A stretch of DNA of 64,000 nt. It comes from Fictibacillus sp. FJAT-27399 (GTDB lineage: Bacteria; Bacillota; Bacilli; Bacillales; Fictibacillaceae). This document shows positions 1-64,000 of the stretch, piece by piece. Made by a program: the position numbers and the translations under genes. The notes below the pieces were generated by a model. That model ran no database searches. It was not told where the DNA came from and saw nothing but the letters and a program-made list of their open reading frames with translations. Position 1 is the first letter of the stretch. Each line of letters starts with the position of its first letter. The stretch lies in contig NZ_LMVC01000001.1 in the NCBI RefSeq assembly GCF_001510655.1, positions 843,955-907,954 on the forward strand, in the 5' to 3' direction.

Positions 1-212
1 CCCTTTTTGGCTTGAAAAATCTTCAATGAAAAGTTAATTGAAGTGGAAGATGCGAGACTCCTGCGGGACTAGCGTGACAGGTGAGACTCCCGCCGGTGCT
101 TGCACCAAAAAGTAGGCGTTCACGCCGGTAAGGCTCACCGCACGCCCCGCGGAAAGCGAGCAGCCTGGAACGGAAATCAACAGCTTACAGACTTCTTGGA
201 CAGCCCCTTTTT
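1..212. repeat. large structured intergenic repeat, copy 1 (cut by window edge)
   Basis: This copy shares the core GACTAGCGTGACAGGTGAG, the CACCGCACGCCCCGCGGAAA block and the right end GGACAGCCCC with the copies near 38.1 and 39.1 kb. Its left end lies outside the window. It differs from the others by a short insertion (about 108-133) in the middle of the central hairpin. It contains no credible ORF. Confidence 0.85.
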
Positions 213-231
213 GTTATTGTTATGTATTCTA

Positions 232-747
232 CTATGCACTTTTAGACAAAGGAGTATTCGATAATTTCCTTTTCTTGAATTTCAATCCAAGATAGTGAAC
301 AACCCAGCGGTCCATACCGATTCGCCCAGCATTTGCTCCTGCTGCCAGAACGATCATACCTGCTAGAACCATTTGCGGGTTGACAGATGTTGTACCGGAG
401 AATAAATATGCAAAGTTCATTGTAAGCCCCATGAGAACCGCTAAACTAGTAAACATACCTAACAGGAGCCCAAGACCTACCAAAAATTCTCCCCAGGGAA
501 TGAGCGCATTAAAGATTTCAGCATTCGGCAGAGCGACTTGCCGCAAGAAATCACCCCACCAGGGCTGAACAGCAGGATGATCACCAGAAACTTGCTTAAG
601 AGCCCCCAGCATAAAACCACTGGCATCAAAATGTCCGCTGCTGATTTTTTCCCATCCTGCCTGAACCCACTTAACTCCAAGATACAACCGAAGAAGTGTA
701 AGCACATAAGAGGCTAAACGATTTTCTCTTAACCATTGAATAAACAT
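232..747 (-). CDS. DoxX family membrane protein, Fur-box controlled
   Basis: The 171-residue protein has four hydrophobic segments and the DoxX-like start around YLGVKWVQAGWEKI, followed by the glycine-rich GEFLVGLGLLLGMF segment. DoxX/DoxD proteins are small inner-membrane proteins linked to quinone redox or thiol stress; the substrate here is unknown. I place the start at ATG 747 because AGGAGG lies six bases upstream (754-759); an ATG at 768 would put that ribosome binding site inside the gene. The gene stands alone. A near-perfect Fur box lies just upstream (770-784), so iron or metal-dependent control is likely. The family call is firm; the function is not known. Confidence 0.85.
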   Translation of the reverse strand: MFIQWLRENRLASYVLTLLRLYLGVKWVQAGWEKISSGHFDASGFMLGALKQVSGDHPAVQPWWGDFLRQVALPNAEIFNALIPWGEFLVGLGLLLGMFTSLAVLMGLTMNFAYLFSGTTSVNPQMVLAGMIVLAAGANAGRIGMDRWVVHYLGLKFKKRKLSNTPLSKSA

Positions 748-768
748 AGAATTCCTCCTAAATAACAA

Positions 769-797
769 ATGATAACGATTATCATTTTCACATCAAA
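769..797 (-). promoter_or_regulatory. Fur box with possible overlapping promoter
   Basis: TGATAACGATTATCA at 770-784 differs at one base from the Bacillus 7-1-7 Fur consensus TGATAATNATTATCA. On the minus strand a possible -10 TATCAT (769-774), with TTGATG 16 bases upstream, overlaps it, so repressor binding would cover the promoter of the DoxX gene. Confidence 0.75.
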
Positions 798-1016
798 TTC
801 TAACTTGGTCAATGCGAAAATAGTTTCATTACCAAACTCTCTGCTTAGTTAAGAAGAACCATTATATGAAGTAATAAAAATTGTCCGGCCGCATGAATAG
901 CTGATTTTCGTTCCAGGCCCGCTTTCGCTTTTCTTTGCATTCTTCCATCTTTTTCAGAATAAAATCTCTCAGATTGAATATAGTTTACTAGAAACGGACG
1001 GAAGAAGGTGAATTCT

Positions 1017-1199
1017 ATGAGACTTCAAGCAGTGTACTTTTGGATTCTCATCATGATTTCTACGACAGGGTTCAGTTATCTTTATTTATCCTCGCTATTT
1101 ACTGTTGGGTTCCTTGTTACCGGGCTCATCATGGTGTGTTTAGCCTACATTGCCATTGATCTTAAAGAGGAGGAGGAATGGGATGAGAGACAGCAATAA
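1017..1199 (+). CDS. small two-helix membrane protein upstream of spoIIP
   Basis: This 60-residue protein has two hydrophobic stretches and an acidic tail (KEEEEWDERQQ). The start at ATG 1017 follows GAAGAAGGTG at a good distance; a GTG at 1008 is the alternative. Its last 17 bases overlap the start of the spoIIP gene in another frame, and the spoIIP ribosome binding site lies inside it, so the two are probably translationally coupled. I do not recognise the family. It may be a membrane helper of SpoIIP, but only position supports that. Confidence 0.55.
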   Translation: MRLQAVYFWILIMISTTGFSYLYLSSLFTVGFLVTGLIMVCLAYIAIDLKEEEEWDERQQ

Positions 1200-2322
1200 C
1201 GGCTTGTTTTCAACGGGTATAAAGGTTTCTCTCCTTAGCATTCTTCTATTCTTTGTAGCGGGATTTATATCATCCGCAGAAATTAAGTTCGATGTATCTT
1301 CGTCCCTTGTTAAAAAGTGGTTTAATAACTTTACAACGGAAGCCTTGGTATATGCCATCGGATCAGAGAATCCTTATTATACGCAGGTACTTCCAAAAGA
1401 GAGCAAACCGCCAGCCGCTTCTTCCATCATGCTGCAGCTTATGACCAACCTGAGGCCAGGGGACCCGCGAAGTTTGATCGGAACGGAACTGCCGGGCTTT
1501 GCGATCTATGATTCAGAGATTTATATTGCCGGAAAAGGGACAACCTATTCTACATTGCCGATTGAACCGACATTGCCCCTTCAGGAAATTCTAAAGCCGA
1601 ACGAACCGAATAAAAAGAATGTGAATATCGATAACCCGAACGAAGATATTCCTCCGCCCAAATTAAAAACGAAAGGCCAGGTCGTTTATATTTACCATTC
1701 ACACAGCTATGAATCATTCAGGCCGATCCTGCAAGGAGGCAAATTTACAAGTTCCAATCCAAAGACCAACATTATAGCGGTAGGTGACCGGTTAAAACAG
1801 GATCTGGAGAGCAGAGGGATTGGCGTAGACCATGACACCACTAACGTAGGGGAAAAGTTAAATGCCAGAAAGTGGAATACCAATCGAGCGTATGCACTGT
1901 CACGAGAAACCGTCCAGCATGCCGTCTCACAAGACCGTGATCTATCTTACCTAATTGACATCCATCGTGATTCTCAGCCTAGGAAAATGACAACGATCTC
2001 TATCAACAACCAGCCTTATGCGCGATTATGTTTTATCGTTGGAAGGGAACATCCGTCTTTTGAAAAGAACCTTCAGATCGCAGAAGAACTGAACAGTCTT
2101 GTAAATAAAAAGTATCCTCATCTCAGCCGGGGGGTCATTATTAAGAATAAATCCCAAGGCAACGGCATATACAACCAGGATCTTTCGAACAACGCCATGC
2201 TGATTGAAATGGGAGGAATCGATAACGACTTCCGTGAACTGTACAGAACCGCAGATGCTTTTGCAGATGTGTTCAGCAGCTTTTACTGGCAGGCAGAGAA
2301 GGTAAATGGGAATGCGAATTAG
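1183..2322 (+). CDS. spoIIP: stage II sporulation protein P, engulfment cell-wall hydrolase
   Basis: SpoIIP is an N-acetylmuramoyl-L-alanine amidase and endopeptidase that works with SpoIID and SpoIIM to thin septal peptidoglycan during engulfment. The 379-residue protein has an N-terminal membrane anchor (about residues 9-30), a variable linker, and the SpoIIP domain with IYHSHSYESF, LIDIHRDS and LIEMGGIDND, which carry the zinc-binding and catalytic residues of the family. ATG 1183 is chosen because AGGAGG ends six bases before it; the TTG at 1150 would read through the ribosome binding site. Length is close to the usual 400 residues. The gene is followed by a terminator. Some Bacillaceae carry more than one copy, and this one is not next to gpr. 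Confidence 0.93.
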   Translation: MRDSNNGLFSTGIKVSLLSILLFFVAGFISSAEIKFDVSSSLVKKWFNNFTTEALVYAIGSENPYYTQVLPKESKPPAASSIMLQLMTNLRPGDPRSLIGTELPGFAIYDSEIYIAGKGTTYSTLPIEPTLPLQEILKPNEPNKKNVNIDNPNEDIPPPKLKTKGQVVYIYHSHSYESFRPILQGGKFTSSNPKTNIIAVGDRLKQDLESRGIGVDHDTTNVGEKLNARKWNTNRAYALSRETVQHAVSQDRDLSYLIDIHRDSQPRKMTTISINNQPYARLCFIVGREHPSFEKNLQIAEELNSLVNKKYPHLSRGVIIKNKSQGNGIYNQDLSNNAMLIEMGGIDNDFRELYRTADAFADVFSSFYWQAEKVNGNAN

Positions 2323-2331
2323 AATATAGTG

Positions 2332-2360
2332 AGAGGAGCTGTTTCAGCGGCTCTTTTTTT
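2332..2360 (+). terminator. intrinsic terminator after spoIIP
   Basis: AGAG-GA-GCTG, a three-base loop, then CAGC-GG-CTCT form a stem with one internal mismatch, followed by a run of T. Confidence 0.75.
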
Positions 2361-2383
2361 ATGAAAGATGAAGGGGGATAAGA

Positions 2384-2875
2384 ATGAATCGGATCGAATA
2401 TGAATGGGTCAAACAGACGAGAGAAATTCTTTTGAAATTTTGTGATGAGCTTCAACCTGAAGATTTCACAAGACACATTGATGGGTTCGGCTTCCAAAGT
2501 GTGCGGGATTCACTGCTTCATGTTGCAAACTGCTATCATGGATGGCTCGGTTCCTATATTTTATTGCAGACGAAAACGCCTCTGACACCAAAAGAAAACA
2601 TTTCAAAAACAAGTTTAGAAGAAATTAAACAGAGATTTATCCAGGCTGATGCCTATGTTGATGATGTCCTTAATGATTTGGATGGGCAGATGGATGAGCT
2701 TATCATAAGAGCCATCCCTTGGAGAGAGCATGGAGAACCTATTTCCATTTCAGCTGCACAGCTTCTTCTGCATGTGGTAACACACGAATACCATCATAAA
2801 GGCCAAATTATGGCGATGGCCAGACATATGGGTTATGAACCGCCCAATACAGATGTGCTGGGGGTTGGGGATTAA
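2384..2875 (+). CDS. DinB family protein
   Basis: The 163-residue four-helix-bundle protein belongs to the DinB/YfiT superfamily of putative metal-dependent enzymes. Histidines expected to bind the metal are in LLHVANCYHGWL and VTHEYHHKGQ. Many family members are thiol-dependent transferases or have no known reaction, so no substrate is assigned. The start follows AGGGGG. It is monocistronic, between two terminators. Two further DinB-type genes occur in this window. Confidence 0.88.
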   Translation: MNRIEYEWVKQTREILLKFCDELQPEDFTRHIDGFGFQSVRDSLLHVANCYHGWLGSYILLQTKTPLTPKENISKTSLEEIKQRFIQADAYVDDVLNDLDGQMDELIIRAIPWREHGEPISISAAQLLLHVVTHEYHHKGQIMAMARHMGYEPPNTDVLGVGD

Positions 2876-2897
2876 TCAAATTTTTAATTATTGTACG

Positions 2898-2934
2898 AAG
2901 AGCATTTTCATTGTATATGAAATGCTCTTTTTTC
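2898..2934 (+). terminator. intrinsic terminator after the DinB gene
   Basis: AAGAGCATTTTCA pairs with TGAAATGCTCTT around a short loop and is followed by T residues. Confidence 0.8.
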
Positions 2935-3152
2935 ATGCGTAAAAACCAACATTCCGGCAATCAGATAAATTTAACAATTTCACGTACCGTATTTTAAATA
3001 TTAAAAAAATTAAATTATATTTAAAGATCTAAACTCAAAATCTACCTATTTTGACAATTACATGTTATTTTTCAACATTCCATCATTGACTCGCAAGTAA
3101 CTTATCGATATAATGTCAGAAAATATAACATTGAAATGTAAGGGGTATTTAC

Positions 3153-3566
3153 ATGTTAGTACGTGATGAAGTAAATCCAAATATTAACATTCGAATTTCA
3201 CCATCAGAACTTTTAAAAATGCTGCAATTCATGAAAACAAAAAAAGAACAAGAAATTGAACGGATTAAAAACAAGATTAATAAATACGTCCAAAAGAAAA
3301 ATGCCGAAGATGCCTTTTATCAATCACTATCCCCTTTTCGAAAATTATTTACAGGCCGTTCTCCCAGCCATCATCAAGCAGTTGAATACATTGCACATGT
3401 AAAAGAACCACTTAAACAAATTGATAAATTAAAACAAGGTTTATTTGAGCTGGATCATTCCATCCACGGTCTAAAAGAAGAACCATCAAAAGATGAGATT
3501 ATCCTTTCACGCACTATTATTGGGGAAATAAAGATGAATCGGAAATCGGGGAAGGAAACAACATGA
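3153..3566 (+). CDS. coiled-coil protein translationally coupled to amt
   Basis: This 137-residue, highly charged protein has helical heptad-like stretches (residues 20-50 and 85-110) and no signal peptide or membrane segment. I do not recognise the family. The start follows AAGGGG. The stop codon overlaps the start of the ammonium transporter gene as ATGA, so the pair is cotranslated. Ammonium transporter genes are usually paired with a PII protein (glnK/nrgB); this protein does not look like PII, as it lacks the beta-alpha-beta fold pattern and the T-loop motif. It may be a cytoplasmic regulator of the channel, which is inferred only from the coupling. Confidence 0.8.
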   Translation: MLVRDEVNPNINIRISPSELLKMLQFMKTKKEQEIERIKNKINKYVQKKNAEDAFYQSLSPFRKLFTGRSPSHHQAVEYIAHVKEPLKQIDKLKQGLFELDHSIHGLKEEPSKDEIILSRTIIGEIKMNRKSGKETT

Positions 3567-4837
3567 CCATTCATACACTAAATACAGGGTTAGATACCAT
3601 TTGGGTTGTCTTGACTGCAGCTATGATTATACTAATGGAGGGTGGTTTCGCTCTATTAGAAGCCGGATTCGTCAGACATAAGAATAACGTAAATATTCTC
3701 ATGAAGGTATTTGCAGACATTACAATCGGTACCCTTTGTTTTTACCTTATTGGGTTTGGTTTAATGTATGGAAAGGATTTGTCGGGCTTAATTGGAAGTA
3801 ACGGATTTATGATAAAAGGAGATCTCTCACATTTACACTTTTTAATTTCTGTTGATACCTTTTGGTTATTCCAAGCAGCGTTTGTTATTGCCGTCATTTC
3901 CATTGTATCTGGCGCTGTTGCTGAGCGTATTAATTTCCGTGCCTACATTCTTTATGCCGTTATCATGACAACCTTTATTTACCCGGTTGCAGGCCACTGG
4001 GTCTGGGGCGAAGGATGGCTCGGAAAGCTTGGAATGCAGGACTTTGCAGGTTCTGCGGTTATTCATGCACTAGGTGGTTTTTCTGCTTTAGCCGCAGCAA
4101 TATTTATCGGTCCTCGAAAAGGAAAATTCACTCCTCAAGGAGTTAGTACAGTCTCCTTGCCAAGTAATCTTCCCTTAGCATCTGTAGGCGCCTTCTTACT
4201 TTGGTTTGGATGGTTTGGTTTTAATGCGGGAAGTACGTTAAGTGCCACTGATGCCAGAATTGGACATATTGCCATTGTAACCATGCTGTCAGCAGCATCA
4301 GGCGGTGCAGCAACAATGCTTTATACCCTTTTTCGTTATAAGCGCTCTGATGCCCCTTCGGTTATTAATGGATCATTGGCTGGGTTGGTAGGGATCACAG
4401 CAGGATGTGCTTTTGTCAGTGATCCTTTTGCTATCCTTATTGGAGCTGTATCTGGTCTGCTTATGCTTTTCGCCACTTATTGGTTAGAGATCAAAAGGAT
4501 TGATGATCCTGTAGGCGCGTTTCCCGTTCACGCGGTTTCAGGAATATGGGGAACCATAGCGGTAGGGTTGTTTGCAACAGATAAAGGTCTTATTACGACG
4601 GGTAACTGGCACCTGTTAAGCGTTCAGTTTTTAGGATTACTCGTCTTGTGCATATGGGGTTTTGTCTTAACCTGGATGGGACTTACATTGATTCAATTGT
4701 GGATACCTGTCCGCTCGACTGAAGAAGAGGAAGAGGTTGGATTAGATATTAGCTACCACGGTATGGTAGCCGCTTTTCAGGAACAAGAGTTTATCAAATA
4801 CGAAAGTAATTACCTCCATCATAAAGATGATGATTAA
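3563..4837 (+). CDS. amt: Amt family ammonium transporter
   Basis: The 424-residue protein has the family pattern of about eleven membrane helices. It keeps the twin pore histidines, H168 in AVIHALGG and H323 in FPVHAVSGIWG, and the N-terminal GGFALLEAGFVR signature. It moves ammonium/ammonia across the cytoplasmic membrane. The C-terminal tail is acidic (EEEEEVG) and then histidine-rich (YLHHKDDD), longer than in NrgA. It is the second gene of a two-gene operon with the coiled-coil gene just upstream, and a terminator follows. No TnrA or GlnR box was recognised with certainty upstream. Confidence 0.95.
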   Translation: MTIHTLNTGLDTIWVVLTAAMIILMEGGFALLEAGFVRHKNNVNILMKVFADITIGTLCFYLIGFGLMYGKDLSGLIGSNGFMIKGDLSHLHFLISVDTFWLFQAAFVIAVISIVSGAVAERINFRAYILYAVIMTTFIYPVAGHWVWGEGWLGKLGMQDFAGSAVIHALGGFSALAAAIFIGPRKGKFTPQGVSTVSLPSNLPLASVGAFLLWFGWFGFNAGSTLSATDARIGHIAIVTMLSAASGGAATMLYTLFRYKRSDAPSVINGSLAGLVGITAGCAFVSDPFAILIGAVSGLLMLFATYWLEIKRIDDPVGAFPVHAVSGIWGTIAVGLFATDKGLITTGNWHLLSVQFLGLLVLCIWGFVLTWMGLTLIQLWIPVRSTEEEEEVGLDISYHGMVAAFQEQEFIKYESNYLHHKDDD

Positions 4838-4865
4838 TAGAATGAATATTGAACCAAAGGCACAT

Positions 4866-4904
4866 ACCCACCTTCATTTTACGTTGCAGGTGGGTTGTTT
4901 TTTA
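4866..4904 (+). terminator. intrinsic terminator after amt
   Basis: ACCCACCT (4866-4873) pairs with AGGTGGGT (4888-4895) and is followed by a T-rich run. A 64-codon ORF across this hairpin was not accepted as a gene. Confidence 0.85.
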
Positions 4905-5017
4905 TTTACATTAATCATATTTATAACCAACAGGTGGGCAGAAGGTATGAAATCCTGCAAAAATAGAAGGCTGCGAACCCCGATTTTATTACTTACGGTA
5001 AAATTACCTGAATTTTC

Positions 5018-5047
5018 TTGACATTTGTTGATGAAGTAATGCATAAT
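5018..5047 (+). promoter_or_regulatory. sigma-A promoter of the proBA T-box transcript
   Basis: A perfect -35 TTGACA (5018-5023) and a -10 CATAAT (5042-5047) are separated by 18 bases, directly upstream of the T-box leader. Confidence 0.8.
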
Positions 5048-5049
5048 AT

Positions 5050-5310
5050 TCTTTAAAATTATCTGGTGCGTTAATAGGGGCCAGTAAATATGCTATCAGG
5101 CGAAAGAGAGTGGAATTCATCAGGCTGAGAGATTCCATCGCTGAAGAAACTATTGAACCTACCCCTTGAGCTGCTAGGCGAATAACCTGGCCGTTTCCCT
5201 CGTTACGGGTTTTAAGAGAGTATCATCTGCCTAGATGATACTAATAAAGGTGGTACCGCGGATGACAGACTCTTTCCGTCCTTTTTTTAAGGATGGGAAG
5301 GGTCTTTTTT
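5050..5310 (+). ncRNA. T-box leader (proline type) with antiterminator and terminator
   Basis: The T-box sequence AAAGGTGGTACCGCG is at 5246-5260, followed by a long terminator stem (5267-5310) of GACTCTTTCCGTCCTT paired with AAGGATGGGAAGGGTC and a T run. The upstream stem I region carries a likely specifier GAA-CCT-ACC with CCT at 5158-5160, a proline codon, which fits the downstream proBA genes. A conserved distal stem (CCGTTTCCC...TTACGGG) lies near 5190-5210. Uncharged tRNA-Pro would pair with the specifier and the T-box and favour antitermination. The T-box call is firm; the exact specifier is inferred from context. Confidence 0.92.
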
Positions 5311-5335
5311 AGTAAACAAAAGGAGTGGCGGATAC

Positions 5336-6460
5336 ATGAGCAAAAGACGAATCGTTGTAAAAATCGGGAGCAGTTCCCTAACCAACAAGAACGGCGGACT
5401 AAGTAAGAGTAAACTTACCGAACATGTGGAAGCAATCGTCCAATTAAGAAAACAGGGACATGAAGTTATCTTGATCTCTTCTGGCGCGGTGTCAGCGGGG
5501 TTTGCCGATTTAGGGTATCCCGCGCGTCCTGTAACAACAGCCGGGAAACAAGCCGCTGCAGCTGTGGGGCAAGGGTTATTAATTCAAGCTTATACTGAAA
5601 TCTTTAAACAACATGGAATTGTTGCTGCCCAACTGCTGTTAACACGGAATGACTTTTATAAAAAAGAGCAGTACAGTAATGCCTATGCGACGTTATCCGA
5701 ACTGTTAAAACGTTCCGTTCTTCCAATCATTAATGAGAATGATTCCGTTTCGATAGATGAATTGACCTTTGGAGATAATGATATGCTCTCCGCCCTTGTC
5801 AGCGGCCTCGTGCATGCAGATTTTTTGATGATATTGACGGATATCAATGGACTGTATGATCAAGATCCTCGAACGGTTCCAACAGCTCACCGGTATGATT
5901 TTCTTTCCGACATTACAGATGACCATATTCAGATGACGAACTTGGCGTCGGCATCAAAATTTGGTACAGGAGGTATGAAATCAAAACTCCTGGCCTCAAA
6001 AACCGCTCTCTCGCTGGGGGTAAACGTCTTTGTCGGTACAGGCTCCCATCAGGAAAAACTCCTTCATATTTTAGATGGCATGGGCGACGGAACATATATC
6101 GGCAATTCGCCTGCCACTCCATTAAAAACACAGAAACAATGGTTGGCTTTTCATTCACCGATCAGCGGAATCATTGAAATTGATGATGGAGCAGCAAAGG
6201 CTATTCTGTTCGACGGAAAAAGTTTGTTGCCAGCGGGAATTCGTGCTGTCAGTGGTGTGTTTTCAACCGGGGAAGTGGTAGAAATCATCAATTCCGCAAA
6301 AGAAGTCATCGGTAAAGGCCAGGTTCAGTATTCCTCTGAAGACTTACAAATCATTAAAGGATTAACGAGTCAAGAAGCGATGGAAAAGACCAAGAATACT
6401 CACCCTGAAGTAGTTCATCGCAACAGATGGCTGTCCATGATAAAGGAGAGAATCGTATGA
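5336..6460 (+). CDS. proB: glutamate 5-kinase
   Basis: ProB phosphorylates L-glutamate with ATP to give gamma-glutamyl phosphate, the first step of proline synthesis. The 374-residue protein has the amino-acid kinase domain, starting [15 protein letters not shown], with [17 protein letters not shown] and [11 protein letters not shown]-terminal PUA domain covers about residues 280-360. The start ATG 5336 follows AGGAGTGG. The last codon overlaps the proA start as ATGA. The T-box leader upstream indicates induction by proline starvation, so this copy is anabolic and not the osmostress proJ type, unless both roles are shared. Confidence 0.95.
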
Positions 6461-7704
6461 AAGAATTAATTACCAAAGCAAAAAAAGCAAAAAAAGCGGT
6501 CACTGAACTCATCACAAAAACGACTTCACAAAAAAACGAAGCGTTGCTGCGCATTGAGGACCAGTTGATCCAAGAGATACCCTACATCTTTCAGGAAAAT
6601 AATAGAGATATAGAGCATGCTCGAAACACTGGTGTGCATGAGTCCTTAATTGACCGACTGATGCTGAATGAGCAAAGAATAAAGGATATGTCAAAGGCAC
6701 TGGTGCAGCTAGCGTCTTTACCCGATCCAACAGGAAACGTGCTAGAGAGATTTGAACGTCCCAATGGGCTCATTATTGAAAAGGTAGCTGTCCCGCTAGG
6801 AGCCATTGGGATGATTTATGAAGCAAGGCCCAATGTCACTGTAGATGCCGCCAGTCTGTGTTTAAAGACTGGAAACGTAGTCCTGCTTCGAGGAAGTTCT
6901 TCAGCTATCCATTCAAACAAAGCGTTAGTTTCTGTGATCCACCGTGCACTTGAACTTAGTGATCTCCCAGTAGATTCTGTTCAGTTAATCGAAGATACGA
7001 GCCGTGAGACAGCTGTAAAGCTGTTTAAAATGAACGACTATCTTGATGTTTTGATTCCGAGAGGCGGGAAGGCGTTAATTCAGGCCGTCGTCGAAAACGC
7101 TTCTGTTCCCGTTTTAGAAACAGGTGCCGGAAACTGCCACGTTTATATCGATAAAAGTGCTGATAAGAAAATGGCGATTGACATCGTTCTCAACGCCAAA
7201 ACCCAACGTCCGTCGGTTTGTAATTCTATAGAAACCGTGCTCGTTCATGAAACCTGGGCGAAAAAACATATGAAAGAGATGGTCGAAAACCTCATAGAGA
7301 GAGGGGTCGAGCTGCGAGTCGACCAGAACATTCATGAGCTCTTTCCAGCCATTGTATTAGCAACCGAGGAAGACTGGCAAACAGAGTACTTAGATCATAT
7401 TTTAGCGATAAAAACCGTGTCGGGCACATCGGAGGCCATTGAACATATTAACCGCTATGGTTCTAAACATTCCGAAGCCATCATCACGGAAGCTGAAGAT
7501 AACGTTCGTTCATTTTTTCAATTGGTAGATGCCGCCGCGCTTTATCATAACGCCTCAACCCGTTTCACCGATGGCCATGAATTCGGCTTTGGCGCTGAAA
7601 TCGGCATCAGTACACAAAAGCTTCACGCTCGTGGGCCGATGGGCTTGCCCGCCTTAACCTCAAGCAAATATGTGATCAGAGGAAACGGACAGATACGGGA
7701 ATAG
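6457..7704 (+). CDS. proA: gamma-glutamyl phosphate reductase
   Basis: ProA reduces gamma-glutamyl phosphate with NADPH to glutamate semialdehyde, which cyclises to pyrroline-5-carboxylate. The 415-residue protein has the aldehyde-dehydrogenase fold, with the catalytic cysteine in [10 protein letters not shown] and the motifs [10 protein letters not shown] and [14 protein letters not shown] 6457 is chosen over an upstream in-frame GTG because it overlaps the proB stop and has AAAGGAG just ahead. No proC or proI lies in the window. A terminator follows. Confidence 0.95.
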
Positions 7705-7724
7705 GAAGTGACGTTGTGAAACCG

Positions 7725-7750
7725 AGCAGCGGATATCCGCTGCTTTTGTT
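7725..7750 (+). terminator. intrinsic terminator after proA
   Basis: AGCAGCGGATATCCGCTGCT is a perfect 20-base palindrome followed by TTTTGTTTG. Confidence 0.75.
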
Positions 7751-7752
7751 TG

Positions 7753-7780
7753 TTGTTATATACTTTTTGAAGGGTATAAT
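7753..7780 (+). promoter_or_regulatory. sigma-A promoter of the DUF6509-like gene
   Basis: TTGTTA (7753-7758), a 16-base spacer and a perfect TATAAT (7775-7780) lie 33 bases before the start codon. Confidence 0.65.
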
Positions 7781-7812
7781 AAGGAATACACTATAAGGAG
7801 GTACATATATTT

Positions 7813-8094
7813 ATGAATGTAATTAGACATACACTTGATAAGCTTCGGGATCCTACCAATATTCTCGAAGGGGATCGATACGAATTTATCATACATATAG
7901 AGGTTGAAGAAGACGATGAACTGTATATGGAAAATGGTGTATATATTAAACTGATTTATGCTGCTCTGCCTCAAGAGCCCCGAATTGTTCAATACCACTT
8001 ATACGAAGACACAACAAACAATCCTCTTGATTTTGAATTAGAAGACGACGAAGTAGATGAGCTTAAGGAATTCTGCCGAAGCCAAGTGCAGTAA
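7813..8094 (+). CDS. small acidic protein, DUF6509-like
   Basis: This 93-residue cytoplasmic protein is rich in Asp and Glu. The pattern LEGDRYEFIIHIEVEEDDEL followed by an ENGVYIKLIY strand resembles the DUF6509 proteins of Bacillaceae as I remember them. No function is known. The start follows AAGGAGG. It has its own promoter and a downstream hairpin terminator, so it is a single-gene unit. Confidence 0.75.
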   Translation: MNVIRHTLDKLRDPTNILEGDRYEFIIHIEVEEDDELYMENGVYIKLIYAALPQEPRIVQYHLYEDTTNNPLDFELEDDEVDELKEFCRSQVQ

Positions 8095-8111
8095 AACAAT
8101 AAAAACATTAA

Positions 8112-8148
8112 AACAGTATCCATCAAAATTTATGGTTACTGTTTTTTT
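8112..8148 (+). terminator. intrinsic terminator
   Basis: AACAGTA-t-CCAT pairs with ATGG-t-TACTGTT and a run of seven T follows. Confidence 0.75.
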
Positions 8149-8330
8149 CATTTAAGATTCATCTTCATTTAGCTGCTGTCATGATGCACTTCAATTCCAC
8201 CAAACCCGGGGTTGTATCGGAAATTTTCGACTGAAATTATCTCTTTCTTTGATATTATTGGAGATAGGATATAGTTTCCTGTTATTGAATGTAAGAAGAA
8301 AAAATTCTTAAATAGGTAAGGGGAATATTC

Positions 8331-9164
8331 ATGATTCACTATCAAAAAAATGGTTTGACCGTTTTTCAAAGTGCGCTTTGGCAAACAACAAGTACAGTAG
8401 TAGAGGAAGATGAGTTTGTCCTTATTGTCGATCCTTCTTGGCTCCCCCATGAAATTAAAGCCATTCAAGAACACGTTGAGGAGCTTAATCGAAATAAAGA
8501 AGTATATCTTTTATTTACCCATGGAGATTTTGACCATATTATTGGTTACTCAGCGTTCTTAAATGCTAAGGTCATTGCAAGCGAAGGTGTGAGTAATCAT
8601 CCTGCTAAAGATTATAAACTTGGTCTTATAAAGGATTTTGATCGTAAATATTACATAGACAGGCCTTATCAGCCTAAATTTCCAGTTGTTGATATTGAGA
8701 TCAACAAAGATGGCCAGCAGCTTGCATTAGGAAGCACAACGTTAACCTTTTATTTATCGCCTGGTCATACTCATGATGGAATATTTACAATCATTGAGCC
8801 TCAGGGGATTTGGATTGCCGGGGATTACCTTTCGGATTTTGAACTTCCTTTTGTATTTGATAGTGTAAAGGCTTATCAGTCAACACTACTAAAAGCAAAT
8901 ACAATATTGGATAAACATCATCCAAGTGTTTTGGTACCCGGCCATGGCAAAACAACTGAAAGTAAAGAAGAGATGAAGCAAAGAATTGAAGCATCCCAAA
9001 CCTATCTTTCCCGGTTAATAGAGGCTGTTAAAAATGAAGATGAACAAACATTAAGCCAGTTAAGGCAGGAGATGCCGTATGAATCAAGTTTTACTTCAAG
9101 CTGCCACGAAGGAAATGTGCAGCAAGTGAAAAGGGAGTTTGCGAACGAATGGGGGAAGCAATGA
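8331..9164 (+). CDS. MBL-fold metallo-hydrolase
   Basis: The 277-residue protein has the metallo-beta-lactamase fold: THGDFDHIIG, a variant HxDxDH metal motif (residues 63-69), SPGHTHDG and VLVPGHGKT. Note that the second histidine of the usual HxHxDH is Asp. Substrates of this branch cannot be inferred; glyoxalase-II-like or lactonase-like hydrolysis is typical of the fold. The start follows AAGGGG. Its stop overlaps the start of a decayed 5'-nucleotidase gene (ATGA), so the two were once an operon. Confidence 0.85.
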   Translation: MIHYQKNGLTVFQSALWQTTSTVVEEDEFVLIVDPSWLPHEIKAIQEHVEELNRNKEVYLLFTHGDFDHIIGYSAFLNAKVIASEGVSNHPAKDYKLGLIKDFDRKYYIDRPYQPKFPVVDIEINKDGQQLALGSTTLTFYLSPGHTHDGIFTIIEPQGIWIAGDYLSDFELPFVFDSVKAYQSTLLKANTILDKHHPSVLVPGHGKTTESKEEMKQRIEASQTYLSRLIEAVKNEDEQTLSQLRQEMPYESSFTSSCHEGNVQQVKREFANEWGKQ

Positions 9165-9370
9165 GATTAGACATTATACATACGAACGACCTTCAAAGTC
9201 ATTTTGAAAATTTAGAAAACTGGTACACAGTGGCTACATCCGATTACCTTCATCGGGGTTCAGGGTATGAATCACTTGCTAACAACAGAAATCAAACGTT
9301 CCTGGCTGAAGAAATAAAAGACGTGATCCGAATTTATGCAAGTAAGAAAGAGTTTGTCGAAAGGGCTTAA
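9161..9370 (+). pseudogene. 5'-nucleotidase/UDP-sugar hydrolase (YunD-like), internal deletion remnant
   Basis: The 69 codons join the extreme N-terminus of a metallophosphoesterase of the YunD/UshA type (MRLDIIHTNDLQSHFEN) directly to what looks like its C-terminal tail (VATSDYLHRGSGYESL and on to KKEFVERA). The intact family is about 450-500 residues, so nearly the whole enzyme has been deleted in frame. The metal-binding HTNDLH motif also reads HTNDLQ, a further sign of decay. Its start overlaps the MBL gene. The N-terminal match is clear; the C-terminal match is from memory of the family. Confidence 0.7.
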
Positions 9371-9455
9371 GTTTCTAGATGGATTGATCAAGAAAATCAT
9401 AGGTTGATGGTGTAGAAGTGGAATCCAGTCCATTAATACTGAAAATTCATTCAAA

Positions 9456-9486
9456 GTGTCCCGGAATATTCCTGGGATACTTTTTT
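9456..9486 (+). terminator. intrinsic terminator
   Basis: GTGTCCC-GGAATATTCC-TGGGATAC forms a hairpin followed by six T. The 259 bases from here to the next gene are A/T-rich and hold no gene. Confidence 0.75.
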
Positions 9487-9745
9487 AATGCAGCTTTGAA
9501 ATAGTCATTTTATTGTATACTACGGGGAATAGTACAAGCTTATTTATATCTTTAAATAATATTTTCAGGTAAAAAAAGAAGATTTTATAAGTCCCAAAGC
9601 AAGAAATTAGAACCAGGCATTTACCTTGTCAATTAGTATGGAAATAATCAGAAAATTATAACACGATTTTATAAAAATGATTATCAGATTTTAAAACTGC
9701 TTATTACTCAATCGCGTTAACCTAAATATGTGAGGGGGGGCACAA

Positions 9746-10534
9746 GTGTCCGAGTTACTCATTGTCGATAATGATAAACAAAGCCGCAAGGAAGTCTGCT
9801 CGTTAATTGAAGAAAGCAAATACAGCTTTCTATCGATCTATGAATCGAGCACGGCTAACCGGGGTATGCTGCTGCTGAAACAAAGTAAACCGAGTGCGCT
9901 GATGATTGATCTTTCTTTACCCGATATGGATGGTATCGCTTTTGGCAAAACAGCCCTTCAATTGTATCCAGATCTCCCCATCATCGTGATTACCCAGTTA
10001 AAGATGTTTGAACTTGTTCAGTCATCTATTAATTCCGGATTTTTAGGGTATTTATTGAAACCGCTTTCTAAACATGAACTAATTGAAACGCTGGACAGGG
10101 TTTTAATCCCGGTTCTCGGCAAAAGTGTGAACCGTGTGATGAAAACGGGTGAAGATCATTTCACAGCTGATCTAAAAAATCCTATCGGCAGCGCCATCCA
10201 ATATATGCAAATCTATTACGGTGAGCCGCTAACCTTAAAGAGCCTGGCGGACAAAGTTTACTTAAGCCCCTCGTATTTCAGCAAAATGTTTAAAGAAGAT
10301 ACTGGAATGACTTTTGTTGAATATCTGTCTTTTGTCAGAGTTCAAAAAGCAAAAGGACTATTGCGAATGTCTTCACTGCCCATCGAAGTCATCGCCAATA
10401 ATTCTGGATTTGCTAATTCAGGATACTTTGCCACTACATTTAAAAAGCTGCTTGGTATTACACCGAGCGAATACCGTGAGCAATTTCATTTACAATCAGA
10501 GCCGGGATTAACTATATCAGCAGGAGGTGCATAA
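9746..10534 (+). CDS. orphan response regulator, REC + AraC-type DNA-binding domain
   Basis: The 262-residue protein has an N-terminal receiver domain (acidic pocket D8/D10, phospho-acceptor D55 in LMIDLSLPDMDG, K105 in LLKPLS) and a C-terminal AraC/XylS double helix-turn-helix (about residues 155-250, with SPSYFSKMFKEDTGM and GITPSEYR). It begins with GTG 9746 after GAGGGGGGG. No histidine kinase gene is near. It ends just before the xdhC-type gene and heads the catabolic island, so it most likely controls that operon in response to its substrate; this is inferred from position. The layout resembles YesN-type regulators. Confidence 0.9.
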   Translation: MSELLIVDNDKQSRKEVCSLIEESKYSFLSIYESSTANRGMLLLKQSKPSALMIDLSLPDMDGIAFGKTALQLYPDLPIIVITQLKMFELVQSSINSGFLGYLLKPLSKHELIETLDRVLIPVLGKSVNRVMKTGEDHFTADLKNPIGSAIQYMQIYYGEPLTLKSLADKVYLSPSYFSKMFKEDTGMTFVEYLSFVRVQKAKGLLRMSSLPIEVIANNSGFANSGYFATTFKKLLGITPSEYREQFHLQSEPGLTISAGGA

Positions 10535-11608
10535 ATGCTTCCCATTTATCTTGAAATGAAGCGCTGTGCTGAAAATGGCATCCGGGGAGTTCTCGGAACG
10601 ATTATTCGTACTGAAGGGTCAACCTATCAAAAGGAAGGCAGCAAATGTTTTTGGGCAGAAGACGGAAAGCTGACAGGCTTATTGAGCGGAGGCTGTGTGG
10701 AAGGAGATTTGGCCGAACATGCCCGGGAAGTTCTGAATCACTTTTCCTGCAAAACGCTAGCTTATGATTTTCGAGACAAAGGCGATGATTTGTGGGGGCT
10801 TGGGCTTGGTTGCAACGGATCGATTGATATTTTTTTGGAACCGTTTGACCCTGTACACCTTCGAGAAAGCACAGAACGCAGCTTAGAAATCTATCAAAAA
10901 GCGGACAACTATGAAACAAGCTTGGCGACAATCGTCGAAGCAGAAACCCCATCACTTATAGGGAAAAAATGGATGGTCAAAAATAATAGTTCTGATCCCG
11001 TGAAATCAGGACTTCATTCTGTTACCTATGAAAAAGAAAAGGTCCTTGTGTTTACAGACACCATTACACCCACTCCCAGACTAACGCTATTCGGAGCAGG
11101 TCCGGATGCTGTTCCACTCGTAAATGGTGCAAAACAATTGAATTGGCACGTATCCGTAATTGATCATCGCCCGTCTTTTGTAAACAAACAGAATTTTCCT
11201 GAGGCTGATCAACTGCTTTGCATCCCTAAAGGAAAATGGCCAAAACTGGAGTTAGAAAGCCGTTCTTTTGTTGTTATCATGACCCATCATTTTGATCAGG
11301 ACCTTCTGTTGCTTGAGCAAATTCTTGAAACAGATGTTCCCTATATTGGAGTGCTTGGACCCAACAAACGTACTTACCAGCTGATGGATAGGCTTGGAAG
11401 AGAATTTCATGAGGAATGTCTCTCACGGCTTTATAGTCCAATAGGGCTTGACATTGGATCACAGACTCCTGAAGAAATTGCACTCAGTATTCTTGCAGAA
11501 ATGGTAATGGTCCATCGAGGGAAGGGGAGCGGAAAACCCCTTCATGTTATGAAAGAGACAAGCTTCACTAAGTACCTGCATAAGAAAGTGGGTGAACTGG
11601 CATTTTAA
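10535..11608 (+). CDS. XdhC/CoxI family molybdenum-cofactor insertion protein
   Basis: XdhC proteins bind and sulfurate or insert the molybdenum cofactor into xanthine-dehydrogenase-family hydroxylases. The 357-residue protein has the N-terminal XdhC_CoxI domain (EGSTYQKEGSKCF, LSGGCVEGDL, LGLGCNGSIDIF) and a C-terminal Rossmann XdhC_C domain (LTLFGAGPDAVPLV, TPEEIALSILAEMV). ATG 10535 directly follows the regulator's stop codon, with AGGAGGTG inside the regulator's 3' end. It lies four genes ahead of the hydroxylase small subunit, as expected for a dedicated maturase. Confidence 0.92.
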   Translation: MLPIYLEMKRCAENGIRGVLGTIIRTEGSTYQKEGSKCFWAEDGKLTGLLSGGCVEGDLAEHAREVLNHFSCKTLAYDFRDKGDDLWGLGLGCNGSIDIFLEPFDPVHLRESTERSLEIYQKADNYETSLATIVEAETPSLIGKKWMVKNNSSDPVKSGLHSVTYEKEKVLVFTDTITPTPRLTLFGAGPDAVPLVNGAKQLNWHVSVIDHRPSFVNKQNFPEADQLLCIPKGKWPKLELESRSFVVIMTHHFDQDLLLLEQILETDVPYIGVLGPNKRTYQLMDRLGREFHEECLSRLYSPIGLDIGSQTPEEIALSILAEMVMVHRGKGSGKPLHVMKETSFTKYLHKKVGELAF

Positions 11609-11631
11609 CTGAAAAGAGGGAGACCTGGGCC

Positions 11632-12213
11632 ATTATACTGGGAGCCGGCAAGTCTGAGCGTATGGGCACACCTAAAATGATGCTCCGCTATCAGGAAAAA
11701 ACACTCATACGCCATGTGATCGATGCAGCACTCGACTCAGATGTAGATGATGTTGTGGTCGTTATTAACCCTGAAGTGGAAGGTTTGCTTGCCGAGGCTA
11801 CGGTGGCGGGAGTGAATAAGATTTTTTTGAATAACCACTCAAACAAAGGATTATCATCTTCCGTAAAATCAGGGCTTTATGTTTTGCCTGCTGAGGTGGA
11901 AGCTGCCATTTTTCTCCTAGGGGATCAGCCTTTGATATCTACACGAGAGATCAATCTTCTGCTGGAAGAGTTCCATGCTGACCATGAACATTTTATTTAT
12001 CAATCATCTTATATAGGGAAAAGAGGACATCCTGTCTTGTTTCACCGGAGGATGTTTAACAGGCTGTTAGAAATAAAAGGTGACAAAGGCGGCCGAGATT
12101 TAGTGAAGAAATATACCGATCAAGTAAAGATTATTGAAATGGGGAAAAACTATCCGTTTGATATTGATACAATTGCCGATTACAAAAAGCTTTTAAGAAA
12201 GGAGGTCTCTTAA
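11632..12213 (+). CDS. MocA-like molybdenum cofactor cytidylyl/nucleotidyltransferase, start codon AUU?
   Basis: The protein has the nucleotidyltransferase signature ILGAGKSERMGTPKM at its very N-terminus and LLGDQP (residues about 100) for metal and substrate binding. MocA makes molybdopterin cytosine dinucleotide for xanthine-dehydrogenase-type hydroxylases. No ATG, GTG or TTG precedes the signature in frame: the first ATG (11662) lies after the GAGxSxR loop and would remove it. GAGGGAG ends at 11622, so ATT 11632 is a possible start. It sits between xdhC and the large subunit gene, 1 base before the latter's ATG. Either an AUU start is used or the gene is damaged. Confidence 0.75.
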   Translation: MILGAGKSERMGTPKMMLRYQEKTLIRHVIDAALDSDVDDVVVVINPEVEGLLAEATVAGVNKIFLNNHSNKGLSSSVKSGLYVLPAEVEAAIFLLGDQPLISTREINLLLEEFHADHEHFIYQSSYIGKRGHPVLFHRRMFNRLLEIKGDKGGRDLVKKYTDQVKIIEMGKNYPFDIDTIADYKKLLRKEVS

Positions 12214-14643
12214 ATGAACAAGGTTATTGGTAAAGCGATAACCAGGGTAGAAGACATGAGACTTTTAACCGGACAGGGCAAATATATCGATGACATCGGT
12301 ACACCGGCCCAGACGTTTCAGGCCGCCATTCTAAGAAGCTCAAGTCCGCATGCGAAAATTGTCTCGATTGATACGACAGAGGCTGAAAGAATAGCCGGAG
12401 TAAAGGCGGTAATTACCGGAGAACAGGTGAAGGAGTATCTCGAACCATTTAGTGTAGGTGTCAGTGCTCCAGTTCATTACTATCCTATTGCCATCGACAA
12501 AGTCAGATATGTAGGAGAGCCTGTAGCGGTTGTGATTGCAAAAAGCCGTTACTTAGCGGAGGATGCGATGGAGCTCATTAAAGTGAAGTATGAATCCCTT
12601 CCGCCTGTCGTTGATATCGAAGGATCACTTGAGAAGGATGCACCGGTGCTTCATGAAAACGTGGGATCCAATATAGCCAATCACCGGACGTTTCATTACG
12701 GAAAAGTGGATCAGGCTTTTGAAGAAGCGGATACCATCATTAAACATAAATATCTTTTTCCTAAATATACCGCTACACCTGTGGAAACATACGGTATTAT
12801 CGCTCATTATGAATCAAGTGAAAATCAATATACAGTTCACGCCAATTTTCACGGACCTTTTGTAATCCAGGCCATTATGGCTCAAGCGCTGAAAATTCCA
12901 AGCAATAAGCTAAGAATCATTGTTCCAAAGGATATTGGCGGAAGCTACGGAATAAAAGCGGGAACATTTCCATATATGGTTCTTCTGTCTGTAGCGAGCC
13001 GAATTGCCGGTTGTCCGGTAAAGTGGATTGAAGATCGGCAGGAGCATTTGTCGGCAAGCTCCAGCGGGACGGACAGGGTCACCTATATTGAAGCGGCGGT
13101 AAAGAATAACGGAAAGGTTACCGGCTTACGCATGAAGATGATTGACAATGTCGGTGCCTACATCCGGGCTCCGGAACCCGCCTGTTTGTATCGTACTCAT
13201 GCCAATTCAACCGGTGCCTATGATATTCCGAATCTTCATATTGATGCGTACGCGATCATGACCAACAAGCTTCCCACAGGATTAATCAGAGGCTATGGAG
13301 GCCAGGAGCTGTATTTTCCTCTAGAGCGAATCATGCAGAAGGTTGCATTCGAGCTGAACTTGGATCCGGCGGATGTGATCCGCAGGAATCTTATCCAAAA
13401 GGATCAGTTTCCTTACAAGACAGCTTCGGGCGGCCTGTACGACAGCGGCGATTATATCAAGGGGTTCGAGCTTGCACTTGAGACCGGAAAATATGGGGAA
13501 TTCCGCAAAAAACAGGAGGAAGCAAGAAAGAACGGAAAAATTTTCGGTGTCGGCCTTGCCTGTATTGTCGAGCCGTCGGGTTCCAACATGGGATATATCA
13601 CGGTTGCCCTAACTCCTGAAGAAAGAGCAAAATCCCTGCCCAAATCAGGTTGTTCGGAGGCTGCTACTGTTTCAATGGATCCGATGGGAAGCGTTAATGT
13701 GAGGATCAGCACGACTCCGTCCGGGCAGGGGCATGAAACCGTTGCAGCACAAATTGTTTCAGAGGTTTTAAGCATCCCAACGGATAAAATCAAGGTTGTC
13801 GCGGAGCTGGATACATCCACAAGCGCATGGTCTATTGCATCCGGAAGCTATTCCAGCCGCTTTGCCTCATTAGGATCCAGTGCCGTCTTTTATGCGGCAC
13901 ACAAGGTGAAGGAAAAGTTGATCAAGATTGCTTCTCACCAGCTGAATGTAAATCATGATGAACTCGAACTAAGGGATGGTGCTTTTTATGTAAAGGCAGA
14001 TCCTGCAAAAAAATATGCATTGAAGAGGGCTGCAGGATCCGCGCACTGGAATCCGTTATCCCTTCCGGAGGGAATGGAGCCGGGAATCTATGAAACTTAC
14101 TATTATTCTGTAAAAGCGGCAGAGCCTCCTGATGAAAATGACCTCATCAACTCATCGGTGACCTATGGATTTGTCGCCGATCTGGTAACGGTCGAGATTG
14201 ACCCCGAGACAGGGGAGGTAAACATTCTGGACTATATAACAATCCATGATGCCGGAAAACTGCTCAATCCGCTCATCGTGGATGGACAGATATTTGGCGG
14301 ACTCGCGCATGGCTTGGGTGGAGCGCTCTTTGAAGAGCTCGTGTATGACAATAAAGGGCAGCTGCTTACCGGTTCATTCATGGACTATTTGTGCCCGACC
14401 GCTCCTGAAATTCCAAATGTCACGATCAAGCATATTGAAACGCCATCACCTATGACTCCGCTCGGTGCAAAAGGACTTGGAGAAGGTAACACAATGAGCG
14501 CTCCAGTTGCTGTCGCCAACGCGGTAAGTGATGCCCTTTCTCCGTATAATGTGGCGATTGATACCCTGCCGCTCAGTCCAAATCGAATATGGACTCTGCT
14601 GAATCAAGCCAAAAAAAACAAACATAAAGAGGTGACCATCTGA
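12214..14643 (+). CDS. hmfA: molybdopterin large subunit of a CoxL/XDH-family hydroxylase; probable 2-furoyl-CoA dehydrogenase
   Basis: The 809-residue protein shows the aldehyde oxidase/xanthine dehydrogenase a/b hammerhead domain (residues about 15-130) and the molybdopterin-binding domain. It has GSYGIKAG, R359-GYGGQE at the position of the CoxL active-site loop, and the catalytic glutamate E757 in GAKGLGEGN. The loop lacks the AYRCSFR motif of form I CO dehydrogenase, so it is not a CO oxidiser. With CoA ligase, hydratase and UbiD genes beside it, hydroxylation of 2-furoyl-CoA (HmfA) is the best reading; thiophene- or pyrrole-carboxyl-CoA are alternatives. The start follows AAAGGAGG. The stop overlaps the next start by one base. 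Confidence 0.82.
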   Translation: MNKVIGKAITRVEDMRLLTGQGKYIDDIGTPAQTFQAAILRSSSPHAKIVSIDTTEAERIAGVKAVITGEQVKEYLEPFSVGVSAPVHYYPIAIDKVRYVGEPVAVVIAKSRYLAEDAMELIKVKYESLPPVVDIEGSLEKDAPVLHENVGSNIANHRTFHYGKVDQAFEEADTIIKHKYLFPKYTATPVETYGIIAHYESSENQYTVHANFHGPFVIQAIMAQALKIPSNKLRIIVPKDIGGSYGIKAGTFPYMVLLSVASRIAGCPVKWIEDRQEHLSASSSGTDRVTYIEAAVKNNGKVTGLRMKMIDNVGAYIRAPEPACLYRTHANSTGAYDIPNLHIDAYAIMTNKLPTGLIRGYGGQELYFPLERIMQKVAFELNLDPADVIRRNLIQKDQFPYKTASGGLYDSGDYIKGFELALETGKYGEFRKKQEEARKNGKIFGVGLACIVEPSGSNMGYITVALTPEERAKSLPKSGCSEAATVSMDPMGSVNVRISTTPSGQGHETVAAQIVSEVLSIPTDKIKVVAELDTSTSAWSIASGSYSSRFASLGSSAVFYAAHKVKEKLIKIASHQLNVNHDELELRDGAFYVKADPAKKYALKRAAGSAHWNPLSLPEGMEPGIYETYYYSVKAAEPPDENDLINSSVTYGFVADLVTVEIDPETGEVNILDYITIHDAGKLLNPLIVDGQIFGGLAHGLGGALFEELVYDNKGQLLTGSFMDYLCPTAPEIPNVTIKHIETPSPMTPLGAKGLGEGNTMSAPVAVANAVSDALSPYNVAIDTLPLSPNRIWTLLNQAKKNKHKEVTI

Positions 14644-15098
14644 TGGAAGGCAAAGGAAAGCTAGTTTTAGATGCAGGAGTGGAAAGAGCTTATGAAGTGC
14701 TGCTCGATCCCAACGTTCTTGAAAAATGTATCATGGGCTGCAAAAAACTCGTCCTGGTGGAGGACAACAAGTATGAGGCCGAGCTGTCCATTGGGATCGC
14801 GGCCATAAAAGGAAACTACTCCTCTACGATCGAAATCCTCGATTTGGAGGAGCCTAACCATTACAAGCTCGCTGTAAAGGGAGAAGGATCACCGGGAACT
14901 GTAGAAGCGGTCGGAATTGTAGACCTGACCCCGGAAAGTGAAAGCTCCACTCTATTAAACTACTCATACGAAGCTGAAGTAGGCGGAAAGGTAGCGATGG
15001 TAGGACAGCGGATGCTAGGTGGAGTAGCCAAGCTGGTCATACAGGACTTTTTCAAAAAATTAGGCAAGGAATTAAAACGAATTGAACAAAGCGCTTAA
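14643..15098 (+). CDS. CoxG-like SRPBCC protein
   Basis: The 151-residue protein has the START/SRPBCC fold of the carbon monoxide dehydrogenase subunit G family: KGKLVLDAGVERAYEVLLDP at the start, a middle IAAIKGNYSSTIEI strand and a C-terminal long helix (KLVIQDFFKKLGKELKRI). CoxG proteins are thought to recruit or assemble molybdenum hydroxylases and some bind quinones; the role is not settled. TGATG overlap with the large subunit gene means coupled translation. It is not part of the classic hmf clusters as I recall them, so it may be an assembly factor specific to this lineage. Confidence 0.88.
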   Translation: MEGKGKLVLDAGVERAYEVLLDPNVLEKCIMGCKKLVLVEDNKYEAELSIGIAAIKGNYSSTIEILDLEEPNHYKLAVKGEGSPGTVEAVGIVDLTPESESSTLLNYSYEAEVGGKVAMVGQRMLGGVAKLVIQDFFKKLGKELKRIEQSA

Positions 15099-15118
15099 AG
15101 AAAGGGGCCGTGCTGATT

Positions 15119-15988
15119 ATGAAACCCGCAAAATTTGATTACTACCGGCCTAAAGATGTCTCAGAAGCCCTTTCTCTGCTGGAATCCAGCGGTTTTGACG
15201 GCAAGATTATTGCGGGGGGACAGAGTCTCGTTCCCATCATGAACATGAGGCTAGCCACCCCTGAGTGTTTAATCGACATTAATGGCTTGCATGATTTAAA
15301 TTTTATCGATAGCGATGATCATACATTAAAAATCGGGACGATGACACGGCAGAGTACGGTGGAAACCTCTGAACTCGTGAAAAAGAAATGCGGATTGGTG
15401 ACGGAAGCTGTTGCCCATATTGGCCACCTTCAAACGAGAAACCGGGGAACTATTGGTGGGAGCATCGTCCATGCAGACCCTAGTGCTGAGCTTCCCCTCG
15501 TTTTGATGGCGCTCAATGGAACACTTCACATTTCTTCAGAAGAAGAAACGAGAAGCGTGAATGCGGAGGACTTCTTTCTTACGTTTCTAACGACAGACAT
15601 GATGCCAAATGAAATGCTGACCGAAATTCATCTGCCCATATGGAAGGGACGAGTCGGCTCTTCCTTTCAGGAAGTCGCGAGGCGCCATGGTGATTTTGCG
15701 CTCGTAGCAGCCGCCTGTCAGCTTGAGCTTGACGCTCATGACAGAATTTCAGATATCCGGCTTGCGCTCGGCGGGGTAGAGGCTATTCCGCTCTTAATCG
15801 AGGATGCAAAAGAACTTCTTGCTGGTGAAAAGGTTACAGACCAAGCTGTGCAAAAAATCGCCGAGCTTGTGGCCAAGAGTGTGGAGCCCGAGTCCGATCT
15901 GCATGCCTCGGCAGCATACCGTACACAATTAGCCAAGGTTTTGACGACACGAGTTTTATATCAAGCATACGAGAGAGCAAAGGGGTGA
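15119..15988 (+). CDS. hmfB: FAD-binding medium subunit of the molybdenum hydroxylase
   Basis: The 289-residue protein has the PCMH-type FAD-binding fold of CoxM: AGGQSLVPIMNMRLATP binds FAD pyrophosphate, TIGGSIVHADPSAELPLVLM is the second FAD motif, and a CO_deh_flav_C domain follows. It passes electrons from the 2Fe-2S subunit to an acceptor. ATG 15119 is chosen because AAAGGGG lies 11 bases upstream; a GTG at 15110 is too close to it. It overlaps the next gene region by GTGA. The hmf name is taken from the cluster context. Confidence 0.85.
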   Translation: MKPAKFDYYRPKDVSEALSLLESSGFDGKIIAGGQSLVPIMNMRLATPECLIDINGLHDLNFIDSDDHTLKIGTMTRQSTVETSELVKKKCGLVTEAVAHIGHLQTRNRGTIGGSIVHADPSAELPLVLMALNGTLHISSEEETRSVNAEDFFLTFLTTDMMPNEMLTEIHLPIWKGRVGSSFQEVARRHGDFALVAAACQLELDAHDRISDIRLALGGVEAIPLLIEDAKELLAGEKVTDQAVQKIAELVAKSVEPESDLHASAAYRTQLAKVLTTRVLYQAYERAKG

Positions 15989-15993
15989 GCAGC

Positions 15994-16485
15994 ATGTCCT
16001 TAACCGAAGTAAATGTAACGATCAACGGCAAGTCGTATTCAGAGTGGGTTGAACCAAGAATGCTGTTGAGTGATTTCATACGTGAATCGTGCGGACTAAC
16101 TGGAACTCATGTAGGCTGCGAGCACGGTGTTTGCGGGGCCTGTACGGTCAGCTTGGACGGGTCGGCGGTAAGGTCGTGCTTAATCTTTGCGGTGCAGGCG
16201 GATAACCGCGAAATTAAAACGGTCGAAGGTCTAGCCAGCAGTGGAGAAATGACAACGCTTCAAAAAAATTTCGTGGAATGCCATGGTCTGCAATGTGGTT
16301 TTTGCACCGCTGGCATCTTAATGTCCATCACTGATTTTTTGGAAAAGAACCCGCAGCCTTCGGTTAAAGAAATCAAAGAAACCCTGTCAGGACATCTGTG
16401 CCGGTGCACAGGATATGACGGAATTGTGAAGGCTGTAGAGAAAACGGTTCAAGACAACAATAAAGAAGTCTTGCAAAGGAGTTGA
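15994..16485 (+). CDS. hmfC: [2Fe-2S] small subunit of the molybdenum hydroxylase
   Basis: The 163-residue protein has an N-terminal plant-type ferredoxin cluster (CEHGVCGACTVSLDG with a further Cys in RSCL) and a C-terminal helical cluster domain (GLQCGFCTAGILM, HLCRCTGY). All eight cysteines are present. ATG 15994 has AAGGGG at good distance; GTG 15985 overlapping the FAD subunit's stop is the alternative. It completes the L-M-S heterotrimer. Confidence 0.88.
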   Translation: MSLTEVNVTINGKSYSEWVEPRMLLSDFIRESCGLTGTHVGCEHGVCGACTVSLDGSAVRSCLIFAVQADNREIKTVEGLASSGEMTTLQKNFVECHGLQCGFCTAGILMSITDFLEKNPQPSVKEIKETLSGHLCRCTGYDGIVKAVEKTVQDNNKEVLQRS

Positions 16486-16489
16486 ATCC

Positions 16490-18043
16490 ATGAATCTCGG
16501 AACGTTACTGGAATTCGCAGTAGAGCGCTTCCCGAACAAGGATGCTGTCGTTCAGCAAGATCAGCGTTTATCCTATGCTAGGCTGAACAGCCAGGTTGAT
16601 AAGCTGGCCGCCTCCCTTCAGCGCATCGGAATAAAACAACAGGATCGTGTCATGGTTTTGTTAAAAAACCGGAGCGAAAATGTCATTCTCTATTGGGCGC
16701 TGCAAAAATTGGGTGCCATTTATACACCGATAAACTTCAGGCTTTCAGCAAAGGAAGTAGAGTATTGCTTTAACGATGCGGAAGCAACTGTGATTGTCTA
16801 TGAGGATGCGAGCCAGGCGGCGGTGTTAAAAGCAAGGTTCAATGAGAGGCCTGTCTATATTGGGCTCGAGGGTGTACAAGGAGCAGATATCTACTTTTCT
16901 GAACTGATTGAACGGAGCCCTGAAACGTATGACAGACCAGACATACTGGATGAAGATATCGCCTTAATGCTCTATACTTCGGGGACCACAGGAAAACCAA
17001 AGGGAGTTCCAAGAAGTCATAAAAATGAGTATGCGGCCGCCCTTGCCCATATCATCCAAAATCATTATATAGAAGGGGAGAGCACACTCGGAACAATGCC
17101 TCTCTACCACACCATGGGAATGAGATCGCTGCTTTCAATTACATTTTTAAACGGAAAGCTTGTCATACTTCCTGATTTTGACGCTAAGGATGCGCTGGAA
17201 TTGCTCTCTAAGGAAGCTGTTTCTTGTTTGTATCTTGTGCCTACTCTGTACCATGACATATTAAAGCATCCGAAATTTAGCGATTATGATCTATCGGCCC
17301 TTAAAAAAATAGGATATGCCGGGGCCTCCATGACCTCTTCCCTTACAGAGAAATGTATTGAGCGGCTGAAGCCTGAGGTGTTCGTCAATCATTATGGAAG
17401 TACTGAGGTGTACACCTTTACCATCAATTCAAATGTCTTCGAAAAGCCATGTTGTGCAGGCAAACCAGGGTTTCATCAAAACATCAGGCTGGTTAGAGCA
17501 GACCCGGACGGACATTCAACCTGCGAAGAGATCGTAGGAAAAGGTGAAATCGGTGAGATCATTGTCAATTTGCAATCAGTTGAAGCGTTCAAGGGATATT
17601 GGAACCGGCCTGATGCGACCCAAAAAGCGATTCGTGAAGGCTGGTATTTTACAGGAGATCTTGGTGTGCTGGATGAAGACGGCGATCTGCATGTCGTCGG
17701 CAGAGTGGACGACATGATAATCTCAGGCGGCGAAAACATCCACCCTCTGGAAGTCGAAGACGTCATCTCCGAGCATGAGAATGTAATCGAAGTCGCCATT
17801 GTCGGAGAAGAAGACGATAGATGGGGACAGATTGTATCAGCGTTCGTCGTTCCCGCCAGCCATACTGTCTCGATTCAAGAGCTGGACGAGTTCTGCAAAA
17901 ACCATCCGCAGCTCTCCAACTACAAAAGGCCGCGAAAGTATGTATTTGTTAAGGAAATTCCGAAAAGTCCTGTCGGAAAAGTGTTGAGGCGGAAATTGCG
18001 GGATGGGGAATTTGAATTGTTCAAATCAGAAAAAGTAGTTTAA
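16490..18043 (+). CDS. hmfD: acyl-CoA synthetase, probable 2-furoyl-CoA synthetase
   Basis: The 517-residue ANL-superfamily enzyme carries the P-loop MLYTSGTTGKPKG (about residue 160), the A5 region NHYGSTEVYT, the A7 motif YFTGDLG and the C-terminal lysine in PKSPVGKVLRR. It would adenylate a carboxylic acid and transfer it to CoA. Its place between the hydroxylase and an enoyl-CoA hydratase matches hmfD, which activates 2-furoate; a benzoate- or other heteroaromatic-acid ligase cannot be excluded from sequence alone. It starts 4 bases after hmfC with AAAGGAG. Confidence 0.82.
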   Translation: MNLGTLLEFAVERFPNKDAVVQQDQRLSYARLNSQVDKLAASLQRIGIKQQDRVMVLLKNRSENVILYWALQKLGAIYTPINFRLSAKEVEYCFNDAEATVIVYEDASQAAVLKARFNERPVYIGLEGVQGADIYFSELIERSPETYDRPDILDEDIALMLYTSGTTGKPKGVPRSHKNEYAAALAHIIQNHYIEGESTLGTMPLYHTMGMRSLLSITFLNGKLVILPDFDAKDALELLSKEAVSCLYLVPTLYHDILKHPKFSDYDLSALKKIGYAGASMTSSLTEKCIERLKPEVFVNHYGSTEVYTFTINSNVFEKPCCAGKPGFHQNIRLVRADPDGHSTCEEIVGKGEIGEIIVNLQSVEAFKGYWNRPDATQKAIREGWYFTGDLGVLDEDGDLHVVGRVDDMIISGGENIHPLEVEDVISEHENVIEVAIVGEEDDRWGQIVSAFVVPASHTVSIQELDEFCKNHPQLSNYKRPRKYVFVKEIPKSPVGKVLRRKLRDGEFELFKSEKVV

Positions 18044-18071
18044 TTTCTTAAAATCGAAAGGGGAAATCAAT

Positions 18072-18860
18072 ATGACAACCACTACTCAATATGATCACAT
18101 CCGTGTAGAAAAGAACAGGGAAACACAAACAGCGACCATTTTATTCGACCGACCGGAAAAAATGAATTACATCAGTATGCTCGCCAGGAAACAATTTGCT
18201 GAGATCTTTGAAGAATTGAACGATGACGAAGGCGTACGTGTCATCATTGTAAAGGGTGAAGGCGACAAGTGTTTTAGTGCTGGCGGAAGTATTCCTCAGT
18301 TCATGGAAACTCATCCTGAAGAATTGTCCCGTTTAAGAGTGAACGTTGCCGCACCAGAGCGTTCCCCGAAGCCCGTCATCGCACAGCTTCAAGGATATAC
18401 ATTTGGGGTAGGCTTTGAGATTGCCATGGCGTGTGATTTCAGAATCGCTGCTGACGACACCCTCCTCGGGTTGCCGGAAATGAATTTGGGCATGATTCCC
18501 GGAAGCGGAGGGACGCAGCGTGTGGCACGGGCTGTAGGCCTTACAAGAGCAAAGGATATGATCATGAGGGCAAGAAGGATACCTGCTGAAGAGGCGTACC
18601 AATGGGGATTGATTACTAAGGTTGTGGCGAAAGAGGAGCTTGACAATGAAGTGGATCAACTGGCGGCTGAGCTCGTACGGTTTTCACCACTTGCTCAGCG
18701 TGTTTGTAAAGAAGTATTGAATGCTGCTGAGGAAGGCCCGTTAAGCACCGGATTAGAGATTGAGGGAAGAGCGTATGGCATGCTGAGATGCACCGAAGAC
18801 TTCAAAGAAGGTGTTGATGCATTTGTTGAGAAAAGAAAACCGAACTTTACCGGGAAGTAA
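18072..18860 (+). CDS. hmfE: enoyl-CoA hydratase/isomerase family protein (HmfE-like)
   Basis: The 262-residue crotonase-fold protein keeps both catalytic glutamates: one in GVGFEIAMACDFR, one in LGLPEMNLGMIPGSGGTQR. The oxyanion-hole region is CFSAGGSIPQF. In the hmf pathway this enzyme hydrolyses or hydrates 5-hydroxy-2-furoyl-CoA toward 2-oxoglutaryl-CoA; that substrate is inferred. It follows hmfD by 28 bases with GAAAGGGG. A hairpin follows, so hmfA-E may form a separable transcript. Confidence 0.82.
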   Translation: MTTTTQYDHIRVEKNRETQTATILFDRPEKMNYISMLARKQFAEIFEELNDDEGVRVIIVKGEGDKCFSAGGSIPQFMETHPEELSRLRVNVAAPERSPKPVIAQLQGYTFGVGFEIAMACDFRIAADDTLLGLPEMNLGMIPGSGGTQRVARAVGLTRAKDMIMRARRIPAEEAYQWGLITKVVAKEELDNEVDQLAAELVRFSPLAQRVCKEVLNAAEEGPLSTGLEIEGRAYGMLRCTEDFKEGVDAFVEKRKPNFTGK

Positions 18861-18867
18861 GTGGAAC

Positions 18868-18902
18868 AGAGTAATCCTGTGCACACCAGGATTACTCTTC
18901 TC
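18868..18902 (+). terminator. hairpin after hmfE, weak terminator
   Basis: AGAGTAATCCTG (18868-18879) pairs with CAGGATTACTCT (18887-18898). Only a mixed TCTCCT tract follows, so read-through into the transporter gene is likely. Confidence 0.6.
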
Positions 18903-18926
18903 CTAAATATACTTCTATAAGTTCAA

Positions 18927-18946
18927 AAGACTGAAAATTCAGTCTT
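18927..18946. promoter_or_regulatory. palindrome upstream of the MFS transporter, candidate operator
   Basis: AAGACTGAA (18927-18935) and TTCAGTCTT (18938-18946) form an inverted repeat with a two-base centre in the 100-base gap before the carrier gene. It has no T run, so an operator is more likely than a terminator. Confidence 0.4.
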
Positions 18947-19004
18947 CATTTCATTCATCCAAGCTAAGTCATGCCAAAAAAACTTTAGTATTGGAGGAAA
19001 TAAC

Positions 19005-20342
19005 ATGTCAAGTGCAATACCTTCTGAGGTTGTTCAAAAAACGGAAGCACCAAAAGTGAGTAACAGGCAAATGGTTTCTGCAACAGCTGCTTCATTATTA
19101 GGATGGTCCTTTGATTTATATGATCTCTTCATTCTCCTGTATGTTACACCAACCATAGGTAAGCTATTTTTTCCTACAACTAATCCCACACTGTCCCTGG
19201 CTGCTGTATATGCTTCTTTTGCCGTCACACTGCTTATGAGACCACTCGGATCCGCCATATTCGGATCGTATGCCGACAAGCATGGCAGAAAGAATGCCAT
19301 GACAGTGGCGATCGTCGGGGTTGGTATTAGTACTGCTATTTTTGGATTACTGCCAACGGTTCCGCAAATCGGCTTTTTCGCTGCCTTCCTGTTTTTACTG
19401 CTGCGGCTCGTCCAGGGAATCTTTGTCGGTGGGGTAGTCGCCTCCACCCATACCATTGGAACCGAAACGGCACCTCCTAAATGGAGAGGATTAATGTCAG
19501 GCCTTATTGGCGGAGGAGGCGCTGGGCTAGGCGCACTATTTGCTTCCATCGTTTTTACAGTCGTTTCAGCACTGTTTCCCGGTGAAGCCTTTGATAGTTG
19601 GGGCTGGAGAGTCATGTTCTTTACAGGTATTTTAGGAGCCATTGCGGGCCTTTTTGTGTTTAGGACGCTGGAGGAATCCCCGTTATGGGCCGAAATGAAA
19701 ACGAAAAAAAACTCAAAACAAAAAATCGTCCAACAAAAACCGGTTAAATCGCTGTTTACGACATACTCCCGTGTACTTCTGGTGAATTTAATGATCGTTA
19801 TCGGAGGCGGATCGGGTTATTACCTGACTGCCGGATTTATTCCAACCTTCCTTAATGTCGTAAATAAAGTATCCTCTTCGACGCTGTCCGGCGTTCTTAT
19901 TGCGGCCAGTATAGCTACCATTATATCTGCACTCATTGCCGGACATCTGAGTGAAATCTTTGGCAGAAAAAAGGTATTCCTTGTCATCGGCGTATTGAAC
20001 GTTATCGGATTACCTTATTTTTATCTATCACTGGCTGATGCTGCGTCCGTTTCATCCATCTATTTTTATGTCATATGTCTTGTACTATTAGGCAATGCGG
20101 CGTATGCACCTGTCCTGATTTTTTTAAACGAGCGCTTTCCTACCTCCATCCGGTCAACCGGGACAGGCCTTTCATGGAATATGGGCTTTGCCGTCGGTGG
20201 AATGATGCCTACTTTTGTTACTTTGACGAGTGGATCCATTGAAAACATTCCCCATACATTGATGTATTTTACGATCGTGATATATCTGATTTACATTATT
20301 GGAAGCGTTATCATCCCAGAAACGAGAGGCAGACTGCAATAG
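19005..20342 (+). CDS. MFS transporter, aromatic acid:H+ symporter (AAHS) type
   Basis: The 445-residue protein has twelve predicted membrane helices and the MFS signature GSYADKHGRKNAMT between helices 2 and 3. The SFDLYDLFILLY start, with an acidic residue pair in helix 1, is typical of AAHS carriers for aromatic or heteroaromatic acids. In this context it probably imports 2-furoate or a related acid. The start follows TTGGAGG. It opens the second half of the island (carrier, aldehyde and alcohol dehydrogenases, R2-like oxidase, symporter, decarboxylase). Confidence 0.88.
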   Translation: MSSAIPSEVVQKTEAPKVSNRQMVSATAASLLGWSFDLYDLFILLYVTPTIGKLFFPTTNPTLSLAAVYASFAVTLLMRPLGSAIFGSYADKHGRKNAMTVAIVGVGISTAIFGLLPTVPQIGFFAAFLFLLLRLVQGIFVGGVVASTHTIGTETAPPKWRGLMSGLIGGGGAGLGALFASIVFTVVSALFPGEAFDSWGWRVMFFTGILGAIAGLFVFRTLEESPLWAEMKTKKNSKQKIVQQKPVKSLFTTYSRVLLVNLMIVIGGGSGYYLTAGFIPTFLNVVNKVSSSTLSGVLIAASIATIISALIAGHLSEIFGRKKVFLVIGVLNVIGLPYFYLSLADAASVSSIYFYVICLVLLGNAAYAPVLIFLNERFPTSIRSTGTGLSWNMGFAVGGMMPTFVTLTSGSIENIPHTLMYFTIVIYLIYIIGSVIIPETRGRLQ

Positions 20343-20400
20343 CGCAACATCAGAGTTTTACACCCGTTTGATCTGAATAGAAAGAAGGGAGACTTTATCG

Positions 20401-21888
20401 ATGTCAACTATCGTCCATAAAAAGATACCCACTTATTATAATTTTGCAGGCGGCGAGTGGACTGAAGCGACTTCTAAGGAGCTGATAGAATCGTTTAATC
20501 CGGCGACCGGAGAACTGGTCAGCTATTCGCAAAAATCGAATATTCAGGATGTATCCCAGATTATAGAGTCAGTACAGCATTCATTCCTGACAAGTGATTG
20601 GTCAATGAATCCTAAGCGCCGTTATGAAGCGTTGCATTCGTTGGCCGAAAAAATGACAGAAAAGCTGGAGCACCTTGCTCTCATCCTCACGATGGATCAG
20701 GGAAAGACAATTCGCGAGTCGCGGATCGAGCTGTCAGGCTGTATTGATACACTGAAGTATTTTGCAGGAGCCTCACGTTCTGTCTTTGGCCGTTCCATGC
20801 AGCTTGAACCCGATAATTTTGGTGTCGTTGTAAAAGAGCCGGTTGGCGTGGTGGGAATCATATCACCTTGGAACTGGCCCGCGTTGCTCATGATTCGTGA
20901 ACTCGCACCTGCTCTTGCTGCCGGTAATGGAGTTCTCGTCAAGCCAGCAAGCCTTACTCCTTCAATATCCGTAGAGATCTTTAAGCTCATTGCTGAAATT
21001 CCTCATTTTCCAAAAGGGATCGTTAGCATCGTGACCGGTCCAGGAAAGTCCATTGGAGCAGCCATGGCAGCCAGTGACAAGATCGACATGATCAGCTTTA
21101 CGGGGGACACCTCTACTGGCAAGTCCATCATTGAAATGGGAGCAGGAAATGTCAAAAAAGTAGCACTCGAACTTGGCGGGAAATCTCCGAACGTCGTCTT
21201 TGAGGATGCAAATCTTGATAAAGCTGTTCCGGTCATCGGACGTTCCATTTTTATTTCCGCTGGCCAAATCTGCATGGCCGGTTCCAGGGTGGTCATTCAT
21301 GAATCCATTAAAGACGAAGTGGTCAAACGTCTAAAAGAATATGCCGAACAGCTGCGGGTGGAAAACGGGCTTCTGGAAACGGCTGATATGGGGCCGTTGG
21401 TCTCACAAAGCCAATTGGATCTTGTTGAAGAGTATTGTGAAATCGGGCGGAAAGAAGGAAGAATCATTACTGGCGGCTACCGAATGGCAGGCGAAACATA
21501 TGATCAGGGCTTTTATTTCGCTCCTACCATCATTGATGGGCTCATGGCCGGCAGCCGCGTGGTCAAAGAAGAAATTTTCGGGCCTGTTCTCGCTGTTCAG
21601 ACATTCTCAACGGAAAAAGAAGCACTTCACATTGCGAATGACAGTGATTTTGGTTTGTCCGCCGGTGTATGGACATCTGATCTCAACCGAGCGGTACGGA
21701 TGTCCAAAGGGATCAAAGCGGGAACCGTCTGGATCAATACGTACAACAAAAACTTTCCTGAAACAGAATTTGGGGGTTACAAGCAGAGCGGTTTAGGAAG
21801 AACAAGGGGAGTGGATGGCCTGATGGAATATTGCGAGACGAAGCATGTGCATATTGAAATGGACCCTCGTGAGGGGGCTTCTCTATGA
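20401..21888 (+). CDS. NAD(P)-dependent aldehyde dehydrogenase
   Basis: The 495-residue protein has all class hallmarks: SPWNWP (residues about 155-160), FTGDTSTG in the cofactor site, catalytic E257 in ALELGGKSPN and the nucleophile C291 in GQICMAGSR, plus EEIFGPV. It would oxidise an aldehyde such as furfural or HMF to the acid that the downstream-acting CoA ligase uses; the substrate is inferred. The start follows AAGAAGGGAGA. Its last bases overlap the alcohol dehydrogenase start as ATGA, so the two steps are coupled. Confidence 0.9.
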   Translation: MSTIVHKKIPTYYNFAGGEWTEATSKELIESFNPATGELVSYSQKSNIQDVSQIIESVQHSFLTSDWSMNPKRRYEALHSLAEKMTEKLEHLALILTMDQGKTIRESRIELSGCIDTLKYFAGASRSVFGRSMQLEPDNFGVVVKEPVGVVGIISPWNWPALLMIRELAPALAAGNGVLVKPASLTPSISVEIFKLIAEIPHFPKGIVSIVTGPGKSIGAAMAASDKIDMISFTGDTSTGKSIIEMGAGNVKKVALELGGKSPNVVFEDANLDKAVPVIGRSIFISAGQICMAGSRVVIHESIKDEVVKRLKEYAEQLRVENGLLETADMGPLVSQSQLDLVEEYCEIGRKEGRIITGGYRMAGETYDQGFYFAPTIIDGLMAGSRVVKEEIFGPVLAVQTFSTEKEALHIANDSDFGLSAGVWTSDLNRAVRMSKGIKAGTVWINTYNKNFPETEFGGYKQSGLGRTRGVDGLMEYCETKHVHIEMDPREGASL

Positions 21889-23063
21889 ACATGAGTTCTA
21901 TAGTAAAACAGACAGGGCAGGACTTCTCCTTTCATTTGCCTACGCGGATAGAGTTCGGGTATGGAAAATCCTCCCTCCTTGCGGAGAACCTCGTAAATCT
22001 TGGTGTGAACAGGGTTTTTATCGTCAGTGATAAAGGGGTGGAATCCGCCGGATTATTGAGCGGAATCATTTCATCGCTGCAAGATTCAAAGATTGTCAGC
22101 GAGCTCTATCTAGAGGTAGAGCCTGATCCGAGTCTTGAAACGATTGATCGTGGAGCCGAGTATTTTCTATCGGGGCACTATGATTGTCTCGTTGCAGTAG
22201 GAGGCGGAAGTGTCATAGACACTGCAAAAGGGATTAGGATTGTAGCAAGCCAGGGCGGCAGCATCCGCGATTATGCAGGAGTCGATAAAATCGTAAGCTC
22301 CTCAGCTATTCCGCTGCTTACGATACCAACCACATCCGGGACAGGGAGTGAGGTGACTATCTTCGGTGTTTACTCAGACTGGAAGAACAATGTAAAAGTG
22401 ACCGTCACCAGCCAGCATATGGCTCCGACTCTTACTATTGTTGATCCTGAACTGACCATGGGGTTACCAGAAAATATGACCGCAGCCTCCGGAATTGATG
22501 CTCTGGCCCATGGAATCGAAACCTACTTTTCCTTACGGTCGTGCCCTGCATCCGATGCACTGGCCACTGAAGCGATTACCACTGTCGGTTCACACCTTAG
22601 ACAGGCTGTTGTGGACGGAAAAGATAAGGAAGCACGAATTGGAATGTCGCACGGAAGCTTACTGGCAGGGATGGCGTTTAACAACGGCTTCCTTGGGCTT
22701 GCCCACGCCATTGGAAGTGCTCTTTCCGGTCATTGCCATGTTCCTCACGGAATAGCCATCGGCTTGCTCCTCCCCCGCGTCGTTGAGTTCAATGCTCAAG
22801 TGTGCCCACTTAAAGCGGCTAAGATTGCGCAGTTGTTGGGGGTTGAGGGAGAAGACGAAACACAGTTGGCCGGTCAGGCGGCTAAAGCAGTGGCTTTCCT
22901 GGTGCGAGAAATTGGACTGCCTACCCGGTTGAAGGAATTGAACGTCCCTGAGGACAGGCTCGCTGCAATTGCAAGTGACTCTTTTCAAAGCGGGATGATG
23001 AGGTTTAATCCCCGGCAGCCAGCAGAGGCTGACGTTCTGGATCTGTTAAAGCGAGTTTACTAG
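21885..23063 (+). CDS. iron-containing (group III) alcohol dehydrogenase
   Basis: The 392-residue protein has VGGGSVIDTAKG (NAD-binding), and metal ligands D205 and H209 in GIDALAHG, H274 in LAHAIG and H288 in CHVPHG. It would interconvert an alcohol and an aldehyde, here possibly furfuryl alcohol or HMF with the product passed to the aldehyde dehydrogenase next to it. AGGGGG lies seven bases before the ATG inside the previous gene. Full family length. Confidence 0.9.
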   Translation: MNMSSIVKQTGQDFSFHLPTRIEFGYGKSSLLAENLVNLGVNRVFIVSDKGVESAGLLSGIISSLQDSKIVSELYLEVEPDPSLETIDRGAEYFLSGHYDCLVAVGGGSVIDTAKGIRIVASQGGSIRDYAGVDKIVSSSAIPLLTIPTTSGTGSEVTIFGVYSDWKNNVKVTVTSQHMAPTLTIVDPELTMGLPENMTAASGIDALAHGIETYFSLRSCPASDALATEAITTVGSHLRQAVVDGKDKEARIGMSHGSLLAGMAFNNGFLGLAHAIGSALSGHCHVPHGIAIGLLLPRVVEFNAQVCPLKAAKIAQLLGVEGEDETQLAGQAAKAVAFLVREIGLPTRLKELNVPEDRLAAIASDSFQSGMMRFNPRQPAEADVLDLLKRVY

Positions 23064-23094
23064 ACTTCACAAACAAAACGGAGGCGTTTTTTTA

Positions 23095-23925
23095 ATGAGC
23101 GATGAGTTGATTCTTAGTTTGGAAAAAAGTACAGACGAGGTAGCCTGGAATTTATACCGGAAAGCGATACGGTTTGGAACGTGGGATCCTGCTGAGATCG
23201 ATTTAACCCATGACAGAGATGATTTTGAAGCACTTGATCAAGACCTGAAAGATTACCTCATTCACTTTTGCACCGGATTTCTTGATGCAGAAGAGAATGT
23301 TGCCTTAAAATTTTGTCCCTGGATCATGCTTGGGGCATCCACCCAGCAACAAGCCTTCCTCAGTACTCAGTTGTTGGAGGAATTCAAGCATACCGAATTT
23401 TTCCTTCGGTACTTTGAAGAGGTACTCGGCATCAAACGTATACATGGAGTGCAAAATCTCGTTCAGCAAAAGCTGGATGAGCGGGGCAAAATGATGCTCA
23501 ATGCACTGGAAGGCAGTATAGAGGAACGCGAAGCTGCCCTCGTTGAAGGATTGACTCACTACCAGGGAATCATTGAAGGTGTACAAGCCATGGCGGGGTA
23601 CGATGTATTTGAGGATATTTATGGAAGTAAAGGACTCCTGCCCGGGTTGAAAGAAGGCTTCAAACGTATAAAAGAGGATGAAGGCCGCCACGTCGGCTTT
23701 GGGCTTCGCATGTTAAAGCTGCTCGCAAGAAATGAAAAGCACGCCAATAGAATACGAGAGATTTATAGTGAATATCTTCCCTACATTTTGATTCGCTACG
23801 ATCAGCCGGTAGTGGTTGGCGGACGCGAGGTTCCAACCCCGGTGGAGGTGAACGGCCGGCAGCGGGTGACGAAGCTTTTTGAAAGGCGCCTGAAGGACAT
23901 ATTCGGAGTGCGATCCGTGAGTTAA
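23095..23925 (+). CDS. R2-like ligand-binding oxidase (R2lox), Mn/Fe ferritin-like protein
   Basis: The 276-residue ferritin-like protein aligns by eye with Geobacillus R2loxI over its whole length. Metal ligands are present: E66 (DAEEN), E96 and H99 (EEFKH), E161 (IIEG), E196 and H199 (DEGRH). The two residues that form the ether cross-link in known R2lox proteins, Val and Tyr, are also present as V69 and Y156. R2lox binds a long-chain ligand and activates oxygen at a Mn/Fe site; its natural reaction is unknown. It is not a class I ribonucleotide reductase subunit, since it is short and has no NrdE partner. It starts 31 bases after the alcohol dehydrogenase gene, with GGAGGCG. Confidence 0.88.
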   Translation: MSDELILSLEKSTDEVAWNLYRKAIRFGTWDPAEIDLTHDRDDFEALDQDLKDYLIHFCTGFLDAEENVALKFCPWIMLGASTQQQAFLSTQLLEEFKHTEFFLRYFEEVLGIKRIHGVQNLVQQKLDERGKMMLNALEGSIEEREAALVEGLTHYQGIIEGVQAMAGYDVFEDIYGSKGLLPGLKEGFKRIKEDEGRHVGFGLRMLKLLARNEKHANRIREIYSEYLPYILIRYDQPVVVGGREVPTPVEVNGRQRVTKLFERRLKDIFGVRSVS

Positions 23926-23941
23926 ATAAGGAGGGAATCGC

Positions 23942-25429
23942 TTGGTGACAGCCAGTGCCATAATCATAGGAATAGTCATTTTGTATGTGCTAGCCACTGC
24001 TTTTCTTGGACTATATACGAAGAAATTCTCAAAAAGCTCGGACAAATATATGACAGGAGGAAAAGCTTTCGGCCCTTTTATTATCGGGGTCTTGATGATG
24101 TCTGAATTCATAGGCACCGGCTCTACGATCGGCACCGCGCAAACCGCTTTTTCTAGAGGAATCTCGGCTTCCTGGAACTTAATCACACTCGCGCTTGCTT
24201 TCGCTTTGTTTGCCTACACACTGGCAAAAAAGTTCCATGAGCGTGGAGAGTATACCATTTCTGGGGCTATATCGAAAACTTACGGAAATGGTGCGAGAAC
24301 GATTACCTCAGTCATTATGATTTATGCCCTAAGCGTGGTCAACGTATCAATGTACGCGGGAGGGGCGGCGACCTTATCTGCGATTATTCACGTCCCCCAT
24401 GCGATGGCAGCAATTGTGGTGGGGGTAGTCACAGTTGTTTACGTTACCTTGGGCGGAATGTTTGCGGTTGCTTATACCAACCTTATTCATGCGTTTTTTA
24501 AATATTTGGGATTAATTCTGGCAGTCTCGTTCGGTTTAACTGCAGCAGGCGGTTTTTCAGGTCTGTCGCTGCAGCTAAAGCCAGCGATGTTTGACTGGAC
24601 AGGCATTTCATGGCAAACCATTATTGCATGGACCATCGCCAACATTGGCTCTATTTTTTCTACTCAATACATCATTCAGGCGGTTTGCTCGACTAATGAT
24701 GAGGTCAACGCAAAAAAAGCAAGTATTTACGCAGGAGTGTTCGTAATTCCTGTAGGAATCATGGCCGCTCTCATTGGGATGACAGCCTCTATATTGTTTC
24801 CGAATATCGTATCTTCCGAGGCTTTTCCGATGTTGACTACCCTTATGAATCCTTTCCTTGCGGGTCTTGTGATCTCCGGATTAATCGCCGCGGTTTTTGG
24901 AACAGTGGCCGCCTCAACAATTGGAGCAGCTGCCCTATTGTTAAATGACTTTTATACTCCGCTCTTTAATAAAGAAGGATCAGACAATAAATCACTCAGG
25001 TTTTCAAGAGTGGCGACTATTGTGATGGGTCTTTTACCTATTCCGTTCGCCATTTTTACCCCGGAAATACTAAACACAATCTTTTTTGCCAGGGCACTCC
25101 GTACAACAATCGCCGTTATCGTGGTTTTGATGTTTTATTTTCCCCGTTTCAGCAGCGGAATAGGGGCTGCCCTTGGAATGATATTCGCTGTAATTACAAC
25201 AACAGTTTGGTTTCTTGCAGGAAACCCGTTCGGTATCGATAACATTTATATCGCTGCTGTTGCACCTCTTATCGTAATGGGAATCGATCATTTTTGGCGA
25301 AAAAACAAAACTGTGGTTCATGAGGAACGTTCAAATGAAATAACGGCCACCAATACAAGGTGCAATAGAGATAAGGGGGAAAGGTGTAATGAAGGCAAGA
25401 ACATTTCGTACATGGCTAGCTCACCTTGA
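23942..25429 (+). CDS. sodium:solute symporter family protein
   Basis: The 495-residue protein has about 13 hydrophobic helices and SSS-family features (SDKYMTGGKAFGP near the start, EFIGTGSTIGTAQ, and a conserved NDFYTP after helix 8). The substrate is unknown; the context suggests a carboxylic acid. It begins with TTG 23942 or GTG 23945 after AGGAGGG. The last 41 bases overlap the UbiD gene in another frame, so the tail KNISYMASSP is probably not important. The island thus has two different importers, one proton- and one sodium-driven. Confidence 0.85.
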   Translation: MVTASAIIIGIVILYVLATAFLGLYTKKFSKSSDKYMTGGKAFGPFIIGVLMMSEFIGTGSTIGTAQTAFSRGISASWNLITLALAFALFAYTLAKKFHERGEYTISGAISKTYGNGARTITSVIMIYALSVVNVSMYAGGAATLSAIIHVPHAMAAIVVGVVTVVYVTLGGMFAVAYTNLIHAFFKYLGLILAVSFGLTAAGGFSGLSLQLKPAMFDWTGISWQTIIAWTIANIGSIFSTQYIIQAVCSTNDEVNAKKASIYAGVFVIPVGIMAALIGMTASILFPNIVSSEAFPMLTTLMNPFLAGLVISGLIAAVFGTVAASTIGAAALLLNDFYTPLFNKEGSDNKSLRFSRVATIVMGLLPIPFAIFTPEILNTIFFARALRTTIAVIVVLMFYFPRFSSGIGAALGMIFAVITTTVWFLAGNPFGIDNIYIAAVAPLIVMGIDHFWRKNKTVVHEERSNEITATNTRCNRDKGERCNEGKNISYMASSP

Positions 25430-26807
25430 ATCGACAGGGAGGCTGGTGGCCATCGATAAAAAAGTGAGTCTGGAGTATGAGACCGCTGCTGTCGCAAAGA
25501 AACTGGACGGCAAAAAAGCGGTATATTTTTCAAATGTTGAGAACTATGGGATGCCTGTCGTTTCGGGGATATGTTCTACAAGAGATGACTTTGCTGAAGC
25601 ATTGGAAACAGACCAATATGGAATCATTCCAAAATTCACTGAAGCAGTAACTTCACCAAAAGCATGCAGAAAAGTGAGCAACCAAGATGCCCCGGTAAAG
25701 GAAAATATCATCACCGAGAACATCGATTTGCTTAAGACCTTTCCCATTCCCGTCCACCATGAGATGGATTCTGGAAATTACATTACCGCAGGCCTGTTCA
25801 TTACCCGTGATCCGGTGACCCGAAAGCAAAATGTATCCATTCATCGCCTGCAGATTTCTGGAAAGGATAAACTGGGAGTACTTTTGCTGCCGAGGCACAC
25901 CTTTCATTTGTACAAACAGGCAGAGGAGGAAGGAAGGGCGCTCGAATGTGCCATAGTTGTAGGAGTGGATCCTGTGACACTTCTTGCTTCACAGGCGAGT
26001 ACCCCATTCGGGATAGATGAGCTGGAAATAGCCAGTGCTCTGCGATCAGAACCACTTGAGACCGTTCGTTGTGAAACGGTGGACATTGATGTGCCTGCCT
26101 ATGCGGAGATCGTTTTAGAAGGTAAAATCCTCCCGCATATTCGGGAGCCGGAAGGACCGTTTGGGGAGTTCCCTAAATATTACGGCCCGCGGAGTGACAA
26201 GGAAATTGTTCAGCTAACCGCCGTGTCACACCGAAAAGACCCGATCTTTTATACGATTATCCCGGCTGGATACGAGCATCTTCTGCTCGGGGGCATTCCA
26301 CGTGAGGCTAGCCTCATTCAAAGTGTCCGCCAGACTGTGCCTTCTGCCGTTGCGGTTCACATGAGTCCAGGCGGGACATGCCGTTATCATGCGGTCGTAT
26401 CCATAAAAAAGCGAAACAAAGGTGAAGCTAAGAATGCCATCCTCGCTGCCTTCGCAAACAGTTTTGATATAAAGCACGTGGTTGTCGTCGATGAAGAGGT
26501 AGATATATTTAACATGGAGGAAGTAGAATGGGCAATTGCTACGCGTTTCCAGGTGGACAAGGATTTAGTTGTAGTAGAGGGGGCGCAAGGCTCAAAACTC
26601 GATCCGTCCACAAATGACGGGTTCGGCTCGAAAACGGGATTTGACTGTACAGTTCCACTTAACAGTGAACCGATGCGTTATAAACGAATTTCCATTCCGG
26701 GATACGCAAATATGGACATCCAGGAGTATCTAAACGAAACATCATCAGGGGTAAACCCAGAGCATCTTGAGTATGGCAACAGGAGGAATGATTCCTTGAC
26801 CAGCTGA
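25389..26807 (+). CDS. hmfF: UbiD-family prenylated-FMN decarboxylase, probable furandicarboxylate decarboxylase
   Basis: The 472-residue protein belongs to UbiD/Fdc enzymes. The prFMN-site arginine R153 is in SIHRLQISG and the catalytic glutamate pair E255/E260 is in EPEGPFGEF, the E-R-E network of the family. In hmf clusters HmfF decarboxylates furan-2,5-dicarboxylate to 2-furoate; pyrrole-2-carboxylate or aromatic acids are alternatives. The UbiX/HmfG flavin prenyltransferase needed to make prFMN is not in the window. The ATG follows AAGGGGGAAAGG inside the symporter gene. The stop codon lies within the terminator hairpin. Confidence 0.85.
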   Translation: MKARTFRTWLAHLESTGRLVAIDKKVSLEYETAAVAKKLDGKKAVYFSNVENYGMPVVSGICSTRDDFAEALETDQYGIIPKFTEAVTSPKACRKVSNQDAPVKENIITENIDLLKTFPIPVHHEMDSGNYITAGLFITRDPVTRKQNVSIHRLQISGKDKLGVLLLPRHTFHLYKQAEEEGRALECAIVVGVDPVTLLASQASTPFGIDELEIASALRSEPLETVRCETVDIDVPAYAEIVLEGKILPHIREPEGPFGEFPKYYGPRSDKEIVQLTAVSHRKDPIFYTIIPAGYEHLLLGGIPREASLIQSVRQTVPSAVAVHMSPGGTCRYHAVVSIKKRNKGEAKNAILAAFANSFDIKHVVVVDEEVDIFNMEEVEWAIATRFQVDKDLVVVEGAQGSKLDPSTNDGFGSKTGFDCTVPLNSEPMRYKRISIPGYANMDIQEYLNETSSGVNPEHLEYGNRRNDSLTS

Positions 26808-26828
26808 TCAATGACAGCTGGTCTTTTG
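26798..26828 (+). terminator. terminator of the catabolic island
   Basis: GACCAGCTG (26798-26806) pairs with CAGCTGGTC (26815-26823), followed by TTTTG. The hmfF stop codon is inside the stem. Confidence 0.8.
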
Positions 26829-26877
26829 TCTCTACCGTTACTTTTATAAGTCAACGGGAAGAGGAATGCTAACTCCC

Positions 26878-27354
26878 AGCAGCTTTTTATTATAAACTTT
26901 TCGAACAAACACAAACCGCAGCAACATCATTTTATTTAAACTGTTATTTGTCTCCCTATACAGAAAAACACCTTGAAATTTCAACTTATATCCAGCATCT
27001 CTCCAGACAAAAACATGGAGCGCTGATCGCCATCGAACGGGAACAGCGCGGGCAATTCGATCGGAGCAACATTAACGTTTCCGTTATTAGAGTCCATTTT
27101 TTATCCGGGAAATCCTCTTTATGATGGAGCGGTCTTAATTCGAGGTGACCTTATTATTTCGGCAGCAAACGTACTTCCCTTATCCAAAATTCCATTCAAG
27201 TTCAAAAAAACTGGGAACCCGTCATCGAGCAGCCATAGGATTGACCGAGATTAGTGATGCACTGGTACTCGTGGTATATGAAGAAACGGGCAGGGTTTCG
27301 TTCTCTGTGGATGGAAAGCTGTATCCGATAAACTTGTCCAGTTCAATCGTTTAA
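26878..27354 (+). pseudogene. cdaS: sporulation-type diadenylate cyclase, frameshifted and 5'-truncated
   Basis: Three reading frames together spell a DAC domain. Frame one runs from AAFYYKLFEQ through YLSPYTEKHLEIS to QKHGALIAIERE and stops at about 27123. A second frame continues with [20 protein letters not shown] (from about 27090). A third frame has [17 protein letters not shown] and ends at 27354. The catalytic DGA and RHR motifs are both there, but split by two frameshifts; the second lies at a run of seven A (27204-27210). The N-terminal helices of CdaS are missing, with an in-frame stop just upstream. CdaS makes c-di-AMP in the forespore. Confidence 0.88.
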
Positions 27355-27371
27355 AGTATAGGCAGTGCATC

Positions 27372-27398
27372 AAAAGCAGACCATCCGTCTGCTTTTTT
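27372..27398 (+). terminator. terminator after the cdaS pseudogene
   Basis: AAGCAGAC and GTCTGCTT form the stem, followed by T residues; it is probably the original cdaS terminator. Confidence 0.75.
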
Positions 27399-27509
27399 AT
27401 TTGGGTCTTTCTGTCGGTTTTTTCTTTTGACGATAACGAATCGCAAAAAACTGCCCATTTCTGGAGTATAATTGACTTGAGACCATAACAAGTACTGGGG
27501 AGTGATTGG

Positions 27510-28097
27510 ATGGTTTTAGATTTAATAGGAGAGCCGGGAATGGAACCTGTAGTTGGAATGCTCTACTCAATGGTAGACGGAAATTACAAACGGTTAAAAA
27601 CAATTGTTGCAGGTATGTCACAAGAGGAATTAGATTATAAAGGTCCGAACCAAAAATATAACAGTACTGCGCAGTTAGTAAGGCACTTAGCATACGTGGA
27701 TCTCAAATGGATATTTAGAATCAAGGGTGAGGCGGTGCCGAGGGAACTTGAAGAGAAATTTGGGCCTAGTTTTGATAAAAACGACCAATTGCCGCAGCTG
27801 AAAGGGATTTCTGTGGATGTGCTCATGACTGATTATGATCATGTTGTACAGATGATTAAATTAATGTGTTATCAGTTAACAGACAAACAGTTACATCAAA
27901 CTGTTGAATATGAAAATGGCTACAAAGCCACAATCCAATGGGGTATTTGGCATATCGCAGACCATAACGGATATCATCAGGCACATATTAATCAACTGCG
28001 TAAATGGTTTAGCCAAAAATCAGAGAAAAGAGAGGGTCAACATCATGAAAAAAGGGATTTTACTATTGGTGGCGGCAACCTTTCTTTGGGCAGGTAA
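27510..28097 (+). CDS. DinB superfamily protein
   Basis: The 195-residue protein has the DinB four-helix pattern with putative metal histidines in LVRHLAYVD and WHIADHNGYHQAHINQL. A TATAAT lies at 27467-27472 without a clear -35. The gene start follows TGGGGAGTGATT. The last 18 codons overlap the exporter gene in another frame and look like non-homologous read-through, so the 3' end may have been extended by loss of the original stop. Reaction unknown. Confidence 0.8.
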   Translation: MVLDLIGEPGMEPVVGMLYSMVDGNYKRLKTIVAGMSQEELDYKGPNQKYNSTAQLVRHLAYVDLKWIFRIKGEAVPRELEEKFGPSFDKNDQLPQLKGISVDVLMTDYDHVVQMIKLMCYQLTDKQLHQTVEYENGYKATIQWGIWHIADHNGYHQAHINQLRKWFSQKSEKREGQHHEKRDFTIGGGNLSLGR

Positions 28098-28902
28098 TTA
28101 CATATGCGGCCGGTATTTAGCACCGGCCTTGCCAGCAACTTTATTAAACACTATCCGTTGGGCTATTTCAACGGGGCTCCTGTGGGGATTACTGATGCTT
28201 AACAAAAAACCACTCCCGATCATTTCTAAGTGGAGAGAATTTGTAATACAAGGGTTTCTTGGCATATTCGCCTTTTCTACATTAAACTATTTAGGTCTTA
28301 AATCGATTAGCGCATCACAAGCAGGGATGATATCAGCAGGTATACCAATTACCATCTTATTATTCACTCCTTTTTTTCTTAAAGAAAAGATCAAAACAAA
28401 AGCATGGATTGGTGCAGCAATCTCAATCTTTGGCGTGATTCTCTTGGTTGAGGGAAGACAAGCAAACTCTTCTCAAGGTTCAATTGTTGGACAAATTGAA
28501 ATTCTCTTATCATGCTTGGCTTGGGGAATGTATACAGTACTTGGTAAGAAATATGGCAAAAAGATAGATCCCCTTACCATGACCGCTGGAGCCGCTTTCT
28601 ATGGGACGATTTTTAGTGCGATAAGCTGTATTGGAACGGTACATCCATATATGATACATATGACGAGAAATGCATGGATTTGTATTTTCTATGTGAGTAC
28701 ATTTGCTTCAGTTATTGCGTATTTTTCGTGGAATACCGGAGTGAAAATTGTAGGAGCAGGGCGTGCAGCTCCATATATTAACCTTCTCCCAGTTTGGACT
28801 GTTTTGTTAGGCGTTCTATTGTTGCAAGAACATATATCTGGAATCACCCTTTTAGGCGGAATAGTTACAATTCTTGGAGCTGTGCTAGCAAGTTTAAAAT
28901 AG
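28045..28902 (+). CDS. EamA/DMT family transporter
   Basis: The 285-residue protein has ten hydrophobic helices in two EamA repeats, beginning ILLLVAATFLWAGNYICGRY and including YLGLKSISASQAGMIS. These carriers usually export metabolites or amino acids; the substrate is not predictable. ATG 28045 is used because the family starts at this position; an in-frame ATG at 27904 would add 47 residues read from the DinB gene. The gene overlaps the DinB gene by 53 bases. Confidence 0.88.
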   Translation: MKKGILLLVAATFLWAGNYICGRYLAPALPATLLNTIRWAISTGLLWGLLMLNKKPLPIISKWREFVIQGFLGIFAFSTLNYLGLKSISASQAGMISAGIPITILLFTPFFLKEKIKTKAWIGAAISIFGVILLVEGRQANSSQGSIVGQIEILLSCLAWGMYTVLGKKYGKKIDPLTMTAGAAFYGTIFSAISCIGTVHPYMIHMTRNAWICIFYVSTFASVIAYFSWNTGVKIVGAGRAAPYINLLPVWTVLLGVLLLQEHISGITLLGGIVTILGAVLASLK

Positions 28903-28917
28903 TATAAAAATACCCGG

Positions 28918-28975
28918 AAGAGGACGACCAGGAGTGGTGGGACGACAGCCATCATTTTTGATCGTCCTCTTTATG
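28918..28975 (+). terminator. hairpin after the EamA gene
   Basis: AAGAGGACGA (28918-28927) pairs with TCGTCCTCTT (28962-28972) over a long loop; the T tract is weak, so this is a tentative terminator. Confidence 0.5.
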
Positions 28976-29046
28976 TTTAATCATATTAACAATGCAAAGT
29001 AACAAACTCAATAATTTGAAAGTATTATCTTAGTGAGTTAATTAGC

Positions 29047-29323
29047 ATGATAGTTCTGGTCTTTTTATTATTCTCGTTCGGTTACAAATACTCTCATGGC
29101 AATAAGATAATTTTGTTAGTACTTTTTCTAATAGGATTGTGGTTGGGCTATGAATAAGGCGATTGGAAAGATGCTTGGATCAAGAAATATTAAAATTCAC
29201 CCGTTGTTTTTACCCGTCGTTGGATTTATTACCATTATGGCAGGTTTTCAAGGCTCATCATCAACAAAGAGAATCCGTATACATGACATTTATCATACTT
29301 TGGACATGACACGTATGTCTTAA
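29047..29323 (+). pseudogene. two short hydrophobic ORFs, possible gene remnants
   Basis: A 36-codon ORF (29047-29157) and a 57-codon ORF (29150-29323) overlap by eight bases. The second contains IKIHPLFLPVVGFITIMAG, which recalls the N-terminus of SpoIVFB-type site-2 proteases before the HExxH motif, but it stops long before that motif. Neither has a clear ribosome binding site and the end of the second overlaps the des control region. I read them as remnants; the family link is weak. Confidence 0.35.
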
Positions 29324-29348
29324 AAGACCAGACTCCCATCTTTATACT
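29281..29348 (+). promoter_or_regulatory. des promoter with candidate DesR operator
   Basis: ACATGACA occurs at 29281 and 29304, spaced by 23 bases, and GACAT (29303-29307) faces ATGTC (29315-29319) as an inverted repeat. Immediately downstream lie TTAAAA (29320-29325), a 17-base spacer and TATACT (29343-29348). An activator site just upstream of a poor -35 fits DesR control of the desaturase gene. Confidence 0.6.
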
Positions 29349-29379
29349 TGAATTGAACCAATGGGAGGGAAACATACTA

Positions 29380-30429
29380 ATGACGAAACAAAAAAATGTT
29401 AACTTACGAAAACAAGTTGCCCCATATGAAAAACCGAATACGAAAAATAGTGTAGCACAGCTCATTAATACGCTTGTTCCATTTTTTCTATTGTGGTACC
29501 TGGCTTACGAAAGCCTGTCTATTTCCTATTTCATCACTTTGCCATTAACGATTATTGGAGCGGGATTTTTGACGCGGATCTTTATTATTTTTCACGATTG
29601 CTGCCACCATTCATTCTTTAGAAATCGAAAAGCCAATAAAATAGTGGGAACGATTACAGGAATCCTTACGTTATTCCCGTACCACCAATGGCAGCATGAA
29701 CATAACATCCATCACGCTACAAGCAGTAACTTAAATAAACGCGGTACAGGTGACATTTGGATCCTGACGGTAGATGAGTATTTAGCTGCATCTTTTTGGA
29801 CTCGCATCGCTTATCGATTGTACCGCAATCCAATCGTGATGTTTGGTCTTGGCCCGATTTACGTGTTTCTGATTACGAACCGTTTTAACCGAAAAGGAGC
29901 AAGATCGAAAGAACGCAAGAATTTATATATAACGAATCTTTCTATCGCTGCATTGGCCGCATTGCTTTGCTGGACCATCGGCTGGGAAGCATTCTTGCTT
30001 GTTCAAGGCCCTATTTTCTTCGTATCAGGTGTTGCTGGCATTTGGCTGTTCTATGTACAGCATCAGTTTGAAGACTCTTATTTTGAAAAAGACGAAGATT
30101 GGGATTACGTGAAAGCCGCTATGGATGGGAGCTCTTACTACAAACTTCCGAAAGTCCTGCAATGGCTGACAGGCAATATTGGATTTCATCATATTCATCA
30201 TTTAAGCCCAAGGGTGCCAAATTATCACTTGGAAGATGTTCATAGTATTGATTCAACTTTTCAAAATGTACAAACGATCACGCTTGCTTCAAGTCTTCGT
30301 TCCCTGGGATTCCGTCTTTGGAATGAGGAGAGCAGAACGTTTGTCAGCTTTAAAGACATTAAAAAGATAAAATCAAACAAGAATAATACAAGAGCGGCCC
30401 ATTTAAAATCAAGCTTGAGCGGCCGATAA
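29380..30429 (+). CDS. des: membrane acyl-lipid desaturase
   Basis: The 349-residue membrane protein has the three histidine boxes HDCCHH, HEHNIHH and HIHHLSP typical of acyl-lipid desaturases, with four or more membrane helices. In Bacillus, Des puts a cis double bond in membrane phospholipid acyl chains after cold shock. ATG 29380 follows GGGAGGG; an upstream TTG lies before that site and is rejected. The desK-desR genes follow directly, as in Bacillus subtilis, where they control des. Confidence 0.93.
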   Translation: MTKQKNVNLRKQVAPYEKPNTKNSVAQLINTLVPFFLLWYLAYESLSISYFITLPLTIIGAGFLTRIFIIFHDCCHHSFFRNRKANKIVGTITGILTLFPYHQWQHEHNIHHATSSNLNKRGTGDIWILTVDEYLAASFWTRIAYRLYRNPIVMFGLGPIYVFLITNRFNRKGARSKERKNLYITNLSIAALAALLCWTIGWEAFLLVQGPIFFVSGVAGIWLFYVQHQFEDSYFEKDEDWDYVKAAMDGSSYYKLPKVLQWLTGNIGFHHIHHLSPRVPNYHLEDVHSIDSTFQNVQTITLASSLRSLGFRLWNEESRTFVSFKDIKKIKSNKNNTRAAHLKSSLSGR

Positions 30430-30436
30430 CAAATAA

Positions 30437-30475
30437 AGTCCTGAAAGCAGGTGTAAAACCCTTGTTTTCAGGACT
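30437..30475 (+). terminator. hairpin between des and desK
   Basis: AGTCCTGAAA pairs with TTTCAGGACT. There is no T run, so partial termination or RNA processing between des and desKR is plausible. Confidence 0.5.
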
Positions 30476-30545
30476 CTATTCTGTCTTCAAAAGTAATTGT
30501 GATAAAATAGCAATAGGCATTCAATACCGCAAAAGAGGGTTCAAT

Positions 30546-31673
30546 ATGAAAAAGATCTATAAGCTGTTTCAAATAAATACCGGGATTTCCCCGTATGTGT
30601 GGAGCGTTTTTAGTATTTTGCCGTTTTATTTTATTTTTCAATCTTCATCCACGAAACAAATTGTCGTGGGTATTTTGCTGACCATTTTATTCTTTATCAC
30701 CTATCGTTTTGCCTTCATATCAAAAGGGTGGCCTGTTTACGTATGGGCTAGCATTCTAATTGCCATATCGATTACCATGACAAGCCTTTTTAACTATGTT
30801 TATTTTGCATTTTTTCTTGCTTATTTTATTGGTAATATAAAAGAACGTATTCCTTTTATTTCCTTATATATTATTCATCTCGTCAGCACGACTGTTTCTT
30901 TTAACTTCAACATAGTTTTTCAAGATGATCAGTTCTTAAAACAATTGCCTTTTATCATCATCATTTGGGTCAGTATCATCCTTATGCCTTTCAGTTTATC
31001 TAACCGAAAAAAGCGTGAGCAGCTGGAAGAACAATTGCAAGACGCGAATTCTGTTCTAGTAAAACAGCAGGAACGCCAGCGGATTGCCCGTGATCTTCAC
31101 GATACTTTAGGACAAAAACTTTCACTGATCGGGTTGAAAAGTGATTTGGCCAGAAAGTTAATTGACAAAGACCCCGAGCAGGCTCGTTCTCAGTTGAACG
31201 ACGTACAACAGACCGCTAGAACAGCACTGAACGAAGTCCGGAAAATGGTGTCTCAAATGCGGGGCATTCGATTAGAAGAGGAACTCATCAACGTCAAACA
31301 AATACTTAAAGCGGCGCAAATTGAATATATAGGTGAACAAGAATTACACCTCACGAATGTTTCCCTGCTGATCGAAAATATTTTGAGCATGTGTCTGAAA
31401 GAAGCGGTAACCAATGTCGTAAGGCACAGCGGCGCGACAACCTGTCATATATCAATCAAACAATCGTTAAACGAAATTATGATTTCCATACGGGATAACG
31501 GAGCAGGAATAAGAGTTGATGAAGATATGACAAAAGGCCACGGACTACTAGGAATAAAAGAACGGCTTGAATTTGTCAACGGTCGTCTGGAGATCTTTTC
31601 AGAGGAGGGGACGACGTTAATCATACAAGTGCCGAATGTTATAAAATCGGCGGAAAAGGAGGGAGATAAATGA
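30546..31673 (+). CDS. desK: membrane-fluidity sensor histidine kinase DesK
   Basis: The 375-residue protein has five membrane helices (to about residue 150), a coiled-coil linker with charged SNRKKREQLEEQL, the HisKA_3 motif with H185 in RIARDLHDTLGQ, and a HATPase_c domain (DNGAG, KGHGLLGIKERL). DesK senses bilayer thickness and order on cooling and phosphorylates DesR. ATG 30546 is preceded by AGAGGG; an upstream TTG inside the hairpin is rejected. Overlaps desR as ATGA. Confidence 0.92.
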   Translation: MKKIYKLFQINTGISPYVWSVFSILPFYFIFQSSSTKQIVVGILLTILFFITYRFAFISKGWPVYVWASILIAISITMTSLFNYVYFAFFLAYFIGNIKERIPFISLYIIHLVSTTVSFNFNIVFQDDQFLKQLPFIIIIWVSIILMPFSLSNRKKREQLEEQLQDANSVLVKQQERQRIARDLHDTLGQKLSLIGLKSDLARKLIDKDPEQARSQLNDVQQTARTALNEVRKMVSQMRGIRLEEELINVKQILKAAQIEYIGEQELHLTNVSLLIENILSMCLKEAVTNVVRHSGATTCHISIKQSLNEIMISIRDNGAGIRVDEDMTKGHGLLGIKERLEFVNGRLEIFSEEGTTLIIQVPNVIKSAEKEGDK

Positions 31674-32269
31674 TTCGGATCGTCATTGCGGAAGACCAGC
31701 AAATGATGTTGGGGGCACTGGGTTTGCTGCTTAATTTGGAAGAGGATATGGAAGTGGTCGGAAAGGCAAGCGACGGAGAAAAAGCGATTTCGCTTGTTCA
31801 TCAGCATCAGCCTGACATTTGTATCATGGATATTGAAATGCCAGTAAAAACGGGACTTGAAGCAGCGGAAGAACTAAAAGGATCAGGCTGCAAAGTAATA
31901 ATTTTAACGACATTCGCTCGTACAGGATATTTCCAGCGGGCCGTAAAGGCGGGGGTCAGAGGGTATTTGTTGAAGGACAGTCCGAGCGAAGAATTGGCTA
32001 GCTCCATCCGCAGTGTGATGGCAGGCAGGCGAATCTATGCCCCGGAACTCGTGGAGGATGCATACAGTGAGGAGAACCCTCTAACTGACCGGGAAAAAGA
32101 AGTTTTATCCCTCGTGGCTGATGGAAAAAACACAAAAGAAATCGCCGATCAGCTTTCCATCAAAGCTGGAACGGTGCGAAACTATATTTCAACGATATTA
32201 GAAAAACTTGAAGTCACCAATCGGATTGAAGCCATTACCAGATTCCAGGAAAAAGGCTGGTTTAAATAA
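31670..32269 (+). CDS. desR: response regulator DesR
   Basis: The 199-residue NarL/LuxR-family regulator has a receiver domain with phospho-acceptor D54 in CIMDIEMPVKTG, and a C-terminal helix-turn-helix with LTDREKEVLSLVADGKN. It activates the des promoter when phosphorylated by DesK. The start overlaps desK and follows GGAGGGAG. Confidence 0.93.
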   Translation: MIRIVIAEDQQMMLGALGLLLNLEEDMEVVGKASDGEKAISLVHQHQPDICIMDIEMPVKTGLEAAEELKGSGCKVIILTTFARTGYFQRAVKAGVRGYLLKDSPSEELASSIRSVMAGRRIYAPELVEDAYSEENPLTDREKEVLSLVADGKNTKEIADQLSIKAGTVRNYISTILEKLEVTNRIEAITRFQEKGWFK

Positions 32270-32342
32270 GTTTCCCGCACTTTATTGCTTTGTCCAAGAC
32301 CAGTGTAATTTTCACTGTTCAAGTACTTAAGGAGATGAATCA

Positions 32343-32396
32343 ATGAACTCTTCTTCAATTAGCGGTTTAAAAAAATTTAACGGTCTCTGGGACTGA
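32343..32396 (+). CDS. 17-residue peptide ORF ending inside a terminator-like hairpin
   Basis: AAGGAG lies at a good distance before ATG 32343, which opens an ORF for MNSSSISGLKKFNGLWD. Its last five codons and stop form the left arm of a long hairpin (32382-32435) followed by a T-rich tract. The arrangement looks like a small peptide gene with its own terminator, or a leader-peptide attenuator for the downstream kinase genes. No family is recognised, and there is no signal peptide. Confidence 0.45.
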   Translation: MNSSSISGLKKFNGLWD

Positions 32397-32445
32397 TAGT
32401 TACACTACAAGAGTGTAAAAGTCAGCTCAGAGGCCTTATTTTATT
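32382..32445 (+). terminator. long hairpin after the 17-codon ORF
   Basis: GGTCTCTG...GACT and TTACACT on the left pair with AGTGTAA, AGTC and CAGAGGCC on the right, and TTATTTTATTT follows. It separates desKR from the next two-component system. Confidence 0.7.
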
Positions 32446-32677
32446 TACTTGATTAGTCCCTTGAAAAGCAAAAATAAACAAACTGTTTATGACTCTATCG
32501 CGGGGACAGTTGCTAAGTACAAGTAGGAGAACTAGGATTCACAGAACATTTTCTAACCGAAACCGCATTTTTTTCAGGTGTTATACATTTATTTCATTCG
32601 AGTTTAGAAAAATTTTAGATTTGAAGGATATACTTAAATGGACATTTTTAATCATTAGGGAACAGGAAGGAAGTATT

Positions 32678-34126
32678 ATGTCTATTCGAGTACGTTTGCT
32701 TTTATCCAATCTTGCCATGATCATAATGCCCGTCATTTTGTTCGTTCTGGCTGCTTTTTTGCTCTTCTCGTTCGTCTTTGTCGAACACGAGGATCACCGC
32801 TCCATTTTTGGCTCGTTGGGTTCGACGGAAGGTGCCCGGCCGGCGGACAAGCAAGTCATGGAATTAAAGAAGACAGCAGCCTTAACACCGGAAAAACTAT
32901 TGAACGTCCGGTATTTAATCAGGGCAGATAAGGAATTAAATGAACAGGGTGCAGCTTTAGTCGTAAGAAGAGGGGACAAAGTCATTTACCGTCCCGTAAA
33001 AGACAAATCCTTGGAAATCAAGGATCTTCCACCTTTTGGATTCGAGGGATCGAACCGCCCGGTTTCGCGATTGGGCAATAAGCTTTATTCCATGCAAAAG
33101 TATGATTTTTACTTCTCAAATGGATCAACAGGGACGTTATTTTTTATTCGAGATGCTGATTTTGTAAAACAGATATTCCCCCTTCTTTTTGGTAGTTTCC
33201 TGTTCATCATGCTCATTACAAATGGGCTGCTCACCTATTTTGTATCCAAAAGCATCCTATATCCTGTGAACGAACTAAGGGCAGGGGCCAGGAAGATCAG
33301 TGAGGGAAATCTGGACTTTCAATTAGTATCAAAAAGAAACGATGAACTTGGCCAGCTCTGCCAAGCATTTGAGACGATGAGAAAAAAGCTAAAAGCTTCA
33401 ACGGAAATCCAGCTGCAGTACGAGGAAAACCGGAAAGAACTGATCTCCAACATATCCCATGATCTAAAAACGCCATTAACCGCCATTAAAGGATATGTGG
33501 AAGGAATCCGTGACGGCGTGGCAAATACTTCAGAAAAAATGGATCGGTATACACAGACGATTTACAAAAAGGCAAACGAACTCGACCATCTCATTGATGA
33601 ACTGTTTTTGTATTCCAAACTGGATTTAAAAAAAGTCCCATTTCATTTTGAAAAAATGGAAACCAGCGGGTATATCAAGAATTATATCGAAGAATTAAGA
33701 ATGGATGATACAGTCGGTCAGGTCAGGTTGTCCCTTACGGTTAAGGAGGGAAAAGAATTTGAAGTGATTGCTGATCGGGATAAACTAAAACGGGTTTTCA
33801 CCAATATTATAGAGAACAGCCTCAAATACATGGATAAAAAAGAAAAGTCAATTGATATCGTGTTATCCTCCAATGAAGAAACCGTGTTGGTTGAAGTGCA
33901 TGACAACGGCCCTGGGATCAAGGAATCTTCTTTACCGCACCTCTTTGATCGTTTTTACCGGGCGGATCCATCCAGGAATACAACCGGGTCGGGACTGGGA
34001 CTGGCTATTGCAAAACGGATCATCGAAGATCATGGCGGTGAAATATGGGCGGAAAGCCATGAGAATGAAGGGACCAGTATCTTTTTTACGCTAAAAAAAG
34101 CCGTGAATGAGGAGGCAAGCCCATGA
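32678..34126 (+). CDS. sensor histidine kinase with HAMP domain
   Basis: The 482-residue protein has two membrane helices flanking an extracytoplasmic region (about residues 32-160). A HAMP domain (YPVNELRAGARKISEGNL), a HisKA box (SHDLKTPLTAIKGY) and HATPase_c (NSLKY, DNGPGI, GSGLGLAIAKRI) follow. ATG 32678 has AGGAAGG upstream; the longer TTG start at 32489 is unlikely. It overlaps the regulator gene as ATGA. The signal is unknown. Confidence 0.9.
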   Translation: MSIRVRLLLSNLAMIIMPVILFVLAAFLLFSFVFVEHEDHRSIFGSLGSTEGARPADKQVMELKKTAALTPEKLLNVRYLIRADKELNEQGAALVVRRGDKVIYRPVKDKSLEIKDLPPFGFEGSNRPVSRLGNKLYSMQKYDFYFSNGSTGTLFFIRDADFVKQIFPLLFGSFLFIMLITNGLLTYFVSKSILYPVNELRAGARKISEGNLDFQLVSKRNDELGQLCQAFETMRKKLKASTEIQLQYEENRKELISNISHDLKTPLTAIKGYVEGIRDGVANTSEKMDRYTQTIYKKANELDHLIDELFLYSKLDLKKVPFHFEKMETSGYIKNYIEELRMDDTVGQVRLSLTVKEGKEFEVIADRDKLKRVFTNIIENSLKYMDKKEKSIDIVLSSNEETVLVEVHDNGPGIKESSLPHLFDRFYRADPSRNTTGSGLGLAIAKRIIEDHGGEIWAESHENEGTSIFFTLKKAVNEEASP

Positions 34127-34809
34127 AAAAGGTGTTAATTATTGAAGATGATGTGAGTATTGCCGAATTGGAGCGTGACTATCTGGAGATCAATGGGCTA
34201 GCGGCCGAAATCGCTTTAACAGGGGATACAGGCCTACAAAAAGCATGTTCTGAACCGTTTGACCTCGTTCTCCTGGACCTAATGCTGCCAAACATGGATG
34301 GATTTGAACTATGCAAAAAGCTGCGGCAGGAAAAAGATATCCCGATATTAATGGTATCCGCCAAAAAAGATGACATTGATAAAATACGGGGATTTGGGCT
34401 TGGGGCGGATGACTTTATTGTAAAACCGTTCAGTCCGGGCGAACTCGTGGCGAGAGTGAAGGCACACCTGGCAAGATATGATCGGTTGAGTAAACGGGAA
34501 AATCCGGCTGATGAGATCCATATTCGCGGCCTTCACATAAAGAAAGCTTCCCGTCAGGTGCTTATGAATGAGCGTGAAGTGATCTTTACGGCAAAAGAAT
34601 TTGATCTGCTTTTCTTTCTGGCGATGAATCCGAATCATGTGTTCAGCAAAGAACATCTTTTCGAAAGAATCTGGGGCCTTGATTCGATGGGTGACATCGC
34701 GACGGTTACGGTGCACATCCGGAAGCTCCGTGAAAAAATAGAGATTGATCCCTCCAATCCACAGTACATTGAGACAATCTGGGGGGCCGGCTATCGATTC
34801 AGAGGTTAA
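34123..34809 (+). CDS. OmpR/PhoB-family response regulator
   Basis: The 228-residue protein has a receiver domain (D52 in LLDLMLPNMDG, K101 region VKPFSPGEL) and a winged-helix effector domain ending TIWGAGYRFRG. It is the partner of the kinase with which it overlaps. The likely targets are the membrane-protein and SHOCT genes downstream, as inferred from position only. Confidence 0.92.
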   Translation: MKKVLIIEDDVSIAELERDYLEINGLAAEIALTGDTGLQKACSEPFDLVLLDLMLPNMDGFELCKKLRQEKDIPILMVSAKKDDIDKIRGFGLGADDFIVKPFSPGELVARVKAHLARYDRLSKRENPADEIHIRGLHIKKASRQVLMNEREVIFTAKEFDLLFFLAMNPNHVFSKEHLFERIWGLDSMGDIATVTVHIRKLREKIEIDPSNPQYIETIWGAGYRFRG

Positions 34810-34833
34810 ACCCGGCATAGTCCGGGTTTTTTT
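34808..34833 (+). terminator. terminator after the two-component operon
   Basis: AACCCGG and CCGGGTT form a tight stem followed by seven T. Confidence 0.88.
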
Positions 34834-34951
34834 CGTTAGAATGCAACAGCGATTTAAAAAGTTTATTGAAATTTAAGATTTTGTTTAGAAGTGGTTTAGA
34901 ATTCATGGATACCATGAGGTGAAAGGGAATAGTGACGAAAAGGAGGTGTTG

Positions 34952-35461
34952 ATGATGAAGCAGTTGACAGGCAGGGCAAAAAAATGACTGGTAATCCTCC
35001 ATCTTTTATTCGCTGCTATTTTATTTGGAGTCACTGTATCCTTTCTTGTACTAAGTGTTACCGCAGCTGCTACGGATGACGTGGCCATACTGAAGAGCTG
35101 TTATACGGTCATGTACATTCTTGCAGCTTCGTCAGTACGTGCATCAACGATCGGTGTCGTCGTAACGGGGATCTTGCTGTCGGTTTGGACGAAGTGGGGG
35201 CTGTTCAAATTCCACTGGATCATCGTAAAGGAAGTCTTAACGATTCTTTCTATAGGGCTAGGAATCTTCGGGATGTACTACTGGATCCTCGATGCCTCTT
35301 CTATAACGGCAACGGAAGGTCTTCGTGCGCTGCATGATCAGGGGTTCCTTGTGAACCGGCTGCAGTTGTTCATAGGTATTATTCTTCAGATCCTTTCCAC
35401 TGGGACGATGTTCATGCTGTCAGTATTTAAGCCATGGGGACGCCGGACTGGCAGCAGTTAA
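34952..35461 (+). pseudogene. four-helix membrane protein (DUF2269-like) with in-frame TGA at codon 12
   Basis: An ORF opens at ATG 34952 or 34955 after AAGGAGGTG and reads MMKQLTGRAKK, then TGA (34985-34987), then continues in the same frame as LVILHLLFAAILFGVTVSFL to 35461. The sequence KK-stop-LVILHLLF strongly suggests that a tryptophan codon TGG became TGA. The rest (four hydrophobic helices, SSVRASTIGVVVTGILLSVW) resembles DUF2269-type membrane proteins. Re-initiation downstream would lose helix one. It is either a nonsense pseudogene or needs UGA read-through. Confidence 0.75.
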
Positions 35462-35489
35462 CCATGATCAAATAAAAGGAGGAAAGTGT

Positions 35490-35708
35490 ATGGGCTGGGA
35501 ACATCACGGATTTCCATTTCCATTCTTCGGATTAATTTTTTTGAGTCTAGTAACCGTACTGATCATTTTTAAAATGATAGCATTTCGGAGGTGCCATTCC
35601 TATATGAACAGTCAAAACGACGCTTCCGTTATACTGAAACGCCGTCTTGCTTCAGGGGATATTAAAGAAGAGGAGTACAAGAAGCTTAAACAGCTAGTAG
35701 ACAAATAA
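35490..35708 (+). CDS. SHOCT-domain membrane protein
   Basis: The 72-residue protein has one membrane helix (residues 11-31) and a C-terminal SHOCT motif (ILKRRLASGDIKEEEYKKLK). SHOCT motifs are thought to mediate oligomerisation. The start follows AAAGGAGGAAAG. It lies 28 bases after the membrane-protein pseudogene and probably shares its transcript. Confidence 0.85.
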   Translation: MGWEHHGFPFPFFGLIFLSLVTVLIIFKMIAFRRCHSYMNSQNDASVILKRRLASGDIKEEEYKKLKQLVDK

Positions 35709-35775
35709 AACCTAAAGGGGTTTTACTAATCGAGAAAGAAATAATAGGAGTAAAAAATACAAAAATTAGTAATAC

Positions 35776-35798
35776 GGACCCAGAATTTCTCTGGGTCC
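35776..35798 (-). terminator. hairpin between SHOCT and the Q/Y-rich gene
   Basis: GGACCCAGA (35776-35784) and TCTGGGTCC (35790-35798) form a stem. It lies just past the end of the minus-strand gene and may serve both convergent transcripts, though the T tracts are weak. Confidence 0.6.
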
Positions 35799-35804
35799 CA
35801 TTAA

Positions 35805-36170
35805 TTAAAAGCCGCCTTCTAAAGGATGAAAAGGAATTCGCAATCTTTCTTCCACTATGCGCAGGCGTTGGTTTAATCGGTTTAACTGGCGTGAATGGCG
35901 TTCAACAGTGTTTTCAAGTTGGTTAACTTCCCGATTAAGCTGGTTGACTCTGTTTTCCAGCTGATTAACCCGCCTTTCAAGCTGCCTTATTGGAGGCTGT
36001 CTATCTGGGTCATGTTGCTGATGAGGATAATAATCATTCGACTGTTGTGAATAAGGGTCGTATTGCTGTTGCTGGACGTATGGTTGATAAGAACCGTATT
36101 GCTGCTGGACATATGGTTGATAAGAACCATATTGCTGCTGGACATATGGTTGAGAACCGTATTGATAAAT
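35805..36170 (-). CDS. Q/Y-rich repeat and coiled-coil protein with apparent AUU start
   Basis: The 121-residue frame has three near-identical [11 protein letters not shown] repeats, a QQ/Y/H-rich stretch, and then a leucine/asparagine heptad coiled coil ([20 protein letters not shown] and on). It looks like a small spore coat or surface protein, but I do not recognise a family. A stop codon lies six codons upstream, and the only plausible start after AAGGAGAGG is ATT at 36170 (six-base spacing). No ATG, GTG or TTG occurs until near the end. Either AUU is used, as in infC, or the start was mutated. Confidence 0.6.
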
Positions 36171-36341
36171 AAATAACCTCTCCTTTCAAAATTCTCAAAA
36201 TAAACTCCCTTACTAAGATATGTATCCAAAATGGGAGTGGACATATATAAATACCTATTTTTAAAAAGAAGGAGGAATCCAGTTTTCATTAATCTCTAAT
36301 ATCATAGTAAATCCTTTTTAGTCAGCCTCTTTATTTTTGTC

Positions 36342-36450
36342 TATGGTGTAATGGTTTATTACTACAACGCTAAATAAAGGAGAAGAGTTGCACCTCGACG
36401 AAAACAAGATCACATACATATTGTAATATTTTCATATTTATCTAGAAAAT
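36342..36450 (+). pseudogene. fragment duplicated from the 48.4 kb gene
   Basis: About 110 bases match the middle of the ORF at 48353-48679 (36342 aligns with about 48437). The encoded stretch reads GVMVYYYNAK-stop-RRR...APRRKQDHIHIVIFSYLSRK against GVMVYYYNAKKRRR...APRRKHDHIHIVIFSHLSRE. A stop codon and a ten-base deletion show that it is inactive. Confidence 0.85.
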
Positions 36451-36520
36451 TATGACGTAGATCGTGCATTTGGGACTGAGCCTCTATTTTATCCTTAGGT
36501 ATATAAAACACGATCCTATT

Positions 36521-36546
36521 GTTTAGTTTTTTTCAAAATCGGGTAC
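36521..36546 (+). promoter_or_regulatory. sigma-B type promoter of the YflT-domain gene
   Basis: GTTTAG (36521-36526) and GGGTAC (36541-36546) with a 14-base spacer match the sigma-B consensus GTTTAA-N12-15-GGGTAT and lie 26 bases before the start codon. Confidence 0.8.
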
Positions 36547-36572
36547 TTTTTGTCCTAAGGAGAGTGATTTAA

Positions 36573-36914
36573 TTGAATCCCAAATTTAAAATATTCCACA
36601 ATGATGAACATTTGAGTGAATCAATTGACAAGCTTAGAAACAATGGAATTCGAGATGATGATATCTACATTCTTGCTCATGATAATGATCATGTCAGACG
36701 CGATAGGAAGGAAACAGATGCCAATAAGATTGGGGTCAACGTAACTGGGTTGGGCACTGCGACGAAAAATGTGTTCAAAAGCAAAGGTGATAAATTAAGA
36801 TCCAAAATGAAGGAAATTGGATTTGACCAATCAAAGGCTGAACAACTAGAAGAAGAATTAGACAAGGGAAAAACGCTATTAGTTGTAACAAATCAAGATG
36901 AAGTTAAGTTTTAA
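36573..36914 (+). CDS. general stress protein, YflT/heat-induced stress domain
   Basis: The 113-residue cytoplasmic protein has the YflT-type alpha/beta domain: KFKIFHNDEHLSESIDKLRN, DDDIYILAHDNDHVRR, and a final LLVVTN strand. Proteins of this family in Bacillus subtilis (such as YflT and GsiB-regulon neighbours) belong to the sigma-B stress response; the molecular role is unknown. It starts with TTG 36573 after AAGGAGAG. The sigma-B promoter just upstream supports stress induction. Confidence 0.88.
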   Translation: MNPKFKIFHNDEHLSESIDKLRNNGIRDDDIYILAHDNDHVRRDRKETDANKIGVNVTGLGTATKNVFKSKGDKLRSKMKEIGFDQSKAEQLEEELDKGKTLLVVTNQDEVKF

Positions 36915-37470
36915 TGCATGAAATTCACCTGTTAGTAAGTAAAAGGGCAGTATTCATATTGGAGTTCTACTTTTTAGACTAGAGGCATTATTCGTAAGCT
37001 GGTATATCGAATGTCAGTGGGATTTGTATTTAGTCGGATAAGTATCCTCATAAAGAATTGAGGGAATTTGATTTATCCAAAGTTTCTTTGCCATATGAAT
37101 GGTTCTTAGAGTGTCGTCAGAAAATGAACACAGTATAAGGTAATAAAATTACTCTTGAACTAACAGGTGCTTTAAGATGTAAGCTGCCAACACTGGCAGC
37201 TTTTTTTTATTGTATCAACGGTCAGATTTTTTGAAGAATGGTATTATTGTTTTAATTGAATAAGATAAAAATGGAGGCGGGAAATGGACAGCGACAAGAT
37301 GTTACGAACACTGGAAATCCCGTTAAATGAGGTTGTAAATATAAATCTGATTAAAGTCACAATAGAAAATATTAATTTGAAAATTGCATTTTAAAGCAAT
37401 AGCTAAAAAGGAATATCCATTGCTGTCCATTAGTTAACTGTCGGTAGTTGTTTAAGGTAAGGGGGCAAGC
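36915..37470 (+). other. intergenic stretch with remnants and a small ORF
   Basis: From 37052 to 37138 one frame reads KELREFDLSKVSLPYEWFLE and on to a stop, apparently the tail of a lost gene that I cannot name. A repeat-plus-terminator element lies at 37153-37240. A 36-codon ORF (37284-37394) opens with ATG after GGAGGCGGG (MDSDKMLRTLEIPLNEVVNI...); it is too short and family-less to call with confidence. Confidence 0.5.
37153..37240 (+). repeat. short intergenic repeat with terminator
   Basis: CTTGAACTAACAGGTGCTTT is followed by the terminator AGCTGCCA-acac-TGGCAGCT (37182-37201) plus T8, then by ATTGTATCAACGGTCAG and TTGAAG. It is a member of the CTAACGGG intergenic family spread over 37-49 kb. 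Confidence 0.65.
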
Positions 37471-38085
37471 ATGAACAATAAGAAGCTGATAAAAAAGTTT
37501 GATAAACAAGCAAATACTTACGATCGAATAAGAGAAAAACAAATCCAAAGGAAGTGGAGAGAAAAATTAATTGAAGAGGCCCAAGGATCCGTTCTAGAAG
37601 TGGCAGTCGGAGCAGGAGGAAACTTCCCGTTTTATAACCGTGAGGAGATTGAAAAAATTACAGCGGTGGATTTTAGTCCTAAAATGTTAGAAAAAGCAAG
37701 AGTAGCAGCACATCAATATCATCTTCCAATCGAATTTGTTGAAAGTGACATTGATCAATTGGAGTTTGAGGAGAATCAGTTTGATACCATTGTTTCTACG
37801 CTTTCATTCTGCGGTTACCCTCAACCATTAAAAACGTTAGAGAACCTAAGTAAATGGTGTAAACCAATGGGACAAATATTGTTATTGGAGCATGGTATCA
37901 GTTCTAATTTCATTTTCTCAACGTTACAAAAGGTATTAGATCCTTTGGCTGTTAGAACGATTGGGTGCCATCAAAATAGAGACATCATGGAACTGATCAG
38001 CCTTTCTTCTATTGAGATCCAGAAAGTAGAACATCATTGGCTGGATGTTTTCCATCTGGTTTGGGCGAAACCCAAAAATAAATGA
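37471..38085 (+). CDS. class I SAM-dependent methyltransferase
   Basis: The 204-residue protein has SAM motif I EVAVGAGGNFPFY, the acidic AVDFSPKMLEKAR, VESDIDQLEF and a motif around TIVSTLSFCGYP. It belongs to the Methyltransf_11/UbiE-like group that includes phospholipid and small-molecule methyltransferases. Substrate unknown. The start follows AAGGTAAGGGGG. It lies between a remnant-rich stretch and a large repeat. Confidence 0.88.
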   Translation: MNNKKLIKKFDKQANTYDRIREKQIQRKWREKLIEEAQGSVLEVAVGAGGNFPFYNREEIEKITAVDFSPKMLEKARVAAHQYHLPIEFVESDIDQLEFEENQFDTIVSTLSFCGYPQPLKTLENLSKWCKPMGQILLLEHGISSNFIFSTLQKVLDPLAVRTIGCHQNRDIMELISLSSIEIQKVEHHWLDVFHLVWAKPKNK

Positions 38086-38117
38086 TGGGCAGAAAAAATA
38101 ATGTATTGAATTCATAA

Positions 38118-38346
38118 GGGGCTGTCCAGAAAGTCGAAAATTGACATTCAGGCGCCCCTTTTTGGCTTGAAAAATCTTCAATGAAAAGTTAATTGAAGTG
38201 GAAGATGCGAGACTCCTGCGGGACTAGCGTGACAGGTGAGACTCCCGCAGGTGCTTGCACCAAGAGGCTCACCGCACGCCCCGCGGAAAGCGAGCGGCCT
38301 GGAACGGAAATCAACAGCTTACAGACTTCTTGGACAGCCCCTTTTT
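38118..38346. repeat. large structured intergenic repeat, copy 2 (complete)
   Basis: The element begins GGGGCTGTCC (38118-38127) and ends GGACAGCCCC (38332-38341), perfect 10-base inverted terminal repeats. Inside are the GC-rich core GACTAGCGTGACAGGTGAG, a small hairpin GCAGGTGCTTGCACC, and GCACGCCCCGCGGAAAGCG. It is followed by T5. ORFs in it are short, frame-inconsistent between copies, and rejected. Confidence 0.9.
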
Positions 38347-38416
38347 GCTTTAGGAAATCTTCAGGCATCTATTTTTCGAACAGCTCTTTATGTTTTAACG
38401 AAATATAGTTATCCAT

Positions 38417-38566
38417 AACAAATATCCTTTTAATCTTGAACAAGGAAGAAATATCGAAACCTTATTGGAAATAAAAACGTATATGAATCATAAGAAGGAA
38501 ATTAAAGCACAGGCATTCATTGTATTAATGGTATTTAAAAAAATTATAATAGACGGGAAGAAATAA
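38417..38566 (+). pseudogene. C-terminal remnant of an unidentified gene
   Basis: A 49-codon open stretch starts right after the repeat (NKYPFNLEQGRNIETLLEIK ... KKIIIDGKK) and has no start codon or ribosome binding site at its head. It looks like the tail of a gene cut off near the repeat. Family not recognised. Confidence 0.4.
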
Positions 38567-38569
38567 AAA

Positions 38570-38851
38570 TTGGGCTCTATCATTATACAAATTGGGCAAT
38601 ATATTTACGATATTTATTATTGGTTAATGTTAATATCCATTCTCGGTTCCTGGTTTCCGCAATTTTATGCCACAAAAGTTGGCATATGGATTAGTAAACT
38701 AGTTGACCCTTACTTTGCTATCTTTTGGCGTTTTATCCCGCCTCTTGGTGTAATTGATTTTTCACCTATCATCGCTTTAATTGCGTATAGATATTTAGGG
38801 GGATTTGCTCTAGAAGGTCTCCGCCAATTAATGAATATGATGGGCGTATAA
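38570..38851 (+). CDS. YggT family membrane protein
   Basis: The 93-residue protein has two to three hydrophobic segments and the YggT motif pattern (YYWLMLISILGSWFPQ, VDPYFAIFWRFIPPLGVIDF SP). YggT/YlmG proteins are linked to cell division and osmotic shock resistance. The start is TTG 38570, after the weak site GGGAAG. In Bacillus the usual ylmG copy is in the ylm division cluster; this one is separate. Confidence 0.82.
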   Translation: MGSIIIQIGQYIYDIYYWLMLISILGSWFPQFYATKVGIWISKLVDPYFAIFWRFIPPLGVIDFSPIIALIAYRYLGGFALEGLRQLMNMMGV

Positions 38852-38901
38852 TAATGATAAACAACCTGTCGAATAAAGCAGAGAAAACAATAAATCTTAA
38901 C

Positions 38902-38950
38902 AGGGCTGCATCGCAGCTCTTTTTTTTATTGAACTAACGAGCAGCATTCC
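38902..38950 (+). terminator. terminator after yggT with attached CTAACG motif
   Basis: AGGGCTGC-atc-GCAGCTCT followed by T8 (38902-38928) is a clear terminator. The downstream ATTGAACTAACGAGCAG belongs to the short intergenic repeat family. Confidence 0.8.
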
Positions 38951-39061
38951 TGTTCCCAGAGTTTCTAACGGTTTTTAAAGATTGGGAAGGTATTAAGCGA
39001 ATTGCCAGTACCTCTATTGGTATTCGTAAATGTTCTCAACTGGCTATTTTGTACCAAAAAA

Positions 39062-39287
39062 GGGGCTGTCCTGAAAGTCGAAAATTGACCTTCAGGCAGC
39101 TCCTTTGACGTGAAAAATCTTCAATGAAAAGTTGATTGGAGTGCAAGGTGCGAGACTCCAGCGGGACTAGCGTGACAGGTGAGACTCCCGCAGGCGCTTG
39201 CGCCAAGAGGCTCACCGCACGCCCCGCGGAAAGCGAGCAGCCTGGAGCGGAGATCAACAGCTACCAGACTTCTTGGACAGCCCCTTT
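39062..39287. repeat. large structured intergenic repeat, copy 3 (complete)
   Basis: It has the same terminal inverted repeats GGGGCTGTCC (39062) and GGACAGCCCC (ending 39284) and the same core as copy 2, with compensatory-looking differences in the central hairpin (GCAGGCGCTTGCGCC against GCAGGTGCTTGCACC). Confidence 0.9.
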
Positions 39288-39457
39288 GACTTCGCATTTC
39301 CCCAATGTTAAGAATATTTTACCTCTTTATTTTACCCCTTATGTTATAAAAAACCTGTCGAATATTATCCAAACAACATCATTTCCGTTGGTAAAGAAGA
39401 AATCAAAACTTTTGTAAAACCATTGCGGTGAAGTGATAAAACTGAAGGAGGGATAAG

Positions 39458-40159
39458 ATGAGATCGAGATTTCAACGCCAAAAGAGAAAAAAGCTCCATG
39501 TTAGTCTGAACGCCTTAATTTGTATCGTATTGGTCCTAATATTTATTGTAGCAGGAAATATAATATGGGGAGACAGTAATGAGGCCTCAACCAATAACCC
39601 ACAAAATCAAACCAGAAGTAAAGGTGAACAAAATAACCAACAAAATAATGACACCACGATCCGAAAAGATAAAGAGACCGATTTGAAAAACCAAGAGATA
39701 AAATTGAGAGAAAATAAAAAAACTAAAGACCAGCAAGAAGCTAAGCGAATCCAGAAAGACTCCGAGGAAGCTAAAAAAGAACAAAAAGCAGAAAAAGACA
39801 GAGAAGAGCAGAAAGCAATAGAAGCCAAGGAAGAACGCGATAAGCAAAGGTCTCAAGACGAGAAGAAAGTTACAGGATCTGGGTCGTCGGAACCCATTGG
39901 AACGAGTCAGACTGGACCACATACTTCGAGTTATGTTGAGGATTCAGTGGATTGGAACGAAAAAGTAAAAGCAATCCAAATGGCAACAGGTCTAGGGGAC
40001 AACATGAACATCTGGCGAATTGAAAATGGCGGGGGACCGCAAAAATCAGTGGGAAAAGTGAGCCCTGACGGCGAAGATAGTTGGATGTATGTTGTGAATC
40101 TTGAATGGGTTGATCAAAAAGGTTGGAAAGTAACAAGTGTTAGTAAACAAAATCGATGA
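39458..40159 (+). CDS. YrrS/DUF1510-type membrane-anchored protein
   Basis: The 233-residue protein has a short basic cytoplasmic start (RSRFQRQKRKKLHVS), one membrane helix (about residues 20-38), a long charged Lys/Glu-rich coiled stretch (residues 50-140) and a folded C-terminal domain with MATGLGDNMNIWRIENGGGP and SWMYVVNLEW. This is the DUF1510/YrrS layout; in Bacillus subtilis yrrS sits beside pbpI. Here no penicillin-binding protein is adjacent. The start follows GAAGGAGGG. Confidence 0.85.
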   Translation: MRSRFQRQKRKKLHVSLNALICIVLVLIFIVAGNIIWGDSNEASTNNPQNQTRSKGEQNNQQNNDTTIRKDKETDLKNQEIKLRENKKTKDQQEAKRIQKDSEEAKKEQKAEKDREEQKAIEAKEERDKQRSQDEKKVTGSGSSEPIGTSQTGPHTSSYVEDSVDWNEKVKAIQMATGLGDNMNIWRIENGGGPQKSVGKVSPDGEDSWMYVVNLEWVDQKGWKVTSVSKQNR

Positions 40160-40341
40160 AAGGGATTTCTTATTGAACTAAGTGTGCATACTTAGAGATC
40201 AAGTGTAGCTGGTGCTAGTTTCTTCCTCCATAGTCTTGTTCCAATAGGGGTCCTACCAACAAAACGCGGAAAACATACGCTAAGAGAGTAACATCAGGAA
40301 AATACGGGTTTACAACGGTAAGGAAATCCAAATATAAAAAA

Positions 40342-40381
40342 AAGCCTAATTTCTCGTTTTTAACACCGAGAAATTAGGCTT
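40342..40381 (-). terminator. terminator for a lost minus-strand gene
   Basis: AAGCCTAATTTCTCG and CGAGAAATTAGGCTT form a 15-base perfect stem, and on the minus strand a T8 run follows. It lies four bases past the stop codon of the remnant at 40385-40498. The plus-strand stretch 40160-40341 holds no gene. Confidence 0.85.
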
Positions 40382-40384
40382 TAG

Positions 40385-40498
40385 TTACTTCATTAATGCG
40401 TCCTTTTCTTGAATAAACAAGTAGTTCATATTATCCGGTATCGTGGAAGCAATTAACTTATTCTTGATGGTAATGTTAAATATCGTAGAAAAGTGAGA
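40385..40498 (-). pseudogene. C-terminal remnant of an unidentified gene with its own terminator
   Basis: The minus strand reads SHFSTIFNITIKNKLIAS and on to YLFIQEKDALMK-stop just after an in-frame stop codon, with the terminator directly behind. The rest of the gene is missing. Family not recognised. Confidence 0.55.
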
Positions 40499-40529
40499 TT
40501 ACTTTGGATTAACAATTGTTTAATTAAAG

Positions 40530-41051
40530 TTATCCGTTAGGAATAGCATTTTCAGAATACCAATAAAAAGCATAATCAGTCATAACTGAAGAATCACCCA
40601 ACTGATGTAGCATAGCTGAAATATTCCCTCTATGATAGGTTCCATGATTTACAACGTGTAAGACCATTTCAGATATACTTGTTTCTCTTAATCCTGCCCA
40701 TGGATTATCTAACATTATTCTCTTTTCCATATCTTCCTGTCTGTTCAAAAAGGATTTAAACCGAGATGTTAAAGTGTGAAATTCCGTTTCTAAGTCTTCA
40801 ATGGGCAGTTTCTCAATCTTTTCTTGAATTTGAAATGAAGATTGCATTGCTTCATTCATACTCTGACCCTCGATGGTATTAAGCCATCCATATTCCACCA
40901 AATAGAGATGTGATAAAACCTTTGAAACAGAAGAAAAGACACTTTTCATTTCCTTCTGATATTTATCAGGAGAAAGTGTCTTAAGATGATCAATAATCCG
41001 TTGATTTGCCCATACATGATAGTTATATAGATTTTCTACATGATTTGCTAT
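40530..41051 (-). CDS. DinB family protein with apparent AUA start
   Basis: The reading frame, taken upstream of the first ATG (40949), continues as ANHVENLYNYHVWANQRIID, the normal start of a DinB protein, to ATA at 41051. A perfect AAGGAGG lies seven bases before that ATA, and a stop codon four codons further up. So the homologous start ATG has become ATA. Metal-site histidines are in YNYHVWANQ and HVVNHGTYHRGNISAML. About 173 residues if AUA starts; starting at 40949 would lose helix one. It may be a start-codon mutant. Confidence 0.7.
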   Translation of the reverse strand: MANHVENLYNYHVWANQRIIDHLKTLSPDKYQKEMKSVFSSVSKVLSHLYLVEYGWLNTIEGQSMNEAMQSSFQIQEKIEKLPIEDLETEFHTLTSRFKSFLNRQEDMEKRIMLDNPWAGLRETSISEMVLHVVNHGTYHRGNISAMLHQLGDSSVMTDYAFYWYSENAIPNG

Positions 41052-41173
41052 ACAATCGCCTCCTTATCATCACATTTTTTAATATTCTTAATCAGAATGA
41101 ATTATTCCTTTAATTATTATTACTTATCTGATGAGATCTTCAACTAAATGGCCCGATTGTTGAACAAAATTGA

Positions 41174-41389
41174 ACGGATGCCATGAAAACACTTATTCAC
41201 TATTTATTTCAGACGATGAATTTACAACGTATTAAGCTTGAAACATGGAGTGGAAACGTTCAAGCCATTCGTTCATATGAAAAATGTGGATTTGTAGTAG
41301 AAGGGCGTTTGTGGAAAGAAGAGTATATAGACGGAAAATATTATGACACTGTCGTGATGTGGTTATTAAAAGAAGAATTTCAATACTAG
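41174..41389 (+). pseudogene. GNAT acetyltransferase, C-terminal fragment
   Basis: The frame reads TDAMKTLIHYLFQTMNLQRI, RIKLETWSGNVQAIRSYEKC and GFVVEGRLWKEEYIDGKYYD, the C-terminal third of a RimJ/RimL-type N-acetyltransferase (motifs A end and B). A stop codon lies immediately upstream of the TDA codons, and the N-terminal acetyl-CoA domain is absent. An ATG at 41183 could give a 68-residue product, but without the P-loop region it would be inactive. Confidence 0.8.
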
Positions 41390-41509
41390 CATTAAAAACT
41401 TAATATAGGTGAATTAGAATGGGGGGCGGACTTAAACTTTTGAGTCAGCCCAACAAAGTATGAATCTTTTTATTATGCTAAAGCAGCTTATAGCTGAAGT
41501 TTAATGATC

Positions 41510-41548
41510 TTACACAATCAATCGGGTGCTTTAATGGAATAAGCACAA
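41510..41548 (+). repeat. short intergenic repeat
   Basis: CTTACACAATCAATCGGGTG followed by CTTTAATGGAATAAG is the left-half type of the CTAACGGG family; a terminator follows at 41554. Confidence 0.45.
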
Positions 41549-41553
41549 GAATA

Positions 41554-41590
41554 AAAGATGCTCAGAACATAATGACTCTGAGCATCTTTT
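41554..41590 (+). terminator. intrinsic terminator
   Basis: AAAGATGCTCAGA pairs with TCTGAGCATCTTT and T residues follow. Confidence 0.8.
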
Positions 41591-41606
41591 TGTGTTGATT
41601 TTTTGC

Positions 41607-41681
41607 TTACTTAATTAAAAAGCTATGAATGGCTTTCTTTTTCTGTTCAAAATCGATATGCGTATAAATACTCGTTGTAGC
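41607..41681 (-). pseudogene. C-terminal end of a tyrosine recombinase (phage-type integrase)
   Basis: The minus strand reads ATTSIYTHIDFEQKKKAIHS-FLIK-stop. This is the typical last 25 residues of phage and ICE integrases, with the catalytic tyrosine in SIYTH. Everything upstream is missing and replaced by another gene remnant starting at 41687. It is a scar of a lost mobile element. Confidence 0.8.
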
Positions 41682-41686
41682 CAAAC

Positions 41687-41812
41687 TTTATTTTTCTGGC
41701 TGGAATCCCAGTTCTTGCATTGTGCATATTTTTGGTGCCTAAGATCGGGAATTTTGCTGGAGAATTGTATCCAGATATTGCTTATATGAAATCTCTCGTT
41801 TTAATCAGATAG
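41687..41812 (+). pseudogene. DUF2975 membrane protein, N-terminal fragment
   Basis: The frame reads FIFLAGIPVLALCIFLVPKI, GNFAGELYPDIAYMKSLVLI, R-stop, which matches the first membrane helix and following region of DUF2975 proteins (often paired with a small HTH gene). The start and the remaining helices are missing. It abuts the integrase scar. Confidence 0.75.
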
Positions 41813-41875
41813 GAGCTGTCTGTTAAGGCAGCTTTTTTCTAATGCAACTATCGGGGCAGGATAGTTGAAGAAATG
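41813..41875 (+). repeat. short intergenic repeat with terminator
   Basis: GGAGCTGTCTGTTAAGGCAG and CTTTTTT form a terminator, followed by CTAATGCAACTATCGGGGCA and GGATAGTTGAAGAA. The same hairpin-plus-motif unit recurs at 44206. Confidence 0.65.
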
Positions 41876-42002
41876 GGTAATAAATTGATATGTATCGTAA
41901 TAGGTTTCGGTGGGAATTACGAACCCGGCAGAGAGCAATGCCATCTTGAACGCATATCAAATTGCCGTCGAAAATCCACCAGCGGAATAATTGGTCTAAT
42001 AT

Positions 42003-42038
42003 AAAAAAGCGTACATTCTTTGGAATGTACGCTTTTTT
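42003..42038 (-). terminator. bidirectional terminator after the YndM gene
   Basis: AAAAAAGCGTACATTC and GAATGTACGCTTTTTT are perfectly complementary around TTTG, giving a terminator in both directions. Confidence 0.88.
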
Positions 42039-42043
42039 GACTA

Positions 42044-42526
42044 TTATTGTTTATCTTGGTTCTCCTGAGACTTGTCCTGTTGAGCACTTCTTACATCCCG
42101 TTTAACAGGAGTTAATTCAGAAGACGCTTCTGTTTGAAATTGTGGTCTTCCAGTTTGCATGGTTTGTCGCTGATTGGAAGCCTGTTTGCCAGGTTCTCTT
42201 CCTAATAAGCGATGGAAGAAGATTTCAAAAGCTGTGATTGCTATCGAGCCAATAAGTGAAGCGGATAACACGTCATCCTCAATGGTCATATTATCGATCA
42301 ATAGGTAGAGAATTACAAACGCTAAGGCAAAATCAGCAATAGTTGCCACTGTGTTATTGGTAACCCGTAAAATAAATAAGTCACCCACTACATAACTAAC
42401 AATAGCTAATACCGCTGAAATCCCTAGGATATCAGAAGCACCCAAATCGTAGCCCAACGCATCGATAATGCCCAGAACAACAGCAGCTGCAATAAACTTC
42501 ATGACAATTCTAAAAATATGCCTCAT
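42044..42526 (-). CDS. YndM family membrane protein (DUF2512)
   Basis: The 160-residue protein has four hydrophobic helices in the first 105 residues (FIAAAVVLGIIDALG, ISAVLAIVSYVVGDLFIL, and two more) and a hydrophilic Gln/Ser-rich tail. This is the DUF2512/YndM layout found only in spore formers. The start ATG 42526 follows AAAGGAGG. Function unknown. Confidence 0.87.
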   Translation of the reverse strand: MRHIFRIVMKFIAAAVVLGIIDALGYDLGASDILGISAVLAIVSYVVGDLFILRVTNNTVATIADFALAFVILYLLIDNMTIEDDVLSASLIGSIAITAFEIFFHRLLGREPGKQASNQRQTMQTGRPQFQTEASSELTPVKRDVRSAQQDKSQENQDKQ

Positions 42527-42727
42527 TTCTTACACCTCCTTTGTTTATTTTTCGATAAAATCTTTTTAGATATACACCGAGATAAAAAGAATTTCAGGAG
42601 GTTAAATTGGATGCTAACTTGAAGGTCATTTTTTATTGTTGTTGTACTAAGTACGTAAAGGGATAAGAAGACGGGTTAATTAATGCTGCAATGAATGTTG
42701 GTGTAGGTTTATCCATTATCGATATAT

Positions 42728-42841
42728 TATAGCGGAGAAACAGGAAGCGTAGGTTCTAGAATTTTGCTTGGATTTGGAGGATTAACGGAAACTGAAATCA
42801 ATACAGGAATTAAGTTATTAAAAGAAGCCTGGAAGCTCTAA
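42728..42841 (+). pseudogene. MocR/GntR-type aminotransferase-domain regulator, C-terminal fragment
   Basis: The frame reads SRILLGFGGLTETEINTGIK and LLKEAWKL-stop, the usual end of MocR-type PLP-binding regulators, where LGFGGLTEEEIEEGI is common. Nothing upstream of about 42728 matches, so only the tail survives. Confidence 0.7.
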
Positions 42842-42884
42842 GGTAATGCCAATTGTACACTCAACAATTAATGAGTTTTTGAAT

Positions 42885-42980
42885 TGTACTTACACTATCG
42901 GGTAGCTTATGTTAAAAATGGGATGGCTGCGGTGATCCCGTTTTTTTATTGTGCTAACGGGCAGGATTGTTTAATAAGAG
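42885..42980 (+). repeat. short intergenic repeat with hairpin
   Basis: CTTACACTATCGGGTAGCTT is followed by a GGGAT/ATCCC hairpin with T7, then ATTGTGCTAACGGGCAGGAT. Left half, terminator and right half are all present. Confidence 0.65.
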
Positions 42981-43088
42981 TTTGGAAATAAAGGAATAAT
43001 ATGTATTTAGCTACAACATTATGTTAAACTCCACTATATATTATCTCATTATTTTATATTATCAAAAAATTACGAGGGAGGTTATAGT

Positions 43089-43526
43089 ATGAATGATGGA
43101 TTTACAAAGGTTCAGGACGTTATAGAAAATTATAAGTCTGCCGTTTATGAACAGGATGTTGAGAAGTTTGTATCAGCATACGCAACTAACATTCAAGTTT
43201 ATGATTGTTGGGAAGACTGGGAGTATAAAGGTATTTCGAAGTGGAAGGAAGCTGTGAATGGTTGGTTCAACCACTTGAAAGAGGGAGGTGTTCAACTCAA
43301 AGTAGAGTTGAATGATTTAGTTGTTGAAGAAAATGCGGGACTTGCCTTCATATATAGTAATATGTCTTTAATAGCTTACAATGGGTCTGAAGAGAAACTA
43401 CGCCAGATTACTAATAGATTTACATTTGGATTAAAAAAGGAAAATAATTCTTGGAAAATAATACATCAACATTCATCATTACCAATCAGTATGGAAACGG
43501 GAAAATGCATTTCTAACTTAAAGTAA
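43089..43526 (+). CDS. SnoaL/NTF2-like protein
   Basis: The 145-residue protein has the cone-shaped NTF2 fold pattern: an N-terminal helix pair (VIENYKSAVYEQDVEKFVSA), YDCWEDWEYKG, and strands ending RFTFGLKKENNSWKIIHQHS. Such proteins are ketosteroid-isomerase-like enzymes or binding proteins; the role here is unknown. The start follows GAGGGAGG. Confidence 0.85.
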   Translation: MNDGFTKVQDVIENYKSAVYEQDVEKFVSAYATNIQVYDCWEDWEYKGISKWKEAVNGWFNHLKEGGVQLKVELNDLVVEENAGLAFIYSNMSLIAYNGSEEKLRQITNRFTFGLKKENNSWKIIHQHSSLPISMETGKCISNLK

Positions 43527-43567
43527 TAAGCAGAACTAACTAAAATATAATCAATCCTTAAATTATA

Positions 43568-43599
43568 GGGGTATTCTTTAAATAGAATATCCCTTTTTC
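43568..43599 (+). terminator. intrinsic terminator
   Basis: GGGGTATTC pairs with GAATATCCC and TTTTTC follows. Confidence 0.7.
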
Positions 43600-43680
43600 T
43601 TCAATAAACGGGTGCATTTCTCTAAGAAGGAGAAGTGTACTTTTTTATTGAAGTAAAGTGCAAGATAGTAAAAGAGGGTT
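43596..43680 (+). repeat. short intergenic repeat
   Basis: CTTCAATAAACGGGTGCATT, then a weak GAAGGAGAAGTG hairpin region and TTATTGAAGTAAAGTGCAAG with a following TAGTAAAAG; both halves of the CTAACGGG family are recognisable though diverged. Confidence 0.55.
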
Positions 43681-43757
43681 AAACTTTGAGATAAGTGTTG
43701 AGTTTTATATCGTTATTTATGTTAAATTAGCAAATTAATTGGGTGGGAGGAAGTTTA

Positions 43758-44106
43758 ATGGCTGATGAAATTTTTGAAAACCCTAGATTGGCTGATATCT
43801 ATGATCCATTTGATTCAGACCGTTCTGATTTAGACGCTTAATAAGCGAATTGATATACCTGACAGTGGCGTTGTCGAAGGTTGGGTTGATGTTACCGATG
43901 TTCAAGGCTCATTGGTGTCTTTTCGATGGACTTATGTTTTTGAGAGCGATGGTGCAATAATCACATCAGACTCAACTTTGCGGTTTAGGAGTCTTAAGGA
44001 AATTAGCAAATCTCTTTGGGATGTAGGACTGTCTGTTGAAGGTGTAAGAGAAGCCCCTGATCGTCCAGGACTGGAATACGTTATTATTGCACACCACACC
44101 GCCTGA
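43758..44106 (+). pseudogene. SAM-dependent methyltransferase with central deletion
   Basis: ATG 43758 after GGGTGGGAGG encodes MADEIFENPRLADIYDPFDS and a few more residues, the usual N-terminus of a class I methyltransferase, and stops at 43841. A second frame then encodes SGVVEGWVDVTDVQGSLVSF, DSTLRFRSLKEISKSLWDVG and REAPDRPGLEYVII, the usual C-terminus. The SAM-binding core (about 130 residues) is missing between them. Confidence 0.8.
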
Positions 44107-44172
44107 CAGCTTAACTATGTTTAGGTGATAAGAAAAAGATCAATTGTTGTATATGATACTTTATCTTTATTA

Positions 44173-44262
44173 TCTTCCACAATCGGGTGCGTTAGCTGAA
44201 GATTGGAGCTGTCTATAAGGCAGCTTTTTCTTATGGAACTAAAGGGGCAGGTTAATTTAAGT
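44173..44262 (+). repeat. short intergenic repeat with terminator
   Basis: CTTCCACAATCGGGTGCGTT with AGCTGAAG, the terminator GGAGCTGTC-TATAA-GGCAGC plus T5, then ATGGAACTAAAGGGGCAGGT. This is the most complete copy: left half, terminator, right half. Confidence 0.7.
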
Positions 44263-44399
44263 GTAATTATTCACAATCTGTATTTCAAATGTCCTTTTCC
44301 TCCACACAAAAAGACTCCCATCACATGAAAAAGGAGAATGATTTCATTATGAAATCATCCCCTCAAATAGTTTGAAAATGCTTATAGTGATATTACTCC

Positions 44400-44792
44400 T
44401 CAATTACTAGCTAAACGTTTTTCAAATTCAGCCTTAAACAGCAGAATAGCATCAATATTTACAGCAAAATCGTGGTCACTGATATTAAAATTAGTTATAA
44501 ACTCGTCAGACTTCTCACGAATCATAATTGTCGGAAGGTTATTGTCTCCAATAGTTTCCAGAGTTACACTACTTCCATAAATATACCAGTTAGTTTCAGT
44601 AGGCTTATTTGCTGCATTTTTAGATAAATCATTTTTTATTATTTCGCATAAATTATCCATAAAATCTTCATTAAGATTAATGATTTTTCCATGCTCACCA
44701 TCAACTGATATATCAGCATCTCCATACCAAATATTCCTGCTTGCTCGCCTTCCTTCATTTGAAGTGTATGTTTCATCATACAAAATCTTCAT
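44400..44792 (-). CDS. small hypothetical protein
   Basis: The 130-residue soluble protein (MKILYDETYTSNEGRRASRN...) has no signal peptide or helix-turn-helix. I do not recognise its family. ATG 44792 is preferred over ATG 44798 because CGGAGG lies nine bases before it and only three before the other. It is a single gene among repeats; codon use looks like that of its neighbours. An immunity-type or phage-derived role is possible but not supported. Confidence 0.7.
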   Translation of the reverse strand: MKILYDETYTSNEGRRASRNIWYGDADISVDGEHGKIINLNEDFMDNLCEIIKNDLSKNAANKPTETNWYIYGSSVTLETIGDNNLPTIMIREKSDEFITNFNISDHDFAVNIDAILLFKAEFEKRLASN

Positions 44793-44934
44793 TTTCATTA
44801 ACCTCCGTAAAATAAAATTACTTTACACTATTTTACAACAATTAAAATTTTAAGCAAACTTGCTGTTAGTCTCACTAACTTGTAAGAGTCAGCAAGCTTC
44901 TTCTTTGTATAGACAGCGAACATTGTGAATAAAT

Positions 44935-44975
44935 GCACTTAAACTAACGGGGGGTGTTGGTTCAATAAAGCGAGG
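44935..44975 (+). repeat. short intergenic repeat, half element
   Basis: CACTTAAACTAACGGGGGGT and GTTGGTTCAATAAAG carry the CTAACGGG core without a terminator. The rest of 44799-45052 shows no gene. Confidence 0.5.
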
Positions 44976-45052
44976 TTATTACCAAAAATTACTTGTGCCT
45001 TACATTAGCTTGCAAAAATCATCCAATGATAAACTTATATTGGGTGAGTTAA

Positions 45053-45904
45053 TTGTTTGTATCTCCAATGTTACTGCAACGAATGGAAGAACCATTCAAT
45101 CATGACGATTTTATAAGTGAGCTTAAACTCGACGGAATCCGTTTAATCTATTCCCATATGGATTCTGTCAAACTATATACAAGGCATAAGAACGAGGTTA
45201 CGAAAAAGTTCCCTGAATTAATGGACTTGGGCATCCCTAAAGGCACGGTCCTAGATGGAGAACTAATCTTAACCGATCAAAATGGCCATCCTGATTTTGA
45301 GGCCATCATGAGCCGTTTTCAGATTGCGAGCCAGGACAGAATTCATCGCTTCTCCCGCAGTTGTCCTGTTCATTTCTGTGCCTTTGATATTCTGTATCAT
45401 GAAGGTGAATCTGTGATGAACCTTCCCTTGTTAGAAAGGAAAAAGTTATTGGATTCCGTGGTTAGCGAAAGTGAGTGTCTAACGCAAATCCGTTGGCTGA
45501 ACGGCAAAGGAATTGAGTTGTTTTCACTTTGCCAGGACAATGGGCTAGAAGGAATTGTCTTAAAGAAGGCAAGTTCCAAATATCAAAGCGATTACCGCTC
45601 TCCAGCATGGATAAAAGTCATCAATTATCAATATGAAGACGTATTTATCATGGGTCATCGTAGGAAGGAGTTTGGATGGATTCTTGGTAAGGGTATAGAA
45701 GTTAAGATGAATATGATGGGGGTTACCGAATTTGTGCCACCTATGGCTCGAATGAAATTTAATCAAATGATTGATGGTTTGGTTGCGAATGAAACAGAAG
45801 ATGTTGTCTATCTGAAACCAACGGTACGATGTACTGTAAAGTACAGGAACTACACTAAAGCGGGTTTGTTAAGAATGCCTGTTTTTGTGAAGTTTGCGAA
45901 CTAG
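45053..45904 (+). CDS. stand-alone ATP-dependent DNA ligase
   Basis: The 283-residue protein has the nucleotidyltransferase motif I ELKLDGIRLIY (lysine adenylated by ATP), LDGELIL (motif III), FCAFDILY, EGIVLKK (motif IV) and an OB-fold part with WIKV (motif V). It resembles the ligase domain of LigD/YkoU without the polymerase and phosphoesterase domains; no Ku gene is adjacent. It may act in end joining or repair in spores. It starts with TTG 45053 after GGTGAG. Confidence 0.88.
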   Translation: MFVSPMLLQRMEEPFNHDDFISELKLDGIRLIYSHMDSVKLYTRHKNEVTKKFPELMDLGIPKGTVLDGELILTDQNGHPDFEAIMSRFQIASQDRIHRFSRSCPVHFCAFDILYHEGESVMNLPLLERKKLLDSVVSESECLTQIRWLNGKGIELFSLCQDNGLEGIVLKKASSKYQSDYRSPAWIKVINYQYEDVFIMGHRRKEFGWILGKGIEVKMNMMGVTEFVPPMARMKFNQMIDGLVANETEDVVYLKPTVRCTVKYRNYTKAGLLRMPVFVKFAN

Positions 45905-45989
45905 AAGTTTAAAGGACGGTGCATCTAAGTGGGTGCTCTGTTTATTTTAGATATTGAATATTTATTAAATACTGGAAGGAGAAAAACTA

Positions 45990-46826
45990 ATGGAAAAGCA
46001 GCAGCAACAAGAGATTACGGAGTATATCATCCGCCACAGAGAAGAGTTTCAAAATAAGCTGTTATCCGAGGCTGTGGAAGTCGCAGGTAAAATACATGAT
46101 ATTTTACAGTCAGGAAATATTGATCTTTTGAAAAACGCTGAGAAGATGGTAAAGTATGTGGTAAAAGGGAAAGAGACCGAACTTATTTCTTTTGCTGAGC
46201 AAGAGGGAGTGGCCTGGGCAGAGCATTCTTTAACCCTTACTCTTAAGCTGGAGTGGGTACATGCGATTAGAAGGACGATATGGCACTATCTGTTTGAATA
46301 TGATCAACAGAACACACATGGACTCAGCATTTCAGAATATAGAGATTCGTTTTTTAAGATGGAGATGCGGATCAATGACGGCCTCGATAAATTTCTTAAT
46401 AGTTTTTTCCTAAGCTATTCGGCTTATAAAGATGAATTAATCAACGCTCAGCGAAAAATGGTTGAACATTTATCGGTTCCTATTATACCGATCAGTCCTC
46501 AAATAGCGGTTCTTCCTCTAATCGGCGTGATTGATGTGTACCGTATCGATACCATTGAAGAAAAAGTATTAACGGATATTTCGAAGATGAAAGTACGGAC
46601 GTTAATTTTGGATCTATCAGGCATTACAGATATGGATATTGAGGTAATCCACCATTTTCAAAGAATGATGAGTGGCGTTTCCTTGATGGGATGTGAGGCG
46701 GTCATTACGGGTCTGCGTGCAGAACTCGTCAGGAAAATGATTCATTTGGATGTTTCTTTTGATGAGTATGCATCAACTAAAGGTACGCTTCAGCAAACAT
46801 TAACCGATTATTTTCAGGAACTGTGA
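45990..46826 (+). CDS. RsbR-family stressosome paralogue (STAS domain)
   Basis: The 278-residue protein has a non-heme-globin-like helical N-terminal sensor domain (residues 1-150) and a C-terminal STAS domain (PISPQIAVLPLIGVIDVYRI to TDYFQEL). RsbR paralogues form the stressosome that controls sigma-B through RsbT. By memory alignment to RsbRA, the two phospho-acceptor threonines are replaced: the first by Val in GVIDVYR, the second by Ile in LSGITDMDIEV. If so, RsbT cannot phosphorylate it in the usual way. RBS GAAGGAGA. It lies far from any rsb operon gene here. Confidence 0.88.
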   Translation: MEKQQQQEITEYIIRHREEFQNKLLSEAVEVAGKIHDILQSGNIDLLKNAEKMVKYVVKGKETELISFAEQEGVAWAEHSLTLTLKLEWVHAIRRTIWHYLFEYDQQNTHGLSISEYRDSFFKMEMRINDGLDKFLNSFFLSYSAYKDELINAQRKMVEHLSVPIIPISPQIAVLPLIGVIDVYRIDTIEEKVLTDISKMKVRTLILDLSGITDMDIEVIHHFQRMMSGVSLMGCEAVITGLRAELVRKMIHLDVSFDEYASTKGTLQQTLTDYFQEL

Positions 46827-46994
46827 CCAACTTTATTTATTACTTTCTTTTTTGGGGGGAAGGAATTATCCTTCCTTTCATTATGAAAGTATCTAAGGGA
46901 TATGATATCGATAGGGAATGGTTTGATTTCGGTGGGGACACTGGTATTAGAAATCCCTCTCTTTTTTTACGCTGTTTTAGCATTGTAGCCTTCT

Positions 46995-47030
46995 AAATCT
47001 TATTCAACTAACTGGCAAGATAGATGAAGA
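46995..47030 (+). repeat. short intergenic repeat, half element
   Basis: CTTATTCAACTAACTGGCAA with GATAGATGAAGAAG is a diverged right half of the CTAACGGG family. Confidence 0.5.
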
Positions 47031-47105
47031 AGCAATGCCTTTCTTTGGACCTTGTTTGTGAAACTGTCTATCAGTTCGACTTAAACGATATAATCTATTT
47101 AAGAT

Positions 47106-47136
47106 AAGTTCGTCAAAATATTGACGAACTTTTTTA
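47106..47136 (+). terminator. intrinsic terminator
   Basis: AAGTTCGTCAA-aata-TTGACGAACTT with a T run; perfect 11-base stem. The stretch 46827-47105 otherwise holds a weak GGAAGGA hairpin and no gene. Confidence 0.85.
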
Positions 47137-47148
47137 ATGTTAAATGAG

Positions 47149-47550
47149 TCACTGTGAATCAATTTTCAAACTTGTCTGGACTTCTGAAAATATAAAATGT
47201 GTAACAGTTGAAGCAAATGGATTTACAGTCTCAATGAATTCTTCTGCTTTAGAAAAATTTTCAAATTGCATTTTAAGCATATAGCAAGCATTACCCGCTA
47301 TTCGGTAACAAAAATCAACATTAGGAAGACTTTCTATGCAGTTCTTAAATCGTTTATAGTCCCCATTTTTTACTGTTGCCTCTATTATACATTGAATAGG
47401 TAGTCCTAATTTTTCATAGTCAATTTCTAAAGTATACTTTTTTATTATTCCGAATAACTCCATTCGTCTTACTCGTTCAGTTACGGATGGAGAGGATAAA
47501 TTAATTTTACTCCCGAACAACAAGTGGAATATTCCTTTGAATAAAAACAC
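47149..47550 (-). pseudogene. Lrp/AsnC-family regulator, 5'-truncated
   Basis: The frame has the recognition-helix part SSPSVTERVRRMELFGIIKK and a complete RAM/AsnC effector domain (GLPIQCIIEATVKNGDYKRF to HFIFSEVQTSL). The first helices of the HTH are replaced by unrelated MFLFKGIFHLLFGSK, starting at a GTG with no ribosome binding site and directly behind a terminator hairpin. The truncation removes half of the DNA-binding domain, so the gene is most likely dead. Confidence 0.75.
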
Positions 47551-47555
47551 ACATA

Positions 47556-47587
47556 AAAAACAGCAGCGTATCGCTGCTGTTTTTTAA
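47556..47587. terminator. bidirectional hairpin
   Basis: AAAAAACAGCAGCG-TAT-CGCTGCTGTTTTTT is a perfect terminator in both directions and marks the breakpoint of the AsnC remnant. Confidence 0.85.
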
Positions 47588-47669
47588 CAAATTAGATGGC
47601 GTTTGAAAAGCGAGTTGAACATGATGATACAGCCATCTTTTTTCTTAGTTCCCGAACATTAACCCTTCA

Positions 47670-48275
47670 CTATTCCTCTTCATTTCCTCCGTAAATAATA
47701 TGACCGTTTGAATCATAAACTGTTGACTTAACTGGCAATTTAATTTTATCTTTCGATGTAACATACCAAAACCACAATGGAGCCGTACCTGGTCCTCCGT
47801 TCATACCAGCCAAGTCGTCCCGAATGAAAAATTTATTGGGCTGTATATTGTCTTGACTATTTATAATGATGGTCTTTGCCTTGTCTCTGGCAAACCCGTA
47901 TAGAATAGAGAAATCCTTTTGGATATCATTTCCAACTCTCGAGGTTATGGGTCCGTTTTCTTCTTTTTCCTCTCTGAATTCTTGGAAATCCAATCCTGGA
48001 ATCATTTTTACCATTTCGGTATGGTCTTTGCTGATAAGAACAGGAAGGATTCCGAATTCAGTCTCTACAAAGGCCAAATTTGAATTCATATCAATCAAAC
48101 GAATTTGTTTGCATTCCATATGTTTTGCTGATACTTTTGAACAGATTATATCTTCCAAGGATGCATTACCAGGACTAGGTGCATGACTAGGTACAGAGCT
48201 AGGACGTGATGAAAAAAAATAAAAGACCACAATTAACCCTAAACAAAGCAAAGCTGCTAAAATTTTTTTACTAAT
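47670..48275 (-). CDS. membrane-anchored or secreted hypothetical protein with apparent AUU start
   Basis: The protein has an N-terminal SKKILAALLCLGLIVVFYFF signal or anchor segment, a Ser/Pro-rich linker and a soluble domain with RLIDMNSNLAFVETEFGILP and a C-terminal WFWYVTSKDKIKLPV. No family recognised. The first canonical start (TTG 48251) would cut off the basic residues of the signal and has no ribosome binding site. ATT 48275, eight bases after GGGGGG and just after a stop codon, restores an ideal signal sequence. About 201 residues. Confidence 0.65.
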   Translation of the reverse strand: MSKKILAALLCLGLIVVFYFFSSRPSSVPSHAPSPGNASLEDIICSKVSAKHMECKQIRLIDMNSNLAFVETEFGILPVLISKDHTEMVKMIPGLDFQEFREEKEENGPITSRVGNDIQKDFSILYGFARDKAKTIIINSQDNIQPNKFFIRDDLAGMNGGPGTAPLWFWYVTSKDKIKLPVKSTVYDSNGHIIYGGNEEE

Positions 48276-48352
48276 CTAAATCGCCCCCCAAAATTTTATA
48301 TTATTCAGACAATTAAATTATAAACCTCCTGTTTGTAGAAGGTTATCAATTA

Positions 48353-48679
48353 ATGGAAAGTAATAAAAAAGAAGCTAGTGCTGGATTGGTTGAGCTAATT
48401 GGTGAAAGTCCTGTACCAGATAAGGGGAGAGAGTACGGTGTAATGGTTTATTACTACAACGCTAAAAAAAGGAGAAGATTGTTAAGTGCTGCACCTCGGC
48501 GAAAACATGATCACATACATATTGTAATATTTTCACATTTATCTAGAGAAATTCTTGCAAGCAACCAGTTTGATTTAGGAAACTCTAAGGATCCCCAACC
48601 AGATATAAAAATTCATTCAAAAGAAGAAATAACGAGGCTAATTAATCTTATTAAACAACATTGGCAAAAATTCAAATAG
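48353..48679 (+). CDS. small basic hypothetical protein
   Basis: The 108-residue protein has a YGVMVYYYNAKKRRRLLSAA and RRKHDHIHIVIFSHLSRE core and a helical C-terminus (EEITRLINLIKQHW). I do not recognise the family. A broken copy of its middle third is at 36342-36450, so the gene or its region was duplicated. The ribosome binding site (GAAGGT) is weak. Confidence 0.65.
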   Translation: MESNKKEASAGLVELIGESPVPDKGREYGVMVYYYNAKKRRRLLSAAPRRKHDHIHIVIFSHLSREILASNQFDLGNSKDPQPDIKIHSKEEITRLINLIKQHWQKFK

Positions 48680-48722
48680 GCTGCTTGCTTTAGGATCGTT
48701 TATATCTTAATTATTAGAAATT

Positions 48723-48870
48723 ACCTTATTCAACTTACGGGGCAGATAAGAAGTTTTTTTGCAATTGTGTTGAATAAGTTAATATATGTAAATTGTTTTT
48801 ACAAAGGGGTGCTTTTCTTCAAGGCTGGAGGTGGCACTTTTTCTTAAACTAACGTAAAACAGTTTAGTGG
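48723..48870 (+). repeat. short intergenic repeats, two adjoining elements
   Basis: CTTATTCAACTTACGGGGCA (48724) is followed at 48805 by AAAGGGGTGCTTTTCTTCAA, a GGCTGGAGGTGGCAC hairpin region, T5 and CTTAAACTAACGTAAAAC. Both halves of the family occur. Confidence 0.55.
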
Positions 48871-48899
48871 TATAAACAGATAAAGTATAGGGGTTGAAG

Positions 48900-49388
48900 A
48901 TGATGGAAAAAGAGCTATACAAAGCAATTGAATTACGGAAAGGTGGAAACCATAAAGAATCCAACAAATTACTTATGAAACTGGTACAGGAGTTTCCTGA
49001 TGATGCATCGATAAACTATCAATGTGCATGGAGTTTTGATTTATTAGGGGAAGAATCGAAAGCAGTCCCCTTTTACGAAAATGCAATTAAATTAGGGTTG
49101 TCTTCAAAGGACCTGGAGGGAGCCTTATTGGGATTAGGGAGTACATATAGAACATTAGGAGAATATGAAAAGTCCAAAAGTACATTTCTAAAGGGAATTG
49201 AATCATTTCCAAACAATAAAGCAATTCAAATCTTCTATTCGATGACCTTATATAATTTGAACGAACATAGTAAAGCGATGGAGTTATTATTAAAATGCTT
49301 AACAGATACAACAACAGACGATGAAATTTTAGGTTATAAAAAAGCAATTGATTTCTACTCGAATAAATTAGATGAAATTTGGGAGTAG
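48900..49388 (+). CDS. tetratricopeptide-repeat protein
   Basis: The 162-residue all-helical protein has about four TPR units (KLVQEFPDDASINYQCAWSF, KAVPFYENAIKLGL, LGLGSTYRTLGEYEKSKSTF, YSMTLYNLNEHSKAMELL). It is a protein-protein interaction module without an attached effector domain. ATG 48900 follows AGGGG; TTG 48894 and ATG 48903 are alternatives. Single gene; partner unknown. Confidence 0.87.
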   Translation: MMEKELYKAIELRKGGNHKESNKLLMKLVQEFPDDASINYQCAWSFDLLGEESKAVPFYENAIKLGLSSKDLEGALLGLGSTYRTLGEYEKSKSTFLKGIESFPNNKAIQIFYSMTLYNLNEHSKAMELLLKCLTDTTTDDEILGYKKAIDFYSNKLDEIWE

Positions 49389-49401
49389 TTTGTGAAAAGA
49401 T

Positions 49402-49440
49402 GTACTTAAAGTAACGGGTGTATTAATTGAACAAGTGTGT
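49402..49440 (+). repeat. short intergenic repeat, half element
   Basis: GTACTTAAAGTAACGGGTGT with ATTAATTGAACAAG is a left-half copy directly after the TPR gene. Confidence 0.5.
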
Positions 49441-49467
49441 TGTAGCTCACACCAGCGTTTAAATTTT

Positions 49468-49500
49468 AAAGTCTCGTCATAAATTTATGACAAGACTTTT
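49468..49500 (+). terminator. terminator after the TPR gene
   Basis: AAAGTCT-c-GTCAT pairs with ATGAC-a-AGACTTT. The 350 bases that follow contain no gene that I can support. Confidence 0.75.
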
Positions 49501-49847
49501 AACGTCTTTGTGAAACTAATTGTGGTGCTAATTAGGCTGCTGTTTTGGGTTTCGCACTCCAAAACGGATCCCGTTACTTATATTTCTTATGACTTTACAG
49601 TCGAATTTCTTTTCGCTAGCAATATAAGAAACCGAATCATTTCAATCCAAACCAGAAAGGGACTGTAATGAAAAAGAGGCAAAGATAAATAATACCTAAT
49701 TTTGTGTTTTTTTAGTTAACATAATATATATTCTAGGAAGCTATGCAGAATAGAACAAAATCTGTATCAATCGTTAAGTTTACTACTGAAATTGAGACGA
49801 AAATAAAAAATGATACAAAAATGCTCTCAAAATTTTTTCGGATTGTT

Positions 49848-49997
49848 TTATTTACTTTTCAATTGAACCAGCTGCAGTTGTTCATATAGAGATCGACTTA
49901 GTGCTCTAACTGCTTCTGGGTGCAAAAAAGCTTCTGGCTCATCTATCAGTAATAACTTATTGTCACTTTCACCCATGAGCTGCTTTTTCATAGCAGC
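49848..49997 (-). pseudogene. AAA/ABC-type ATPase fragment (Walker B region)
   Basis: The frame carries MKKQLMGESDNKLLLIDEPE and AFLHPEAVRALSRSLYEQL, the Walker B and following helix of OLD/RecF-like ATPases found in phage-defence and repair genes. Nothing of the Walker A half is present and a terminator hairpin (49998-50025) cuts the frame upstream. Confidence 0.75.
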
Positions 49998-50025
49998 AAA
50001 AAGACGGAGAAAAATCCGTCTTTTT
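49998..50025. terminator. bidirectional hairpin
   Basis: AAAAAGACGGA and TCCGTCTTTTT form a perfect stem with T or A runs on both sides. Confidence 0.8.
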
Positions 50026-50138
50026 GTGTTCAATTCTATTTTTGGTACATCCTTCAATCCGTTCCATTATTCCACTATCTTTAATGTTATAATTGCTAAA
50101 TATTAATCTACATGCAAATTTTAAGGAAGTGATGACGG

Positions 50139-51359
50139 ATGGAACGTTGGAAAAGAAATATGTGGGTTTTATGGATCGGAGTTTTTTTCACTTCGGCCAG
50201 TTATTCTATGGTTATCCCCTTTTTGCCTCTGTTTCTTCTTCAGATTGGTGTGCACCATCACACCGAGATCTGGGCGGGAGTATTATTTAGTGCAGCATTT
50301 TTGGCAGGTGCCATCTCCTCACCTTATTGGGGCCTTTTAGCGGACAAATATGGAAGAAAGCCTATGATCATTAGAGCTGGTTTTTCTCTTTTTGTCATTT
50401 ATACACTTACCGCCTTTGTGAACAATCCTTATGAATTGCTGCTTCTGCGAATCATGCAAGGGCTTTTAACAGGATTCATCCCGGGAGCCATCGCTCTAAT
50501 TGGTACGAATACACCAAAGAAGAATGTAGGATACGCCCTGGCAATGATATCGACAGCAACGGCTTCAGGCGGGATCATCGGACCTCTCCTCGGGGGCGGT
50601 ATATCCACATTAGTCGGAAACAGATGGTCGTTTGCCAGCGGAGGATTATTGGTACTATTTTCTACGATTCTCGTAATCTTTATGGTAACAGAGGATAATT
50701 TCACCCCCAGTACAACGAGAGGTTCGGTCATTAATGATATCAAAACAGCGGGAGCTAACCGCCCATTTATGATTGTCTTATTATTAACGATGGTGACCGT
50801 CTGTTCGCTTATGACCATTGAGCCTGTCTTACCTTTATACATAAAAAAATTAGGAGGCTCTGTCCAAAATATTTCATTCCTGGCAGGCGTGATCTTTTCT
50901 TTACCTGGAATTGCAAGTATTTTATTCGGAGCGTTTTGGGGTAAAGTTGCAGATAAAATCGGGTTTCGCACGGTTTTAATTATTGGATTATGCGGGGGCG
51001 GACTTGGTACTTTAGCACAAATTTTATTTCACGGGATCTGGGGATTCTCCATCGTACGTTTTATGTTCGGCATCTTTTTCTGCGCAGTTTTTCCTGCATT
51101 AAATGGTCTGGTTGTAAAACTAACACCCGATGATTTTAGAGGCAGGGCCTTTGGACTGAATCAAACCGCGAATCAAATCGGAGGAATGCTTGGTCCTGTC
51201 CTGGGCGGTTTTATTGGTGGAATTTTCACAATTCACATCGTATTTCTAGTAACAGGAATCTTTCTCTTGATTGCTATGGGAATCGCATGGACGTCAAATT
51301 GGGAGAATACAAGCCCAAAAAGACAAGGAAAATTCAGAAGTACCTCTACCTCAGTATAG
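50139..51359 (+). CDS. MFS multidrug exporter (MdtG/YttB type)
   Basis: The 406-residue protein has twelve membrane helices, the A motif GLLADKYGRKPMIIRAG, and motif C of drug:H+ antiporters (GGIIGPLLGGG) in helix five. Substrates are probably lipophilic drugs, but are unknown. The start follows AAGGAAGTGAT. A TATAAT lies at 50088-50093. It ends at a bidirectional terminator shared with the minus-strand operon. Confidence 0.88.
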   Translation: MERWKRNMWVLWIGVFFTSASYSMVIPFLPLFLLQIGVHHHTEIWAGVLFSAAFLAGAISSPYWGLLADKYGRKPMIIRAGFSLFVIYTLTAFVNNPYELLLLRIMQGLLTGFIPGAIALIGTNTPKKNVGYALAMISTATASGGIIGPLLGGGISTLVGNRWSFASGGLLVLFSTILVIFMVTEDNFTPSTTRGSVINDIKTAGANRPFMIVLLLTMVTVCSLMTIEPVLPLYIKKLGGSVQNISFLAGVIFSLPGIASILFGAFWGKVADKIGFRTVLIIGLCGGGLGTLAQILFHGIWGFSIVRFMFGIFFCAVFPALNGLVVKLTPDDFRGRAFGLNQTANQIGGMLGPVLGGFIGGIFTIHIVFLVTGIFLLIAMGIAWTSNWENTSPKRQGKFRSTSTSV

Positions 51360-51392
51360 CCCCTTATCAGTACATATTTTGCAATATCATTC

Positions 51393-51432
51393 AAACACCC
51401 CTGTCGAATTTCGATATTCGACAGGGGTGTTT
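51393..51432. terminator. bidirectional terminator between convergent operons
   Basis: AAACACCCCTGTCGAAT and ATTCGACAGGGGTGTTT form a 17-base perfect stem. Confidence 0.88.
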
Positions 51433-51476
51433 ATGTCTGAGAATTGTCCTGGAGTAAAGGAAAGCTATAGGACGGT

Positions 51477-52418
51477 TTAATACCCTCTTTTAAAATCAAC
51501 CTTATTATGTAGCACCCTGTTTTCTTCAATCATTTTTAGTGTTTCTACAAAACAGGCTGCACCCTCCTCAGGTGTGGTAACTGCTGAGATATGGGGAGTG
51601 ATATGAACATCGGGATGATTCCAAAATGGGTGGTCGTCTGGCGGCGGCTCATGGTTAAATACATCGAGCACAGCAAATCTGACTTGACCTGAATCTAGAG
51701 CATGAATCATCGCATCATTATCAACCGATGCACCTCTTCCTACATTTATAAAACCCGCATCAGTTAAATGATGAAAGAACTGCCCATCAAAGAAATTGGC
51801 TGTTTGTTCGGTCAACGGTAAAGTATTAAGGATGTAGTCCATTTCAGCTAACTGTGAAAAATGGGCATCTACAGTCATAACCTCTTTAAAATATTCTTTT
51901 TTCTTCCCGCTTAAAGAGACCCCATAGACTTCCATCCCAAATCCTGAGAAAATCTTTGCAGCCGTTTGGCCGATCTCACCGGTTCCATAAACCATGGTTT
52001 TTTGTTTATTTAATAATTTTGGTGAAATGGGATGCCATTTTTTTTGGTGTCTTAATTCTTGAAATTGGTCATGTAACTGTACATCCTTAAGTATGTAGCT
52101 CAAGCAATACTCGGCAATTCTTTGTCCAAAGGAACAAATTGTTCTGGTTAATAAGACATCTTCGTTCCACTGTTTTTTGTATAAAAAACAGTCAACACCC
52201 GCTCCAAGGGAGTGTACCCATTTTACTGAACTATAGTCAAAATCGGACTTCAAATTAAAGGAAGCATAAGCATCAGCCCACGCAAGATCCTCCTGCGTCA
52301 TCTGTTCTTCAGGCAGAAAACGGAAATCTTTTTGTAAATCTTCCTTTTCTATAATAGTCTTAAGTTCTTCGTACATGGAGCTTACGACTAGTAATTTATT
52401 TATATTAATTTTTCTCAC
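51477..52418 (-). CDS. D-isomer-specific 2-hydroxyacid dehydrogenase
   Basis: The 313-residue protein has the NAD-binding VYGTGEIGQTAAKIF motif, the active-site arginine region INVGRGASVD, catalytic glutamate in FNHEPPPDDHP and histidine in HITPHISAVTTPEE. It would reduce a 2-oxoacid or oxidise a 2-hydroxyacid; the substrate is unknown. The GTG at 52418 has its G-rich site almost touching it; an ATT or ATA a few codons later would be better placed. It is the last gene of the minus-strand CoA operon, 83 bases after the preceding gene. Confidence 0.85.
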   Translation of the reverse strand: MRKININKLLVVSSMYEELKTIIEKEDLQKDFRFLPEEQMTQEDLAWADAYASFNLKSDFDYSSVKWVHSLGAGVDCFLYKKQWNEDVLLTRTICSFGQRIAEYCLSYILKDVQLHDQFQELRHQKKWHPISPKLLNKQKTMVYGTGEIGQTAAKIFSGFGMEVYGVSLSGKKKEYFKEVMTVDAHFSQLAEMDYILNTLPLTEQTANFFDGQFFHHLTDAGFINVGRGASVDNDAMIHALDSGQVRFAVLDVFNHEPPPDDHPFWNHPDVHITPHISAVTTPEEGAACFVETLKMIEENRVLHNKVDFKRGY

Positions 52419-52501
52419 CCCTTTTTCATAAACAATAATTGGATGACTTCATTATAATCCAGAATGTCAAAACAGGAGTGTTTATCTCTTTCCATTTTAA
52501 T

Positions 52502-52807
52502 TTATAGAACGATTTCCATATCCATTAGCGCTGAACTCAAACTTTTCCCATGGCGATCTAATGAAAGGGAACGAGTCACACCCCCTCCTAATGCGTTATC
52601 CATAACAAAGTTTAAAGCACCGATCTTAGGGAGTTCATATCGAATAACGTCTCCCTTTACAATTTCCTGAAAAAATTCTTTTACCCGCTCTGCGGTTATA
52701 GATTTTTTCACCTTCTCATAATCACCCATTTCATAAACGATGACAGAAACATTCGAGATATTTCCTTTATCTCCAGTTCTTGAATGGGCGATTTCCTTTA
52801 GTTTCAA
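52502..52807 (-). CDS. small AtuA-associated protein
   Basis: The 101-residue protein reads KEIAHSRTGDKGNISNVSVI, then IRYELPKIGALNFVMDNALG and GGVTRSLSLDRHGKSLSSAL. This matches the AtuA-like C-terminal domain family that usually sits next to, or fused to, DUF1446 proteins. TTG 52807 is the start, after AGGAGG. It lies three bases after the AtuA gene, so the two are surely one complex or one split enzyme. The reaction is not known. Confidence 0.85.
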   Translation of the reverse strand: MKLKEIAHSRTGDKGNISNVSVIVYEMGDYEKVKKSITAERVKEFFQEIVKGDVIRYELPKIGALNFVMDNALGGGVTRSLSLDRHGKSLSSALMDMEIVL

Positions 52808-52810
52808 AAT

Positions 52811-54163
52811 TTACACCTCCTCGTATTCCACGTCAATTTGGATATCACTTTCAGGGATGAGTATTGAGGCAATGGAAACAATGTCCTGAATGTTTACCCG
52901 TACACCCCCGCCTCCTGCAGGTCCATTCGTATAGAGGGCTTCTACTTCTTGTCCTATTGCCAGAGCATCCTTCTCTTCGCTGCTCCTAGCCGCTATTCGT
53001 AAACGAACCTCTGAAGGTGTAATGTTCTCACTTGATAAGCTTGATATTGACTCTCCATATAATGAGGACACTCCTATAAAATCAATGGTTAAATCCTGTA
53101 TCTTAATATCCCTGTGATCGATTCTTTTCCTAATGATTTCCTCAGACAGTTTAGCTCTATTTAAGCAACCTGAACCGCCATAGCTGATTTCCGCTTCCAC
53201 AATGAATCCATCTTTATACCCAACGCTTGTTTTATAAAAACCGCTTTTTTTCTTTCCTGACGCTCCTTTCACAAACACATGATCAGAAGACGTCTCCTCC
53301 ACTTCAATTTGAGAAAAATCCGCGATCACATCAGGGGTTAAATACCTCGCGGGATCATGAATTTCATATACCAATTGTTCTTTTACCGTACTCGTCGATA
53401 CAACCCCGCCTGCTTCATCAAGCTTAGTTAAAGTAATATCTCCATCCTCATTAATTTCAGCGATTGGAAACCCGACATTCCATAGGTCTTCTACTTCTTT
53501 ATAGCCTGGATCAGCAAAGTAGCCTCCTGTGACCTGGGCGCCGCATTCCAGTAAATGGCCTGCAGCGGTTGCTTTTCCCAGTCGTTCGTAATCCGTCATC
53601 TCCCAGCCGAATTCATACATTAACGGACCGACCGTCAGAGAAGGGTCAGAGACTCGGCCCGTTATCACGATATCAGCATCTTCTTTTAAAGCCCTAACGA
53701 TTCCCTCCATGCCGATATAAGCGTTCGCCGAAATAATGGGTGTTTGAATTTCTTTCAGCTTCTCCCCGGTTTCCATAACGGGTAAGTCTAAATACTGCTC
53801 GATGTTCGAATACACGTCATCTCCTGTAACAGCAGCAATTTTCAGGTTGCGGATTCCTTGTTCCTGTGCCATTGCTTTGACCGCTTTCGCTGCTGATAAT
53901 GGATTGGCAGCTCCCATATTCGTAATCACTTTAATATGGCTTCCAGCACACAAGGGCAATATTTTATCCATTCGGTACTCCAGTAATCGGTTGTAACCCT
54001 TATCTGAATCCTTCAATTTTTCTTGTTGAGCTAAGGCAATGGTTCGTTCAGCCAAACATTCAAAAATGATATAATCCAAATGCCCTTTTTTCATCAATTC
54101 AACGGCAGGCTCAATCCGGTCGCCTGCATAGCCTGCACCTGCACCAATCCTTATCGTCCTCAC
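52811..54163 (-). CDS. AtuA/DUF1446 family protein
   Basis: The 450-residue protein has the DUF1446 pattern: IGAGAGYAGDRIEPAVELMK at the start, ITNMGAANPLSAAKAVKAMA, DIVITGRVSDPSLTVGPLMY and LLECGAQVTGGYFADPGYKE. AtuA is needed for acyclic terpene use in Pseudomonas, but its reaction is not established to my knowledge. Here it stands among CoA-transferases and CoA lyases, so a hydratase- or isomerase-like step on a CoA ester is a reasonable guess. It starts with GTG after GGGAG. Confidence 0.88.
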   Translation of the reverse strand: MRTIRIGAGAGYAGDRIEPAVELMKKGHLDYIIFECLAERTIALAQQEKLKDSDKGYNRLLEYRMDKILPLCAGSHIKVITNMGAANPLSAAKAVKAMAQEQGIRNLKIAAVTGDDVYSNIEQYLDLPVMETGEKLKEIQTPIISANAYIGMEGIVRALKEDADIVITGRVSDPSLTVGPLMYEFGWEMTDYERLGKATAAGHLLECGAQVTGGYFADPGYKEVEDLWNVGFPIAEINEDGDITLTKLDEAGGVVSTSTVKEQLVYEIHDPARYLTPDVIADFSQIEVEETSSDHVFVKGASGKKKSGFYKTSVGYKDGFIVEAEISYGGSGCLNRAKLSEEIIRKRIDHRDIKIQDLTIDFIGVSSLYGESISSLSSENITPSEVRLRIAARSSEEKDALAIGQEVEALYTNGPAGGGGVRVNIQDIVSIASILIPESDIQIDVEYEEV

Positions 54164-54188
54164 ACTTTAATCTCCCATCCGTTATCCT

Positions 54189-55055
54189 TTAAGAAGAATG
54201 AACCCCTGCTGATTGCAATATTCTTCTGGCCCGATCTACAATCGGCAGATCAACCATTTTCCCGTCCAGCTGCAAAACACCCGAGCCGTTTACTAATGAA
54301 CGTTCAAAGGCTTTTACTAGTCGTTCCGCTTCTTCTATCTCTTCTTTTGTCGGAGCAAAGACTTGGCTAACAAGCTCAATCTGGTCAGGATGAATAATCA
54401 GTTTTCCATGAAAGCCCAGTTGCTTGATCAACGTAGTTTCTTTTAATAAACCATCGCAATCCTTTATGTCCACGTACACCGTGTCAATTGGGCCATCAAT
54501 GCCTGCTGCCTTCGATGCAATCACGAGGTGCGACCGTGCATAGAGCAATTCCATTCCGCTTTTCGTCAGATCCGCCCGGATGTCCAAAGCAAAATCCATG
54601 GAACCAAATGCCATACGTATTACACGGGGGCTTGCAGACGCGATTTCAAAAGCGTGATGGACCCCTAGAGCTGATTCGATAATGGGAACGATTTTAATTT
54701 GATATGAATCCATGTTTCTTTTCGTTTCTAATTCGCTGATTATGCGATCAAGAAAAACGATTTGTTCGCTGGTTTCGGCCTTCGGCAAGACAATCCCTGA
54801 TACACCAGCCCTCAGTACATTCGTCAGATCCTCATAAAAGTAAGGAGAATGATAGCTATTGATCCTTACAAAATTCACTTTGTTTGCATGAAGATCAATC
54901 GCTTTTCTCACTCTTGTTCTGGCCATTTCTTTTTCATCTGGAGAAACAGCATCCTCCAGATCATAGATCAGCACATCTGCACTTAAGCTGCCTGCCTTTT
55001 GTAATTTCTTTTCATCAGACCCAGGTACAAACATCCATGTACGATATTCATTCAA
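54189..55055 (-). CDS. CitE-like CoA-ester lyase (HpcH/HpaI family)
   Basis: The protein of about 288 residues has the CitE fold: RTWMFVPGSDEKKLQKA, LIYDLEDAVSPDEKEMAR with acidic metal ligands, NFVRINSYHSP, GIVLPKAE, and IVPIIESALGVHHAFEIA with the catalytic Glu. Such enzymes cleave (S)-citramalyl-CoA, malyl-CoA or related 3-hydroxyacyl-CoAs. I choose TTG 55055 because AAGGGGG lies about eight bases upstream; ATG 55061 and GTG 55064 are too close to it. Confidence 0.86.
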   Translation of the reverse strand: MNEYRTWMFVPGSDEKKLQKAGSLSADVLIYDLEDAVSPDEKEMARTRVRKAIDLHANKVNFVRINSYHSPYFYEDLTNVLRAGVSGIVLPKAETSEQIVFLDRIISELETKRNMDSYQIKIVPIIESALGVHHAFEIASASPRVIRMAFGSMDFALDIRADLTKSGMELLYARSHLVIASKAAGIDGPIDTVYVDIKDCDGLLKETTLIKQLGFHGKLIIHPDQIELVSQVFAPTKEEIEEAERLVKAFERSLVNGSGVLQLDGKMVDLPIVDRARRILQSAGVHSS

Positions 55056-55078
55056 GCACATCACCCCCTTTTAAACTC

Positions 55079-56257
55079 TCACAAAACTCCCGTTGTCCGA
55101 TATTTATCAATTGTTGATGCATCAATGCCGAACTCTTTTAAAATTGACTCTGTATGTTCCCCTACTGCCGGGATCGGATTCATTGCCGGTTCCAAATCTT
55201 CAAACGTTACCGGCGGAATTAAAACTTTCAACATTCCCGCCGGTGATTGGACGTCTCTCCAGCGATTTCTGATTTTCAACTGTGGATGATTAACAAATTC
55301 CTGAACCGTATTCAAATGAGCGTTAGCAATTTCAGCCTTTTCCAGCCTGCTGATAATTGCTTCTGCACTCAGGTTTTGGAATACAGCATCAATGATTTCT
55401 TTCAGCTGACTGCTATTGGCCAGTCTCCTGGCATTGCTGTTAAAGCTGGTATCCGCCTTTAATGCAGGGTCTTCTAAGACAATCTCACAGAAATTCGCCC
55501 ATTCTCGTTCATTTTGTATCCCCATGAAAACCAGTTTTTGATCTCCTGCTAGAAAAGGTCCATAAGGATAAATCGTGGCATGGCTTGCTCCAGTTCGTTT
55601 CGGTTCAGATCCTCCATACTCAGAATAGTAGAGGGGATAACCCATCCATTCTCCAAGAGCCTCAAGCATAGAAACTTCTAACACTTGCCCCTTTCCTGTT
55701 TTAAAACGGGAAATCAAGGCGGTTAAAATACCAGAGTACGCATACATCCCGGCGGCTATATCAGCAATGGATATTCCTGCTTTGGATGGTGTCTCTTCTG
55801 TACCGGTAATCGAAACCACCCCTGTCTCACATTGGATCAGAAGGTCATACGCTTTTTTATCTTTATAGGGTCCATACGATCCATACCCCGAAATTCCACA
55901 GATGATAAGCTGCGGATACTTTTCTTTTAAAACATCGGAACAAAATCCAAGCCGATCAACAGCCCCAGGTTTTAGATTCTGAATAAAAACATCCGCCTCC
56001 GATAGAATTTTATCCAATATGAATTTACCATCTGGATGTTGCAAATCAAGCGTTATTGACTCTTTTGAACGATTGAGCCAGACAAAGTGGCTGGACATGC
56101 CCTTGGCGGCTGAATCATATTGTCGGGCAAAATCCCCGGTGCCCGGCCTCTCTACTTTTATGACGCGTGCCCCTAAATCCGCTAATTGTCTGGAAGCAAA
56201 AGGTGCCGCTACTGCCTGCTCCAGCGTAACAACTGTTATCCCATCTAACGGCAGCAT
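55079..56257 (-). CDS. class III CoA-transferase (CaiB/BaiF), second copy
   Basis: The 392-residue protein has LDGITVVTLEQAVAAPFASR, IKVERPGTGDFAR and the catalytic aspartate in GISIADIAAGMYA. Family III enzymes move CoA between carboxylic acids, often from succinyl-CoA. It follows the CitMHS carrier and precedes the CitE-like lyase, so it may activate the acid that this lyase later cleaves (for example citramalate or a homologue); this is inferred. RBS AAAGGAGG. Confidence 0.9.
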   Translation of the reverse strand: MLPLDGITVVTLEQAVAAPFASRQLADLGARVIKVERPGTGDFARQYDSAAKGMSSHFVWLNRSKESITLDLQHPDGKFILDKILSEADVFIQNLKPGAVDRLGFCSDVLKEKYPQLIICGISGYGSYGPYKDKKAYDLLIQCETGVVSITGTEETPSKAGISIADIAAGMYAYSGILTALISRFKTGKGQVLEVSMLEALGEWMGYPLYYSEYGGSEPKRTGASHATIYPYGPFLAGDQKLVFMGIQNEREWANFCEIVLEDPALKADTSFNSNARRLANSSQLKEIIDAVFQNLSAEAIISRLEKAEIANAHLNTVQEFVNHPQLKIRNRWRDVQSPAGMLKVLIPPVTFEDLEPAMNPIPAVGEHTESILKEFGIDASTIDKYRTTGVL

Positions 56258-56291
56258 TCAAATCCTCCTTTCTATTCATAAATCGAAACCT

Positions 56292-56320
56292 CGCCCCACT
56301 CTGATAGCTAGAGTGGGGCG
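56292..56320 (-). terminator. intercistronic hairpin in the CoA operon
   Basis: CGCCCCACTCT and AGAGTGGGGCG form an 11-base perfect stem between the carrier and the second CoA-transferase gene. Without a T run it is more likely a processing or stability element. Confidence 0.6.
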
Positions 56321-56329
56321 TAAGGAAAT

Positions 56330-57637
56330 TCAGAAAGAAATAGCACCCGTTATAAGCGCAATAACCGTCATAACGATGGTCGTTCCAAATGCCCAGAAGA
56401 AAACACTCTTCTGAAGGTCACCCAGATCCACCTTACATAAACCAAGAAGAACAAAGACAGATGGATTTAATGGGCTTAACGGAAACCCTGTTGTAGCGTT
56501 TCCTAGTAATGCGGCACGGCCAATGTCCAAAGGATCAATACCGAACGAGGCTGCTGATTCGCTCAGAATCGGAAGCACTCCATAATAAAAGGCATCGGGA
56601 GAAAATACTAAACTCAACGGCATACTGATGACGGCTATTAAAGTCGGAAGGTGCGGCCCCATCCAATCCGGTATGATGGAGACCATTGACACCGCCATGG
56701 CATCCAGCATTTTTGTGCCTGAAAGGACGCCAGTGAAAATACCTGCGGCAAAAATGGTAAAGCACACTAAGACCATGCTTTTTGCATGTGCAGCGATTTG
56801 GTCATTCTGTTTCTTTACATCTGGAAAGTTCACGATTAAAGCAAGGGCAAATGCAAGGATAAATAAGACAGGTACTGGCATTAATTCCATGATTAAAACC
56901 GTTATAAGAACCACCGTTAGAATAAGATTGAACCAGAACATTTTTGGGAGTCCAGTTGCTGGCATATCCAAAGCAGCTGCCGTCTCCTCTTCAGCATTTT
57001 TCCCATGATGTTTTGTCCATTGAACAACCCCTAGACGTTTTCTCTCTTTCTTGCCAAGGACATAAGAAACAAACACAATCCAGGCCATACCTGCAAGCAT
57101 GGAAGGAATAATCGGATTAAATAGTTGTGAAGAAGAGGCATTTAGTGAAACCATGGCTCTTGCAAGCGGTCCGCCCCAAGGAATAATGTTCATGACTCCC
57201 GCTCCAAGAGCTACGGTACTTGCCAGGATAAGAGGATTCATGCCCAGCCTTTTATAAACAGGGAGCAATGCTGTGATTGTAATCATAAATGTCGCAGAAC
57301 CATCTCCGTCCAAAGCAACGATTAATGTAATAACAGCAGTAGCCATCACGATTTTAAGCGGATCGCCCTTAGCAAATCGAATCAATCGGGAGATCATCGG
57401 GTCAAACAATCCTCGATCAATCATTAATCCAAAATAAAGGATAGAAAACCCGATCATGATGCCCGTCGGTGTTACTTTCTGGACGCCCTCAAGCATCATC
57501 GCTCCCATTTCAAGCCTAAAGCCGCCAATCAGACCAAATACAATCGGTACGAGTGCAAAAGCAATAAGTACTGAAACCCGTTTCGTCATGACCAAATAAA
57601 GAAAAGTAGCAATCATTAAAAATCCTAAAATAGCCAT
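56330..57637 (-). CDS. CitMHS family citrate/dicarboxylate transporter
   Basis: The 435-residue protein has about twelve membrane helices and the CitMHS pattern (MIDRGLFDPMISRLIRFAKG, ALDGDGSATFMITITALLP, FSPDAFYYGVLP). CitM and CitH import metal-citrate complexes with protons; here a branched di- or tricarboxylate is likely, as inferred from the operon. RBS AAGGGGG. Confidence 0.9.
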   Translation of the reverse strand: MAILGFLMIATFLYLVMTKRVSVLIAFALVPIVFGLIGGFRLEMGAMMLEGVQKVTPTGIMIGFSILYFGLMIDRGLFDPMISRLIRFAKGDPLKIVMATAVITLIVALDGDGSATFMITITALLPVYKRLGMNPLILASTVALGAGVMNIIPWGGPLARAMVSLNASSSQLFNPIIPSMLAGMAWIVFVSYVLGKKERKRLGVVQWTKHHGKNAEEETAAALDMPATGLPKMFWFNLILTVVLITVLIMELMPVPVLFILAFALALIVNFPDVKKQNDQIAAHAKSMVLVCFTIFAAGIFTGVLSGTKMLDAMAVSMVSIIPDWMGPHLPTLIAVISMPLSLVFSPDAFYYGVLPILSESAASFGIDPLDIGRAALLGNATTGFPLSPLNPSVFVLLGLCKVDLGDLQKSVFFWAFGTTIVMTVIALITGAISF

Positions 57638-57687
57638 TCCCTAAACCCCCTTATTATTCGTTGAGTAGAAAGCGGTTACAATTTTTC

Positions 57688-58602
57688 CTATACCCTCTGT
57701 TTCAGACTCCCCCCTCTCACTTGCTGCAGGTGGCCTGTCAGCCTCCGTTCTGTCATTTCTTTTACAAGACTTACGCAATCCATCAGCTTTTCAAAATCAA
57801 TTCCGGTTTCGATACCCATTTCATTAAGCATAAATACAAAGTCTTCGGTAGAATCATTTCCTGCAGCGCCTGGCGCAAATGGGCATCCACCCAGACCGCC
57901 AATGGCTGTATCGAAAGAGGTTATTCCAGCTTGCAAAGCAGCTAATGAATTAGCTTTTGAAAATCCGTATGTATCGTGGAAATGTGCTGTAACTTTAGCC
58001 TTTGTACCGAGGTCTAAGGTTTTTGAGAATAACTGATAGACCTGATGTGGATTCGCACGGCCGATCGTATCGCATAGAACAATCTCATCTACCTCTAACG
58101 TTTCCAATGTCTTCACCATATTCAATGTTGTTTCTTCCGCTACAATCCCTTCATACGGACAGTGAAAAGAGGTGGCAATACTGAACCTAACAAACATATC
58201 CTCACTTTTTGCTTCTTCTACCACTAGCGATAATTGGTGCAGTGATTCTTCCACGGACATCCGAACATTTTTCATATTAAACGTCTCGCTTACACCAGCA
58301 ACAAGAGCAAGGTTTTTAGCGCCCGCTTCTCTTGCCAGTTCAAATCCTCTTTTATTCGGAATGAGGACCAGATATTGCAAATCCGGCTTTTGATTAATGT
58401 TTCGATAGACAACATCGGCGTCTGCCATTTGCGGCACATGCTTTGGCGACACAAACGAGGTTGCCTCCATTCTTTTGATCCCTGTCTCACCTAAGGCATG
58501 AATGAGCTGTAATTTCTGTTCGGTTGGGATAAACGTTTTTTCATTTTGTATGCCATCTCGTGGCCCCGATTCCATGATTTCTACACGATTTGGTAAATTC
58601 AT
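57688..58602 (-). CDS. hydroxymethylglutaryl-CoA lyase-like enzyme
   Basis: The 304-residue TIM-barrel protein has ESGPRDGIQNEKTFIPT (catalytic Asp and metal site), EATSFVSPKHVPQMAD, VTAHFHDTYG with metal histidines, and the HMG-CoA lyase signature GLGGCPFAPGAAGNDSTED with the catalytic cysteine. It would split HMG-CoA into acetyl-CoA and acetoacetate, or a related 3-hydroxy-3-methyl CoA ester. It lies 16 bases downstream of the first CoA-transferase gene. RBS AAGGGGGAGAGG. Confidence 0.9.
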   Translation of the reverse strand: MNLPNRVEIMESGPRDGIQNEKTFIPTEQKLQLIHALGETGIKRMEATSFVSPKHVPQMADADVVYRNINQKPDLQYLVLIPNKRGFELAREAGAKNLALVAGVSETFNMKNVRMSVEESLHQLSLVVEEAKSEDMFVRFSIATSFHCPYEGIVAEETTLNMVKTLETLEVDEIVLCDTIGRANPHQVYQLFSKTLDLGTKAKVTAHFHDTYGFSKANSLAALQAGITSFDTAIGGLGGCPFAPGAAGNDSTEDFVFMLNEMGIETGIDFEKLMDCVSLVKEMTERRLTGHLQQVRGGSLKQRV

Positions 58603-58617
58603 CAGTCCCTCTCCCCC

Positions 58618-59853
58618 TTATCGTTTTAGAGCGCCTGTTTCATTATTGGTGAGAATCCCTTCCTCTTGCCATTCTTCATATTGCGAGTCTGTAATCCCGA
58701 GCTTCCCTTTTAATACCTCTTCCGTATGTTCTCCCAGCTTAGGTCCAGGCCAGTTAATGTTTCCAGGTGTCTTGCTCATTTTTGGAACAATGCCAGGGAC
58801 CTTAAGTTTTCCTAACCCATCTACATCCAATTCGCAAATCATTTTACGAGCAATAAAGTGAGGGTCTTCCATCATATCTTCCACGCTATAAATGGAGCCG
58901 GCAGGAATGTTGTACTCATCCAGTATTTTCAGCGCATCCTTTAAGTTATGCTGGATTGTCCAGCCGCCTATGACTTTATCCAAATACTCGGACTTCTGTA
59001 CACGTCCATGATTGGAAGCATAATCAGGATCATCACCCAAATCCTCTCGATTGATGGCATCCATCAGCCTTTTAAAGATTCCATCCCCATTTGCTCCGAT
59101 AACCACATATTTTCCGTCTCTGCAAAGGTACGTATTGGACGGTGCAATTCCGGGTAATGTACTGCCCGTCCGTTCACGGATCACCCCGTATTGGTCATAC
59201 TCTGGAACGGCACTTTCCATTAAGCTGTAGATGGCCTCGTAAAGAGCGACATCCACACATTGCCCTTCTCCCGTATGATCTCTATGATAGGCAGCCATCA
59301 ATGCCCCCATCACGGCATAGAGAGCAGTTACAGAATCTCCCAAACTAATCCCTACTCTGGTCGGCGGCCGATCGGGATAGCCCGTTAAATACCGAATCCC
59401 TCCCATTGCCTCCCCAATACTGCCAAAGCCCGGTTTATTCCGATAAGGACCGTCCTGGCCATATCCTGAAACACGAACCATAATGATCGAGGGATTATAT
59501 TTCTTTAAGTCGTCATAACCAATGCCCCACTTTTCCAGCGTGCCAGGTTTAAAGTTTTCAATAATAATATCTATCTCTTTAGCAAGCTCTCGAATAATTT
59601 CCTGCGCTTCTTCCTTGCGAAGATCTAAAGAGATGCTCTTCTTATTCCTGGACTGCACATACCACCATAAAGAAGTCCCCTCATGCAGCATTCTCCATTT
59701 CCGAATGGGGTCTCCTTTTCCTGGCGGTTCAACTTTAATAACCTCAGCACCGAAATCCGCCAATAATCTTCCTGCGAATGGTCCAGCTATTAAACTCCCT
59801 ATTTCCAAAACCTTCAGTCCTTTTAAAGGCCCTCTCTTTTGATGATCCATCAT
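58618..59853 (-). CDS. class III CoA-transferase (CaiB/BaiF), first copy
   Basis: The 411-residue protein has LKVLEIGSLIAGPFAGRLLA, IKVEPPGKGDPIRKW and the catalytic aspartate in GISLGDSVTALY. ATG 59853 is chosen because GGAG lies seven bases upstream; a start at 59934 would run through the leader hairpin. As first gene of the operon, beside the HMG-CoA-lyase-like gene, a succinyl-CoA:3-hydroxy-3-methylglutarate-type transfer is one plausible reaction. Confidence 0.9.
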   Translation of the reverse strand: MMDHQKRGPLKGLKVLEIGSLIAGPFAGRLLADFGAEVIKVEPPGKGDPIRKWRMLHEGTSLWWYVQSRNKKSISLDLRKEEAQEIIRELAKEIDIIIENFKPGTLEKWGIGYDDLKKYNPSIIMVRVSGYGQDGPYRNKPGFGSIGEAMGGIRYLTGYPDRPPTRVGISLGDSVTALYAVMGALMAAYHRDHTGEGQCVDVALYEAIYSLMESAVPEYDQYGVIRERTGSTLPGIAPSNTYLCRDGKYVVIGANGDGIFKRLMDAINREDLGDDPDYASNHGRVQKSEYLDKVIGGWTIQHNLKDALKILDEYNIPAGSIYSVEDMMEDPHFIARKMICELDVDGLGKLKVPGIVPKMSKTPGNINWPGPKLGEHTEEVLKGKLGITDSQYEEWQEEGILTNNETGALKR

Positions 59854-59880
59854 ACTTCCACTCCATTCTAGTAGTTTAAC

Positions 59881-59915
59881 CTGCAATGGATGTAAGCGCT
59901 TTACATCCATTGCAG
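59881..59915. promoter_or_regulatory. perfect 15-bp inverted repeat in the operon leader, cre-like centre
   Basis: CTGCAATGGATGTAA and TTACATCCATTGCAG flank GCGCT. The centre TGTAAGCGCTTTACA resembles a catabolite-response element but is one base too long. It lies between the promoter and the first gene, so it can be an operator, a CcpA roadblock or a leader hairpin. Confidence 0.6.
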
Positions 59916-59982
59916 CGAACACTTTTTCTGTCACTTCTTAAAGGATTTGATCTTGTATTATATAAAAATTCTGATAATTATA

Positions 59983-60011
59983 ATAATAGTTATCAGCGGT
60001 TTCTTTGTCAA
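59983..60011 (-). promoter_or_regulatory. promoter of the CoA operon
   Basis: On the minus strand TTGACA (60006-60011), a 17-base spacer and TATTAT (59983-59988). The -35 overlaps the palindrome at 60007-60026, as expected for repression. Confidence 0.75.
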
Positions 60012-60026
60012 CGGTTAACCGTTGAC
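60007..60026. promoter_or_regulatory. 20-bp perfect palindrome, likely GntR operator
   Basis: GTCAACGGTTAACCGTTGAC includes the GT-N-AC core typical of FadR-subfamily operators and covers the -35 of the divergent operon; its right arm also forms a TTGACA facing the regulator gene. Confidence 0.65.
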
Positions 60027-60032
60027 ATTTTT

Positions 60033-60060
60033 TTAAAGAATGGCTTCTGTTATTCTTTAA
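60033..60060. promoter_or_regulatory. 9-bp inverted repeat near the regulator gene
   Basis: TTAAAGAAT and ATTCTTTAA flank ten bases, about 80 bases upstream of the GntR start. It is a second candidate site, perhaps for autoregulation. Confidence 0.4.
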
Positions 60061-60137
60061 CAACCCCTCGAGTTAATGTAAACTAATAAGTAGACAGAAA
60101 GAATGCCTTGAACCCATGTTGCTTAGGAGGGCTTGAA

Positions 60138-60800
60138 TTGAGGGAAATTCAAAAAACAGAACTTTTGCATAGTCAGGTTTATACGATATTAAAAGCAATG
60201 ATCATGGAGAGTGAATTTCAACCTGGAGAACGATTAGTTGAAACGAAGGTCGCCTTACAGCTTGGCGTAAGCAGAGGAACCGTCCGTGAAGCCTTTCAGA
60301 TGCTGTTAAAGGATGGTTTGCTCACACGGGATAATAATGTCATATTTGTTTACAACCCTAGTGTTCAAGATATAGTGGATGTGTATGAATGCAGGAAAAG
60401 TCTGGAGTCTCTTGCCGTCAAATTGGCAACTACTCATATTCAGGACGAGCAATTGAATCGGCTTGGCTTCGTTCTTGAGGAATCAAAAAAGGCGGTAAAA
60501 AGAAATGATACCCAAACACTTACCAACCTAAATCAGGAGTTTCACGATATCATTGACTTGGCCTCCCATAATAAACAGCTCATCCAATTATGCGAGGTGA
60601 TCAAAACAAAAACGCTTTATATTAGGAACAATGTCTTAAAAAATCATTTTAAAAATTTCTCGGATTTTGTAGATGATCATGAACGGATTTATTTGGCTAT
60701 TAAAGAGCGAAAAGCTAGTAAAGCCGAACAGGAAATGATCACACATATTGAAAAAAGCTTCGAAACCATTCAAAACGCTTTAAATTCTGATCCTATATAG
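60138..60800 (+). CDS. GntR-family regulator, FadR/FCD subfamily
   Basis: The 220-residue protein has an N-terminal winged helix (HSQVYTILKAMIMESEFQPG, VSRGTVREAFQMLLKDG) and a C-terminal all-helical FCD domain with metal or ligand histidines in NQEFHDIID and DFVDDHERIY. TTG 60138 follows TTAGGAGG at seven bases; a TTG at 60108 precedes that site and is rejected. It is divergent from the CoA operon and most likely represses it until a pathway intermediate binds. Confidence 0.9.
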   Translation: MREIQKTELLHSQVYTILKAMIMESEFQPGERLVETKVALQLGVSRGTVREAFQMLLKDGLLTRDNNVIFVYNPSVQDIVDVYECRKSLESLAVKLATTHIQDEQLNRLGFVLEESKKAVKRNDTQTLTNLNQEFHDIIDLASHNKQLIQLCEVIKTKTLYIRNNVLKNHFKNFSDFVDDHERIYLAIKERKASKAEQEMITHIEKSFETIQNALNSDPI

Positions 60801-60867
60801 ATGCGAGAATTGTGCGCAATACGGACGGCAAAGCCCTAACGTGTGACGGTTCAGGAGGAAACGGCCA

Positions 60868-61053
60868 GTGAATAAAGGACAAACTTCCTGCTATACAGGA
60901 ATGGTATATGATTATGCCCCAAGAAAATCGCAGGCACAGGGCAAACATGCCATACCGAACAGTGATGCTTATAAGGGGGCAAAACGTTCTGGTATTAAGG
61001 AAAAGCGTCATGAGTCCAGTTTTGGACTTATGACGCTTCTTTTATATAGATAA
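60868..61053 (+). CDS. possible small protein with GTG start
   Basis: A GTG ten bases after CAGGAGG opens a 61-codon ORF (MNKGQTSCYTGMVYDYAPRK ...). Its 3' half runs through a terminator hairpin, which is unusual for a real gene. No family match by eye. It may instead be part of an untranslated or regulatory RNA downstream of the GntR gene. Confidence 0.3.
   Translation: MNKGQTSCYTGMVYDYAPRKSQAQGKHAIPNSDAYKGAKRSGIKEKRHESSFGLMTLLLYR
61003..61045 (+). terminator. terminator after the GntR region
   Basis: AAGCGTCAT-g-AGTCCA pairs with TGGACT-t-ATGACGCTT, followed by CTTTT. Confidence 0.8.
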
Positions 61054-61150
61054 TTTAAGAAAGTGCCTGAAACAGTCCAATCATACTCTATGTGGTTTCC
61101 CCGTTTCTACAATTTAATCGTTTGAGAATTGTTTCTATAAACTAACAGTA

Positions 61151-61182
61151 TGAAAAATAGAGCTAAATGTTCGTTAGCTCTA
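61151..61182 (-). terminator. terminator after the tandem P-loop gene
   Basis: TAGAGCTAA and TTAGCTCTA form the stem; on the minus strand TTTTTC follows. Confidence 0.75.
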
Positions 61183-61193
61183 CTTGAGTTGTT

Positions 61194-62288
61194 TTACTTA
61201 TTTTGTTTCAGGCTCAGTTTTATTTCCTCTTCCACTAAGTCATAAAGACTAACAGATATAGAAGAGTTTCTTATACATTTAAGATCTTCAATCTGAACCA
61301 TCATGTTCCTTGCTTCCGCCAAATAAGAGATTGCTTCCCTCATTTTCTCTTTATAAGGTTTGGTTGTTCTTTCGATTTCTGCAGCGAACTTTTCATCCGT
61401 ACCAGATGTAATACAAGTTTCGTACATATCAATGATTTCATCTGTTTCTCGTTCAGGGTCATATTCATGAGGTGCTGTACTATCAAATATTGCGATGCCT
61501 TTTTCGCGAAGGATGACCATGTCTAAACTGTTTGGATCAAATCCGCAGTGGTAAATCTCAACGTCGTATCCTTTTTCTTCTCCAGCAGCTGCTATCTTCT
61601 TCAGCATTGTTGATTTCCCTGATCCCGCTCTGCCTTTAATAAAATAACGTTTGCAAATATCTTCTGTTAGACTTTGAATATAGTCAACTGCGCCATTTGG
61701 AGTTGCAGCACCTAGGAAACGATGTTTTACATTTGAAGTTTTTCCAGCAGTCTCCTCTCCATAGAAAAGGTCAATAAGCTCATTTGTCAATTCATTGGCT
61801 TTAGCAAAACTCATGTTAGCGATATAGATATCTTCAATGTCATCATGTGCTTTAAGTGATTCTGCAAATGTTGTATATGCTTTTTGGAATTTTGCGGAAA
61901 TGTCCATATTAAGCTGATGAATTTCCTCATTATGTTCAGAAAGATGTTTAGTAGTCCTTTCATTTTCAAGAATGGTTATTTGCAAATTTTCGCTTGCTGC
62001 CTGTTTGAGAATCTCAGGTACTGCATCGTCAATAATTCCAACACCGGCATCAGGAACGATTAAACCTTCTGTCCAATCATTATTAGATGCACAATGCAAA
62101 TATTCAATTGTATGTCCTTCTGCTCTTAATGTTTCACCTATTGTATTTATGAAGGCAGATTTATCTGATCGTAACCCCCCTTGAAGTAAAAACACACGAT
62201 TCAATCCCCTTAATGCAGAGTCATAAAGACTAATATATCCTTTAGCTGTATTTCCACCTGCATAATAATGAAGCACTTTTCCACCCAT
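61194..62288 (-). CDS. tandem P-loop ATPase, PRK06851 type
   Basis: The 364-residue protein is two related halves. The C-terminal half has a clean Walker A, IKGRAGSGKSTMLKKI, and the N-terminal half a degenerate one, LQGGLRSDKSAFINTI. Both continue with a cysteine in EYLHCAS or EIYHCGF and an acidic VGIIDDAVP or IAIFDSTAPHEY strand. This matches the two-domain PRK06851 proteins of spore formers, whose role is unknown. ATG 62288 follows AAAGG at eight bases; ATG 62318 is too far upstream. Confidence 0.82.
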   Translation of the reverse strand: MGGKVLHYYAGGNTAKGYISLYDSALRGLNRVFLLQGGLRSDKSAFINTIGETLRAEGHTIEYLHCASNNDWTEGLIVPDAGVGIIDDAVPEILKQAASENLQITILENERTTKHLSEHNEEIHQLNMDISAKFQKAYTTFAESLKAHDDIEDIYIANMSFAKANELTNELIDLFYGEETAGKTSNVKHRFLGAATPNGAVDYIQSLTEDICKRYFIKGRAGSGKSTMLKKIAAAGEEKGYDVEIYHCGFDPNSLDMVILREKGIAIFDSTAPHEYDPERETDEIIDMYETCITSGTDEKFAAEIERTTKPYKEKMREAISYLAEARNMMVQIEDLKCIRNSSISVSLYDLVEEEIKLSLKQNK

Positions 62289-62423
62289 ACAATCATCCTT
62301 TCCCTTTTCTGCTAACATATGTTCACCATATATAAGGGTGAATGCCTACCTTTAAAAAGATAAAGCTCTTTTCTAAAAGATTGTTGCTTTTGGGTCATTT
62401 TAGTAAACAGCCATCATTGACAA

Positions 62424-62556
62424 GTTGATTGGAGTGTAAGGTGCGAGACTCCTGCGGGAAAAGCGGGACAGGTGAGACCCACAGGCGCGTGCGCCGAGGA
62501 GGCTCACCGCACGCCCCGCGGAAAGCGAGCATCCTGAAACGGAAATCAACCACTCC
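62424..62556. repeat. large structured intergenic repeat, copy 4 (diverged, ends lost)
   Basis: It keeps GTGCGAGACTCCTGCGGGA, GACAGGTGAGACCCACAGG and CACCGCACGCCCCGCGGAAA but lacks the GGGGCTGTCC/GGACAGCCCC ends. The bases between here and 62963 hold no gene that I can support. Confidence 0.85.
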
Positions 62557-62963
62557 TAAGAGCAACAAAGGTTACGAAAACAGCCAAAGATAAAAAGCCT
62601 TTTCTAGACCATTACCTAACTTTCGAACCTCTTCCATTTCTTTCACAAGCTAATGGTTGCCCTCGATGATCTCAGGGAAATGAGCGTTTGCCAAAAACAA
62701 AACTAAGCGATCCAAATACAGGTTTAATGTGTTTATTTAATAATTCTTTATAATCTACACACTAATCTTTTATATTTACGTATTAAACTATTAACTGAAA
62801 GAACGGTAATGAATGCCTATTGTAATTTACGCAAACGGCAACTTAACCATGTGTTTCATTGCATCACTCAAAAATACGTAGTAGATTGGACGATATTCGC
62901 GACTCAGACAGTAACCGATTAAACGTTTAATGAAGATATTAGACAACATTGAAGGAGGAAACG

Positions 62964-63080
62964 ATGACATTAACAAACGAACAAATTCTTACTGAGTTAT
63001 CGGATCATCAACGAGCCATAGCAAAAACAGGTGGCCCTGCAATTACGGTAAAGTCTTTCTCCTGGAGTTTTGCCTTATGA
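62964..63080 (+). CDS. 38-residue ORF coupled to a STAS gene
   Basis: ATG 62964 follows AAGGAGGAAACG, a perfect site, and encodes MTLTNEQILTELSDHQRAIA plus 18 residues. Its stop overlaps the next ATG (ATGA). It may be a leader peptide, or the N-terminal remnant of a larger stress-signalling protein. No family recognised. Confidence 0.5.
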   Translation: MTLTNEQILTELSDHQRAIAKTGGPAITVKSFSWSFAL

Positions 63081-63439
63081 GTATGTCAATGGGGAATGTT
63101 ATGGATCTTAAAATTACACATGAAAAATTGAACGGCACTCATTATTTGGAATTAGTAGGAGAAGTTCAGAGCTACACGGCACCCAAGTTGAAAAAAATAC
63201 TTGTCCCATTATCAGAAAAAACTAAACAAGACATAATTATTGATGTTGAAAAGATTGATTTCATAGATAGTGTTGGGTTAGGAGTTTTCGCTGGCGTGCT
63301 TAGATCAACGAAAAGGAACAACTGTACGTTAATGCTAAGAGGTATGTCGAATCGCGTCCGCCGATTATTTGAGGTAACAGGGCTTATAGAAATGGTTGAA
63401 TCCAGCAAGAACAAGAAGACCATAGAAACGTTTGCCTAA
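63077..63439 (+). CDS. STAS-domain anti-sigma-factor antagonist
   Basis: The 120-residue protein has one STAS domain: HYLELVGEVQSYTAPKLKKI, then IIIDVEKIDFIDSVGLGVFA, where the serine of DSVGLG is the usual kinase target. RsbV/SpoIIAA-type proteins release a sigma factor from its anti-sigma kinase when dephosphorylated. No RsbW-like kinase or sigma factor gene is adjacent. The start may be ATG 63077 or ATG 63101 (after GGGGAA). Confidence 0.88.
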   Translation: MSMSMGNVMDLKITHEKLNGTHYLELVGEVQSYTAPKLKKILVPLSEKTKQDIIIDVEKIDFIDSVGLGVFAGVLRSTKRNNCTLMLRGMSNRVRRLFEVTGLIEMVESSKNKKTIETFA

Positions 63440-63656
63440 GTTCGGCTTGTAAAAAAGAAGTATTCTTAAAAGTCAAAATGCAGGATATCCTTTACCTCAT
63501 CTTTGTATTTTCGTCATTTACTTTTAAACCATTACTAGACTCAATGTTCTTATATTAAATTGAATAGAAAGTCTCATTCTACTCCTCATTCCCTTTGTAT
63601 ATGGATGATGGTGAAACAAAAATTCAATGCAAAATTATTTTGAGGGGAATGAGATG

Positions 63657-64000
63657 ATGAAGCGAATTCGTGTCTGGTATTGGGTCTTCACAGCATTGTT
63701 AGCAGCCTTAATGCTCGCAGGTTCCATTCCTGATATTCTCTCTGTTTCTGCTGCTGTGGATTTATTTAATCATTTGGGCTATCCTGACTATCTTTTGCCT
63801 TTTCTCGGAATTGCCAAATTGTTAGGTGTTATCGCCATTCTGGTGCCAGGCGTTCCAAGATTAAAAGAGTGGGCCTATGCCGGTTTTTTCTTCGATCTGG
63901 CCGGTGCGATGTATTCTACGATCGCTGTTGGAGATCCCTTCAGTTCTTGGGTAATCTTTTTTGTTGGATTTATCTTGATTGCAGGTTCGTACGTTTTCCA
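63657..64000 (+). CDS. DoxX-like membrane protein (runs off the window)
   Basis: The visible 114 residues have four hydrophobic helices in the DoxX-like pattern (VWYWVFTALLAALMLAGSIP, NHLGYPDYLLPFLGIAKLLG, WAYAGFFFDLAGAMYSTIAV). The start follows GAGGGGAATG; ATG 63654 is an alternative. The 3' end lies outside the window. It is unlike the DoxX gene at the other end of the window, which has a Fur box. Confidence 0.8.
   Translation, partial: MKRIRVWYWVFTALLAALMLAGSIPDILSVSAAVDLFNHLGYPDYLLPFLGIAKLLGVIAILVPGVPRLKEWAYAGFFFDLAGAMYSTIAVGDPFSSWVIFFVGFILIAGSYVF

Follow-up and report, generated by a model that had tools for sequence, protein, structure and literature searches.

The window, which is the whole stretch of 64,000 nucleotides of Fictibacillus sp. 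FJAT-27399 that was analysed, carries a gene for an R2-like ligand-binding oxidase (R2lox) inside a gene island at positions 9746–26807. All genes of the island, from the AraC-type regulator through the UbiD gene, are co-directional on the + strand (Table 1). The R2lox gene has an ATG start with GGAGG upstream. As the preliminary description had stated, an iron-containing alcohol dehydrogenase (Fe-ADH) gene lies upstream and an SSS-family symporter gene downstream. The aldehyde dehydrogenase (ALDH) and Fe-ADH genes share 4 nt, the gap from Fe-ADH to R2lox is 31 nt, and that from R2lox to the symporter gene is 16 nt; the symporter gene overlaps the UbiD gene. An SSS symporter gene beside the island is uncommon among relatives (L039, L040, L058, and L069). 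Terminator-like patterns, one of them where the UbiD gene ends, were found at 24 sites in the region versus 18.0 in shuffles. Elsewhere in the window, a fatty acid desaturase gene was seen with a DesK/DesR-like two-component system, which we take to be an ordinary membrane-fluidity system.

Table 1. Genes and other features of the window, with the basis of each assignment.
Feature	Position	Strand	Basis
AraC-type response regulator	9746..10534	+	family match
XdhC family protein	10535..11608	+	family match
MobA-like nucleotidyltransferase	11662..12213	+	family match
Mo hydroxylase molybdopterin subunit; candidate furoyl-CoA dehydrogenase	12214..14643	+	
CoxG family protein	14643..15098	+	family match
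Mo hydroxylase FAD subunit	15110..15988	+	family match
Mo hydroxylase [2Fe-2S] subunit	15985..16485	+	family match
Acyl-CoA ligase (AMP-binding); possible HmfD counterpart	16490..18043	+	
Enoyl-CoA hydratase family protein; possible HmfE counterpart	18072..18860	+	
MFS metabolite/H+ symporter; possible HmfT counterpart	19005..20342	+	
ALDH; candidate HMF/FFCA dehydrogenase	20401..21888	+	
Fe-ADH; candidate HMFCA dehydrogenase	21885..23063	+	
R2lox, 276 aa	23095..23925	+	NCBIfam NF006200, residues, tree, predicted fold
Sodium/solute symporter (SSS family)	23942..25429	+	
UbiD-family decarboxylase, HmfF (FDCA decarboxylase) type	25389..26807	+	best PDB match 6h6v
Terminator-like stem-loop and T run, end of UbiD gene	26798..26823	+	pattern match only
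Fatty acid desaturase with DesK/DesR-like two-component system	29353..32269		

The UbiD protein matched 6h6v in the PDB with 557 bits, versus 220.6 bits for the next family. Structure 6H6V is that of HmfF of Pelotomaculum (PMC10176493). The three-subunit Mo hydroxylase, the CoA ligase, and the hydratase-fold protein were present at family level, and no hmf-specific model matched. Of genes that could also belong to fatty-acid degradation, those for a CoA ligase, an ADH, an ALDH, and a hydratase-fold protein lie near R2lox, but together with the HmfF-type UbiD and the Mo hydroxylase. Judged by its predicted products, the island is of the HMF/furoate (hmf) type. The furan-type acid island claimed in the preliminary description was borne out by the HmfF-type UbiD, the Mo hydroxylase, the CoA ligase, and the hydratase family. 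Among 20 window genes tested, no thiolase or acyl-CoA dehydrogenase was found, and no ferredoxin or reductase except the [2Fe-2S] subunit of the Mo hydroxylase itself. Two UbiX matches exceeded the cut-off, both elsewhere in the genome and outside the island; a cluster of flavoprotein-family genes of UbiX size was present in the loci of 10 of 26 relatives, one representative having been tested with Pfam. A second UbiX–UbiD pair was seen at G000:C1:38075-39969; its UbiD is 41% identical to that of the island and is perhaps a phenolic-acid decarboxylase.

The island was compared with the hmf/psf cluster of Pseudomonas umsongensis (hmf also in Cupriavidus basilensis). Family-level counterparts of hmfABC, hmfD, hmfE, hmfF, the transporter, and psfA can be proposed in the window, as can those of the alcohol dehydrogenase, the Mo-cofactor helper, and the AraC-type regulator (PMC12064950). 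The steps matched by family to the P. umsongensis list would be CoA ligase, Mo hydroxylase, 2-oxoglutaroyl-CoA hydrolase, FDCA decarboxylase, and alcohol/aldehyde dehydrogenase. PsfG of P. umsongensis is a short-chain dehydrogenase, whereas the window has an Fe-ADH (PMC12064950). The window island yielded no match for the UbiX of the P. umsongensis cluster, for 'hyd' (a putative hydrolase), or for its second transporter. The published hmf/psf table of that organism holds no R2lox, which is the window enzyme without a place there (PMC12064950).

The R2lox protein scored 234.6 bits against NCBIfam NF006200 'R2-like ligand-binding oxidase' (cut-off 194) and fell below the cut-off of each of the four sister models. 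In a PDB sequence search, GkR2loxI structures were nearest, at 94.7 bits, or 100.1 bits with a five-sequence profile; therefore, the PDB copy searched holds no close member of the protein's own clade. Structure prediction, named as a check in the preliminary description, gave a confident AlphaFold2 model (mean pLDDT 91.4, pTM 0.88). Among the best 50 Foldseek matches listed, rows 1–34 were R2lox entries (TM 0.60–0.78, identity 24–29%), followed by ribonucleotide reductase (RNR) R2 proteins with weaker E-values. Alignment with the GkR2loxI chain, numbered as in PMC10867098, placed its E69, V72, E102, H105, Y162, E167, E202, and H205 at E66, V69, E96, H99, Y156, E161, E196, and H199 of the window protein. 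The residues V69 and Y156 had been proposed as the cross-link pair, and they correspond to the V72/Y162 pair of GkR2loxI. The six metal ligands (E66, E96, H99, E161, E196, and H199) and the pair V69/Y156 are invariant in 35/35 clade members and 15/15 canonical R2lox. The residues A165 and Y169 (Ala171 and Tyr175 of GkR2loxI) are likewise invariant in these 35 and 15 proteins. The cavity residue, Ala or Phe, separates R2lox from RNR R2 (PMC6399176). An RNR R2 subunit was rejected for the window gene, which has A165 where R2 carries Phe; the genome has a separate R2 that scores 256.5 bits versus 57.5 for the window gene. No RNR genes were found among the 20 window genes tested. As predicted from its sequence, the window gene is a true R2lox. 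The original R2lox call was confirmed by the NF006200 score, the metal ligands, V69/Y156, and the cavity Ala.

In a tree of 51 sequences, the window R2lox fell inside one clade, set off from the rest by a branch with 100/99 support. Members of the clade were found only in Bacilli within the searches made, and the tree labels are Bacillota. In a phylum-wide sample of 398 genomes, no clade member besides that of the window's genome was found at E 1e-50. The clade alignment comprised 35 sequences, without L070, L073, L075, and L077 (contigs of the same length as those of L046, L047, L064, and L063) and without L071 and L076. Two short, distant R2lox-like proteins (L105 and L106, 269 aa as called) formed a very long branch outside the canonical group and the clade; they were kept in the tree and dropped from the residue comparison.

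GkR2loxI (GK2771; PDB 4hr0 and others), MtR2lox (3ee4), SaR2loxI/II, and SeR2lox share the (predicted) fold, the six ligands, and the Val/Tyr pair with the window protein. GkR2loxI is about 30% identical to it and belongs to a separate clade, and Gly68 of GkR2loxI is Ala65 in the window. The II in the name SaR2loxII does not imply membership in the clade of the window R2lox and GkR2loxII. The window clade is polar at N68 (34/35, one Ser), Q92, H155 (33/35, two Gln), and Q164, where canonical R2lox are mostly non-polar; the operon type differs as well. Position Q157 of the window protein stands for Asn and is little informative. If they faced the channel, the residues N68, Q92, H155, and Q164 would be suited to a polar ligand. 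The known ligands of R2lox are long-chain fatty acids, held in a hydrophobic channel (PMC6399176). The dN/dS of the window R2lox was 0.03 and 0.05 versus L040 and L041, with dS saturated there; it was 0.64 versus L039 on very few changes and undefined for three other pairs.

The co-occurrence of the clade with HmfF-type UbiD was investigated by genome, with E ≤ 1e-60 for the clade and at least 58% identity to the window's UbiD for the HmfF type (next group at most 44%). In 398 genomes of the class, the clade was found in 18 and HmfF-type UbiD in 22, and both occurred in 18, that is in all clade carriers. By genus, the clade was present in 11 of 12 HmfF genera. Fisher's test gave 1.1e-27 by genome and 1.1e-15 by genus, with kinship ignored in both. 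R2lox and UbiD lay within about 2 kb of each other in 15/18 genomes carrying both. As a control, 15 genomes among 100 relatives with a distant R2lox match only (including G034, with its match at E 1.2e-4) were searched, and HmfF-type UbiD was found in one (G039, 55%). The preliminary description had held that a metabolic neighbourhood would be a clue to R2lox function. A conserved neighbourhood was indeed found, with HmfF in 18/18 clade genomes and linkage across gene orders.

A contig scan with a five-sequence alignment and two short peptide patterns yielded 26 loci, 60–98% identical, in named bacilli. The peptide-pattern scan missed clade members at 52–55%, which the whole-genome search found. 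Within at most 10 kb on each side of R2lox, the 26 loci held ALDH (25), Fe-ADH (25), UbiD (23), MFS (22), CoA ligase (17), the enoyl-CoA hydratase family (ECH, 17), and the Mo large subunit (MoL, 15). Fe-ADH was less than 300 bp from R2lox in 22/26 loci, and UbiD in 19/26. Three loci without UbiD (L057, L061, and L063) had one elsewhere, at 62–64%. In 5/26 loci (L047, L050, L051, L052, and L062), R2lox was accompanied by MFS, ALDH, Fe-ADH, and UbiD, and the 10 kb fetched contained none of the ring-opening genes tested.

Absence of R2lox from the islands of relatives had been named as evidence against a role in the pathway. Such absence was not seen within the genus: among six Fictibacillus genomes including the window's, the four with HmfF-type UbiD all had R2lox, and the other two had neither. 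Outside the genus, some islands were without R2lox. HmfF-type UbiD occurred without the clade in 4/22 genomes (G191, G211, G295, and G299); MFS, ALDH, and Fe-ADH were still beside UbiD in G191, G211, and G299, and the stretch fetched from G295 held UbiD alone among the genes tested. The R2lox gene of G329 lies outside the island, about 2.1 Mb off, where its neighbours include genes for a MOSC protein, a carbon-nitrogen hydrolase, and a fumarase; no sigma-54 site was found near it. No R2lox remnants were found in six HmfF loci that have no adjacent R2lox (L038, L078, L079, L080, L081, and L084), nor in L085 (best tblastn E 1.6 and 6.9). Because some islands are without R2lox, it is regarded as an add-on, which would extend or protect the pathway and not complete it. 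In L039 (F. terranigra), the HmfF-type UbiD (12296–13674) was seen in two frames with a break near residue 249, through either an error in sequencing or a disrupted gene; the island is otherwise 92–99% identical.

The linkage of R2lox to island genes was retained through six gene orders. The commonest order was ALDH-ADH-R2lox-(SSS)-UbiD. The others were ALDH-ADH-UbiD-R2lox (L059); SSS-UbiD-MFS-ALDH-ADH-R2lox (L058); UbiD-R2lox-MFS-ALDH-ADH-CoA ligase and then the regulator (L065, L066, and L068, with L067 reversed and cut); ALDH-ADH-UbiD-MFS-R2lox-CoA ligase-regulator (L090, Geobacillus plasmid); and R2lox detached from the other island genes (L060, L061, and L063). A CoA ligase paralogue, 45–58% identical to the window's, was seen beside Fe-ADH or R2lox and adjoining an AraC-type regulator in L065, L066, L068, L081, L090 (15144–16670), and L109.

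A strict -24/-12 sigma-54-type site was located 43–65 bases upstream of the R2lox start in L060, L061, and L063 (positions 9855, 9862, and 9892). One such site preceded the R2lox-containing operon in L048, L050, L051, and L052. Strict sites numbered 29 versus 2.5 expected in 37 loci, in which L063 and L077, with 7 sites each, are one region counted twice. Locus L063 had six more sigma-54-type sites; one of them, at 15775 on the minus strand, stands at the start of a frame leading into ALDH and Fe-ADH and is read as their putative shared promoter. The strict pattern was absent from L072, where R2lox is also detached, and from the window. Sigma-54 activator genes were assigned to 8/26 loci by clustering, with one representative confirmed with Pfam. 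The window island has an AraC-type regulator, whereas the furan islands of several bacilli show sigma-54-type sites and activators.

The tree distances of R2lox were correlated with those of the island genes. In the 17 loci holding all eight genes, the correlation was 0.45 for UbiD, 0.36 for CoA ligase, 0.36 for MoL, 0.33 for MFS, 0.30 for Fe-ADH, 0.28 for ECH, and 0.21 for ALDH. These low values with all genes suggested that R2lox has its own history within the islands. On sets of unequal size and range, the values were 0.81 for UbiD, 0.80 for CoA ligase, 0.74 for Fe-ADH, 0.70 for ALDH, 0.48 for MFS, 0.33 for MoL, and 0.22 for ECH. A link to the upper branch drawn from these unequal sets was withdrawn, as the equal set gives 0.21–0.45 without clear order.

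The neighbours of canonical R2lox were examined in 16 loci of 15–20 kb from 13 genomes; G088 (3-kb contig), G034 (E 1.2e-4), and a partial second match in G055 were left out. ALDH and Fe-ADH relatives were both present in 8/16 loci, several of the eight coming from sister species, and a CoA ligase relative was present in 4 of the 8. The base rate of the ALDH/Fe-ADH pair was about 1.1% of 20-kb windows in one genome. No UbiD or Mo hydroxylase relatives were found in the 16 canonical loci at E 1e-10. Two R2lox groups of about 30% identity thus share an alcohol–aldehyde oxidation pair, as expected if the enzyme makes an alcohol. Neighbours reported for GK2771 (GkR2loxI) include ADH, ALDH, and CoA ligase (PMC10867098).

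The R2lox of the Geobacillus plasmid record was taken as GKP26, because PMC10867098 places GKP26 on that plasmid. This protein, named GkR2loxII in the same paper, is described there with ADH, ALDH, and '4-chlorobenzoyl CoA ligase' neighbours, a role on aromatic hydrocarbons being left open; the passages on GKP26 draw no link to furans (PMC10867098). GKP26 of Geobacillus kaustophilus pHTA426 is in the same clade as the window R2lox (61% identity). Its locus holds UbiD, ALDH, Fe-ADH, MFS, two CoA ligases, XdhC, and Mo hydroxylase subunits like that of the window, but in a different gene order. No publication linking R2lox to furan degradation, and nothing relevant on 5-methylfurfural degradation by a monooxygenase, was found in the titles and abstract starts of the open-licence literature. 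The Geobacillus cluster may already have been noted in the 2010 HMF paper of Koopman and colleagues.

The conserved context suggested that R2lox very probably belongs to the furan pathway of the island. The preliminary description had proposed that it oxidises or ring-activates a pathway compound. Ring activation appears less likely than side-chain oxidation, because R2lox adjoins the upper-branch genes Fe-ADH and UbiD, because the five loci above have none of the tested ring-opening genes within 10 kb, and because the CoA ligase and Mo hydroxylase are already candidates for ring activation. For the same adjacency and the same five loci, R2lox was provisionally assigned to the upper (HMF/FDCA) branch. 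Tentatively, and with somewhat more doubt than confidence, the clade R2lox may be an accessory enzyme of this branch in Bacilli that hydroxylates a methylfuran. In this mechanism, R2lox would assemble a Mn/Fe (or Fe/Fe) cofactor, form the Val–Tyr ether, and activate O2 for two-electron oxidations. The substrate could, less certainly, be a furan that bears an exocyclic methyl group, for example 5-methylfurfural or 5-methyl-2-furoate. A methylfuran would be a natural candidate in a furan island because its product, HMF or 5-hydroxymethyl-2-furoate (HMFCA), is the next substrate. O2-dependent hydroxylation would give HMF or HMFCA. From there, Fe-ADH and ALDH would lead to FDCA by oxidation and UbiD to 2-furoate by decarboxylation, and the CoA ligase, the Mo hydroxylase, and the hydratase-fold protein would convert furoate to 2-oxoglutarate.

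Several results weaken the methylfuran reading: the 4/22 HmfF genomes without the clade, the split in G329, the flat tree correlations, the absence of a ferredoxin or reductase among the 20 genes, and the fatty-acid ligands of known R2lox. The growth of P. umsongensis on HMF, explained without R2lox in PMC12064950, also counts against it. Other roles were also weighed. HmfH is a GMC-type oxidoreductase, and a genome search found no GMC oxidoreductase, hence no HmfH-type enzyme. R2lox might act in its stead and, beside or in place of Fe-ADH, use O2 to oxidise the hydroxymethyl group (of HMFCA, giving FFCA, or of HMF, giving diformylfuran). HMF degraders are reported to carry HmfH or PsfG, never both, and unrelated enzymes are thought to fill the step (PMC12064950). 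However, the step already has a candidate in Fe-ADH and ALDH, kept in 25/26 R2lox loci and in G191, G211, and G299 without R2lox, and such a function is unlikely. A protective function, which the preliminary description had also put forward for reactive aldehydes, is distinctly unlikely. In that case, R2lox would supply no carbon but dispose of reactive oxygen, a dead-end by-product, or toxic furan aldehydes. Both HMF and furfural have toxic effects, and an accessory role would agree with islands that do without R2lox, but ALDH already deals with aldehydes. Two other R2lox proteins were assayed for aldehyde deformylation with a negative outcome (PMC10867098), and a deformylase was set aside on these tests.

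Hydroxylation of alkanes or aromatic hydrocarbons instead of furans has a precedent in the literature. The preliminary description had stated that no physiological substrate of R2lox is established. Papers of 2014 and 2018 do call the natural job unknown, but alkane hydroxylation was claimed in 2024 for the distant GkR2loxI from cell and lysate assays, its lysates losing alkane, and action of GKP26 on aromatic hydrocarbons was raised as a question (PMC10867098). The site-2 double mutant of GkR2loxI showed only a modest loss of activity (PMC10867098). The low identity to GkR2loxI, the separate clade, the HmfF-type UbiD of the islands, and the lack of thiolase and acyl-CoA dehydrogenase among the 20 window genes tested all make this very improbable for the window R2lox. 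UbiD lies close to R2lox in most loci and has the highest of the low correlations, which would fit a supply of oxidising equivalents for prFMN maturation in UbiD. Yet HmfF-type UbiD occurs without the clade in the four genomes above and also in Pelotomaculum, from which there is a structure of HmfF with prFMN (6H6X), and in L061 and L063 R2lox is apart from UbiD but retained with its own promoter-like site. Such a helper function is barely credible, and a UbiD maturation factor was set aside, as islands exist with UbiD and without R2lox. It is hardly to be expected, finally, that R2lox is a passenger that travels with a mobile island and has no role in it. The occurrence of the island is patchy, in Geobacillus kaustophilus it lies on a plasmid, and the tree correlation on equal sets is low with all island genes, which made this reading slightly more credible and the methylfuran reading slightly less so; but the linkage outlasts six gene orders, the catalytic residues are retained in 35/35, dN/dS is low versus L040 and L041 (dS saturated), and R2lox has promoter-like sites of its own in some loci.

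Hydroxylation of a methylfuran was retained as the best explanation. A wider generalisation is more doubtful and, on balance, rather unlikely: the clade would hydroxylate small polar furans in a Mn/Fe-dependent reaction and give 5-methylfurans, which derive from 6-deoxysugars, access to the HMF pathway, and the combination of R2lox with Fe-ADH and ALDH would generally mark R2lox as an entry hydroxylase. If true, this would place R2lox in a chemically defined catabolic pathway. Tying the clade to named intermediates (HMF, HMFCA, FFCA, FDCA, and furoate) would leave a few compounds as possible substrates, and genomes that have this island without R2lox would serve as ready-made natural controls. 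The long-standing question of R2lox function would become testable, with relevance for FDCA and biomass-inhibitor biotechnology. The furan compounds of the pathway are formed on heating sugars, and the recurrence of R2lox in the furan gene set of bacilli suggests that it has a concrete job there.
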